Source of the DNA: Desulfobacterium sp.
Lineage (GTDB): Bacteria; Desulfobacterota; Desulfobacteria; Desulfobacterales; Desulfobacteraceae
Length of the DNA: 42,250 bases
Direction: 5' to 3'
NCBI GenBank assembly: GCA_030145245.1
Contig: JAQYWC010000075.1
Coordinates: 1 to 42,250, forward strand
The notes under the pieces are model-generated. The model was not told the DNA's origin. It ran no database searches and was given only the letters and a program-made list of their open reading frames with translations. Numbering within the stretch: position 1 is the stretch's first letter; each line of letters begins with the position of its first letter. Positions 1-42,250 of this stretch are shown piece by piece. The position numbers and the translations under genes were made by a program.

Positions 1-3
1 CTG

Positions 4-151
4 CAACTAAAGCAATAAGCTAAGCCTGACCCCAGCTGAGGGGGCCCCAGTTAATTTATACCCTCAGCTAAGCGTCTATCGGAGTCAGACTTAGCTTATT
101 GTCGATTTGCTCGTAGCACTTCAACTAAGGCAATAAGCTAAGCCTGACCCC
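4..151. repeat. REP-like repeat cluster (two direct copies, one inverted copy)
   Basis: A 30-base unit occurs at 4-33 and again at 122-151 with one mismatch; its core reads CAATAAGCTAAGCCTGACCC. A diverged inverted copy (GGAGTCAGACTTAGCTTATT) lies at 81-101, so either flanking copy can fold with the middle one. A second inverted pair, AGCTGAGGG at 35-43 and CCCTCAGCT at 61-69, sits inside the first arm. The GGGGTCAGG-type end of the unit recalls REP elements moved by RAYT (REP-associated tyrosine) transposases. The cluster lies just past the stop codon of the flavoprotein gene, so it may also act as a transcription end. No transposase is visible here. Confidence 0.7.
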
Positions 152-158
152 TAATGTG

Positions 159-3100
159 TTAAGCAAGCATCTCTTCCAGGGAGCGCTCCAGGAAGGTCTG
201 GTCCCTGTAGGGGCTGTCCGCGGCATTGGTGGGGCACACGGAGATACAGTTACCGCATCCCTTGCAGAAGGCCTCATCCACCGAGGCCGCCCAGCCGCCC
301 ACATCATTTGGGCTGAGGGTGATGGCCTGGTAGGTGCACTCTTTGATGCACCGGCCGCAGCCCCGGCACCGGTCCTTGTCAATGACAACGGTGTACCCCT
401 TGCTCTGGCGGGGTCCCCTTGGCATGATGGCCGCAGCCAGCACGGCGGCCGAAGCGCCCTTCTGGCGGTTGGACACGCTGATGCCCCCCGGATCTGCAAG
501 GAAAATCCCGGGAATGGAGGTCATGCCCGGCATGATATAGGGCCGTCCCTGCTTGCCCTTTGCCTGCATGGTGGAGGAAACCGTGTTATAGGCAAGCCCC
601 TGCTGGTGGAGATACTTGATCTGTTTCCTTGAGCGCTCTCCCATGATCACGGTGCCGGCATTAAACTCCTGGACCTTTCCGTCAATATCCACGTTGATAT
701 GAAAATTACCCAGGGTGCCTGTCATCTCCCGGACAAAGGAGCCCTTAAAGCAGAAGATGTTGGGATGGGATAGCTCGGTTTCAAGGGGTTTGCCTGTTGC
801 CCCGAACATCACCACATCGGTGCCCGTATCGGCAAGCATCATGGCGCTTGTCACCGAGGCTTCCGAGTTGCCGATCACGGCCGTGGTAAAATTGTAGTTG
901 CGCATGGGCGCGGTAAAGGGCTTGAGCTGCTCTGCCCGGCCGATGGAACGGGTCAGCAGCCCTTTTAACCGTTCAATGGCAAGATCCCGGTCCCGGCCCA
1001 GCAGCGAGAGGGCCTCCCCCCGGATGTTGCAGGTCTCAACCATGGAGCGGCTGATGCCCGTGGCCGTGAACAGGCCGTGCTTGAGCCGGCTGCGCTGGTC
1101 CGTGCAGGCGCTGCACACAAAGTTCAGGGGACAGCAGACACAGGAGGCAAGCACGATACGGTTGAGGGACCGCTTGCGAACGGTTTTCAATATTTCAGCA
1201 ATGCCCCCGGGGGTGCAGGCCGACACCATGGTGGTTGTATGAACCACCGAGCCCTGGCTGGCCAGCCCTTTGACAATGCCGTCTATTTCAGTGTCCCAGC
1301 CAAGGGAGTCGTTGCAACGGCAGACAAACACACCGGTTCTGACATCCTCCCGGCAAAGGGAGACCTCAGGGGAAGCATAGGAGACCCCGCTGCCCTTCCT
1401 GGCCCCGGCACCGTTCTTCAACAGGACCATTGCCTGGGCTGCCGCGGCAAATCCCCGCATGATCATGGCATGGACATCTGGAATGGAAGATTTCGGACCA
1501 TAGGCCCGGATCACGTCGTCCCCTTTTACGGCCGGGGCCATCAAGGGATCGGCAAGGATCACCACCCCGGCGTGGACAGCGATATCCTCCCGGGGTTCCC
1601 TGTGGTCAATGGCCTTGATGGCTGTGCAGACATCGGCACACGCCATGCATTCGGAGCATACCCCGCACTGGAGGCAACGGCCGGCCTCATGGATCACCTG
1701 CTCTTCCGAGAGGCCCAGGGCCACCTCGGTATACCCGTTCGCCCGTTTTTTTACCGGCTGCTCCGGCATGATGCTCCGGGAGCACAACGGCAGATCGTCC
1801 GGAACGGCGTTGAACTCCCGGTCCGAGACCCGGCCGGCATCGCCGTTCAGGCCAAGCTGGTAGAGGTCGTTCAAGGCGGTTACGGCGGCCCGTCTTCCTT
1901 CAGCCATGGCATGGACCACCGTGGCAGCGCCCTTGACGGCATCCCCTGCCGCATAGACCCGGGAAATGCCGGAGACGGTGTTCTCAGCCAGGAGATAGCC
2001 GCTGTCGTCAACCAGGAACCCCTGGTTTCCGTTAAATTGTTGATATGCGCCCTTCTGACCAATGGCCACCACCACAAGATCGGCATCCATGGTAAAGGGG
2101 TCGGCCCCTTCGATGATTTCAGGCCAGGCAATGCCCTGGTCCACGGGCGTTCCAGGTTTTGTGGGCATGCACTTCAACCCTTTTACCCTGCCCCCTTGTT
2201 CCAGGAACTCAACCACCTGGGTTGACCCTTTGATGGAGACGCCCTCTTCCAGGGCTTCCCGGATCTCATCTTCATCCGCCGGGAGCTTATCTTCGGCAAA
2301 CCATGACACCATGGTGACCTTGGATCCCGTACGGGACACCACCCGGGCAAGATCAAAGGCCGCGTTGCCGTCTCCGATGACAACCACCCGCTGGGGCAGG
2401 TCCTGGCGCTCCTTGCGATAAAAGCCGGATAGGAACGAGATGCAGCCCTCTACCCCGTCAAGGTCCTCGCCGGGTACCCCGAGTTGTCGGTCGCACCAGG
2501 AACCGGCTGCCACGATCACGGCGTCGAATTCCTGTTTCAGCCCGGTAAGGCCAGCTTCAAGGTCCATCTTTTGGGAGGTTCTGATCTCCACCCCGCACCC
2601 TTCAATATGGGCAAGCTCCCGGTCCAGCACCTTTCTTGGAAGCCTGTGGGGACCGATGCCATACCGCAGAAGCCCGCCGGCCTCGGCCTCGGCCTCAAAC
2701 ACCACGGCCCTGCAGTTGTTTGCCACAAGCTCATGGGCTGCAGCAAGGCCTGCCGGGCCGGAACCGATCACAGCGATCTTCCTGTCCCCCTCAAAAGCGG
2801 GCTCAGGTCTTTCTGTCCCCTTCTCCTCCGCATCGGCGACAAACCGCTTGATCGCCCGGATGGAGAGGGCATCGTCAATATCGTTCCGCCGGCAGTCGGT
2901 CTCACAGGGATGGGTGCAGATCCTGCCGCAGATGCCCGGCAGGACGTTGCGCTCCCGGACCAGATCCAGGGCCTTGTCAAACCTGCCCTGGCCGGCTAAA
3001 GCCAGGTATCCCTGGACATTGACCCCCAAGGGGCAACCGGAGGTGCACACCGGGGTTTTTCTCTTGTCGATCACAGCCCGCCCCGGAAGGCTTCTCCGGC

Positions 3101-3506
3101 TGGTGATGGCCACGGGCTTGTTGTCATGTTCCAGGGTCACGGGGCAGAGCTCCACACAGCGTCCGCACAGGGTGCAGGATTCAGGGTCCACAAAGGTCTG
3201 CTCTTTTGTGACCGACACCTTGAACCCCTGCATGTTGTGCTTGATGGTGTTGACCCTTGCAGGCAGCATGCAGGTGATGTCGGGGTTCCGCATGATCCGC
3301 ATGAGACCTGGCCTGTGGGCGTGGTTGAACGGCACCCCGGACTTGAGGGTGTATCCGGTGTCTGACAGCTTTTGGTCCATGTCGGGATCACTGTCCACCA
3401 GGGTGACGGGAATGCCAAGCTCCCCGAGCTTGTTTGCAGCCGTGATGCCCGCCGGTGTGGCACCGATGATCATGACCCGGTGTAGACGGTCTTTTTCAGG
3501 TTTCAT
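159..3506 (-). CDS. HdrA/GltD-like FAD and iron-sulfur oxidoreductase (1115 aa)
   Basis: This is a large multi-cofactor flavoprotein that probably transfers electrons between NAD(P)H, ferredoxin and the 2-oxoacid oxidoreductase encoded upstream. Residues 11-40 form an HdrA-like FAD fold (VMIIGATPAG), followed by one [4Fe-4S] motif at C111-C121. Residues about 150-230 match the cysteine-rich N-terminal domain of the glutamate synthase small subunit (C154, C158, C193, C197, C201, C205). A GltD-like FAD/NAD(P)H domain follows (IAVIGSGPAG at about 244). The middle has a further cysteine cluster (CLQCGVCSECMACADVC), then an HdrA-like block with VFVCRCND and ASCVCCP signatures. Two C-terminal [4Fe-4S] motifs start at C1047 and C1081. 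The start overlaps korC by ATGA. The family is recognised by domains; the exact reaction is unknown. Confidence 0.9.
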   Translation of the reverse strand: MKPEKDRLHRVMIIGATPAGITAANKLGELGIPVTLVDSDPDMDQKLSDTGYTLKSGVPFNHAHRPGLMRIMRNPDITCMLPARVNTIKHNMQGFKVSVTKEQTFVDPESCTLCGRCVELCPVTLEHDNKPVAITSRRSLPGRAVIDKRKTPVCTSGCPLGVNVQGYLALAGQGRFDKALDLVRERNVLPGICGRICTHPCETDCRRNDIDDALSIRAIKRFVADAEEKGTERPEPAFEGDRKIAVIGSGPAGLAAAHELVANNCRAVVFEAEAEAGGLLRYGIGPHRLPRKVLDRELAHIEGCGVEIRTSQKMDLEAGLTGLKQEFDAVIVAAGSWCDRQLGVPGEDLDGVEGCISFLSGFYRKERQDLPQRVVVIGDGNAAFDLARVVSRTGSKVTMVSWFAEDKLPADEDEIREALEEGVSIKGSTQVVEFLEQGGRVKGLKCMPTKPGTPVDQGIAWPEIIEGADPFTMDADLVVVAIGQKGAYQQFNGNQGFLVDDSGYLLAENTVSGISRVYAAGDAVKGAATVVHAMAEGRRAAVTALNDLYQLGLNGDAGRVSDREFNAVPDDLPLCSRSIMPEQPVKKRANGYTEVALGLSEEQVIHEAGRCLQCGVCSECMACADVCTAIKAIDHREPREDIAVHAGVVILADPLMAPAVKGDDVIRAYGPKSSIPDVHAMIMRGFAAAAQAMVLLKNGAGARKGSGVSYASPEVSLCREDVRTGVFVCRCNDSLGWDTEIDGIVKGLASQGSVVHTTTMVSACTPGGIAEILKTVRKRSLNRIVLASCVCCPLNFVCSACTDQRSRLKHGLFTATGISRSMVETCNIRGEALSLLGRDRDLAIERLKGLLTRSIGRAEQLKPFTAPMRNYNFTTAVIGNSEASVTSAMMLADTGTDVVMFGATGKPLETELSHPNIFCFKGSFVREMTGTLGNFHINVDIDGKVQEFNAGTVIMGERSRKQIKYLHQQGLAYNTVSSTMQAKGKQGRPYIMPGMTSIPGIFLADPGGISVSNRQKGASAAVLAAAIMPRGPRQSKGYTVVIDKDRCRGCGRCIKECTYQAITLSPNDVGGWAASVDEAFCKGCGNCISVCPTNAADSPYRDQTFLERSLEEMLA

Positions 3507-4093
3507 TTCCCAGCTCCTGTTCTGCCGCTTGCCAGTTGCTCAAGCCCCTTGAGTTTGGAAAGGCCATAGTCAAATCCCCGGTTGAATGCTTTGGTGTTCA
3601 TCTCCTCGGTTCCCTTGGGCACGGAGGAAGTCACGGCAAAGAGCGCCGCATCCTTGGTCACCAGCCGGGTGATGGCCGTGGTAAATCCCACCATGATGAT
3701 GTTTGCCATCATCTTCCTGCCGAGCTCCTCTGCCATGCGGGTGGCTGGAATGGAAAAACAGGGCCGCTCATCCGTTGGCGTCACAAGATCCTTGTCCGTC
3801 AGAAGGAACCCCTCGGGCTTGAGGGACTGGTAATATTTTTCATAGGCTGAATGGGACATGCACACCAGGATATCCGGGGTTGAGATGTAGGGGTACTGGA
3901 TAATATTATCTGAGATCACCACCTGGGCGCAGCAAGCGCCCCCCCTTGATTCAGGGCCGTAGGACTGGACAAGGGTGCTCTCCTTGTCATCCCTTAAGGC
4001 CGCGGCCATGCCGATGATGCGCCCGGCAAGGATGATGCCCTGGCCGCCAAACCCGGTTACGATGATCTCCTGTTTCTCTTTGTTGTCAGACAT
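3503..4093 (-). CDS. korC: 2-oxoacid:ferredoxin oxidoreductase, gamma subunit
   Basis: This 196-residue protein is the gamma (KorC-type) subunit of a four-subunit 2-oxoacid:ferredoxin oxidoreductase. The N-terminus carries the family's GFGGQG motif at about residues 14-19, followed by ILAGRIIGMAA, and the central SYGPESRGGAC segment is typical of the gamma domain. Length is normal for a separate gamma subunit. The gene lies third in korABC order and its stop overlaps the start of the flavoprotein gene by four bases (ATGA), which suggests translational coupling. The substrate cannot be proven from sequence: 2-oxoglutarate is the best guess from subunit layout, with branched-chain 2-oxoacids as the alternative. 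Confidence 0.93.
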   Translation of the reverse strand: MSDNKEKQEIIVTGFGGQGIILAGRIIGMAAALRDDKESTLVQSYGPESRGGACCAQVVISDNIIQYPYISTPDILVCMSHSAYEKYYQSLKPEGFLLTDKDLVTPTDERPCFSIPATRMAEELGRKMMANIIMVGFTTAITRLVTKDAALFAVTSSVPKGTEEMNTKAFNRGFDYGLSKLKGLEQLASGRTGAGK

Positions 4094-4123
4094 ATGGTTT
4101 AAACCCGTAAAAGTTGTTGTTCA

Positions 4124-4978
4124 CTATTCGTTTGTCTCCCCAAGGTACATCCGGCCGTACTCCTCGTCATGGCATGGCTTTTCCACGTCCACGAACTTGC
4201 CCAGGATCACCTTTTTGCGGAAATCGATGGCAAGCTCACCCGGATCGGCATTGTTCTTTATGATGGTCCGGTCGTGGTAGAGCTTCAACGAATCCAGGGG
4301 CTTTTCCTTGTTCCGCCGGCCATAGTTGATGGGACAGGGAGAGAGTGCCTCGATAAAGGAGAACCCCTTGTGGTTGATGGCCTCCTCGATGCTGTCGGTG
4401 AGGTCCCGTGAGTGGAGCATGGTCCATCGTGCCACATAGGTGGCGCCGGCAGCATAGGCAAGCAGGGGAAGGTTAAAGGGCGATTCCGGGTTACCCCCCA
4501 TGGTTGTGGAGGAGCGCGCATTGTGGGGGGTGGTGGCCGCAGCCTGGCCCCCGGTCATGCCGTAGATGAAGTTGTTGACGCAGATCACCGTGATGTCCAT
4601 GTTCCGCCGGGCCGCATGGATAAAATGGTTGCCGCCGATGGCAAAGAGATCCCCGTCCCCGGAAAAGACAATCACATTGGTTTCAGGCTTTGCCATCTTG
4701 ATGCCGGTGGCAAAGGGAATGGCACGGCCGTGGGTGGTGTGAAAACTGTCGATATTGATGTATCCCGCCCCCCGGCCCGAGCAGCCGATGCCCGACACCA
4801 TGGCGAAATCATTGTAATCGATCCCCGTGTTTTTCATTGCCGTAAGGCAGGCCGTGAAGATGGATCCGGTGCCGCAGCCGGAACACCAGATGTGGGGAAT
4901 CCGGTCCATGCGCACAAGGTCTTCCAAAGGATGGGGATGGGATTCGGGTATGACCTCTTTTAATGCTGGTTTTCCCAT
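4124..4978 (-). CDS. korB: 2-oxoacid:ferredoxin oxidoreductase, beta (TPP) subunit
   Basis: This 284-residue subunit binds thiamine pyrophosphate and a [4Fe-4S] cluster and catalyses the decarboxylation half of CoA-dependent 2-oxoacid oxidation. The TPP-binding motif runs from GDGDLFAIGG to the VNN about 30 residues later. The N-terminal WCSGCGTG segment and later cysteines fit the family's cluster ligands. The NFIYGMTGGQ segment is typical of KorB and related VorB proteins. Length is close to that of other stand-alone beta subunits. The start lies two bases beyond the korA stop, which implies coupled translation. KorB versus VorB cannot be settled here. Confidence 0.94.
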   Translation of the reverse strand: MGKPALKEVIPESHPHPLEDLVRMDRIPHIWCSGCGTGSIFTACLTAMKNTGIDYNDFAMVSGIGCSGRGAGYINIDSFHTTHGRAIPFATGIKMAKPETNVIVFSGDGDLFAIGGNHFIHAARRNMDITVICVNNFIYGMTGGQAAATTPHNARSSTTMGGNPESPFNLPLLAYAAGATYVARWTMLHSRDLTDSIEEAINHKGFSFIEALSPCPINYGRRNKEKPLDSLKLYHDRTIIKNNADPGELAIDFRKKVILGKFVDVEKPCHDEEYGRMYLGETNE

Positions 4979-4980
4979 GA

Positions 4981-6126
4981 TCAGAATGCCTCCTTCAGGA
5001 TTTGGACCACCTCTTCAGGCGGCACGACAGCGCCCCCCGGATGGCCTGCAAGATAGGAAGGAACCCTGTATCCCGCACACCGCTCAACCTCCCGGCTGAT
5101 CTGGCCCATGTTGATCTCAACCGTGACAAATCCCTTCACCCGCAGGGCAAGGTCTTTTATGATCTGGTCTGGAAACGGCCACACCGTGATGAGCCTCAAA
5201 AGCCCTGCCTTGATCCCCTGCTTCCTTGCCATGTCTACGGCGGTATAGCTGGTCCGGGACGACACCCCATAGGAGACGACCACAACCTCCGCATCCTCCA
5301 GAAGGTACGATTCGGTCATGATGATGTCATCCAGGTTGTTCCGGATCTTGCCCATCAGCCGCTCCATCATCTCGGCCTGGGTATCCACACTCATGACAGG
5401 ATACCCCTTTTCATCATGGGTGAGCCCGGTCACATGGACCTTGTACCCTTCGCCAATCGCGGGCATGGGGGCAACCCCGTTGGGCCCCGGCTTAAAGGGG
5501 AGAAAGTTCTCGGTTGGTTGGTCAGGCGCCACCCGGGAAAAGGTCTTGATGGCTTCCGGCTCCGGGATCACCACCTTTTCGCTCATGTGACCCACGATTT
5601 CGTCGGACATGATAAACACGGGGGTGCGATATTTCTCGCTCAGATTAAAGGCCGTGATGGTCAGGTCGAACATCTCCTGGGGCGATGAGGGCGCGAGGGC
5701 GATGATCTCATAATCCCCGTGGGACCCCCACTTGGCCTGCATCATATCTGCCTGGGCCCCCTGGGTGGGCAGCCCCGTGGACGGCCCGCCCCGCTGTACA
5801 TTAACCACCACACAAGGGGTCTCGGTCACAACGGCCAGCCCCACGGTCTCCATCATCAGGCTGAACCCCGGTCCCGAGGTGGCCGTCATGGTCTTCTTGC
5901 CGGTCCATGCCCCGCCCAGGATGGAGGTCATTGCGGCAATCTCATCCTCCATCTGTATATAGGTGCCGCCCACATGGGGAAGCCGTTCCGACATGTGCTC
6001 CGCCACCTCGGTGGCAGGCGTGATGGGATACCCCCCAAAAAAGAGGCACCCCGCCGCAATCGCCCCTTCGGCACATGCGATATCTCCGTTAATAAAATGC
6101 TTACCTGTAAGGACTGCTGGTTTCAT
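4981..6126 (-). CDS. korA: 2-oxoacid:ferredoxin oxidoreductase, alpha subunit
   Basis: This 381-residue alpha subunit forms the core with KorB; it contains the pyrimidine-binding domain and the C-terminal domain of the PFOR superfamily. Visible signatures are GGYPITPATE near residue 32, the EDEIAAM segment, TSGPGFSLM, and QRGGPSTGLPTQ. The chosen ATG at 6126 is preceded by a good GGGGAGAGG ribosome-binding site. The gamma domain is not fused to it, unlike in some archaeal and actinobacterial KorA proteins, which agrees with the separate korC downstream. In anaerobes of this type the enzyme may run oxidatively in the citric acid cycle or reductively for biosynthesis. Confidence 0.94.
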   Translation of the reverse strand: MKPAVLTGKHFINGDIACAEGAIAAGCLFFGGYPITPATEVAEHMSERLPHVGGTYIQMEDEIAAMTSILGGAWTGKKTMTATSGPGFSLMMETVGLAVVTETPCVVVNVQRGGPSTGLPTQGAQADMMQAKWGSHGDYEIIALAPSSPQEMFDLTITAFNLSEKYRTPVFIMSDEIVGHMSEKVVIPEPEAIKTFSRVAPDQPTENFLPFKPGPNGVAPMPAIGEGYKVHVTGLTHDEKGYPVMSVDTQAEMMERLMGKIRNNLDDIIMTESYLLEDAEVVVVSYGVSSRTSYTAVDMARKQGIKAGLLRLITVWPFPDQIIKDLALRVKGFVTVEINMGQISREVERCAGYRVPSYLAGHPGGAVVPPEEVVQILKEAF

Positions 6127-6194
6127 CCTCTCCCCGTACTTCTGATATATTGATATAAAGGCCCAAGGGCTCTGTTCCGCCCCGGGCGATTGTG

Positions 6195-6464
6195 CTAAAC
6201 AGCTGTTTCTGCAACCAATTCTGTGGAAAAGATGGCAAATTCAGGACAGAGAAGCTCGCAATAGTGACAATTTAGGCAATCCTCCGCCTTTACCCGGGGA
6301 GGATGATACCCGTTCTTGTTGAACTCTTTTGAGAACTCAAGCACCCCCCTGGAACAATACTCGATACAGTATCCACACCCCTTGCACCGGTCCTCGATGA
6401 TGTGAACCACCCCCCGGGTGACCTGCACCTCATCTAAATCAAGAGGAACCCTCCAGTATTTCAT
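6195..6464 (-). CDS. korD: 2-oxoacid oxidoreductase delta subunit, 2x[4Fe-4S] ferredoxin
   Basis: This 89-residue ferredoxin-like subunit would carry electrons out of the KorABC core. It has two cysteine motifs: CKGCGYCIEYC at about residue 28 and CLNCHYCELLCP at about residue 63. Each is of the CxxCxxCxxxC type, but the first is followed by Ser rather than Pro. The gene is first in the operon, about 70 bases ahead of korA, with a GGAAGGGG ribosome-binding site. The upstream gap (6465-6740), which ends at the chemotaxis operon, is rich in A and T near the gene. I see no convincing sigma-70 promoter or terminator in it. Confidence 0.92.
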   Translation of the reverse strand: MKYWRVPLDLDEVQVTRGVVHIIEDRCKGCGYCIEYCSRGVLEFSKEFNKNGYHPPRVKAEDCLNCHYCELLCPEFAIFSTELVAETAV

Positions 6465-6740
6465 AACCCCTTCCTTGTGTTCATTACCTGAATGTAGTGT
6501 TCTTTAATTATTTCACCTTTTTCATACCGTATCTCTTTTAAAATTGGAAGATATTTTTCAACGAAGGGAGACGAACAAAAACCCAACACCCCTGCATTTT
6601 TAGACACCCCCTCTCCACAGGCGAAGGATTTCACCGTTCATTCATATTAGGAATTGTGAAACGGAAGTGCACAAAAAACACAGCTGTTTAAAATGGAGTG
6701 TGATATCGATAAGGGGGGGGATTATTGGCGGGTTATATAT

Positions 6741-8678
6741 TTAAAACAGTTCAATGTTATCATCAAACTCACTGTCTTCGTCCGAAGGTTCATCTGTTTC
6801 AGTGTTTACGGACTCTTCAGTTGAGATATATTCATCCTCAAACAGCTCGATGTTTGAATCGCTGTCGCTTGCTGGATTTTCCAGGGCAGTCTCCGGAGCA
6901 CCCGTGGCAGGCGGCGCTTCAATCAGGGTGGCATGTACCGCTCTTTCGCTTTCCATGGTATAGCGTTGGGATGTCCCGGTCATTCCGGTTGTCGGGCTTG
7001 GATGATCCTCTCTCCGCCACCTGCCGATCTGTTGAAGCAACGCCTCTGACTGTTCCAGCAGCAGTGTCATTTTATTTGAAAAATCAGGCATGAAAGAGAG
7101 TTCTGATTTTGCATCGCCAATGGATGATTCCAGTTTTTGTGACAGGGTTGAAGTCATTGACGAGTTTTCCAGAAACATTTGGTATGCATTGGAAATGGTT
7201 TCTTTACTTTGAATAAGCGTTATTTCCGAAGTGTTATCCACCAGGGAGGCGGTTTCGTAACTATTCGACGGCTCTTTTTCAAATTGACCTCTTAACTCCT
7301 TGATTTTTTCAATAATTCCAGTAACGCCTTCTGTGAAGGTGTTTGTGTTGTCTGATGTGCGGGCGACCTCTTTGGCAAAGACTTCAAGTGTACGGCCCAT
7401 ATCCCCGAGATGGGCTGATTTGATGATGGCATTCAGGGCTTTTCTGTGGAGCTCCAGGCTTATTTTTTGAACATCTTCGATGTGCTTTGATAATTCCGAG
7501 GTTGATTCCGAGGCTTCTGAAAAAGCTTTTTCAACCTGACGGTTCAGGTTATCCGCCTGGGACATGAGGTCGTTCAGGTTTTCAAGGCTGGCGGTTATAA
7601 CTGAGAACGGGCTTTCAGCTTTATTTTCATCTGCAATGTTAGTGATGGATCTGCCCATACAACGGACAAGTTCCGACTCTTTGATTTCAATTGACTCAAA
7701 AGCGTTTAATATTTTCCGGTATGCATTATCGATTTCTGAAACCGCATTTCTGATCTGTGCATTTTGAAGCTTAACAATGGGATAGGCCCGGCTTACGGTA
7801 TCGTCAAGAGAAGCATCCTGCCCCGTATCCTGTTGGGGCCGGGTGCAAAGCTTTCCCGCATCGTTTAAAGCCATGACCACATGCTCTATCTGTTGCCTGA
7901 CAATATCGTGAAATTGAATTGCCATGACAATTTGACTGACCTGGCTTGCGATGTCGCTGGAACACGCCCCCGCGTTCTTGAGTGAGGAGAGGGATGATTC
8001 TATAAGCTGGCTGATTTCGGACGTGGCCTCATCCAGGATTTTCTCGGCAGAGCCGGAGAGGGTTGAAAGGTGACCCAGGTGCTTTGACAGTTTCTCCTGG
8101 GAGTTTATCTGTTGTAACCGTGTTGATTCCGTGTCGTCATACAGGGATTGTGATATGGCACCCATCTGTTTGGAAAGCTGTTTTACTTCTTCAATAAACG
8201 CTGCAAACATTTCAATGGATTTTTCGGAACGGTTGCTTTCTATGGCGATATTTAAAGCGATAACATTGAGCAGAAGGGGAATTTTATCGGTTTGAGTACA
8301 CAGTCCGGATAGTTTTTCCAGGTGACCCCTGCCGGAACACAGACTCTCCAGGCTTTCTGAAATTTCGCTCTGAAAGGATTTCAGTTTCTCAACGGATTCC
8401 CGTGCAAAATCCCCCACATTCGCAAGGGGCATCTCACCTGTCCTGTTATCAACAAACTCGACGGCATCCATGACCATCTGGGAGAGCTCTTCGCTTTCCG
8501 AATAGATGCTCTGAAGTTTCTGGCCTATGTTTAAGAATTCAGGTTCCACGTCAGCCATGAGCGATGCAATGGATTGGGAAAGGCCGGACAATTGGGAACC
8601 AATGCGTGCAATCTGTTTTTCAGGAGGAACGATTCCTTTTTTAATTCTATCCAGGAACAGGTGTATTGTTTTTTTCAT
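6741..8678 (-). CDS. MCP-like cytoplasmic coiled-coil chemotaxis protein with CheZ-like motif
   Basis: This 645-residue protein is the last gene of the chemotaxis operon and has no membrane segment or recognisable sensor domain. It is mostly helical and resembles the signalling part of chemoreceptors. Two degenerate hairpin-tip-like stretches are visible, at about 132-170 (LNVIALNIAIESNR) and 411-442 (LNAIIKSAHLGDMGR), which suggests internal duplication. Between them MAIQFHDIVRQQIEHV (252-267) holds D258 and Q262, spaced as the catalytic Asp and Gln of CheZ. The acidic tail ends in NIELF (641-645), repeated at 609-613. No classical CheZ, CheC or CheX is nearby, so a CheY-P phosphatase or adaptor role is an attractive inference, not shown. 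Confidence 0.8.
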   Translation of the reverse strand: MKKTIHLFLDRIKKGIVPPEKQIARIGSQLSGLSQSIASLMADVEPEFLNIGQKLQSIYSESEELSQMVMDAVEFVDNRTGEMPLANVGDFARESVEKLKSFQSEISESLESLCSGRGHLEKLSGLCTQTDKIPLLLNVIALNIAIESNRSEKSIEMFAAFIEEVKQLSKQMGAISQSLYDDTESTRLQQINSQEKLSKHLGHLSTLSGSAEKILDEATSEISQLIESSLSSLKNAGACSSDIASQVSQIVMAIQFHDIVRQQIEHVVMALNDAGKLCTRPQQDTGQDASLDDTVSRAYPIVKLQNAQIRNAVSEIDNAYRKILNAFESIEIKESELVRCMGRSITNIADENKAESPFSVITASLENLNDLMSQADNLNRQVEKAFSEASESTSELSKHIEDVQKISLELHRKALNAIIKSAHLGDMGRTLEVFAKEVARTSDNTNTFTEGVTGIIEKIKELRGQFEKEPSNSYETASLVDNTSEITLIQSKETISNAYQMFLENSSMTSTLSQKLESSIGDAKSELSFMPDFSNKMTLLLEQSEALLQQIGRWRREDHPSPTTGMTGTSQRYTMESERAVHATLIEAPPATGAPETALENPASDSDSNIELFEDEYISTEESVNTETDEPSDEDSEFDDNIELF

Positions 8679-8694
8679 TTCTTCCGGGCTCCTT

Positions 8695-9762
8695 TTATGG
8701 GGTTGCGCATTCCCTTAACACCGCTCCGGCAATTTTTTCCAGGGGCAGGACCATGTCGGCACCGCCGAGCTTTATCGCCTCATTGGGCATACCAAAGACC
8801 ACGCAGGACTCTTTATCCTGGGCAATAGTACGGGAACCGGCCTGCTTCATCTCCAGCATCCCTTTTGCCCCGTCATCCCCCATTCCGGTCATGATGACGC
8901 CCACTGCGTTTTTACCGGCATACCGGGCAGCAGAGCGGAAAAGCACATCAACGGAAGGGCGGTGCCGGGAAACAAGGGGACCGGTTTTTATTTCAACATA
9001 ATACCTGGCACCGCTTCGTTTCAGCATCATGTGCTCGTTCCCGGGGGCGATGAGAATCTGCCCCCGCAGGACGGTATCATTATTGGCAGCCTCTTTGACG
9101 TCGACCTGGCACAGGTCGTTCAGCCTCGTTGCAAAAGCCCGTGTAAAATTCTCCGGCATATGCTGGACAATAACCATTCCCGGCGCATCCATGGGAAGGG
9201 TCTCAAGAAAACTCCGGAGCGCTTCGGTTCCGCCGGTTGACGCTCCGATCACCACGATCTTTTCAGTGGTTTTCAGCATCGCTTTTGTCGGTCCTGCCAG
9301 AACGGCATCGGCGCTCAGTTTGGGTTCTACGATTCTGTGGGGGAGGAGTTTTTTCAAATGCGCATTTGCGGCTGCCTTGATGCTGTCACAAATCGTTATT
9401 TTTGACTCCTCGATAAATTGCTTGGTGCCCATGGCCGGTTTTCGAATGATATCAACCGCACCGTATTCCAGGGCTTTCAGTGCGGTCTCCGATCTCGCCT
9501 CAGCCAGGCTGGAACAGATCACCACGGGAACAGGGTGCTGGCTCATGAGTTTTTGCAGAAAGGTAATGCCGTCCATCCGGGGCATTTCAACATCCAGGGT
9601 GATGACGTCCGGCACTTCATCCCGCATCTTCCTGGCTGCAACAAAAGGATCTGCGGCCGTATCCATAATCTCGATATCAGGATCCGAAGCCAGGACATCC
9701 GCAAGGGTCATGCGCACCAGGGCTGAATCGTCAACAATAAGAACCCGTATCTTTTTTTTCAT
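8695..9762 (-). CDS. cheB: Chemotaxis protein-glutamate methylesterase/deamidase CheB
   Basis: CheB removes receptor methyl groups and is activated by phosphorylation from CheA. Residues 1-120 are a receiver domain with DD10-11 and phospho-acceptor D57 ([11 protein letters not shown]). The C-terminal esterase carries the catalytic triad: S175 in GASTGGTE, H201 in VQHMPENF, and D297 in GMGDDGA. The start at 9762 was chosen over a longer reading frame reaching 9876 because it begins exactly at the receiver fold, follows an AAGGTGA ribosome-binding site, and overlaps the cheR stop by ATGA. At 355 residues it has normal length. Confidence 0.96.
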
Positions 9763-10628
9763 CTGTTCACCTTTTGATAAACCGCCGGTGCAAGTGAGAC
9801 AAGTGGCAGCATGCTGCAGTCGATAAGCTCGGAATGCCCCATAAAAATGAACCCGCCCGGGATCAGCTGATCGCACAGCTTGACCAACAGCTTTTCCGTG
9901 GTCTCCTTGTCAAAATAGATAATGACATTCCGGCAAAAGATAATATCCATTTTCCGGCGTATTCGAAAATCCTTGTCCATGAGATTCAGGTGTTGAAATC
10001 TGACTTTTTTCCTAAGCTCAGGAACGATCCTGACAAGGAGTTTTGTTTTGTCCTTGTTTTTCAGGAGGTATTTTTTTCTCAATTCCATTGGGACCGGCTC
10101 TATCTCACCCGCGTCGTAGACGCCCTGAATGGCGATATCGAGCACCCGGCTCGATATGTCGGTTGCTAAAACTGAGAAATTAAACCCAGAGCAGGTTCGG
10201 GAAAAATCATCCAGCACCATGGCCAGGGTATAGGGCTCGTGCCCCCTGGATGAAGCGCAGCACCAGACCATGAGGTTTTTTCCCGGCCCTGCGCCATTGT
10301 ACGTCAACAGGGCGGGCACGGCTTTTTCAACCAGATAGGTAAAATGACGGGCTTCCCTGAAAAAGTCGGTTTTATTGGTCGTTATCACATTGATGAACTG
10401 TGTCAGCTCCGTCTCCATCCCCTCCGGGCTGAACAGATAGTCACAGTACCCGGAATAGGATTTCAGCCCCAGGGTGCTCAGCCGTTTGAGGAGGCGGGAC
10501 TCAATCATCCCTCTTTTGGAACCGGGCATTTTAATGCCGAACCGTGAATGGATAAAAGTCCCCAGTTTTTTAAATTCGTATTTTGAAAGATAGGGCACCT
10601 TATCTATGGCTTCTGTCGTTTGAATCAT
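9759..10628 (-). CDS. cheR: Chemotaxis protein methyltransferase CheR
   Basis: CheR uses S-adenosylmethionine to methylate glutamates of chemoreceptors. The 289-residue protein has the helical N-terminal domain (to about residue 95, ending NKTDFFRE), then the methyltransferase fold with [15 protein letters not shown] in place of the common CSTGEEPYSLAM. Later signatures are [17 protein letters not shown] and [10 protein letters not shown]. The four-base overlaps with cheW upstream and cheB downstream point to tight translational coupling. Whether it binds C-terminal pentapeptides, as enteric CheR does, matters here because pentapeptide-like tails occur in neighbouring proteins. Confidence 0.96.
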
Positions 10629-11149
10629 AAAAGGGTTTCACTCGTTTCAAGCCCTGGTGCCGGTTGCCTTTCTGTCTCCTGAACCCCCTCAAGCTCCTCG
10701 GCGGAAAACACCCTGTCGATATCAAGGAGGATGATAAAGTCCTCGTTCTTTTTACCCATGCCCCGGATAAAATCGGTTCTGAGCCGGGTGCCGATTTTCG
10801 GTGCCGGCTCGATCTGATCGGGTTCCAGATCCAGCACTTCCTGAACGGAATCGGCAAGTGCACCCAGGAGGGCGGTATTCCCGTCAATGATAACTTCCAT
10901 GATGATGATGCAGGTATCCACGGTCTTTTCAGTTGCTGCCATGCCGAATTTAAGTCGAAGGTCGACAACCGGTACCACCCCTCCCCTTAAGTTGATCACT
11001 CCGCGCATAAATTCGGGCATGCGCGGCACCCGGGTGACCTCGGTAAAATCAAGGACTTCACGCACCTGCCTGATGTCAATGGCATAGGTTTCTTCATCAA
11101 GCATGAATGTCAGATACTGGCCTGTTTCTGTGATTCCTTCAATTGCCAT
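10625..11149 (-). CDS. cheW: Chemotaxis coupling protein CheW
   Basis: CheW links receptors to the CheA kinase. The 174-residue protein has the family's opening (YLTFMLDEETYAIDI), the VREVLDFTEVTRVPRMPEF region and the NLRGGVVPVVDLR signature. The start at 11149 is favoured over an upstream in-frame ATG because it follows AGGAGG and removes about 24 residues that do not fit the family. It lies 20 bases beyond the receptor stop codon and overlaps cheR by four bases. Its tail is about 30 residues longer than the minimal CheW fold and is polar. Confidence 0.96.
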   Translation of the reverse strand: MAIEGITETGQYLTFMLDEETYAIDIRQVREVLDFTEVTRVPRMPEFMRGVINLRGGVVPVVDLRLKFGMAATEKTVDTCIIIMEVIIDGNTALLGALADSVQEVLDLEPDQIEPAPKIGTRLRTDFIRGMGKKNEDFIILLDIDRVFSAEELEGVQETERQPAPGLETSETLL

Positions 11150-11168
11150 TTGATGAATCCTCCTTTTT

Positions 11169-13205
11169 TTAATATCTTTCAAAATCATCATCCAGGATGT
11201 CACCTGCAGGGAATTTCTCATCCAGATCCAGGGTGACCCCTTTGACAGGATTGGAGGATCTGGCTTCAGGCCTTTTTGCCCCGGGGTCTGCCGTAACGAA
11301 GGTTCTGTTCTTTGGGCCTAATGTCTCCTTATCCGCCCGGCTTGTATCTATTTTAAAAAACCGGATGGCGGCCTTGAGTTGTTCCGCCTGGGCCGCCAGC
11401 ACTTCCGCCGTCGAAGAGATCTCCTCAGAAGCTGCGGAGTTCTGCTGGATCACACTGTCAAGTTGCTGGAGCGCCTCGTTAATCTGGTCTGATCCGGAAT
11501 GCTGTTCCGTACTTGCCGCGTTGATCTCCTGGACAAGTTCGGCTGTCTTCCGGATGTCAGGAACGATCTTTTCCAGCATTGTGCCTGCGGTCTCCGAGAT
11601 CTCAACGCTGGATACGGCAAGGCTGCTGATTTCAGCAGCCGAGGTCTGGCTCCGCTCGGCCAGCTTTCGTACGGCGTCCGCCACCACGGCAAATCCCTTG
11701 CCGTGCTCGCCCGCCCGGGCCGCCTCGATGGCTGCGTTCAAGGCCAGCATGTTTGTCTGGCGTGCGATCTCCTCAATGATCGATATTTTTTCTGCGATCT
11801 GCTTCATGGCATCCACAGTCCTTACGACGGCTTCTCCCCCTTTTTCTGCATCCCCGGCAGCCTGGGAAGCGATTCTCTCGGTCTGCTGGGCATTCTCCGC
11901 ATTCTGCTTTATATTTGCGGTCATCTGCTCCATGGAGGCGGAAGCTTCTTCAGCAGCTGCGGCCTGCTCTGTCGCACCCTGGGACATCTCCTCGGTTGTG
12001 GAACTCATCTGAATGCTTCCCGAAGCCACTGAGTCGGAAGAGTGCATCACCTCCATTACGATCTCTTTCAATTTCGTTACCATCAACCCCAGCGCCATCA
12101 TGAGGCTATCCTTGGAGGAGCGCTCTCTGATTTCGATGTTGAGGTCTCCCCCGGCCATCCGTTCCGCAACCGAGGTGATTTCATTCATGGCGTCTATCAG
12201 CGCGTTCAGGTTATTTTTGATGACATTGAAATCGCCTTTGTAATCCTCGGTGATCTTTTCCGGGGTGTCTCCTGCCGAGATCCTGCTCACACACTCTGCG
12301 GCCACGTTAAGCGGTTTCACCACCGCATCCAGGGCAGCGTTGACCCCTTCGACAATACGCCTGTAATTGCCCTCGAACTGGTTTGCATCCGCCCGGGTGT
12401 CCAGCACACCTGCTGCCGCGTCGTTTGCCATTTCAACGATGCCGTTGGTAATCGCCATCTCCTTGCTGATATCCACCACATATTCCAGGCCGCCGGTGAT
12501 GTTTCCATTGGAATCCGTAAGCGGAGCACCCGTGTACCGGATGGGAAGTTCGCCTGTGGGCAGATGGGCAGTTGTATCGCTGGTAAAGACACGGTTTTGC
12601 TGCATGGCCTTTGCCACCTGACAATCGGGGGTATTGCAGTGGCCTGTATTGAACAGGCTGTAACACTTCTGGTTCAGGCAGGCTTCGGGCGTTTTTCCCA
12701 ATGCAGACGCACCGGCAGGATTAATGAATTGAACCGTAAAATCCTTGTCAATAACCATAACAGGTGTGGGAATGTTATTCAGGTAATCCACCTTCAAAGA
12801 CGCATCCTCCAAGGCGTTTTTCGTTTCAGTGATGTCGACCACAAACTCCAGGGCCCCTGTGATCTTGCCGGTCTCATCTGTGAGCGGTGCGCCGGTATAC
12901 CGTATGGGCAGATTCAGGCCGTCCGGCTCCACAACGGTTTCTCCTGTTACAATTTCGTTTCGGGTCATGGCCTGGTTGCACCGGCATTCGGAAGTTCCGC
13001 AGTGGGCGGTTTTGAAAAGATCGTGGCACTTCATGCCGATGGCCTGTTCCGGGGTTTTGCCAACCACCCCTGCCCCTGCAGGGTTGATGTGGGTGATGGT
13101 AAAATTTCTGTCAATGGCGATAACCGGGGTGGGCAGAAGATCAATATAATTGGGTTTTACACTTGACCCGAGTTGATTGAAACGTCCTATGAATTTACTA
13201 AACAC
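11169..13205 (-). CDS. Soluble tandem-PAS methyl-accepting chemotaxis protein
   Basis: This 678-residue receptor has no membrane segment. Two PAS domains lie at about 15-130 and 137-250; each has the same cysteine triad C-x8-C-x4-C (C60, C69, C74; C181, C190, C195), with a fourth at C76 in the first. A HAMP-like linker (about 255-370) precedes the long signalling hairpin, whose tip reads [20 protein letters not shown]. The tail ends DDDFERY, which resembles a CheR-binding pentapeptide. The start is GTG at 13205, supported by AGGAGG six bases upstream. The cysteine pattern suggests a redox, metal or small-ligand signal sensed in the cytoplasm; the ligand is unknown. Confidence 0.93.
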
Positions 13206-13244
13206 GGTCTTCCTCCTTCCATGGATTTCATGGTTGAGAGTGCT

Positions 13245-15320
13245 TTAAAAATCCAGAATTTTATTCACATCAATGATCAGGGCAACGGTGCCGTCACCCA
13301 GAATGGTTGCCCCGGAGATATCACGGGCCTTTTTGAACGCACTGCCAAGATTTTTGATAACCGTCTGATGACCGCCGATCACATGGTCCACCACAAACCC
13401 CACCCGTTTGCCGTTTGTCTCCATGATCACCACATGTTCGAGTTCCGGTCGGTCCACCTGGATGCCATACTCTTTCCGCAGACGGATAAAGGGAACGATT
13501 TCACCACGGACATTGAGGATATTTCTCCCATTTCTCTTCTCATCTCTGTTCCGGGGCAGCTCCACACACTCGTCCACCGATGCAAGGGGAAGCACAAAGT
13601 AATCTCCGCCGATGGTCACCAGCAACCCGTCAATGATGGCGAGGGTCAGGGGCAACTTCAGGGTAATGGTGGTGCCTTCCCCTTTCCGGCTCACAAGCTC
13701 AATGCTTCCCCTCAGGGCTTCGATGCTGTTCTTCACCACATCCATGCCCACCCCGCGCCCCGAGAGATCCGTCACCTTGCTTGCGGTTGAGAAACCCGGG
13801 GAGAAAATAAGGTTGAGGACCTCCCTTTCCGAAAGGTCCGCATCAATGGGGATGATCCCTTTTTCCGTAGCTTTTTGACGGATCACCTCGGCATCTATCC
13901 CCTTGCCGTTGTCTGAAATCTCAATGAGTACATTGGCACCGGAGTGTTGGGCTTTGAGGTGGATGGTCCCTGTTTCGGGTTTTCCCGCAGCTTTTCTGAC
14001 ATCCGGGGATTCAATGCCGTGATCAATACTGTTCCGGATAATATGCACCAGGGGGTCTTTCAGCCTTTCGATGACTGTTTTGTCAAGTTCCGTGTCTCCG
14101 CCCGTGGTTGTCAGTTCAATCTTCTTGCCCAGCTCACCTGACAGATCCCGGACCAGCCGTTTGAAATTTGAAAAGGTGGTGCCGATCTGAAGCATGCGTA
14201 TGCTCATGGCGTTGTCCCGGAGACCACCGGTGAGCATCTCCACCTCTTCTGCAATGGCGACAAGGTCGGCATCCGTTTCCGTGGCCGCTTTCTCGCTGAG
14301 GCGCGCCTGAACCGTAACAAGCTCCCCCACGAGATCCACCAGCTGATCCAGCTTGTCTGCGGGCACCCGGATGCTTGTGGAAACGGCTGTCTCTTTTCGC
14401 TGGGCGATCCTCTTTTTGACCTGTTCCTGCTCCGCCAGTGCGGATACGACAGCTGCACGGCTGGCCGTTTTCTCCTTTATCAGGATCTCACCGAGCCGGT
14501 CCTGGCTCTCCAGGGCCTTTTGCAGGTGCTTGTCCGAAAGATCCCCCCGCCTGACCAGGATCTCTCCCAGCCTGTCCGGGTGTGCCCCATCAACCACCCT
14601 CTCCCCATCGTCCACAATATCGATGGTAAGCTCGCAGTCATCCAGCACAAAAATGAATACATCCTTAATGGCGTTGGTTCCATGGGAGGTGGTGAGAATG
14701 ATATCCCAGAAGATATAGCAGGCTTCGGGATCAAGATCCTTTAAGGGCGGAATATCCTCGGTATGGGCGGTGACGGAGCACTCTCCCATCTCCCTGAGTT
14801 CGTTGAGGAGAAGCAGGGGATTGGTGCCGCTTGCAAAGATATCCGGTGCCGGCCGGAACCGGATCCGGCAGGTTACAACAGGGCCTGGAACGGCTGGTTC
14901 TGCATGGACGATTTCGGGCAAAGCCTCCGCCTCCGCCTCTTCATCTGCGTCGTCCTGGACAAGCAGGTTTCGAAGGGAAACGATGATCCCATTTGCCTTG
15001 ATTTCATCTGCCCCTCCCCCTTCGTCTAGCAGATCTTTGATGTGGTCCCGGGCAGAAAGGGTCAGGTTGACAAGCTCCCGTGTGACCCGGATGCTTCCCC
15101 CACGAACCTGGTCAAAAACGGTTTCCACATTGTGGGTGAAATCCGCGATATCCTCAAATCCGAACATGGCTCCCGACCCCTTGATGGTATGCATGGCCCG
15201 GAATACACGGCCTATCTGCTCCATATCGTCGGGGGTCTCCTCCAGTTCCAGCAACGAGGTTTCAAGTTCTGCCAGCAGTTCATAAGCTTCTTCCTTAAAT
15301 GCCTGTCTTTGAACATCCAT
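13245..15320 (-). CDS. cheA: Chemotaxis histidine kinase CheA
   Basis: CheA autophosphorylates in response to receptor state and passes the phosphate to CheY and CheB. The 691-residue protein starts with an HPt domain with H44 in RAMHTIKGSGA. Residues about 148-240 form an ill-defined P2-like domain. Residues 250-298 hold two 24-residue repeats (RLGEILVRRGDLSDKHL and RLGEILIKEKTASRAAV) that resemble MshEN-type repeats. Then come the dimerisation domain, the ATPase (NSIDHGIE, DNGKGID, GRGVGMDVV) and a CheW-like C-terminal domain. The ATG at 15320 follows AGGAG. The repeat insertion is the odd element; see the findings. Confidence 0.96.
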   Translation of the reverse strand: MDVQRQAFKEEAYELLAELETSLLELEETPDDMEQIGRVFRAMHTIKGSGAMFGFEDIADFTHNVETVFDQVRGGSIRVTRELVNLTLSARDHIKDLLDEGGGADEIKANGIIVSLRNLLVQDDADEEAEAEALPEIVHAEPAVPGPVVTCRIRFRPAPDIFASGTNPLLLLNELREMGECSVTAHTEDIPPLKDLDPEACYIFWDIILTTSHGTNAIKDVFIFVLDDCELTIDIVDDGERVVDGAHPDRLGEILVRRGDLSDKHLQKALESQDRLGEILIKEKTASRAAVVSALAEQEQVKKRIAQRKETAVSTSIRVPADKLDQLVDLVGELVTVQARLSEKAATETDADLVAIAEEVEMLTGGLRDNAMSIRMLQIGTTFSNFKRLVRDLSGELGKKIELTTTGGDTELDKTVIERLKDPLVHIIRNSIDHGIESPDVRKAAGKPETGTIHLKAQHSGANVLIEISDNGKGIDAEVIRQKATEKGIIPIDADLSEREVLNLIFSPGFSTASKVTDLSGRGVGMDVVKNSIEALRGSIELVSRKGEGTTITLKLPLTLAIIDGLLVTIGGDYFVLPLASVDECVELPRNRDEKRNGRNILNVRGEIVPFIRLRKEYGIQVDRPELEHVVIMETNGKRVGFVVDHVIGGHQTVIKNLGSAFKKARDISGATILGDGTVALIIDVNKILDF

Positions 15321-15339
15321 GGGGAACTCCTGCAGATTT

Positions 15340-15705
15340 TTATTTTAAGACTTTTTTTACCACCGCCAGGAGTTGTTCCGGCTTGAAAGGCTTGGTGATC
15401 CACCCGGTGGCACCGGCTGCCTTGCCCTCTTTTTTTTTGCCGTCCTGGGATTCGGTTGTCAGAAGGATGATCGGGATGAATTTGTATTGGGGCATGGTCC
15501 TGACGTTACGAATCATCTCGATGCCATCCATGTTCGGCATATTAAGGTCCGTAATAATCATGTCCACCTTTGACTGGGATATCATGGAAAGCCCATCCTT
15601 CCCATCCACCGCCTCGACCACCTCATACCCGGCCCCTTTCAGGGTGAAGGTTACCATTTGCCGCATACTGGCCGAATCATCCGCCGTAAGAATCGTCTTG
15701 GCCAT
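15340..15705 (-). CDS. cheY: Chemotaxis response regulator CheY
   Basis: This single-domain 121-residue receiver has the acidic pair DD at residues 9-10, phospho-acceptor D53 in IITDLNMPNMDG, the conserved Thr in ILLTTES and the Lys in WITKPFKPE. It has no output domain and lies directly before cheA, so it is the operon's CheY, expected to act on a flagellar motor or another target. The start at 15705 shares one base with the stop of the STAS gene (TAATG), which implies coupling, and excludes a 12-residue longer reading. Confidence 0.95.
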   Translation of the reverse strand: MAKTILTADDSASMRQMVTFTLKGAGYEVVEAVDGKDGLSMISQSKVDMIITDLNMPNMDGIEMIRNVRTMPQYKFIPIILLTTESQDGKKKEGKAAGATGWITKPFKPEQLLAVVKKVLK

Positions 15706-16049
15706 TATCTCTCCTCTCCTTTCCATAAGCAGTTTTTGCAAGGTTTATCTTGGCACACCATCTCTCTTGTGTAACCGGCTTCTGACAGGGCACGGGTGAT
15801 AACTTTGGTTTGACCGCTTTTCCGGATGAGCCGTTTGCGGGTTTTATCGAAAGAAAGGTTTGCCGAACAGAGGAGTTGAATACAGGAAAGGTCTATGTCT
15901 GTGACGCCGTCAAGATCCACAAGGATCTCTTCAGCCTCACCGGACACATTGGACATGAAGGTTTTCAAATTAGCTGCATGTTCGATGGTGAGGGGACCAC
16001 CCATTTTCACCGTAACGGTGTTGCCGGCTTTTTCCGTTTTAAGGTCCAT
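15705..16049 (-). CDS. STAS-domain protein (anti-sigma-antagonist fold)
   Basis: This 114-residue protein is a single STAS domain of the SpoIIAA type: VKMGGPLTIEHAANLKTF, then EILVDLDGVTDIDLSCIQLL, which holds the region where SpoIIAA carries its phospho-Ser. Here the motif reads DIDLSCIQ, so the Ser is kept. The C-terminus has three cysteines in CQDKPCKNCLW, outside the core fold. STAS proteins of this kind often sit with CheA and CheY in non-enteric chemotaxis operons; their role there is unclear. The stop overlaps the cheY start. Confidence 0.88.
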   Translation of the reverse strand: MDLKTEKAGNTVTVKMGGPLTIEHAANLKTFMSNVSGEAEEILVDLDGVTDIDLSCIQLLCSANLSFDKTRKRLIRKSGQTKVITRALSEAGYTREMVCQDKPCKNCLWKGEER

Positions 16050-16324
16050 TGCTTTTCTCCATTTTTAAACAACGCTATATTGTCTCTCTGATCCTCCTCT
16101 TTTCCGGTATCTTTTCCATCATAGGATTCGTAGGAAGCCCCATCGCAGAAGAGTTCCACGTTGTCATCGGGCGTGGTGAAGTTTCCATGTCCATGCAGGT
16201 CTCGGGATAAACCAAGTGCAGTAAAAACCGATTGTAATTCTGAAATTAAATTTGATCGTATAAGCCTGTTTCGAATGATTTTAAAGGCTATGATCCCTGA
16301 GTGTACAAAACCATTGGATATTCG
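16007..16324 (-). pseudogene. Probable decayed 3' end of a chemotaxis-type gene (start-less reading frame)
   Basis: On the minus strand a frame is open for about 105 codons from an upstream TGA (16325-16327) to a TGA ending at 16007. It overlaps the first 43 bases of the STAS gene and has no ATG near its 5' end. Its codon choice and composition look coding. The product contains DDNVELF and then, about 25 residues on, RDNIALF, separated by an acidic stretch. This matches the layout of the double NIELF tail of the 645-residue protein at the operon's other end. It is probably the remnant of a related gene, but chance is possible. The opposite-strand frame at 16161-16358 is judged a shadow. Confidence 0.35.
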
Positions 16325-16386
16325 TCAACAACTTATACAGGAGCTGAACAGGGACTAAAAATACGGCTACTGCCCATGTTGACTAA

Positions 16387-16427
16387 AAAAGGAAATCAAT
16401 GGTGAGATTCACCATTGATTTCCTTTT
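16387..16427 (-). terminator. Intrinsic terminator after nhaA
   Basis: A perfect 19-bp inverted repeat (AAAAGGAAATCAATGGTGA and its complement, loop of three) lies about 50 bases past the nhaA stop. On the minus strand it ends in a T run (CCTTTTTTAGTC), so it fits termination of nhaA; its own symmetry would also allow function on the plus strand. Confidence 0.75.
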
Positions 16428-16475
16428 GATCGCCCCACTGAAACTCAATCATTTCGTTCCAGGCTGGTGGAAAAA

Positions 16476-17684
16476 CTATCCTGACACATGGGAGACGGGG
16501 AGGGGCTTATCAGAACAAAAACTGGCACGTAGTATAAAGTAACCCAGCGCGCCGGAGGCCAGGGACCCTATAATAATACCAAGGCGCTCATCAAAGAGCT
16601 TAGCAGCAGTTTGCTCAAAAGACAGAGACCCTATAAACAAGGCCATGGTGAACCCGATACCACTCAGAACGGCGGTTCCGTATAGCGCATTCCAACTCAT
16701 ATTTTCAGGCATTTTTGCAAGGTTGCATTTGATGCCAAGCCAGCAAAAGCCAAAGACACCGACCTGCTTTCCCAGAAACAATCCAAGTGCTACGCCTAAA
16801 GTAACGCCATGGAACAATTGAGTTGCGTCAATGCCGGAAAAATTAATTCCTGAATTTGCAAAAGCAAAGAGGGGTAAAATAAAGAACGCGACCACTGAAT
16901 GCAAGTCATGCTCCATACTCTTCAGCGGCGAGTGTTCCGGATCTGACTTTGATTCCATGGGAATAAACATGGCAAGAATAACGCCCGCCAACGTAGCATG
17001 AACACCGGATTTAAGCATTGACACCCACATCACAAGGCCCACAAAAAGATAGAGGCTTGTCGACTCTACACGAATTGTGCTCATTACTACTAAAATGCCA
17101 ATACAGACAACAACGACCATTAAGGCGATGAGAGACACTTTAGAAGTGTAAAAGAAAGCAATGATCAGAATGGCGCCAATGTCATCAAAAATGGCCAGGG
17201 AAGTTAAGAATATTTTTACTGAACTAGGAATCCTTGAACCCAGAAGGGAAAGTACACCCAGAGCAAAAGCAATGTCGGTGGCAGCCGGAATGGCCCAGCC
17301 CTGGATTGCGTAGGGATCTCCAGTATTAAAATATACGTAAATTATTGCAGGAACCAGCATACCCCCGATAGCCCCCAGGCCCGGAAGAATAATATTTCTT
17401 TTGTCGGCAAGCTCCCCTTCAATAAATTCTCTTTTCAATTCCAGGCCGATAAGAAAAAAGAATACTGCCATGAGTCCGTCATTTATCCATAACAGCAAGG
17501 GCTTGGCAATTTCAAGATTGCCTATTCTAATTTCGACAGGTGTCTCAATCAAAAGATTGTAATACTGTTCAAGGGGAGTGTTTGCCAACGCTACAGCAAG
17601 CGTTGCCGCTGCCATCAACAAAAGTCCTCCGGCCGCTTCCATCTCGAAAAAATTTTTAATAAACGAACCTTTAGTTTCCTTCAT
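16476..17684 (-). CDS. nhaA: Na+/H+ antiporter NhaA
   Basis: NhaA exports sodium in exchange for protons across the inner membrane. The 402-residue protein has the expected series of about 12 hydrophobic helices. The key aspartates are present: D137 in ATDIAFALG and the pair D167-D168 in IFDDIGAI, which bind the ions in the E. coli enzyme. GLELKREF and PAATDIAFA are also family signatures. The ATG at 17684 was chosen over an upstream in-frame ATG at 17750 because it follows GGGAG at good spacing and starts where the family starts. Genes on both sides are unrelated, and a terminator follows, so it is probably monocistronic. Confidence 0.95.
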   Translation of the reverse strand: MKETKGSFIKNFFEMEAAGGLLLMAAATLAVALANTPLEQYYNLLIETPVEIRIGNLEIAKPLLLWINDGLMAVFFFLIGLELKREFIEGELADKRNIILPGLGAIGGMLVPAIIYVYFNTGDPYAIQGWAIPAATDIAFALGVLSLLGSRIPSSVKIFLTSLAIFDDIGAILIIAFFYTSKVSLIALMVVVVCIGILVVMSTIRVESTSLYLFVGLVMWVSMLKSGVHATLAGVILAMFIPMESKSDPEHSPLKSMEHDLHSVVAFFILPLFAFANSGINFSGIDATQLFHGVTLGVALGLFLGKQVGVFGFCWLGIKCNLAKMPENMSWNALYGTAVLSGIGFTMALFIGSLSFEQTAAKLFDERLGIIIGSLASGALGYFILRASFCSDKPLPVSHVSG

Positions 17685-17723
17685 AGTTCTCCCTATCAGT
17701 TTAGAATTTATAACATCAATTAT

Positions 17724-17791
17724 GGTGGGATGCCCACCTGAAGACTCCAAAATAAAACCCTTACAGGAAAACCATAATCCTTACATTCCTG
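17724..17791 (-). promoter_or_regulatory. Hairpin-bearing 5' leader of nhaA
   Basis: Two short hairpins lie ahead of nhaA. The nearer is GGTGGG-CAT-CCCACC (17724-17738), 40 bases before the start codon. The farther pairs CAGGAA with TTCCTG (17764-17769 with 17786-17791) around a 16-base loop. Structured leaders (nhaA-I and nhaA-II motifs, one of them a reported lithium-sensing riboswitch class) are known upstream of nhaA genes in other bacteria. I cannot match the consensus by eye, so this stays a candidate. Confidence 0.3.
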
Positions 17792-17822
17792 GGGAGCAAG
17801 GGAATTTTAGTTTTTTTTTCCA

Positions 17823-17842
17823 CCAGTAACTATCGTTACAGG
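17823..17842. promoter_or_regulatory. Palindrome upstream of nhaA, possible operator
   Basis: A 20-base imperfect palindrome, CC-A-GTAAC-TATC-GTTAC-A-GG, lies about 140 bases before the nhaA start. Its form fits a dimeric repressor or activator site. No regulator gene is adjacent, so its partner is unknown. Confidence 0.3.
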
Positions 17843-18035
17843 AACACATTATTCCGGATCAATCCGGCAATATTGGCTCTACCTTGCCGAAAGTAATGCC
17901 ACTGGTACACTGCTGAATGACTACCAGGCAGTGATGAGCGGTTCGTTTTAGGCGACCCTTCAGGCACTCAGACGATTTGTCCGGGTAGATGCCGCTCGAT
18001 TCCGGTTACGAAACATGCTTCGGGCCTTGCAGGGC
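17843..18035. other. Gap between the glycine-rich gene and nhaA, no gene called
   Basis: This stretch, part of a 350-base gene-free region, holds no supported gene. On the plus strand a frame open from about 17814 to a TAG near 17952 encodes a plausible but unrecognised 40-residue piece (ending DYQAVMSGSF) without a start codon. It may be a remnant or chance. No strong terminator is visible after the glycine-rich gene. Confidence 0.3.
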
Positions 18036-18941
18036 CTATTTGCGGCCACCGCCACCTGAGCCGCCGCCCCCACCAGAACCGCCACCGCCTGAACCGCCAC
18101 CGCCTGAGCCGCCTGAGCCACCTGAGCCGCCTCGGCCACCCATTCCGCCCCCACCGCCGGATCCAGCTCCAACCCCATGGGAACCGGGCTCACCGCCCTC
18201 CCGGATAGAGCGGGAATACTGCTGCGCCAATTCATTGGGATTGCCCAGGACAGCCTGTTGCCTGAACCGATGACGCATCTGTTCCATGTCGGCCTTGGTA
18301 AAACGATTTTGCGTGACCGCCTGGCCGATCACCTCCCCCACCCCATGGGAGGCCGCACCCAGCCGCATCATGTCACGGGCCGTTTGAAAGCATTCCCGGG
18401 CAAACGATTCCTTGTTCACCTGTTTTGTGTGCTGGGCCCGCTGCTGGTGACGATGCACCAGCTGACCCATCAACCGGTCCACTTCCCCAGCCTCAAACCC
18501 CGCAGTCATGGCCCCGGCAATAAGATCACCGATCTGATCCTGGTAAACTTTCTGTTGGGTATACCGGTGGGCATGTTCGTAAGCAAAGACATAGCGTGCA
18601 CGGACCTTTTCCATGGCTTTAACCACTGCCTCGTCCGGGGCCTTTTTGGCGATGCCCTCCAAGGCCTTGTCCATGACGGGACCCACCGGCAGGTTATCTT
18701 GTTTGACCGCCATGACCACCTGCTGGGCCCGCAACGTATATTGGTTGCGAAATTGACTCTGAATCATGGCCCGGGTCATATGGATGGCATCTTCCGGTTC
18801 AACGCCAACATTGATCATGGCCCGGGTGGCGACCCGCTGTTGCTCGGTGGCCATGTGGCCGAGCTTGTCATCGACCTCGTCGGCCAGGGCCGAAAACGCC
18901 CACAAGAACATCAAAATGATACAAACCAGTGTTTTCTTCAT
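18036..18941 (-). CDS. Secreted protein with glycine/serine-rich C-terminal tail
   Basis: I do not recognise the family. The 301-residue protein begins with a signal peptide (MKKTLVCIILMFLWAFSALA, cleavage after ALA likely). A helical, charged region follows (about 20-240), rich in Gln, Arg and Met. The tail from about residue 245 to the end is almost only Gly and Ser with a final RK. The ATG at 18941 has a GAGG site; an in-frame ATG five codons upstream is less well placed. It is the last gene of the ECF sigma operon, so it may be a target or output of that regulon. Tails of this sort act as flexible linkers or self-association segments; function is unknown. Confidence 0.75.
   Translation of the reverse strand: MKKTLVCIILMFLWAFSALADEVDDKLGHMATEQQRVATRAMINVGVEPEDAIHMTRAMIQSQFRNQYTLRAQQVVMAVKQDNLPVGPVMDKALEGIAKKAPDEAVVKAMEKVRARYVFAYEHAHRYTQQKVYQDQIGDLIAGAMTAGFEAGEVDRLMGQLVHRHQQRAQHTKQVNKESFARECFQTARDMMRLGAASHGVGEVIGQAVTQNRFTKADMEQMRHRFRQQAVLGNPNELAQQYSRSIREGGEPGSHGVGAGSGGGGGMGGRGGSGGSGGSGGGGSGGGGSGGGGGSGGGGRK
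18045..18165. repeat. Low-complexity GCC/CCACC repeat tract in coding DNA
   Basis: The DNA encoding the glycine-rich tail is an imperfect microsatellite of units such as GAGCCGCCACC and GAACCGCCACCGCCT on the plus strand. Such tracts slip during replication, so tail length may vary between strains; gains or losses in threes keep the frame. Confidence 0.75.
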
Positions 18942-18995
18942 GGGAGACCTCATCATTAGTTATTTCACCTTGGAAACGTTCACCAGGTTCAAAGG

Positions 18996-19325
18996 TTACA
19001 TATCCGGACTGAAGATACAGTTGAAAGCGCCAAAGTCATCCCCTTCCCGGTACTTGCAGGGAGGATGATAAACATGGCCGTCCACAAGATAAAAATAACG
19101 AAACTCCCTTGCTGCCGGCAGGGAGACCCCCCATTTACCCCGGGGCGTTTTACTGATGGCATGGGGCCTGAACCCGTCCAAAGACGAGATGAAATAGACG
19201 GATTCAGCCTCGGGGGCTTTCAGGTATAGATGAACCTGCCCATTGTTCACACGGTAGTAATGCTGTGCGCACCCGGCAAGCAGCAGCAAAAGGATCACCA
19301 GAACCCCATAGCTAAGTTTTTTCAT
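18996..19325 (-). CDS. Lipoprotein with glycogen-binding-like (AMPK-CBM/CBM48) domain
   Basis: This 109-residue protein starts with a lipoprotein signal (LLLLLAGC, lipobox LAGC with the lipidated Cys at about residue 19). The remaining 90 residues resemble one early-set, CBM48/AMPK-type domain: a VHLYLKAPEAESVYFI strand pair, a GKWGVSLPAA turn, FRYFYLVDG, and a terminal DDFGAFNCIF. That end matches DDFGGENSIL of the preceding gene's product, so the two domains look like paralogs; here the motif is degraded. The gene overlaps its upstream neighbour by four bases. A role in glycan binding is only inferred; such domains can also serve protein contacts. Confidence 0.78.
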   Translation of the reverse strand: MKKLSYGVLVILLLLLAGCAQHYYRVNNGQVHLYLKAPEAESVYFISSLDGFRPHAISKTPRGKWGVSLPAAREFRYFYLVDGHVYHPPCKYREGDDFGAFNCIFSPDM

Positions 19326-19909
19326 ATGGCTTGCCCCACAATAAGAATGCTGTTTTCACCACCAAAGTCATCCTGCTCCCTTGTCAATATCGTCGGATCA
19401 GCAAAACGCCGGTGACCATCGGCAATGTAAACAAAGCGATGCTCCCCCCTGGGGATATCAAGCCGGATCTCCCAATACCCGCTGGAACCTGCGGCGTGCA
19501 TGGACACCGCTTCCCAACCGGTGAATGCCCCGGCCACAGCCACCTCCCTGGCCTCCGGCTGATACACCACCAGGCGACTTGGGCAAACACCGGCCGGGGG
19601 CCCGGGCCTGTGGGCCAGAACAACACCCAACACCACCATGACCACCACAGCCATGACGCCGACCGGCCCCACCAGGGGACGAAAAAAATCCTTCAGGAAC
19701 CCTTGCAACCTGCCGGGCACTGCCCCGGGTGCTTTTACAGCCAGCAACGGGGCAGGATAAAGCCCCTCGGCCCGGAGCAACTTATCCTGCTCAAGCAAAG
19801 CCAGGGTTTCACTGAAAAATTCAGGATCAACCTTCAGGCGTTTCACAAGAGCCATTTTGTCATCAATGCTCAATTCATTATCAATGAACATGCTGATTAT
19901 TTCATCCAT
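19322..19909 (-). CDS. Putative anti-sigma factor with periplasmic CBM48-like domain
   Basis: This 195-residue protein looks like a single-pass membrane anti-sigma factor. The N-terminal 45 residues (MDEIISMFIDNELSIDDK) resemble the sigma-binding part of anti-sigma proteins but lack the HxxxCxxC zinc site. A membrane helix lies at about 80-100 (VGVMAVVVMVVLGVVLA). The C-terminal 85 residues form an isoamylase-early-set/CBM48-like domain: VAVAGAFTGW, GYWEIRLDIPRGEHRFVYI, and the closing DDFGGENSILIV. It overlaps the ECF sigma gene by eight bases and the lipoprotein gene by four. The architecture suggests a periplasmic signal passed to the sigma factor; the ligand is unknown. Confidence 0.8.
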   Translation of the reverse strand: MDEIISMFIDNELSIDDKMALVKRLKVDPEFFSETLALLEQDKLLRAEGLYPAPLLAVKAPGAVPGRLQGFLKDFFRPLVGPVGVMAVVVMVVLGVVLAHRPGPPAGVCPSRLVVYQPEAREVAVAGAFTGWEAVSMHAAGSSGYWEIRLDIPRGEHRFVYIADGHRRFADPTILTREQDDFGGENSILIVGQAI

Positions 19910-20384
19910 GGTGTTTTCCTTCTTCCAGCAACTTCTTGAGTTTCATACGGGCCCGGTGCACCTTTACCTTGACGTTGGCCTCGCTTATACCCACCTGTTG
20001 GGCGATCTCACGGTAGGAATAGATGCTGGTGGCCGCCAGAGAGAGCAGATCCTTTTCATCCGGTTCCAGCTGCTGCATGGCCGTCAGAACCCGTTGATAC
20101 TCCTCACGCAGCAAATGGTGCTCCTCCGGGTTGCCTGGCACCTGGCAAAGCTTACGACCGGAACGATGCCGTACCTGGCAGTGACGGCCATGGTCATACA
20201 CGGCATTCCGCGCCACGGTAAACAGCAGCGACGGCTTCAAACCTTTACAGCCATAACGTTCCAGACAACGGGTAAAACTCTCCTGCATCAGATCGCAGGA
20301 GAGCTCATAGTCCCCGGTCATCCGCAACAGATAGGCCAGCAGGCGATCCCTATGGTCGCGATAAAAGTCTGCAAAAACAATCAT
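19902..20384 (-). CDS. ECF-family RNA polymerase sigma factor
   Basis: This 160-residue protein has the two ECF regions. Region 2 covers about residues 5-70 (FYRDHRDRLLAYLLRMTGD, then DLMQESFTRCLERY). Region 4 covers about 105-155 with the helix-turn-helix SYREIAQQVGISEANVKVKV followed by HRARMKLKKLL. It has no extra domains. The gene is first in a four-gene operon and overlaps the putative anti-sigma gene by eight bases, the usual arrangement of an ECF sigma with its inhibitor. Its target promoters are not known; an AAC-N16-CGTT motif just ahead of it is a candidate self-controlled promoter. Confidence 0.92.
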   Translation of the reverse strand: MIVFADFYRDHRDRLLAYLLRMTGDYELSCDLMQESFTRCLERYGCKGLKPSLLFTVARNAVYDHGRHCQVRHRSGRKLCQVPGNPEEHHLLREEYQRVLTAMQQLEPDEKDLLSLAATSIYSYREIAQQVGISEANVKVKVHRARMKLKKLLEEGKHHG

Positions 20385-20393
20385 AACACCTAT

Positions 20394-20420
20394 GAAACGA
20401 TTTCAAGGCCATTGGGTTAC
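20394..20420 (-). promoter_or_regulatory. Candidate ECF-type promoter of the sigma operon
   Basis: On the minus strand GTAACC (20415-20420) is followed after 15 bases by CGTTTC (20394-20399), which fits the AAC-N16/17-CGT pattern of many ECF promoters and would allow autoregulation. The start codon follows only about 10 bases later, so the transcript would have almost no leader; this weakens the call. Confidence 0.3.
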
Positions 20421-20453
20421 ACCAACGGGCAGATTTCGCAGGGTGGTGCGGCT

Positions 20454-21161
20454 TTACTCCAAGGGCCTGCACGGAATATCAAAGTCTATATGGTAATGCT
20501 CGTCGTGCCGAACCCATGACCGGAGCGTTGAGAATTTCACCCGGCCCTTGAGTGCTGTCCATGCACGGGTCGCCCCCAGGAACGGTTGAAGTTTTGGATC
20601 AAAAATGACTCTCCGGATTTTCACCTTTCTAGCATCGGCAGCCCGCTTGATGGCAAGGATATGGGCCGCCACCGCTTCAAAATCGATGGTCAACTCCCCA
20701 CTGCCCCCCTTGACGTCAAACTCGATTGCGTAGCCGTACTTATTAAATGCACTCGCAGGAAGACGGACCGATCCGCCGGACCGATCCACCAGCGGCACCA
20801 TGAAATCGACAGACAGACCATTTTGATGGGTTTTATGGGGTTTAAATCTCCCCCCGGAAGCCCACCCGGTTTCCCCGTAAACAAACACCTTGTCCGGGTA
20901 CTCCCTGTTCAGCTCCTCGTATGCCGCAAGCACCACCTCCGCCACCCTGCAGTGGACATAGGTGCGGCCAAGGCTCCAGCCGAGGAGGCTGTATGCCGTA
21001 AAATTCTCCCCATGGTATGGAAGCTTGCACCCATGTTCCAGTTTACCCTTGGCGGTGATACCATAGCAGACACTGTCAGATCCGGCTGCCATGGTCACCC
21101 CAGCAAAAGACAGTGCCAGAAAAACCCCGATGACCTTGCTGAGCTGCTTTATGTTCTGCAA
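20454..21161 (-). CDS. mepA: Penicillin-insensitive murein endopeptidase-like protein (MepA/M74)
   Basis: MepA-type LAS metallopeptidases cleave peptide cross-links in peptidoglycan in the periplasm. The metal site motifs are visible: HQNGLSVDF (His and Asp ligands) and HDEHYHIDF near the C-terminus. A signal peptide (VIGVFLALSFAGVTMAA) precedes the mature part. The frame is open upstream to an ATG at 21302, but that would overlap the preceding gene by 131 bases; I prefer TTG at 21161, ten bases past that gene's stop, with AGGA upstream. This gives 235 residues, somewhat shorter than E. coli MepA. The start remains uncertain. Confidence 0.85.
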   Translation of the reverse strand: MQNIKQLSKVIGVFLALSFAGVTMAAGSDSVCYGITAKGKLEHGCKLPYHGENFTAYSLLGWSLGRTYVHCRVAEVVLAAYEELNREYPDKVFVYGETGWASGGRFKPHKTHQNGLSVDFMVPLVDRSGGSVRLPASAFNKYGYAIEFDVKGGSGELTIDFEAVAAHILAIKRAADARKVKIRRVIFDPKLQPFLGATRAWTALKGRVKFSTLRSWVRHDEHYHIDFDIPCRPLE

Positions 21162-21171
21162 AACGATTGTC

Positions 21172-22077
21172 CTAATTCCCCAACAATTCCAATTCAGCGG
21201 ATAGAATACCCCCTGATCCCAAATGAATTTGGCTATATTCATCATAACCCCTATGGGTTTCGAGAACTCCCTCGCCCAGTGAAACCTTCCACACCCTTTC
21301 AAAATTAAGATTCAGAGCAATATAGATACTGTTGGTCCGGGGATGGAAAACCATGGAGCAAAGGGTTGAACAGCCCGGATCCTGGCAATACACCATCCCC
21401 AACAGTTCAAGGCCTTTCTCAACGTTGAAATCATTCTTATTCTTTGAGAGATAGTCATGGGCAATCTTATATCTCTCCGCACCAACCCCAACAGCCTCTT
21501 CGTAATGTTTGCCAACCAGACTATGATTTGCAAAATTTGCCATCACCAGAAAATCATGATCCATCCCAACGATGATGTTTTCAGTATTGTCGGTTTCTGA
21601 GACAAAGGCATTTCCTTTGGTATCCGCAAACAAGTTATGCAGAGACGGGCCAAGATTTTGAACCGCCTGTTTTTTGGAGATAAACTCCTGAACCTTTTCC
21701 ACATCAGAATATATGGAGATGGTTTCATATTGATCATCAATATGAATTTGATCATCACTGGGTTTTTCAAAACCCTCAATATACGGCTCAACTTCCTGGC
21801 AGGCACTGAAAAGACCTTTATCGTTCATCCCGCAGGTAGTAGCAAAATAAGCTTTACTTTTTGGTTCCTTGGGATATGGTTCATACAAAAACGCCAAATG
21901 AAAGATCTTCATTCCTGAATTGGATTCGATCCAAAATTTAAGGGGTAGGAAAGTAAAATCGAAATTCATACCATAGAAGATATCGTTGCCGTACAATGCA
22001 AAGCTGGTACACGCAAAAACCGATGAGGCACAACCAAAAACGAACAAAAGCAGAAGAGCTAATATTTTCAGCATCAT
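21172..22077 (-). CDS. Exported choloylglycine-hydrolase-family (Ntn) amidase
   Basis: This 301-residue protein belongs to the linear amide C-N hydrolase family (penicillin V acylase and bile salt hydrolase relatives), in which an N-terminal Cys freed by processing is the nucleophile. After a signal sequence ending VFA comes CTSFALYG, with the catalytic Cys first, then GMNFDF and the CGMNDKGL segment of the family. A second Cys in the signal (VFGC) could instead serve as a lipobox. The ATG at 22077 is preceded by AGGTGAG; a GTG three codons earlier lies inside that site. The natural substrate is unknown; N-acyl compounds such as acyl-homoserine lactones or peptidoglycan amides are possibilities. 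Confidence 0.85.
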   Translation of the reverse strand: MMLKILALLLLFVFGCASSVFACTSFALYGNDIFYGMNFDFTFLPLKFWIESNSGMKIFHLAFLYEPYPKEPKSKAYFATTCGMNDKGLFSACQEVEPYIEGFEKPSDDQIHIDDQYETISIYSDVEKVQEFISKKQAVQNLGPSLHNLFADTKGNAFVSETDNTENIIVGMDHDFLVMANFANHSLVGKHYEEAVGVGAERYKIAHDYLSKNKNDFNVEKGLELLGMVYCQDPGCSTLCSMVFHPRTNSIYIALNLNFERVWKVSLGEGVLETHRGYDEYSQIHLGSGGILSAELELLGN

Positions 22078-22516
22078 ATTTCTCACCTATCACATAACAG
22101 TTTAAAGAACCCGCCGGGTGTAAATTAATCTTTGATCATTATTGTCTGAGATCTTGGATGCCTCATCCTTGCGCATAACAAGATGATCAGCATTTTTTTC
22201 TATCTATCACCATTTGCCTGAGAACACTCATCGGGTATCAAATATGAGATGGTTTGACAACCTATTTTAAGCATTCCTCCCTGTTTCCTAACCGTCGAAG
22301 TCAACCACATAATACATCATAAAGCTAGCTAATTCCAAAACATTTAAACAGATCTCCAGGGATAACGTCGATCTCGATCTTTGATAGGAAACAATGTTTC
22401 GGAGGCAGATTCTCTTATCTATAAGGTAGGGAGTTGGAAGTAGCATAAAAGCGGGTTAGGGAAAGAAACAAACTTCAGGTATTCGGTATCGGGTTACGGG
22501 GATATTTTTAAGTTCA
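22078..22516. other. Gene-free stretch upstream of the amidase gene
   Basis: This 440-base interval separates the amidase gene from the tRNA duplication. It is AT-rich near the gene and contains no frame that I can support on either strand, no RNA gene and no clear inverted repeat. It presumably contains the promoter for the amidase and mepA pair. Confidence 0.4.
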
Positions 22517-22524
22517 GCAAAAGC

Positions 22525-22563
22525 AAAAAGGGCTTTCCAACCCATGGTTGAAAAGCCCTTTTT
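22525..22563 (-). terminator. Terminator of the first tRNA-Phe copy
   Basis: An inverted repeat (AAAAAGGGCTTTCCAACC with its near complement, one G-U type mismatch) begins five bases past the CCA end of the tRNA on the minus strand and finishes in a T run. Confidence 0.8.
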
Positions 22564-22568
22564 AAAAT

Positions 22569-22644
22569 TGGTGCCCAGGAACAGAATCGAACTGCTGACA
22601 CGGGGATTTTCAGTCCCCTGCTCTACCGACTGAGCTACCTGGGC
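22569..22644 (-). tRNA. tRNA-Phe (GAA), copy 1
   Basis: On the minus strand the 76-nt gene runs from GCCCAGG to CCTGGGCACCA, with a seven-pair acceptor stem, encoded CCA, and anticodon loop CTGAAAA, giving anticodon GAA (Phe). The D arm (TAGCTCAGTCGGTAGAGC) and T arm (GTTCGATTC) are standard. It is identical to the copy 222 bases upstream in transcription. Confidence 0.97.
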
Positions 22645-22664
22645 TCGTCGTTGAAGACTTGGTT

Positions 22665-22693
22665 TTTATATGTGATTCCGAGGTTCCTGTCAA
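22665..22693 (-). promoter_or_regulatory. Sigma-70 promoter of tRNA-Phe copy 1
   Basis: TTGACA at 22688-22693 and TATAAA at 22665-22670 on the minus strand, separated by 17 bases, lie about 20 bases ahead of the mature tRNA 5' end. Confidence 0.85.
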
Positions 22694-22747
22694 GCATTTC
22701 TTAGTGGAAATCGTGCTTGCCCGGAACCTCTTTATTGCGCAAAAGCA

Positions 22748-22784
22748 AAAAGGGCTTTCCAACCGATGATTGGAAAGCCCTTTT
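22748..22784 (-). terminator. Terminator of the second tRNA-Phe copy
   Basis: A perfect 15-bp stem (AAAAGGGCTTTCCAA and complement) with a seven-base loop lies seven bases past the CCA end on the minus strand, ending in a T run. It separates the two tRNA units. Confidence 0.82.
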
Positions 22785-22790
22785 CAAAAT

Positions 22791-22866
22791 TGGTGCCCAG
22801 GAACAGAATCGAACTGCTGACACGGGGATTTTCAGTCCCCTGCTCTACCGACTGAGCTACCTGGGC
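22791..22866 (-). tRNA. tRNA-Phe (GAA), copy 2
   Basis: This gene is identical to the first copy over 76 nt, with acceptor stem GCCCAGG/CCTGGGC, anticodon GAA and encoded CCA. It is nearer the dcw cluster and is transcribed first of the two. Confidence 0.97.
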
Positions 22867-22886
22867 TCGTCGTTGAAGACTTGGTT

Positions 22887-22915
22887 TTTATATGTGATTC
22901 CCGTGTTTCTGTCAA
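22887..22915 (-). promoter_or_regulatory. Sigma-70 promoter of tRNA-Phe copy 2
   Basis: TTGACA at 22910-22915 and TATAAA at 22887-22892 with a 17-base spacer form a near-perfect housekeeping promoter. The spacer differs from that of copy 1 at a few bases only. Confidence 0.87.
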
Positions 22916-22963
22916 GCATTTGTTTTAAACTTGGCAGAAAATGTTATCAGGTCCACGGGGAGC

Positions 22964-24673
22964 TCACGAAGGTGACCGGCAGATGCCGCAGCGGTTGCAG
23001 TCGATCATGGGGCAATCCGGGGTGATTTTCTCTGCCCTGGCCCTGTCATACTCCTTCCTGAGAAATGGGCGCTTGATGCCGGTATCAACGATATCCCAGG
23101 GGAAGAACTCGTCCTGCTGGCGCTCTGTGTGGATCTGGACTTCACAGTACTCTTTAACCTCTTTCAGGGCCCGGGACCATCCCATCTCTGCTGCTGCCTC
23201 CAGGATATCCGCAATCTTGCGGTCTCCCCGTGAAAGCAGGGCATTGATCCTGGCCATCCTGAAGGATTCCGAGTTGATCTGCATGTTGGGCACCCTTTTC
23301 AGGCCGTCGGTGATCATCTTGAGCTTCTTCTTGAGGCTGGGGACGCGTTCCATGGGGGCCCATTGAAACGGCGTGGCCGGCTTTGGAATAAAGGGGTTGA
23401 TGCTCAGGGTGATGGTGCCGATCTTCTGCTTTTTCCGGCTGGTTTCAAGGAAGCGCTCCCGGATCTTCTGGGTCAGGTCAACGATGGCAAGGATGTCGTC
23501 CTCCTCCTCAAAGGGAAGGCCGATCATGAAATAGAGCTTGAGATTGATGATGCCGGTCTCCACCAGGCGCTGGGTGGCGGAGAGGAGGTCCTCCTCGCTG
23601 ATCTTCTTGTTGATGATACGGCGCATGCGTTCGGAGCCGGCCTCCGGGGCGATGGTGGCGGTCTTGACACCGGAACGCTGGAGGGTTGTGATCAGCTCGT
23701 CTGTGAGGGCGTCGGCCCGGAGGGAGCTGAAGGAGAGGTGGAGCTCCTCCTCGATCCCCCTGGCGCAGATGGTGTTGATGCCGGGATGGTCGGATACGGC
23801 TGCACTGACAAGGCCGACCTTGTCTGTGAGCTCCTTGGCCTCCCCAAGGGCGCGGATCACCACATCTTCGGGATAGAACCTGGGCGGGCGGTAGATGAAG
23901 CCTGCGCTGCAGAACCTGCAGCCGTGGTGGCACCCCCTGCCGGTCTCCACAAGGAAGATGTTCCTGAAGGCTGTGTCGGATGAGAGGATGCGGGTGGTGG
24001 TGGAGATGTCGCCAAGCTCCATGACGCGCCTGATCCGTATCTGGTCGGGGATCTGATCGTTGAGGGGCTTCATACCGGTGAGCGCTTTATCCGGGTCGTA
24101 GAGGGGGGTGTAGTAGCCGGGAACATAGACGCCGGCAAGGGAGGGGACAAGTTCCTGATAAAGGTCCTCCCTTGGCATATCCGGGGTGTAGATATCGAAA
24201 AAGGGCTCGATCAGGAGCTCTCCCTCGCCCAGGAGCATAATATCCATGAACGGCGCAATGGGCTCGGGGTTCAGAAAACAGGCAACCCCCCCTGCTATCA
24301 CAAGGGGGTATGAGTCGCCACGATCGGATGACCGCAGGGGGATGCCCGCAGACGTCAGAATGGAAACCAGGTTGAGGTAGTCGTTCTCAAACGAGATCGA
24401 AAAAAAGATGATATCAAACCGGGAGAGCTCCATGGCCGTCTCTTCGCTCAGGAGTCGCTCCTTGTCCTTTGGCAGAAACACGCGCTCGGCCGCAACATGG
24501 TCAAGGTCGTTGATCAATCCGTAGACCGTCTGGTATCCAAGGCTGGACATCCCGGCCTGGTAGGTGTTGGGATAGACCAGGGCCGTTTTGATCAGTCCTT
24601 TTTGTCGTTTTACAATACTGCCTTTTTCAATTCTGACGGTCTCTTTTTTACTTCGTCTGGTTTTTTTTGCCAT
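22964..24673 (-). CDS. B12-binding-domain-type radical SAM protein
   Basis: This 569-residue protein belongs to a conserved but uncharacterised radical SAM family with an N-terminal cobalamin-binding-like fold (VYPNTYQAGMSSLGYQ, and FDIIFFSISFENDY). The radical SAM cluster motif is CHHGCRFC (C248, C252, C255). The C-terminus has CPMIDCNRCGIC, which may hold a further cluster. In several bacteria a relative is fused or adjacent to a DUF2344 protein and RNase G; neither is seen here. It begins three bases past the ftsZ stop, so it is probably cotranscribed with the division genes. The substrate is unknown. Confidence 0.88.
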   Translation of the reverse strand: MAKKTRRSKKETVRIEKGSIVKRQKGLIKTALVYPNTYQAGMSSLGYQTVYGLINDLDHVAAERVFLPKDKERLLSEETAMELSRFDIIFFSISFENDYLNLVSILTSAGIPLRSSDRGDSYPLVIAGGVACFLNPEPIAPFMDIMLLGEGELLIEPFFDIYTPDMPREDLYQELVPSLAGVYVPGYYTPLYDPDKALTGMKPLNDQIPDQIRIRRVMELGDISTTTRILSSDTAFRNIFLVETGRGCHHGCRFCSAGFIYRPPRFYPEDVVIRALGEAKELTDKVGLVSAAVSDHPGINTICARGIEEELHLSFSSLRADALTDELITTLQRSGVKTATIAPEAGSERMRRIINKKISEEDLLSATQRLVETGIINLKLYFMIGLPFEEEDDILAIVDLTQKIRERFLETSRKKQKIGTITLSINPFIPKPATPFQWAPMERVPSLKKKLKMITDGLKRVPNMQINSESFRMARINALLSRGDRKIADILEAAAEMGWSRALKEVKEYCEVQIHTERQQDEFFPWDIVDTGIKRPFLRKEYDRARAEKITPDCPMIDCNRCGICRSPS

Positions 24674-24676
24674 CTA

Positions 24677-25894
24677 TCAGTCGGCTTTCCTTCTCAGGAA
24701 GGTTGGAATCTCAAGGTTTTCGCTGTCCAGGGAAACGCCGCGGTATCTGCTCCGGCCATCCTCGTTAACGGCTTGTTTGTGCTGTACCATAACGGGCTCT
24801 TCCATCTCGTTCCAGTTCTCGAGCTCCTCCTGGGTAGGCTCCCTGACCTGTCCCCGGGCAAAGGGCTCTGCCGCGGGATTGCAATCCAGTTTGGGCCGTG
24901 CAGTCTCGATCCTGTGCACATTCTTTCCCGGGACTTCGTTATGACCGATGCCGGTTGCAATCACCGTCACCCTCATCTCGTCTCCAAGGCTCTCATCAAT
25001 GGCCTGTCCCCAGATGATCTCAGCGTCGTCACCGACCTCCTGGTGAATGCGGTCGGAAGCTTCGGTCATCTCGTCCAGGGTCAGATCGCTGGAGCAGGTG
25101 ATGTTCATGAGAACGCCCCGGGCGCCGGAGATGGAGATATCCTCAAGAAGGGGATGGGAGATGGCCCGTTCTGCCGCCTCAACAGCCCTGTTCTCACCGG
25201 AAGCGATACCAATACCCATGAGGGCCATGCCGGCCTTGGACATGGTGGTTCTTACATCGGCAAAATCGAGGTTAACCAGGCCCGGCAGCATGATAAGATC
25301 GGTGATCCCCTTTACTGAATGGTGAAGGATCTCGTCCGCCTTGATGAACATGTCCACCATCTTGGCGCCCTTGCCTGCGATACCCCTGAGTCTGTCGTTG
25401 GGAATGGTGATGACCGTGTCTGTAATGTCCCTGAGCTTTTCAATGCCATCTTCTGCCTGGGCAGCCCTTTTCTTGCCCTCAAAGGAGAAGGGCCTTGAGA
25501 CAACAGCAACGGTCAGAATACCAAGCTCCTGGCACACCTCGGCAATCACAGGTGCCGCACCCGTGCCCGTGCCGCCGCCAAAACCCGCTGTGATGAAAAC
25601 CATGTGGCTCCCTTCAAGGGCGGCCCTGATCTCGTCGATATTCTCCGTGGCCGCGTCCCTGCCCACGTTTGGGTTGGCGCCTGCCCCAAGACCCTCGGTA
25701 AGCTGGGTGCCCAGCTGGATCTTCTGCTCGGCCTTGGAGATGTCAAGGGCCTGGGCATCAGTGTTGGCGGTGATGAATTTCACGCCCTGAAGATTTGCGT
25801 CGATCATGTTGTTTACAGCATTACCGCCGGCTCCACCGACCCCGATGACCTTAATCTTTGCCGACTTGTCGCTTTCCACGTAGGAAAAATTCAT
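24677..25894 (-). CDS. ftsZ: Cell division GTPase FtsZ
   Basis: FtsZ polymerises into the Z ring that directs septum formation. The 405-residue protein has the tubulin signature GGGTGTGAAP at about residue 105, an N-terminal GVGGAGGNAVNNM, and the NLDFADV loop that completes the GTPase site. The C-terminal linker is about 70 residues and ends in the conserved peptide LEIPTFLRRKAD, which binds FtsA and other partners. The start follows AAGGAGGGGG. It is preceded by ftsA and followed by the radical SAM gene. Confidence 0.98.
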   Translation of the reverse strand: MNFSYVESDKSAKIKVIGVGGAGGNAVNNMIDANLQGVKFITANTDAQALDISKAEQKIQLGTQLTEGLGAGANPNVGRDAATENIDEIRAALEGSHMVFITAGFGGGTGTGAAPVIAEVCQELGILTVAVVSRPFSFEGKKRAAQAEDGIEKLRDITDTVITIPNDRLRGIAGKGAKMVDMFIKADEILHHSVKGITDLIMLPGLVNLDFADVRTTMSKAGMALMGIGIASGENRAVEAAERAISHPLLEDISISGARGVLMNITCSSDLTLDEMTEASDRIHQEVGDDAEIIWGQAIDESLGDEMRVTVIATGIGHNEVPGKNVHRIETARPKLDCNPAAEPFARGQVREPTQEELENWNEMEEPVMVQHKQAVNEDGRSRYRGVSLDSENLEIPTFLRRKAD

Positions 25895-25916
25895 ATTACC
25901 CCCTCCTTGAGTATAT

Positions 25917-27143
25917 TTAGATAACGTCTTTAAACCATTGTTTCATTCGTTTCAGAAGCTTTGAGAACAGCTTGTTTTCGCTGTCTCCAAGCTGTTCGCC
26001 GCTGCTGTTGCGGCTGCCGTATATCACAAGCCCCACACCGGTTGCAAAACTGGGATTCTTGACCACATCCTTGAGTCCCCCGATCTTCCTGGGTTCACCC
26101 AGACGGACGGGAACGGAAAAGACCCCCTCCACCACTTCGGGAATGCCGTCCAAAAGGGCGCTTCCGCCGGTGAGCACCAGACCTGAGGGAAAAGCGTTCT
26201 CAAGGCCGTGGCTGAAAATCTCCTCCCTGAGGATGGAGAACATCTCCTCCACCCTGGGTTCCAGAATCTCGGCCAGAATATCCTTGGGAAGGCTCTTGGG
26301 ATCCCGTCCCCCCACCCCCGGCACGTCAACGGTATCGCCTTTGCGGATGCTTTCCGGGACACAGGTGCCATGGTTGATCTTGATTTTTTCAGCCTCTGCC
26401 AGGGGCGTCCTGAGACCGATGGAAATATCATTGGTCAGGTTATGGCCGCCCAGGGTCAGCTCAAATGTATGCTTGATATTGTTGCCCTTGAAGATGGCAA
26501 GATCCGTGGTTCCCCCGCCGATGTCGGCAAGGGCGCATCCCAGCTCCTTCTCCTCCGGGGTGAGGACCGCCTCGCCGGAGGCCAGGGACTCGAGCACGAT
26601 GTCGCAGACGTCAAGGCCCGCCTTGTTGCAGCACTTGACAATGTTCCGTGCCGACGACACGGCCCCGGTGACAATGTGGATTTTAGTCTCAAGCCTTACC
26701 CCGGTCATGCCCACGGGGTTCTGGATCGCCTCCTGGTCATCCACGATAAACTCCTGGGGAATCACATGGATGGTTTCCCGGTCCATGGGGATGGCAACGG
26801 CGCTGGCCGCATCGATCACCCGCTCCACGTCGTTCTGGATGATCTCCCGTCCCTTGATGGCGATGATGCCATGGCTGTTGAAACCCTTGATGTGACCACC
26901 GGCGATGCCCACATAGACAGAGGAGATGCTGCACCCTGCCATGACTTCGGCCTCTTCAACCGCCTTTTTAATGGACTCCACCGTGGACTCTATGTTGACG
27001 ACGGCGCCCTTTCTGAGGCCGTTTGAAGGATGGGACCCCATACCGATGATGCTGATTTCACCCTGTGAAAGCTCTCCGACAACGGCACAGATCTTTGTGG
27101 TTCCGATGTCGAGCCCTACGATAATTCTCTCTTGTTCCTGCAA
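25917..27143 (-). CDS. ftsA: Cell division protein FtsA
   Basis: FtsA is an actin-like ATPase that anchors FtsZ filaments to the membrane. Family motifs are GLDIGTTKICAVV at the start, DIGGGTTDLA in the phosphate-2 region and VLTGGSALLDG. The C-terminus has the amphipathic membrane-targeting helix (KLLKRMKQWFKDVI). I choose a TTG start at 27143, one base past the ftsQ stop, with AGGAGG eight bases upstream, giving 408 residues; a longer frame from 27191 would overlap ftsQ, and a GTG at 27152 lies within the ribosome-binding site region. The TTG start is an unusual feature for an abundant division gene. Confidence 0.95.
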   Translation of the reverse strand: MQEQERIIVGLDIGTTKICAVVGELSQGEISIIGMGSHPSNGLRKGAVVNIESTVESIKKAVEEAEVMAGCSISSVYVGIAGGHIKGFNSHGIIAIKGREIIQNDVERVIDAASAVAIPMDRETIHVIPQEFIVDDQEAIQNPVGMTGVRLETKIHIVTGAVSSARNIVKCCNKAGLDVCDIVLESLASGEAVLTPEEKELGCALADIGGGTTDLAIFKGNNIKHTFELTLGGHNLTNDISIGLRTPLAEAEKIKINHGTCVPESIRKGDTVDVPGVGGRDPKSLPKDILAEILEPRVEEMFSILREEIFSHGLENAFPSGLVLTGGSALLDGIPEVVEGVFSVPVRLGEPRKIGGLKDVVKNPSFATGVGLVIYGSRNSSGEQLGDSENKLFSKLLKRMKQWFKDVI

Positions 27144-27144
27144 A

Positions 27145-28032
27145 TCAAGCACCTCCTTTAATAGTGCCGGGCATAATATCTTTATCTTCAAGCGTTACTG
27201 TGACGCTTCTGATGTTAAACATGTCAATGGAGCAGAGCCTCTTCTGGGGCACGGATGTTTCCATATAGTCGATGATATGTTCTGCATTGTTCAATTTCGC
27301 TTGAAAGCCATCAAACCCAAGCTTCAACGTTATTGGAGTGTTGCCTACTGAATCCCGGCCGTTAAAGATCCGGGTCGCGATCTTTATGCCGACATCCCTG
27401 TCTGCTGTTATTTTATCGATCCTGCCAATACCCTTCAGGGCAAGGACATCCATGACCGAATCGTGCAATTTACCTGAGAACCCGCATTTTTGCTCCATGG
27501 ATTCAAGATGGAGCCCAAAAATCTGCGGCAGGCTGGCGGCCCGGGTGTCCAGGCCCGGATCATACCGTTTAAAGGGCTGGCCCTGGGTGTCCAGGAGAAT
27601 CTGTAAGTCACTGTCTACCACAGCCTTTGCAACGGCCTTCTCCTCGATCACTGTGATGGAGAGGGTCGAGGGAATCTGCCGGGTAACGGCGGCATCCCGA
27701 ATCCAGGGATGGGCTATCAGCCGCAGGCGGACCGTGTTCAGGTTAATGGCCAGGACATTGTCCCCTTCAGCGATCTCGGCCTGGGACAGCACCTCGGCCC
27801 GGGCAAGGGTATTGATCCCGGAAACGTTGATCTTCTTCAGACCGAAATAGGAGCTCTGGGTCACAAGATCGTGGGCAAAGATCAGGCCAAGGCTGAACAG
27901 GGAGACCGTCACAACCACCAGGATAAACTTAAGCCCCAGATCAAGGCTGTGCATGAAATCAAACTCCAGCAGGGAATTCTTTCCCTCCGTGGCGCGATGC
28001 CTGTTTTTTCTTATCTTTTTATTCGCCTTCAA
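27145..28032 (-). CDS. ftsQ: Cell division protein FtsQ
   Basis: FtsQ connects cytoplasmic and periplasmic parts of the divisome. The 295-residue protein has a short basic cytoplasmic tail, one membrane helix at about 35-55 (ILVVVTVSLFSLGLIFA), a POTRA domain (IKKINVSGINTLAR-like segment through ALSITVIEEKAVA), and a C-terminal beta domain. Sequence identity in this family is low, so the call rests on architecture and on position between murB and ftsA. The start overlaps the murB stop by 14 bases. Confidence 0.92.
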   Translation of the reverse strand: MKANKKIRKNRHRATEGKNSLLEFDFMHSLDLGLKFILVVVTVSLFSLGLIFAHDLVTQSSYFGLKKINVSGINTLARAEVLSQAEIAEGDNVLAINLNTVRLRLIAHPWIRDAAVTRQIPSTLSITVIEEKAVAKAVVDSDLQILLDTQGQPFKRYDPGLDTRAASLPQIFGLHLESMEQKCGFSGKLHDSVMDVLALKGIGRIDKITADRDVGIKIATRIFNGRDSVGNTPITLKLGFDGFQAKLNNAEHIIDYMETSVPQKRLCSIDMFNIRSVTVTLEDKDIMPGTIKGGA

Positions 28033-28960
28033 TTTTCACCTCTGGTTTGAGATCAACATTGAATTGTTTTTTCACCTCTTTTTCGACCATCTGCTTCAGG
28101 GTCAGGATTTCACCTGCCGTGGCTCCGCCAAGATTAACGATGAAGTTACCGTGGGCCTCGGAGACCATGGCATTACCGCACCGCCTGCCCTTGAGGCCGG
28201 CCTGGTCAATGAGCAACCCTGCGGGCCGCCCGTTGTCCGGGTTCTTGAAAAAGCATCCCGCACTTGCCCCTGACCCCGGCTGGCTTGCCTGCCGCTGCTC
28301 TATATGCGCAAGCCAGTTCGCCTGCATGGATTCCTTATCCCCGGGCACAAGGAGAAAATTGGCTGCAAGAACCAGTACCCCCGGCCCAATGCCGTTAAAG
28401 GAGAGTTCCCTGTGTGCGAAGCCAAGCTCCCTGCGGTCAACCGTCATGACAGACCCGTCCCGGGTCAGGATCTCAAGGGAGACAAGGGACTCGGAGATGG
28501 TGCCCAGGTTGGTGCCCGCGTTCATCATCACAGCGCCGCCGACCGTGCCGGGAATCCCGGCTGCAAACCCGAACCCGTCCAGGCCATGGTCCATGGCAAA
28601 CCGTGCAAGGGCTGAAAGGATGACGCCCGAGGATGACGTTACAAGACTCTCCGCCCCGCTGATCCGGGTGAGCGTGGGTTTGCCGTTGATTTTCTTCATG
28701 GAGAGCACAAGCCCCCGGATCCCATTGTCCCTGACCAGGAGGTTAGTGCCGCAGCCCATGGGGGAAACAGGCACCCCAAGCTCCCTTGCCAGGGTCACCA
28801 TGCGGATCAGCTCCTCCCGGGAGGAGGGTGCTGCAAAAAGATCCGCCGCCCCGCCCACCTTAAAAGAGGTGTGGCGCGCCATGGGCTCGTCCGCAACCAG
28901 GGAGAACTCCTGTCTCAGGACCTCGCATCCCCGGGAGAGGTTATTGGCCATGGCAGGCAT
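28019..28960 (-). CDS. murB: UDP-N-acetylenolpyruvoylglucosamine reductase MurB
   Basis: MurB reduces UDP-GlcNAc-enolpyruvate to UDP-MurNAc with FAD and NADPH. The FAD-binding motifs are visible: HTSFKVGGAADLF near residue 30, GCGTNLLVRD, and FAAGIPGTVGGAVMMNAGT. The SAGCFFKNPD segment holds the catalytic Ser/Cys position (Ser-Ala-Gly-Cys) and fits the shorter type II enzymes. The chosen start at 28960 overlaps the murC stop (ATGA); a longer frame to 29068 is rejected since its extra residues do not fit the family. The protein is 313 residues. Confidence 0.95.
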   Translation of the reverse strand: MPAMANNLSRGCEVLRQEFSLVADEPMARHTSFKVGGAADLFAAPSSREELIRMVTLARELGVPVSPMGCGTNLLVRDNGIRGLVLSMKKINGKPTLTRISGAESLVTSSSGVILSALARFAMDHGLDGFGFAAGIPGTVGGAVMMNAGTNLGTISESLVSLEILTRDGSVMTVDRRELGFAHRELSFNGIGPGVLVLAANFLLVPGDKESMQANWLAHIEQRQASQPGSGASAGCFFKNPDNGRPAGLLIDQAGLKGRRCGNAMVSEAHGNFIVNLGGATAGEILTLKQMVEKEVKKQFNVDLKPEVKIEGE

Positions 28961-30330
28961 CACGACAATTGCTCCAACAGCTGTTCCCCTAAGTTGTAAA
29001 CATCTCCGGCGCCCAGGGTCAGCATCATATCCCCCTCTTCCAGGCTGTCGGCCAACAGGGAGAGGCAATGGTCAAAATCGTCCACGCAACAAACGTTTTT
29101 GTGACCGTGTTCCCGGACGCCCCTGCACAGGGCCTGGGAATCAACCCCCTCAATGGGTGTTTCACTGGCCGCATAGATGGGCAGGATATACAGGAGGTCA
29201 GACTGATAAAAGGCGCGGGTAAACTCGTGGAACAACGCCTGGGTCCGGGTATACCGGTGGGGCTGGAACACCACCACCAGGCGCTTGTTGGGCCAGCTCT
29301 CCCGGACCGCCTTAAGGGTGGTCTTCACCTCGGTGGGGTGGTGGCCGTAATCGTCCATCACCGTGATTCCGTTCTTTCTGCCCTTGTCCTCCAGGCGCCG
29401 CTTGACCCCTTCGATCTGCTCCAGGGCCTCCTTGATGGTGGTAAAATCGATTTTCAGCTCAAGGGCCACGGCAATGGCGGCCAGGGCGTTTGAGATGTTG
29501 TGCTTGCCCGCAAGGTTGAGGGAGATCTCTCCCAGGGTCTCACCCTTGTGAACCACCGTAAAAAGGCCCTTTCTTCCCTCAAAGCGGATGTCCCTTGCCT
29601 GGAGGTCTGCCTGGGCGGTGAGGCCGAATGTGGTGTAGCGCACGGATATTCTTGGCAGGATAGCCTGGATGTGCTCGTTGTCCAGGCTGAGCACGGCCAG
29701 TCCGTAGAAGGGAACCGAATTGATGAACTTGACGAAGTTGTCCTTGATATCCTCAATATCCTTGTAGAAATCAAGGTGCTCAAGATCAATGTTGGTAACC
29801 GCTGCAATGGCCGGCGAGTACTTGAGGAAGGAACCATCGCTCTCATCCGCCTCCGCCACGATGTACTCCCCCTTGCCGTGGAGGGCGTTGGTGCCGAGAT
29901 TCTTTAACAGCCCGCCCACCACAACCGTGGGATCAAGGCCTGCGGTGTTGAGGATGGAGGCCACCATGGAGGTGGTGCTGGTCTTACCGTGGGCACCGGA
30001 TACCGCAATGGAGTATTTGATGCGCATGAGTTCCGCCAGCATCTCAGCCCTGGGAATGATGGAGATGGAGTTTTCCCTTGCCGCAGCCACCTCGGGATTG
30101 TCAGCCGAGATAGCCGTTGAGGTGACAAGGACATCGGCATCTTTTATCTGGTCGCCGTTGTGGCCCTGGTAAATCACGGCCCCCAGCTGTTCAAGCCGGC
30201 TGGTGATGGAGGAGAGCTTCAGGTCGGATCCCGAAACCCTGTATCCCAGGCTCAGGAGAAGCTCTGCAATACCGCTCATGCCGATGCCGCCAATGCCGAC
30301 AAAATATATATGATAGTTCTTCTGGTACAT
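28960..30330 (-). CDS. murC: UDP-N-acetylmuramate--L-alanine ligase MurC
   Basis: MurC adds L-alanine to UDP-MurNAc, the first amino acid of the stem peptide. The 456-residue protein has the N-terminal Rossmann motif GIGGIGMSGIAELL, the Mur-ligase P-loop GAHGKTSTTSM at about residue 113, the EADESDGSF metal site and DYGHHPTE in the central domain. The gene starts immediately after the murG stop codon and overlaps murB by ATGA. Confidence 0.97.
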   Translation of the reverse strand: MYQKNYHIYFVGIGGIGMSGIAELLLSLGYRVSGSDLKLSSITSRLEQLGAVIYQGHNGDQIKDADVLVTSTAISADNPEVAAARENSISIIPRAEMLAELMRIKYSIAVSGAHGKTSTTSMVASILNTAGLDPTVVVGGLLKNLGTNALHGKGEYIVAEADESDGSFLKYSPAIAAVTNIDLEHLDFYKDIEDIKDNFVKFINSVPFYGLAVLSLDNEHIQAILPRISVRYTTFGLTAQADLQARDIRFEGRKGLFTVVHKGETLGEISLNLAGKHNISNALAAIAVALELKIDFTTIKEALEQIEGVKRRLEDKGRKNGITVMDDYGHHPTEVKTTLKAVRESWPNKRLVVVFQPHRYTRTQALFHEFTRAFYQSDLLYILPIYAASETPIEGVDSQALCRGVREHGHKNVCCVDDFDHCLSLLADSLEEGDMMLTLGAGDVYNLGEQLLEQLS

Positions 30331-31431
30331 TTAAATTCCTTGTTCTCTTGCCATGGCAAGACAGGTTTCCGCAATGACCCTGTCCGCGTCCGGCATGCTC
30401 ATATCCTTTGCAGCCCCGCCCATGGAGAGGAGCTTGTCCGGATTGTTTATGGAAAATTCAATGGTTTCCTGTAACCCTTCAGGGGTGAGATCCCTGTCCA
30501 GGATCATCCAGCCCGCCCCCAGACCCACCACTTCCATGGCATTGAACCGCTGGTGATCGTCGGCGGCATAGGGATAGGGAATAAGAAGGGAGGGTTTCCC
30601 CAGGGCCGTGATCTCGGAGATGCTGCCCGCCCCTGCCCTGGAGATGATCAGGTCGGCGGCGGTCATCAGCCCCGGCATGTCGTTGAAAAACGCCTTTGCC
30701 GTGGCCTTGATTCCCATGGCCTTGTATTCCGCTGCCACCGCTTCCTCATCCTTTTTTCCGGTCTGGTGGACAATGCTGAAGGCGTCGGGATCCGCCAGGA
30801 GCTTAACAGCGCCAAGTACGGCCTGGTTGACGGAGTGGGCACCCTGGCTTCCGCCGGTCACAAGGAGGTTGAACCTCTCCTTGTCCCTTAAGGAGGCGGA
30901 ACTGCCCCCCCCGTCCTGATTGCGGACCGGGTTGCCCGTGTGGATGGTGACGGCCCGTTGGGATAATCCCCTGGTGGTCTTGAACGAAGTGAAGACCACG
31001 TGGCAGAACCGTGAAAGAATCCTGTTGGTAATGCCGGGAATGGAGTTCTGCTCCTGGATGGCTGTCATGGTGCCGCAAAGCCTTGCGCCCAGAACCACCG
31101 GGCCCGAGGAGTAACCGCCAACACCCATGACAAGGTCGGGCTTGAAACGGTTGATGATGGAGAGTGCCTGGAACAGAGAGCCTGGGATTTTCGCCAGGGA
31201 GCGGATCTTGCCGAACACGCCTTTGCCCTTGATACCGGAGACTGAAATGCTCGTATGGGAAAATCCGTACCGGTCAAGTGTGGTGGTTTCAAACAGTTCG
31301 CCGGTTCCCACAAAAAGGATTTCGGTCCGGGGATCGATCCTCAAAAAGGCCTGGGCAACGGCAATGCCCGGAAAGAGGTGTCCCCCTGTTTTTCCGCCTG
31401 CAATGATTATTTTCATGGCCTTTTTATCCAT
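30331..31431 (-). CDS. murG: UDP-GlcNAc:lipid I GlcNAc transferase MurG
   Basis: MurG converts lipid I to lipid II at the inner face of the membrane. The 366-residue protein has the N-terminal glycine loop (GGKTGGHLFPGIAVA), a GGYSSGP loop, QEQNSIPG, the TGGSQGA donor-site motif and the SRAGAGSISE signature. The ATG at 31431 overlaps the ftsW stop by eight bases; an ATG five codons later (31416) is also possible and would start exactly at the conserved strand. Confidence 0.96.
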   Translation of the reverse strand: MDKKAMKIIIAGGKTGGHLFPGIAVAQAFLRIDPRTEILFVGTGELFETTTLDRYGFSHTSISVSGIKGKGVFGKIRSLAKIPGSLFQALSIINRFKPDLVMGVGGYSSGPVVLGARLCGTMTAIQEQNSIPGITNRILSRFCHVVFTSFKTTRGLSQRAVTIHTGNPVRNQDGGGSSASLRDKERFNLLVTGGSQGAHSVNQAVLGAVKLLADPDAFSIVHQTGKKDEEAVAAEYKAMGIKATAKAFFNDMPGLMTAADLIISRAGAGSISEITALGKPSLLIPYPYAADDHQRFNAMEVVGLGAGWMILDRDLTPEGLQETIEFSINNPDKLLSMGGAAKDMSMPDADRVIAETCLAMAREQGI

Positions 31432-32542
31432 TATCCGTATTGGCTCCGATGTTCATTAATATTCCCATGCCCGCCATGTTGACCAGCAATGAGGTTCCTC
31501 CGTAACTTAAAAATGGCAGGGTCAGCCCCTTGGTGGGCAGAACGCCCATGGTTACCCCTGTGTTGATGATCACCTGGAGACCGAGGCTTATGATAAGTCC
31601 TGAAGCCACAAAGGCCCCGAACAGATTTTCAGACCGCCGTGCAATGGTCGCCCCCCGCCACAGAATAACGGCGTAAAGACCAAGAATGGCCAGCACGCCT
31701 GCAAGGCCCAGCTCCTCGCCGATCACCGACAGAATAAAGTCGGTATGTGGCTCCGGAAGATAGTGGAGCTTCTGCATGCCCAGGCCGATCCCCTTGCCGA
31801 AGATCCCGCCGGATCCAAAGGCCTTGAGGGAGTGGGTGATCTGGTAACCCGTGTTCAACGGATCGTCCCAGGGGTTCATAAATGCCAGAATCCGCTGCAT
31901 ACGGTAATCCACCCGGTAGACCAGAAAATAGGCAATGGGCACGAGAAAGGGTAAGGGCAGCATCAGGTGAAAAATCCTAACCCCGGCCACGAACATCATC
32001 CCCCAGGTGATGCAGCCGAGGATCATGACCGTGCCGAAATCGGGCTGCATGAGGATGAGGAAAGCCAACACCACCAGCAGAATCACGTGGGGCATGAACC
32101 CGACGGAAAAGTTCCGGATCATCTCCTGCTTCTTTGAAAGGGAGTAACCCAGGAACAGCACCAGGGCGAGCTTGGTGAACTCAGACGGCTGAAAGGTGAA
32201 CCCGAACACAGAGATCCACCGGCAGGCCCCGCCGGCCTTGTGACCCAGGGACGGCACCTGGACCGCCACCAGGAGCGCAATTGCAAACACCAGCAGAATG
32301 TAGGCAAACACCTTCAGGTACCTGAATGGAAAGGATGCGGCCGTGAACATGACACCGAGGCTGACAAGGCAGAAAAAGACCTGGCGCTTCATGTAGAAGA
32401 GATTGTTGTCAAACCGTTCAAGGCCGATGGCCGAGCTTGCGCTGTACACCATGACAATCCCCATGCCTGCAAGCAGCAGTACGGGAAAGAGGATGGTGGC
32501 CTCACCGAAAAACGGATGTATTTTAGTCTCTGTCTCGCTCAT
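31424..32542 (-). CDS. ftsW: Septal peptidoglycan polymerase FtsW
   Basis: FtsW is the SEDS-family glycosyltransferase that polymerises lipid II at the septum with FtsI. The 372-residue protein has about ten membrane helices. Family segments include RWISVFGFTFQPSEFTKLAL, GYQITHSLKAFGSGG, PEPHTDFILSVIGEELG and GLTLPFLSYGGTSLL. It lies between murD and murG, which separates it from a RodA outside a dcw cluster. Its start codon shares bases with the murD stop (TGATG). Confidence 0.96.
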   Translation of the reverse strand: MSETETKIHPFFGEATILFPVLLLAGMGIVMVYSASSAIGLERFDNNLFYMKRQVFFCLVSLGVMFTAASFPFRYLKVFAYILLVFAIALLVAVQVPSLGHKAGGACRWISVFGFTFQPSEFTKLALVLFLGYSLSKKQEMIRNFSVGFMPHVILLVVLAFLILMQPDFGTVMILGCITWGMMFVAGVRIFHLMLPLPFLVPIAYFLVYRVDYRMQRILAFMNPWDDPLNTGYQITHSLKAFGSGGIFGKGIGLGMQKLHYLPEPHTDFILSVIGEELGLAGVLAILGLYAVILWRGATIARRSENLFGAFVASGLIISLGLQVIINTGVTMGVLPTKGLTLPFLSYGGTSLLVNMAGMGILMNIGANTDNG

Positions 32543-33924
32543 CAGTCCTGTGGGTCGAGCCCGTTTACAAGGTCCGTAAAATCATTGCCCCTATGGCCGT
32601 AACTTGTGTACATGTCAAAGCTTGCGCATCCGGGTGAAAGCAGCACAATGTCACCTGCTTCCGAAATACCCCGGGCCGTTGTGACCGCCTCGGCCATGGA
32701 GTTGACCATGGTTATCGGTGCTGCCCCCCTGAGGGCTGCCCCAATCTCCTCTTTTGCCTCCCCAAGGGCGATGATCGCCTTGACCCGCTCTTTCACCAGG
32801 GGGATCAGGCAGGTAAAATCGGTCTGTTTGCTCCTGCCGCCAATGATGAGGACCACCCGGTCAAAGCCCTTGAGAGCGCCCATGACCGCATGGGGGTTGG
32901 TTCCCTTGGAGTCGTTGTAGTACTCTGCCCCGTCAACGGTGGCAACATACCGGGTTCTGTGGGGAAGTCCGCTGAAGCCTGCAACCACGGCTTCTATTCC
33001 TGCAATAGTTCCGCCTGCGGCCAGGGTGGCAAGGGCTGCGGCTGCCAGGTTCTCCCGGTTGTGGGCTCCCTTGAGCCGGGCCGAAGAAAGATCCAGGCAA
33101 TAATCACCGGTTTCGGTGGTAAGGGTGACGGCCTGGGTGCCAACGGTTGCGCTGTAGCCCCCCCCCTCCCCTTCCGGGCCGAAGGTCATGATCCGGGAGC
33201 TGAGATGGTTTGACCTGACATCCAGATTATTGATACCTGCGTTAACAACCGCCACACAGCTATGGGACTGGTTGCTGAACAGGCTCCACTTGGAATCGGC
33301 ATAGGCATTAAAATCCTTATACCGGTCCAGGTGATCTTCGGCAATGTTGAGAAGAACCCCCACGTCCGGAATAAAATCGACGGCCGCATCCAGCTGAAAG
33401 CTGCTCAGTTCGGCCACCACCACATGGGCCTTGGTATCTGAAGTAAGGTAGTCCACCAGGGGCGTTCCAATGTTGCCGCCGGTAAAAACCTCAAGCCCGG
33501 ACGCCTTGAGCATCTCGCTGATCAGGGTCGTGACCGTGGTCTTGCCGTTGGTGCCGGTGACGGCCACCAGGGGTTGTTTGAGAAACACGGAAAACAGGTC
33601 AAGCTCGCCGGTGACAACAACACCCCTGGCCCGGGCCCGGTTGAAATATTCCATATCCAGGGGAATGCCGGGGCTTGTCACGATAAGGGCGGCATTCTCG
33701 AAAGTCCCGGCCCTGTGGCTTCCAATCTCGCACCGGATACCAAGGTCCTCGAGCTCTTTTACCTTGTCGGTCCGTGACGGGTTGCTGTCGGTTGCCACCA
33801 CATCAAGCCCCTTTGATTTCAGGAACCGGGCAATGGAGACCCCGGATACGCCAAGGCCGGCCACAAGGACATATCCTTGTTCCGGGTGTCTCAAAATGCT
33901 TGCCATGTGGGTTGAAATAGTCAT
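32542..33924 (-). CDS. murD: UDP-MurNAc-L-alanine--D-glutamate ligase MurD
   Basis: MurD adds D-glutamate to the growing stem peptide. The 460-residue protein has an N-terminal Rossmann fold (VAGLGVSGVSIARFL), the ATP-binding GTNGKTTVTTL motif at about residue 124, NIAEDHLDRYKDF in the central domain, and YNDSKGTNPHAV. The C-terminal LLSPGCASFDMY is diagnostic of MurD. It lies nine bases past the mraY stop and overlaps ftsW. Confidence 0.97.
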   Translation of the reverse strand: MTISTHMASILRHPEQGYVLVAGLGVSGVSIARFLKSKGLDVVATDSNPSRTDKVKELEDLGIRCEIGSHRAGTFENAALIVTSPGIPLDMEYFNRARARGVVVTGELDLFSVFLKQPLVAVTGTNGKTTVTTLISEMLKASGLEVFTGGNIGTPLVDYLTSDTKAHVVVAELSSFQLDAAVDFIPDVGVLLNIAEDHLDRYKDFNAYADSKWSLFSNQSHSCVAVVNAGINNLDVRSNHLSSRIMTFGPEGEGGGYSATVGTQAVTLTTETGDYCLDLSSARLKGAHNRENLAAAALATLAAGGTIAGIEAVVAGFSGLPHRTRYVATVDGAEYYNDSKGTNPHAVMGALKGFDRVVLIIGGRSKQTDFTCLIPLVKERVKAIIALGEAKEEIGAALRGAAPITMVNSMAEAVTTARGISEAGDIVLLSPGCASFDMYTSYGHRGNDFTDLVNGLDPQD

Positions 33925-33933
33925 TGTCTGTTC

Positions 33934-35013
33934 CTAACGTATCTTCAAGGTGGAAAGGGAGACCAGGGCCAAAATGATGGCAATGATCCAGAACCGCACG
34001 ATCACCTTGGATTCGGGCCACCCCTTGAGTTCAAAATGATGGTGCAGCGGTGCCATGCGGAATACCCGCTTACCATTGGTCAGCTTGAAATACCCCACCT
34101 GGATGATCACGGACATTGCCTCGATAACAAAGAGGCCGCCCACAACCAGCAAAAGGATCTCCTGCTTGGTGATGACGGCAATGGTGCCAAGCAGTGCCCC
34201 CAGGGGAATGGAGCCTGTGTCCCCCATGAACACCTGAGCCGGATGGGCATTGAACCAGAGAAACCCGAGGCCGGCGCCGGCCAGGACACCGCAGACAACC
34301 GTGATCTCCCCACAGGAAGCGATGTGCTTCACCTGGAGATAATTGGCAATCTCCACATGGCTTGCCACATAGGCAAAAAACATATAGGTCACCGAAGCGA
34401 TGATGATCGGTCCGATGGCAAGGCCGTCCAGGCCGTCGGTGAGGTTCACCGCATTGGAGGTCCCGACGATCACAAGGGTTGCAAAGGGGATGTACCAGAC
34501 ACCAAGATCCGGAGTGAAATTCTTTAAAAAGGGAAAGCTGAGACTGGTGTCGAAATCCGGGCAGCTGTAAACAAGAAAGGAGACTGTAAAGCCTGCAATC
34601 AGCTGGACGGCAAATTTTCCCTTTGCCGTGAACCCCATGTTCCGCTTTTTGACCTGCATGAGATAGTCGTCGATGAACCCGATGAGACCGAACAGTCCCA
34701 TGGACAACAGGGTAATCAGGATGTAGTGATTTGTGAGATCCGCCCACAGAAGCGTTGACACGCCCAGGGCAAACAGGATGAGCATCCCTCCCATGGTGGG
34801 TGTACCCTCTTTTTCCAGATGGGTTTCCGGGCCGTCGTTCTGGATGAACTGGCCGATCTGCATCCGGGAGAGCCGCTTGATCACCCAGGGACCGAGCACA
34901 AAGCACAGAACAAGGGCGGTCAAACCACCGTAGATGGTTCTAAATGTGATATACCGAAACAGGTTGAAAAACGAGATCTCGGTATGGAGAGGGTACAAAA
35001 AATGAAACAGCAT
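33934..35013 (-). CDS. mraY: Phospho-MurNAc-pentapeptide translocase MraY
   Basis: MraY transfers phospho-MurNAc-pentapeptide to undecaprenyl phosphate, forming lipid I. The 359-residue integral membrane protein has about ten helices. Conserved active-site segments are [17 protein letters not shown] with the paired Asp, [13 protein letters not shown], and [12 protein letters not shown]. The HHHFELKGW segment near the C-terminus is characteristic. There is a 65-base gap after murF. Confidence 0.98.
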
Positions 35014-35077
35014 CGTCTAATTCCTGATTTAGGCGGCCATCAGCCCTTAATTTAAAAGGCCGTGGACCGCTCGCTCC

Positions 35078-36547
35078 TTATGTCGTTCCCGCCTCTGTTG
35101 CCGGGAACCCAGTGAGTCTATTAACAATTTCTTCAAGCCGCATTCCCCTGGAGCCCTTCACAAGGACCCAGGCGTTTTCGGCGGTATTTTCCATGAGTGC
35201 CGAGACAATCTCCTCCTTGGTACCGGCCAGGGCCATCTCCGGGGAGAGACCTGCTGCAACAGCACCGTCTATCACATGGGCGGCCATGGCCCCATGCACA
35301 TAGAGCCTTGATATCCCGGCAACCGCCGCTGCCCGTCCCACCTTTTGATGGAGTTCCGGGGAACGCTCTCCCAATTCGAGCATGTCCCCGAGCACGGCAA
35401 CACACCCTGCCCTGCCGGCCGACCGCCCAAGGGTCTCAAGGGCTGCCTGCACCGAACCCGGATTGGCGTTGTAGGTGTCGTCCATGATGGTGGTACCGTT
35501 AAATCCCCGGACAAGATGCATCCGTCCGGCCACCGGTTCAAACCCGCAAAGCCCGTCCGCAATTTCGGCCATGGGGATGCCCGCAGCAAGGGCTGCCGCT
35601 GTTGCGGCAAGGGCGTTATTTACCATAAACCGTGCCGGGGTGGAAAGAAGAACTTCGCAACGCTCTTTGTTCCCGGCAACAAGGGTGAAACCGATACCCT
35701 GGCCATGGGGGGTGATATTTTCTGCCCGGACCAGGTCATCCCCGGCCTGGGCCACGGTAAAGCAGATGGTCTGATTGATACCGGGGTTGGCCGCTGCCGC
35801 GGAAGCCAGGATCTCAAACCTTGGATCGTCCAGGTTCAGTACGGCGGTTCCGTTGGCGCCAAGGCCGGTCAACAGCTCTGCCTTGGCCCGGGCCACGTTT
35901 TCAATGGTTCCCAGTCCCTCAAGATGGCAGTCGGCGGTGTTGGTGATGACGCCGATATCGGGGAGGGCGATCCGGGCAAGCCGCTCGATCTCTCCCGGAT
36001 GGCTCATGCCCATCTCCACCACGGCCCACTCATGCTGGTCTGAAAGATTCAACAGGGTGAGGGGCAGGCCGATCTCGTTATTGAAGTTACCCTGGGTGGT
36101 CAGGGTTCTGAACCGCTGGTTAAAGATTCCCCCGGTCATCTTCCGGGTGGAGGTCTTTCCGTTGGAACCGGTGATGGCAACCACCCTGACATTGGCCCGG
36201 ATCCGCTGGTACCGGGCAAGATCCCCAAGGGCCGTGAGGGTGTTGTCCACAGGAAAGAACCTGCAATTGCAGGCATTCCAGCGGTCCTTCAGCCCCTGAT
36301 CCAGGGTGTTCATAAAACCGTTGCTGACCACAAACCCTTTGATTCCCTTGTCAACAAGGCCTGCAACAAAGGTGTGGCCGTCAAATTTTTCTCCCCCAAG
36401 GGCCACGAACAACTCTTGTGGACCGATGGTGCGGGAATTCGTGGAAACACCGGTAAACACCAGGTCGGTATTGTCCTGCCCGGCAACCGGCGCAAGGGCC
36501 AGGGCCTCCTCTATCTGGACGGTTGTCCAGGGGATGGGCTGCATCAT
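35078..36547 (-). CDS. murF: UDP-MurNAc-tripeptide--D-Ala-D-Ala ligase MurF
   Basis: MurF adds the D-Ala-D-Ala dipeptide, completing the cytoplasmic precursor. The 489-residue protein has the P-loop GSNGKTSTRKM at about 120, NIGVITN-type and MGMSHPGEIERL segments, and DDTYNANPGSVQAAL in the central domain. Two adjacent ATGs (36547 and 36544) are possible; I use the first, which overlaps the murE stop. No ddl gene supplying its dipeptide is in this cluster, so it must lie elsewhere. Confidence 0.96.
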   Translation of the reverse strand: MMQPIPWTTVQIEEALALAPVAGQDNTDLVFTGVSTNSRTIGPQELFVALGGEKFDGHTFVAGLVDKGIKGFVVSNGFMNTLDQGLKDRWNACNCRFFPVDNTLTALGDLARYQRIRANVRVVAITGSNGKTSTRKMTGGIFNQRFRTLTTQGNFNNEIGLPLTLLNLSDQHEWAVVEMGMSHPGEIERLARIALPDIGVITNTADCHLEGLGTIENVARAKAELLTGLGANGTAVLNLDDPRFEILASAAAANPGINQTICFTVAQAGDDLVRAENITPHGQGIGFTLVAGNKERCEVLLSTPARFMVNNALAATAAALAAGIPMAEIADGLCGFEPVAGRMHLVRGFNGTTIMDDTYNANPGSVQAALETLGRSAGRAGCVAVLGDMLELGERSPELHQKVGRAAAVAGISRLYVHGAMAAHVIDGAVAAGLSPEMALAGTKEEIVSALMENTAENAWVLVKGSRGMRLEEIVNRLTGFPATEAGTT

Positions 36548-38097
36548 GATCTCACCTCTTCCAGGCAGCACTGCTCAAGGGCCTGTTCCAGGATTTTCCG
36601 GTCGTCAAAATCGATGGTGCCTGTCTTTAAAATCTGGTAGGTCTCGTGGCCCTTGCCGGCAGCAACGATAATATCATCCGGCCTTGAGGCCTTTACCGCT
36701 GTTTCGAGGGCTGTTCTCCTGTCCGCCTCCACATGGAACCCGGTCTTGGCCTCCGGGGTTTCCAGAAGTTCCCTGGAAAGCCTGCAATGCTCGGCAGAGT
36801 CGATGCCCGTCAGAACGTCCCGGATGATCAGTTCAGGATTCTCGGATCTTGGGTTGTCCGAGGTGATGATGGCAAGATCGCTCAGGGTGGCTGCGATGTT
36901 CCCCATGATGGACCGCTTTGAACGGTCCCGGTCCCCGCCGCAACCGACAATGGAGATGACCCGTTTGGGCGCCTGGTCCTTCAGGGTCTTTAAGAGGGAC
37001 TCCAGGGCATCCGGGGTGTGGGCATAATCCACAAACACGTGGCGGCCAAAGGCGGGCTCGATGCGTTCCAGGCGGCCGGGAACGCCTTTGCAGTCTTCGA
37101 TTCCCCGGACAATGGCTTCAGGATCGATACCAATACTGTATGCGGCCCCTGCGGCAGACAGGATGTTCTCAACATTAAAGCTTCCCACAAGGTTTGAGGA
37201 AAACCCGTACCCCTTTCCGTCAATCTCAAGGGTTCCGGAGATTCCCGAGATCCCGTTGGAAAGATCCACGGCACGCAGGTTGGCGTCCCCGGCCCTTCCC
37301 GTGGAGAGGGTCCTTGTCCCGACGGCCGCTTTCAGCTCACGGCCCCTTTCGTCATCCAGGTTGACCACGGAGACGGCAGTGGCGGCCTTGGGGCCTGTTG
37401 GCAAATGCCGGGTAAAGAAGCGCTTCTTGCAGGCAAAGTAGCTGCCCATGGTTTTGTGGTAATCCAGATGGTCCTGGGTGAGGTTGGTGAACACACCGGC
37501 GTCAAACCAGCAGTTCCGAATCCTGTGAAGATCGATGCTGTGGGAGGAGACCTCCATGATCACATGGGTGACGCCCGCCGCCTTCATCCGGCTCAGCATC
37601 TGCTGCAGATCAATGGATTCAGGGGTGGTCACAGGGTTGTCATAGGTGTTACCGCAGTACCGCCAGTTCACCGTTCCGATCACCCCGGTTGTATGACCGG
37701 CCCGGTTCAATATGCTCTCCAGGATCCAGGTGCTGGTGGTCTTGCCGTTGGTGCCGGTGATGCCGGTGACGCACATGCCCTGGGAAGGGTTGTTGTAGAA
37801 ACGCGCGGCAATGGAGGCCATGGCTTTCCGGCTGTCTGCAACCTCAACGGCCCGGGGAACCCCCGTAAGCCGCTGCTGGGCCACTACGGCTACAGCTCCC
37901 CGTTCCAGGGCATCCTCGATATAATCGTGGCCGTCGCTGTTAAAGCCCTTGATGGCGATGAAGAGACCGCCGGGTTTCACCTCCCGTGAATTGTTATGGA
38001 TGGAGGTGATTTCAGGATCGGCACCCGGATCTGACTCCAGGGCAAATCCCCGCTCCCACAAGGGGGTGCACTCTTTTATAAGGTATGATAATTTCAA
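36544..38097 (-). CDS. murE: UDP-MurNAc-dipeptide--meso-diaminopimelate ligase MurE
   Basis: MurE adds the third amino acid of the stem peptide. The 517-residue protein has the ATP-binding GTNGKTTSTW motif, the carbamylated-Lys region, and the DNPRSENP segment near the C-terminus. DNPR marks enzymes that use meso-diaminopimelate rather than lysine, so the cell wall should be of the DAP type. Its start overlaps the ftsI stop by four bases, and its end overlaps murF. Confidence 0.97.
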   Translation of the reverse strand: MKLSYLIKECTPLWERGFALESDPGADPEITSIHNNSREVKPGGLFIAIKGFNSDGHDYIEDALERGAVAVVAQQRLTGVPRAVEVADSRKAMASIAARFYNNPSQGMCVTGITGTNGKTTSTWILESILNRAGHTTGVIGTVNWRYCGNTYDNPVTTPESIDLQQMLSRMKAAGVTHVIMEVSSHSIDLHRIRNCWFDAGVFTNLTQDHLDYHKTMGSYFACKKRFFTRHLPTGPKAATAVSVVNLDDERGRELKAAVGTRTLSTGRAGDANLRAVDLSNGISGISGTLEIDGKGYGFSSNLVGSFNVENILSAAGAAYSIGIDPEAIVRGIEDCKGVPGRLERIEPAFGRHVFVDYAHTPDALESLLKTLKDQAPKRVISIVGCGGDRDRSKRSIMGNIAATLSDLAIITSDNPRSENPELIIRDVLTGIDSAEHCRLSRELLETPEAKTGFHVEADRRTALETAVKASRPDDIIVAAGKGHETYQILKTGTIDFDDRKILEQALEQCCLEEVRS

Positions 38098-39833
38098 CTT
38101 TTTGCTCCGTCTGATACCCTGGCAACGATCTGCTCCTGTTCCAGGTCAGGGGGAATATTAAGGTAATGGAAGGACTCGGCAAGGATGCTCTTAAAAGCGG
38201 GTGCCGCTACCACGCTGCCGTAGTGGCTCTTTCTCGGCTCGTCCACCACCACCACAACCACAAGCTCAGGGTTCACTTCCGGTGCAAACCCGGCAAACGC
38301 TGCGGTGTACAGGTACTTGGAGTATCCTCCGCCACCCTTTGCCACTTTTTGTGCGGTGCCTGTCTTGCCGCAGACCGAATACCCTTCGAGGGCTGCACTG
38401 AATCCAGTGCCCCCTTCTGAGACAACCGACCGCATCATCTTTCTCACTGTTCTTGCCGTGTGTTTGGAGATGACCCTGCGCTGCACCTGGGGTTTAAACT
38501 CCTGATCGGTCTCCCCGGTGTTGAGCAGGGTCTTTTGAACAAGAAGGGGGCGCATGAGCACCCCATCGTTTGCAATGGCGGAAAATCCAACGGCCAGCTG
38601 AAGCGCTGTCACCGACATGCCCTGGCCAAAGGTGATGGCAGATGTGTCGATGGTCGACCATTTGCCGGGGGACGAGAGGGTTCCGGAACTCTCTCCGGGA
38701 GAGCCAAGACCGGTTTTCCTGCCGAACCCGAACCCGGTCAGCGAATCATAAAGCGCCTGCTTGCCTGTTGTTTCCGTAATCTTTACCATTCCAATATTAC
38801 TTGAATACTTGAGGATCTGCCCCAGGGTCAGCCACCCGCTTTCATGGGTGTCATGGATCACCTTGGAGCCCACCTTGTAAGCACCGTTCTCACAGAAAAA
38901 AATCGATTTTGAGGTACAATACCCCTTGTCCATTGCAGACGCTGCAACAAACACCTTCATCACCGACCCTGGCTCAAAGGGATCGGTTACCACCCGGTTT
39001 CTCCAGCTCTCCCGGGTAAATTCGGAAAATGCATTGGGATTAAACTCAGGATAGAGGGCCATGGCCAGGATCTCCCCGGTCTTGGGCCGCATCACCACGG
39101 CCATTCCGGACCTTGCCCTGAAGCGGCTCACCACATCCTCCAGGGCGGTTTCGGAGAGGTACTGGATGTTCCTGTCAATGGTCAGGACCAGGGAACCTCC
39201 GCTAAATCGCTCCTGGAGGCGTTTTTCCGGGTCCAGCTGGCGGCCGGTGGCATCCTTGGTGACCGTAAGCCGGGTCCGCTGGCCCTGGAGCACCGAATCG
39301 TAGCCATACTCAAGTCCCTCCAGCCCCTTGGCGTCGGAACCGGTAAACCCGATCACCTGGCCTGCCAGGGTCCGGTTCGGGTAAAAGCGGATCACGTCGT
39401 TCTGGAAGATGAGTCCCTTAATGTCGAGGGCCTTTAGCTCCCGGGCTTCGGCCGGTGAGATCTTCCGCTTGATCGGGACAAAGGATCTCCGGGAGGAGAG
39501 CCTTTTCCTGAGCTTCACAGGATCGATTTTCAAAACGGACGCGATGGCCCGGGCATCCTTTGCCGGATTTTCGATCTTTTTGGCCGAGGCTGCAACGGAC
39601 AACGCATCAATGGTCGTACCCAGACGATTCATGTTCCGGTCCAGGATCTCACCACGCTTGCCCTGGATGCGAACTGTACCAGTATATTCGTTTTCCGCTT
39701 TCCGGGCAAGATCATTGCTGTCAAGGATCTGAATTTTAACGGCATTTGCCCCAAGGAGAAGGATAAACGAAAAAAAGAACACCTCGACTACGACGATTCG
39801 AGCCCGTATTCCTTTTTTTCTTTCCTGGGTCAT
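38094..39833 (-). CDS. ftsI: Septal transpeptidase FtsI (PBP3)
   Basis: FtsI cross-links septal peptidoglycan in the periplasm. The 579-residue protein has a short cytoplasmic tail, one membrane helix at about 14-34 (VVVEVFFFSFILLLGANAV), a dimerisation domain (KRGEILDRNMNRL), and the transpeptidase with the catalytic motifs SVMK (in EPGSVMKVF), SSN and KTGTAQ. No PASTA domain follows. The ATG at 39833 is chosen over an upstream in-frame ATG at 39908, which would overlap ftsL and lacks sense as a membrane protein start. It is preceded by GGAAAGGG. Confidence 0.96.
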   Translation of the reverse strand: MTQERKKGIRARIVVVEVFFFSFILLLGANAVKIQILDSNDLARKAENEYTGTVRIQGKRGEILDRNMNRLGTTIDALSVAASAKKIENPAKDARAIASVLKIDPVKLRKRLSSRRSFVPIKRKISPAEARELKALDIKGLIFQNDVIRFYPNRTLAGQVIGFTGSDAKGLEGLEYGYDSVLQGQRTRLTVTKDATGRQLDPEKRLQERFSGGSLVLTIDRNIQYLSETALEDVVSRFRARSGMAVVMRPKTGEILAMALYPEFNPNAFSEFTRESWRNRVVTDPFEPGSVMKVFVAASAMDKGYCTSKSIFFCENGAYKVGSKVIHDTHESGWLTLGQILKYSSNIGMVKITETTGKQALYDSLTGFGFGRKTGLGSPGESSGTLSSPGKWSTIDTSAITFGQGMSVTALQLAVGFSAIANDGVLMRPLLVQKTLLNTGETDQEFKPQVQRRVISKHTARTVRKMMRSVVSEGGTGFSAALEGYSVCGKTGTAQKVAKGGGGYSKYLYTAAFAGFAPEVNPELVVVVVVDEPRKSHYGSVVAAPAFKSILAESFHYLNIPPDLEQEQIVARVSDGAKS

Positions 39834-39864
39834 TTTACCCTTTCCGCCCGCTTCTGTTACCCCA

Positions 39865-40182
39865 TTATCGATCCATGTACACAACCTGGCCCTGTTCTGG
39901 CATATCAAGGCCGAGCCGTGTTCTGGCTATTGTCGCTATCCGTTCCGGAGATCCCAATCGCTCCCGCTCGATGATCAGCTCCTTCCTGTAGGCCTCCGAC
40001 TGTTTCCGGGCCTGCTCTGCGTGGGAGATCTGAAATCCCTTCCTTGTGCACTCTACCCGGATTCCGGTGTAAATAAAAAGCTCACAAAGAAAAATAAGAA
40101 GAATCACCAGCCATCGGCCCGGAATCTTCTTTATCTCTTGTTTTACCCCGTTCTTTCGAATCCTGTCTGCATTCCATTCCAT
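39865..40182 (-). CDS. ftsL: Cell division protein FtsL-like
   Basis: This 105-residue bitopic protein sits between rsmH and ftsI, the usual place of ftsL. It has a basic N-terminal tail, one membrane helix at about 24-42 (WLVILLIFLCELFIYTGI), and a periplasmic coiled-coil-like segment (about 50-85) ending in ARTRLGLDMPEQGQVVY, the LGL-x-P-x-Q-x-V ending common in the family. Sequence similarity among FtsL proteins is weak; the call rests on architecture, position and that ending. An AAGGTGTG ribosome-binding site precedes it. Confidence 0.9.
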   Translation of the reverse strand: MEWNADRIRKNGVKQEIKKIPGRWLVILLIFLCELFIYTGIRVECTRKGFQISHAEQARKQSEAYRKELIIERERLGSPERIATIARTRLGLDMPEQGQVVYMDR

Positions 40183-40186
40183 GGAA

Positions 40187-41125
40187 TCACACCTTTTCAG
40201 CCACCCTCAACCTGGCGCTCCTTGCCATGGGATTTGCCTCGGTCTCCTCCTGTGTCGGCAATATGGCCTTTCTTGATACCGACTTGAGCCGGGGGGTAAA
40301 CCCACACACGCACTTGGGAAAATCCCGGGGACAGGTACATCCCTTCTCAAAAGCCCTGATCTGCTGTTTCACGATCCTGTCCTCAAGGGAATGAAAGGAG
40401 ATAACGCAGATCCTCCCGCCCGGGTTCAACATATCCGGCACGGCTTCCATAAATCGTTCAAGGCGTTCAAGTTCTTTGTTCACAACGATCCGAAGGGCCT
40501 GGAACACCCGGGTTGCAGGATGTATCTTCTGCTGGTGCACAAGCTTTGCCGGCATGGCCGCCCGGACAATTTCAGAAAGCTCCCGGTTCCTTGTAATTGG
40601 TGAAGCTGCCCTTGCCTTGACAATAGCCCTGGCAATTTTCCTGGACATCCGCTCCTCACCATACTTGAAAAAAATATCGACCAGCGACTTTTCATCCGAC
40701 TGGTTAACAATATCTGCCGCAGTCCTGTCCGCCCTTAAGTCCATGCGCATGTCAAGGGGCTCGTCCCCCTTGAAGCTGAACCCACGCTTCCCCTGCCTGA
40801 GCTGGTGAAGGGAAAGTCCGAGATCAAGCAGAATACCATCCACCCCCTCGATCCCCATGGAATCGAGAATGCGGGGAACCTTGGAAAAGTTGTCATGGAA
40901 GATGTGAACGTTGGAGGCATAGGGTTCAAATACCTTGTGGGCATTTTCCACGGCATCCCGGTCCTGGTCAGTCCCGATGAGCCTGCCTCCGGGAAGCACG
41001 GCCTTCAGACTGGTCAACGCATGTCCGGAACCGCCAAGGGTACAATCCACGCAGGTATTTCCAGGTTTCAAATCAAGATACTCCCGTATCTCTTGGGGCA
41101 TCACTGATGTATGTGTAAAAATCAT
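40187..41125 (-). CDS. rsmH: 16S rRNA (cytosine-1402 N4) methyltransferase RsmH
   Basis: RsmH (MraW) methylates C1402 of 16S rRNA. The 312-residue protein has the SAM-binding CTLGGSGHA motif at about 29-37, GTDQDRDA, DGILLDLGLS, the GFSFKGDEPLDMRMD segment, and PATRVFQALRI. The C-terminal GGRICVISFHSLEDRIVK is diagnostic. It starts three bases past the mraZ stop and is followed closely by ftsL, in the standard dcw order. Confidence 0.97.
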   Translation of the reverse strand: MIFTHTSVMPQEIREYLDLKPGNTCVDCTLGGSGHALTSLKAVLPGGRLIGTDQDRDAVENAHKVFEPYASNVHIFHDNFSKVPRILDSMGIEGVDGILLDLGLSLHQLRQGKRGFSFKGDEPLDMRMDLRADRTAADIVNQSDEKSLVDIFFKYGEERMSRKIARAIVKARAASPITRNRELSEIVRAAMPAKLVHQQKIHPATRVFQALRIVVNKELERLERFMEAVPDMLNPGGRICVISFHSLEDRIVKQQIRAFEKGCTCPRDFPKCVCGFTPRLKSVSRKAILPTQEETEANPMARSARLRVAEKV

Positions 41126-41128
41126 ATA

Positions 41129-41569
41129 TTATAGTCCCAGGGAAGCGATCTCCTCTCTTACTTCCTCTTTTTCCATCTCCTTTTCCATCTTCTGATTCTG
41201 GGCATCCCAACCATCCCTGGACCAAATTTCAAAATGATCCAGGACACCGACAAGCACGATCTCCTTTGCAAGTTCTGCGTATTCCCTGAGACTCTGGGGG
41301 AGCAGTATGCGCCCCTGCTTGTCACAGGAACATTCGCAGGCGTTTCCAAGGAAAAAACGCTTGAATTGTCTCATGTGCTGGCTCTTTGCCGAGAGTATTT
41401 TCTTCTCTATCGTAAACCATTCATTAATGGTGTAACCGTAGAGAGCGCCATCCATATTCGAAATCATCACGCCGTCTCCGCCCCCGGACCGAATATGGTC
41501 CCGGAACCGCGCTGGTATGATGATTCGACCCTTAGGGTCTATGGTATGGAAGGAGCTCGATCTAAACAT
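41129..41569 (-). CDS. mraZ: Transcriptional regulator MraZ
   Basis: MraZ is an AbrB-fold regulator at the head of the dcw cluster that binds repeated sites in its own promoter. The 146-residue protein has two SpoVT/AbrB-like halves: FHTIDPKGRIIIPARFRD near the N-terminus and SCDKQGRILLPQSLREYA at about residue 80. The tail is a short charged helix rich in Glu and Lys. The ATG at 41569 has only a weak AGGT site about ten bases upstream, which could limit its own expression. Candidate operator repeats lie just ahead. Confidence 0.96.
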   Translation of the reverse strand: MFRSSSFHTIDPKGRIIIPARFRDHIRSGGGDGVMISNMDGALYGYTINEWFTIEKKILSAKSQHMRQFKRFFLGNACECSCDKQGRILLPQSLREYAELAKEIVLVGVLDHFEIWSRDGWDAQNQKMEKEMEKEEVREEIASLGL

Positions 41570-41606
41570 TGTTTCAGATACCTATACTGGTTCTCAAAGA
41601 TTGACA

Positions 41607-41621
41607 TCCACTATTATCCAC
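41607..41621 (-). promoter_or_regulatory. Candidate MraZ operator repeats
   Basis: On the minus strand GTGGA occurs twice (GTGGATAATAGTGGA) with starts exactly 10 bases apart, between the promoter and the mraZ start codon. Known MraZ sites are direct repeats of GTGG(G/T/A) with five-base spacers, so spacing and place agree. Only two units are evident here; three or four are usual. Confidence 0.6.
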
Positions 41622-41633
41622 TATGTGGGCACA

Positions 41634-41661
41634 ACATTACGAAAACTGCTATTTAAGTCAA
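41634..41661 (-). promoter_or_regulatory. Candidate promoter of the dcw cluster
   Basis: TTGACT at 41656-41661 and TAATGT at 41634-41639 on the minus strand, 16 bases apart, form a plausible sigma-70 promoter ahead of mraZ. An A/T tract (TTTTTAAATTTTTCGC) directly upstream could serve as an UP element. The -10 match is modest. Confidence 0.5.
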
Positions 41662-41765
41662 GCGAAAAATTTAAAAACTTAAGGATCTCTAATGATATCA
41701 AGGGGTATTAAATTAGGGGAGCAAAGTGGAGGTAGAGAAACAGTGAATTTTGGCGAACAAAAAAA

Positions 41766-41825
41766 GGGGACGCCCATAAAATTATAAGTTTCTCAAAAGA
41801 AAGTTATAATTTTATGGGCGTCCCC
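41766..41825 (-). terminator. Long hairpin with T run: rrn terminator, REP-like
   Basis: A 60-base hairpin has a 22-bp perfect outer stem (GGGGACGCCCATAAAATTAT and two more bases), one G-G mismatch and a five-bp inner stem around CAAA. On the minus strand it is followed by seven T residues, an apt intrinsic terminator for the rRNA operon. Its GGGGAC...GTCCCC ends match the style of RAYT-linked REP elements, so it may be a mobile repeat used as terminator. Confidence 0.75.
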
Positions 41826-41833
41826 AAAAATAT

Positions 41834-41858
41834 GGGAACAGACGTTTAAGTCTGTCCC
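41834..41858. repeat. GGGACAGAC-type REP-like hairpin after 5S rRNA
   Basis: The sequence GGGAACAGAC-GTTTAA-GTCTGTCCC folds as a hairpin with one bulged A. It lies 12 bases past the 5S 3' end and is the classic form of REP elements associated with Y1 (RAYT) transposases. Confidence 0.65.
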
Positions 41859-41870
41859 TTATAGAGATAA

Positions 41871-41986
<116 letters not shown>

Positions 41987-42072
41987 TTAAACTTAGCAAT
42001 TCATATCTGATGTAAGTAAATGTTTGCACTGTATACTCGCATTAAAGCGTTCAAACCTCTTTGAGGTTTTAC

Positions 42073-42105
42073 TCTTGGGGACAGATTTGAAATCTGTCCC
42101 CAAGA
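42073..42105. repeat. REP-like hairpin inside the 23S-5S spacer
   Basis: A perfect 16-bp inverted repeat (TCTTGGGGACAGATTT, one-base centre) lies between the 23S and 5S genes. The GGGGACAGA end links it to the hairpin beyond the 5S gene. Placed here it is within the rRNA precursor and could alter processing. Confidence 0.75.
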
Positions 42106-42115
42106 AAAAAAGTTA

Positions 42116-42250
42116 GTGGCTAAGCCTCACGACCTGTTAGTACCGGTAAGCTGAACACATTACTGTGCTTACACACCCGGCCTATCAACCTTGTAGTCTT
42201 CAAGGGGTCTTTAGTCACAATGTGATGGGATATCTAATCTTGAAGTTGGC
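42116..42250 (-). rRNA. rrl: 23S ribosomal RNA, 3' end (partial)
   Basis: The minus strand from the right edge reads as the last about 135 nt of 23S rRNA: GCCAACTTCAAGATTAGATA, then CCCTTGAAGACTACAAGG, GATAGGCCGGGTGTGTAAGC, and AGCTTACCGGTACTAACAGG with the final CGTGAGGCTTAGCC. The gene continues beyond the window, and its exact 3' end (about 42116) is approximate. Confidence 0.93.

Follow-up and report, generated by a model that had tools for sequence, protein, structure and literature searches.

What terminates the signal is the question raised by a chemotaxis gene cluster of Desulfobacterium sp. that encodes a CheY and, by reading, has no visible CheZ, CheC, CheX or FliY. This agrees with the original prediction for the locus, and none of these families was found over cut-off on the window contig, C82 (FliY being covered via the CheC model); PF13690 and PF04509 (CheX/CheC) gave no match there up to E 1. 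The window, that is, the whole stretch of 42,250 nucleotides analysed here, holds the cluster in the order STAS-CheY-CheA-PAS-PAS-HAMP receptor-CheW-CheR-CheB, followed by a 645-residue protein (genes assigned by reading, with Pfam matches in addition for STAS, CheA and the receptor):

15705..16049, minus strand: small STAS-domain protein (Pfam)
15340..15705, minus strand: CheY, start MAKTILTADDS, presumed substrate of the 645-residue protein (by reading)
13245..15320, minus strand: CheA (Pfam)
11169..13205, minus strand: PAS-PAS-HAMP-MCPsignal receptor, its C-terminal DFERY fitting the CheR-tether consensus (reading and Pfam)
10625..11221, minus strand: CheW; the listed start may be too long (by reading)
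9759..10628, minus strand: CheR (by reading)
8695..9762, minus strand: CheB; the listed ORF (to 9876) is longer than the chosen start gives (by reading)
6741..8678, minus strand: 645-residue soluble tandem-hairpin protein, last gene of the che cluster (ORF, 16 bases after the cheB stop)

The last reading frame is real, as originally claimed, but its strand is the minus strand (8678-6741), the plus strand being full of stops there. Downstream of it follow genes that by reading resemble a 2-oxoacid oxidoreductase set. Within CheA, about 210 residues between the Hpt and the dimerisation domain, including LGEILVRRGDLSDKHLQKALESQ, had no Pfam match at E<=1e-4. Elsewhere in the window, positions 18036-21302 hold an ORF that by reading resembles an ECF sigma factor, a membrane-like protein with an AMPK1_CBM glycogen-recognition domain, an M74 murein endopeptidase and a protein with a Gly-rich tail and no Pfam match. 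Positions 22964-39908 hold a dcw-type division and cell-wall cluster (by Pfam FtsZ, FtsA, an FtsQ-type POTRA, MurB and several Mur ligases, also MurG-like, FtsW, MraY-like and PBP), which a radical SAM protein with Radical_SAM_N2 adjoins.

We propose, with a probability of about three in four, that the 645-residue protein is a system-specific CheY-P phosphatase, built from a duplicated receptor-like hairpin with a CheZ-type site. It would probably switch off signalling in its own chemotaxis system. Computed support for this reading comes from homology, register, conservation, gene linkage and duplication. In the original prediction, a chemoreceptor-like scaffold carries a site for CheY-P dephosphorylation; this proposal is strengthened by the invariance of the site, its ungapped register with CheZ, its outward position, the linkage to CheY-like genes and the retrieval of CheZ genes.

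The putative site lies in FHDIVRQQ, with D258 and Q262 at the residues claimed:

7893..7907, minus strand: predicted catalytic motif D258-x3-Q262 (51/51 conserved; aligns to CheZ D143/Q147)

D-x3-Q occurs in the protein at chance level, with three instances present and 2.0 +/- 1.3 expected from 2000 shuffles. The motif alone is hence uninformative, and it is conservation that carries the signal. D258/Q262 are kept in 51/51 homolog rows, which was the outcome of the conservation check suggested along with the original prediction, D242/Q246 in 6/51 and D370/Q374 in 4/51. Row selection used similarity to the whole target and was independent of the motif: 53 homolog ORFs with a score >75 gave 52 distinct rows, a length filter of >450 aa dropped both parts of a frame-split gene (L072), and with the target 51 rows resulted. 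In a 52-row alignment, with one Acidobacteria row added and the other rows 17-80% identical to the target, only F48, Q255, D258 and Q262 are invariant. An earlier check on 37 rows (target included; L002 and L012 are one protein) found D258, Q262 and Q255 in 37/37.

Comparison of the homolog profile with CheZ led to the same two residues. In hhalign, the 51 rows matched 51 CheZ sequences with Prob 67.5, E 5e-5 (one comparison) and a score of 43.5 over 50 ungapped columns, in which D258 pairs with D143 and Q262 with Q147:

7845..7994, minus strand: CheZ-like segment, residues 229-278, ungapped to E. coli CheZ 114-163 (hhalign)

Reversed profiles scored 27.1 and 27.5, and local MCPs 28.8, the latter elsewhere on CheZ (44-131). 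The CheZ profile comprised E. coli, the 30 best loci of a phylum-wide Pfam CheZ search and 20 long ones with FQDLSGQ. Since 20/51 CheZ rows were thus chosen by FQDLSGQ, and the rows of set S described below by their motif, the scores are partly not independent. Single models gave weaker matches. Pfam CheZ (PF04344) covered residues ~194-272 of the target with 14.7 bits (E 0.03; 16.3 bits in a six-frame search; cut-off 30.7), and an NCBIfam CheZ model reached E 0.0076 on the same residues, below cut-off. The organism's own genome has three CheZ-family places, none over cut-off, of which the 645-residue protein is the best (E 0.02; the next, 0.04). At E<=0.1, PF04344 matched 12/52 family members, and two NCBIfam CheZ models matched 6 and 4 of 52. 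With a local CheZ HMM, 45/51 rows scored (maximum 22.3 bits, median 7.2; target 11.6, in 12th place) and 6/51 gave no match. Among the controls, 12/53 MCPs scored, with a maximum of 6.7 bits, and the best of 51 reversed rows and of 53 reversed MCPs had 8.2 and 9.2 bits. The top 12 rows, with 22.3 to 11.6 bits, therefore lie above all controls, and the median of 7.2 lies inside the control range.

On their helix, D258 and Q262 are predicted to face outward as in CheZ. Measured from the hydrophobic face on a helical wheel, Q255/D258/Q262 lie at 147/103/165 degrees and CheZ residues 140/143/147 at 157/112/172 degrees; by this sequence-based measure the pair would not be buried. AXXFQ and DXXXQ are given as CheZ motifs in the part of PMC7750401 that deals with them. 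AXXFQ is absent before DXXXQ in our family, where the target has AIQFH and A, F and Q occur in 14, 35 and 1 of 51 rows. As the Pfam threshold, AXXFQ and the tail (see below) all failed, the 645-residue protein is best placed outside the CheZ family as now defined, though it may well work like CheZ. Six of the 51 CheZ rows (L126, L127, L129-L132) have IHADLVDQ, not the usual F[QL]DLxGQ, and are also without AXXFQ. Many Desulfobacterota CheZ ORFs (L106-L123, L136-L155) measure ~430-690 aa, and in some long ones (e.g. G520, G421) the two Pfam CheZ halves are ~200-250 residues apart, as if the hairpin were lengthened or carried an insertion.

Shorter relatives came up when the whole phylum was searched with the 52-row alignment. 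Fifteen stretches (L185-L199) were taken out, and in 11 of them an ORF of 409-449 aa has the motif at residues 324-359 (set S); the frame of L192 is without the motif, and L196-L198 are fragments of long-type proteins. S rows were chosen for carrying the motif, so that its conservation inside S is by selection. The ending [VI]x[LF]F, which was not selected for, is found in 11/11 S proteins, and within ~5 kb there is a CheY-like gene in 11/11 and CheA in 10/11 (L190 is on a 3.2-kb contig). A hydrophobic stretch (KD above 2) lies within the first 140 residues in 10/11. MCPsignal matched 8/8 S proteins scanned, over the gathering score (E 8e-22 to 2.6e-38), and at E<=0.1 Pfam CheZ matched 5/8 and NCBIfam CheZ 6/8 of them. 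Against CheZ, S gave Prob 95.4 and E 1.8e-8 in hhalign over 58 ungapped columns in the same register, with a score of 64.5 against 28.4 and 26.1 for controls. Single-hairpin proteins also occur on alpha- and betaproteobacterial plasmids, in Sphaerotilus (L201), Methylobacterium (L202) and Methylosinus (L200). The motifs of the three are FQDIVRQ, FQDINRQ and FQDVVRQ, and their C-termini RIELF, KIELF and MIELF; 2/3 adjoin CheY-like and CheA genes, and the third lies near CheW and a response regulator. These three are annotated as methyl-accepting chemotaxis proteins, and some family members hence carry annotation only as receptors; the S proteins of the phylum are unannotated. We expect the single-hairpin relatives to be active as homodimers.

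A search of 395 whole genomes (E<=1e-3) with an 85-column profile of the S segment gave 147 listed matches in 118 genomes. Ranks 1-74 are frames of 144-996 aa, taken as members or fragments of the double- or single-hairpin family (not all inspected one by one), and none is among the Pfam CheZ places listed. At ranks 75-147, at least 60/73 overlap Pfam CheZ places found separately, and 11 others are unassigned, of which some may be CheZ; the own-genome paralog and rank 76, full-length in the phylum-wide search, are also there. The profile search proposed at the outset thus ranked the protein's own family first and then mostly CheZ genes. Receptors, though common in these genomes, do not swamp the match list. 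Retrieval of CheZ without a flood of receptors, albeit with motif-selected S rows, favours shared ancestry of the segment with CheZ over a convergent motif. Two 144-aa frames (G413:C24 and G257:C1) carry the CheZ-like segment alone and are possibly split genes or short phosphatase-only relatives.

The 645-residue protein aligns twice to set S and hence is a tandem fusion of the single-hairpin type, in which copy 1 keeps the site and copy 2 the tail:

7833..8600, minus strand: copy 1, receptor-like hairpin, residues 27-282, equivalent to S185 96-355 (hhalign Prob 99.6, E 1e-23)
7023..7808, minus strand: copy 2, receptor-like hairpin, residues 291-552, D/Q positions lost (hhalign to S185)
8169..8285, minus strand: degenerate receptor tip 1, residues 132-170, N143/E147/R150 kept (homolog alignment, hhalign)
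7353..7448, minus strand: degenerate receptor tip 2, residues 411-442, ALNAIIKSAHLG (Pfam, hhalign)
8523..8546, minus strand: conserved stretch E45-F48-G52 on the ascending helix, probably at the same height as the descending-helix site (conservation; height inferred)
6933..6962, minus strand: conserved YTMxxERxxH motif, residues 573-582 (homolog alignment)

Residues 267-645 align to S185 71-416 with Prob 99.9 and E 5e-32 (hhalign). The stretch of copy 2 that matches the site reads LSFMPDFSNKM and is variable and motif-free in the 20 rows listed; the YTMxxER motif and the tail are retained. A Y[TV]Mxx[EQ]R-like motif is kept in most single- and double-hairpin forms seen, and our search turned up no known function for the YTMxxERxxH type. 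The receptor-tip likeness of segments 132-170 and 411-442, noticed in the first reading of the sequence, was borne out in hhalign against MCPs of related loci (Prob 96.5 for 112-263 and 98.3 for 361-466). So was the soluble nature of the protein, which has no TM-like segment (maximum 19-aa KD 1.06). An AlphaFold2 model (7 rows) is all helical with middling scores (mean pLDDT 73, pTM 0.50), and its breaks include 149-151 and 424, which are tip positions. A fold search with this model gave generic helical matches only, CheZ not being among the matches listed.

Taking residue 150 as the first tip would put residues 45-52 level with 251-258, and E45/F48/G52 and Q255/D258/Q262 are thus probably neighbours in the fold. 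F48 and G52 are kept in 51/51 rows and E45 in 50/51. On the helical wheel, F48 lies at 35 degrees (core side) and E45 and G52 at 92 and 79 degrees (sideways), which speaks for packed surroundings of the site, not one flat surface patch.

The family is linked to chemotaxis genes. This count covers 52 rows, including both halves of one gene but not the window itself; neighbours were named from one-sequence searches with the che proteins of the window, 'CheY' being any scoring receiver-domain ORF. A che gene lies within 8 kb on the same strand in 50/52 rows; for the two others, L090 and L075 (at a contig end), no che gene was in view. Downstream within 8 kb, CheY-like genes occur in 46/52, CheA in 36/52 and STAS in 23/52 rows, and in 20/52 the first three recognised genes to follow are STAS, CheY and CheA. 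A close homolog (L086, 43% identical) counts as CheY-linked only via a more distant receiver gene. The own-genome paralog L085 (G000 C29:85792-87468; site LHDSMRQ) heads a second STAS-CheY-CheA-MCP-CheW-CheR-CheB cluster, whereas the window gene sits at the opposite end of the same gene set. CheZ is over cut-off in 2/44 carrier genomes and in 106/395 across the phylum, an indicative contrast because the samples differ.

We also considered the 645-residue protein as the cell's only phosphatase. This is not supported, as five CheX-family ORFs over cut-off lie elsewhere in the genome, outside the window contig, and the protein is therefore not the sole candidate. CheX is over cut-off in 42/44 carrier genomes, so a further phosphatase is not obligatory. 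One own-genome CheX, on contig C9, is ~20 kb from fliM, which suggests a division of labour in which CheX may serve the motor and the 645-residue protein its own system.

The acidic C-terminus comprises the following features:

6744..6920, minus strand: acidic tail, residues 587-645, low confidence in the model (composition, AlphaFold2 model)
6744..6758, minus strand: terminal NIELF docking-like motif (N[VI]ELF ends 44/51 rows)
6840..6854, minus strand: internal second NIELF, residues 609-613 (internal copies in 7/51 rows)

N[VI]ELF is C-terminal in 44/51 rows, two others being cut by contig ends, and the 7/51 rows with a second, internal copy include the target. The likeness to the CheZ tail proposed originally stands in part: of the last 60 residues, 21 are D/E and none is K/R, and the final one is F, but the CheZ tail motif [VI][DN]x[LIM]L, present in the last 16 residues of 50/51 CheZ rows, is in 0/51 homolog rows, and we rejected a CheZ-type CheY-binding tail. 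A C-terminal x[HFYW]xx[HFYW], the consensus for CheR/CheB tethers, was found in 0/51 rows and in 42/53 MCPs of related loci, and this assignment was rejected as well. N[VI]ELF is a separate short linear motif.

For the phosphatase reading, we infer catalysis, substrate, pseudo-dimer geometry and the role of the tail as follows. The ancestor would have been a receptor-like hairpin protein that already had a CheZ-type active site at the end far from the tip. Head-to-tail duplication may then have produced the 645-residue protein, with the fused hairpins forming a single-chain pseudo-dimer four-helix bundle. On the outer face of copy 1, D258 and Q262 would be separated by one helical turn. In CheZ, Q147 places the attacking water and D143 helps to hold CheY. 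Likewise, Q262 would enter the CheY-P active site and position the attacking water, and D258 would help to hold CheY. Copy 2 would have lost the site and kept the YTMxxER motif and the acidic NIELF tail, which probably docks a partner, either CheY or the CheA/CheW array.

Alternatively, the CheZ-type face and the tail could bind CheY or CheY-P without hydrolysis, making the protein a scaffold or CheY sink at the receptor array. Both hairpins have receptor-like tips, the conserved tail fits none of the docking motifs tested, and hydrolysis could come from CheX elsewhere. Binding by itself, however, needs no D and Q at exact spacing, outward and in 51/51 rows, and we regard this alternative as unlikely. 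Still less probable is an atypical soluble chemoreceptor, a degenerate hairpin pair signalling to CheA with D-x3-Q as a conserved receptor surface. MCPsignal (PF00015) is indeed matched by 50/52 family members at E<=0.1 and strongly by the eight scanned single-hairpin relatives; the 645-residue protein itself gave 32.8 bits, below the cut-off of 34.6. Its tips are degenerate, with K and H in tip 2 at positions occupied by E and R in the receptor of the same operon, no sensor domain was among its Pfam matches up to E 1, and the CheR tether is missing from all rows. MCPs, moreover, match the CheZ HMM weakly at best.

We give very little weight to a HisKA_3-like H-D-x3-Q box, that is, a response-regulator phosphatase or phosphotransfer site with H257 as phospho-acceptor. 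Site variants such as LHDSMRQ resemble the HisKA_3 H box, and residue 257 is H in 49/51 rows. HisKA_3, however, did not match the target up to E 1 (HMMER filters drop most weak matches) and is absent among the 25 most frequent families of the 52 members, no ATPase domain was found, and Q or E replaces the H in single-hairpin relatives and a few long homologs. A chance motif in an unrelated coiled coil is hardly credible: D-x3-Q is expected about twice at such composition, but conservation in 51/51 rows, the CheZ register and family-specific retrieval contradict it.

Beyond the window, the phosphatase reading invites a tentative extension, which we hold to be possible though somewhat doubtful: a membrane-anchored receptor-like class, spread over several phyla or classes, with a CheZ-type phosphatase at the hairpin base, of which the window protein would be a soluble fused pseudo-dimer. 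If so, one rod would bear both the kinase-control tip and the signal-terminating site, and phosphatase activity could be gated by receptor state. Since the tip of such a protein would share ancestry with receptors and its base with CheZ, CheZ itself may have arisen from a receptor hairpin, or may instead be the source of a hairpin's base. The phosphatase reading would tie receptor evolution to CheZ evolution and raise the question of receptor-gated signal termination. Many che systems seem to be without a phosphatase, and the family provides a specific candidate with two residues, one substrate and an operon partner.

Among known phosphatases, CheX, CheC and FliY fill the same biochemical role with an unrelated fold and an ExxN motif; unlike these, the 645-residue protein has the CheZ-type D-x3-Q and no PF13690 or PF04509 match. 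Geobacter is described as being without cheZ, so that a CheZ-independent mechanism must operate, in the relevant part of Tran et al. 2008 (PMC2577667). Early F7 clusters of beta- and gammaproteobacteria begin with an anti-sigma antagonist, cheY and cheA and are described without cheZ, which occurs only with F6, according to the sections of Ortega et al. 2020 (PMC7184735) on these classes. In the literature searched, we found no description of a tandem- or single-hairpin family with a CheZ-type site. An earlier case of an inconspicuous phosphatase within a che operon is Sinorhizobium CheT, characterised in the passages of PMC12654446 that describe it as a che-operon protein with DXXXQ and a CheZ-like predicted fold, which speeds the dephosphorylation of one CheY. 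By that description, the 645-residue protein is like CheT in being a chemotaxis-operon protein with DXXXQ; CheT is from alphaproteobacteria, and those passages of PMC12654446 mention no receptor-like tip.

With MCPs, the 645-residue protein shares hairpins that both align to PF00015 and recognisable tips. It differs in its lack of TM segment, sensor domain and CheR/CheB tether, in its degenerate tips and in the CheZ-type segment at the hairpin end far from the tip. The single-hairpin relatives have a comparable FQDxxxQ-type site, a Y-x-M/T-xx-[EQ]R-like motif, a -[VI]x[LF]F tail and che genes nearby, and differ by one hairpin, a mostly present N-terminal hydrophobic stretch and an intact tip. 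Like E. coli CheZ (PF04344), finally, the 645-residue protein has the 50 ungapped columns including D143/Q147, a D-x3-Q that the helical wheel places outward, and a gene near cheY. Unlike CheZ, it is three times longer, consists of two fused receptor-type hairpins and stays below the Pfam cut-off, has AIQFH for AXXFQ and no CheZ CheY-binding tail, and would carry one site per molecule, where CheZ has one per dimer subunit.
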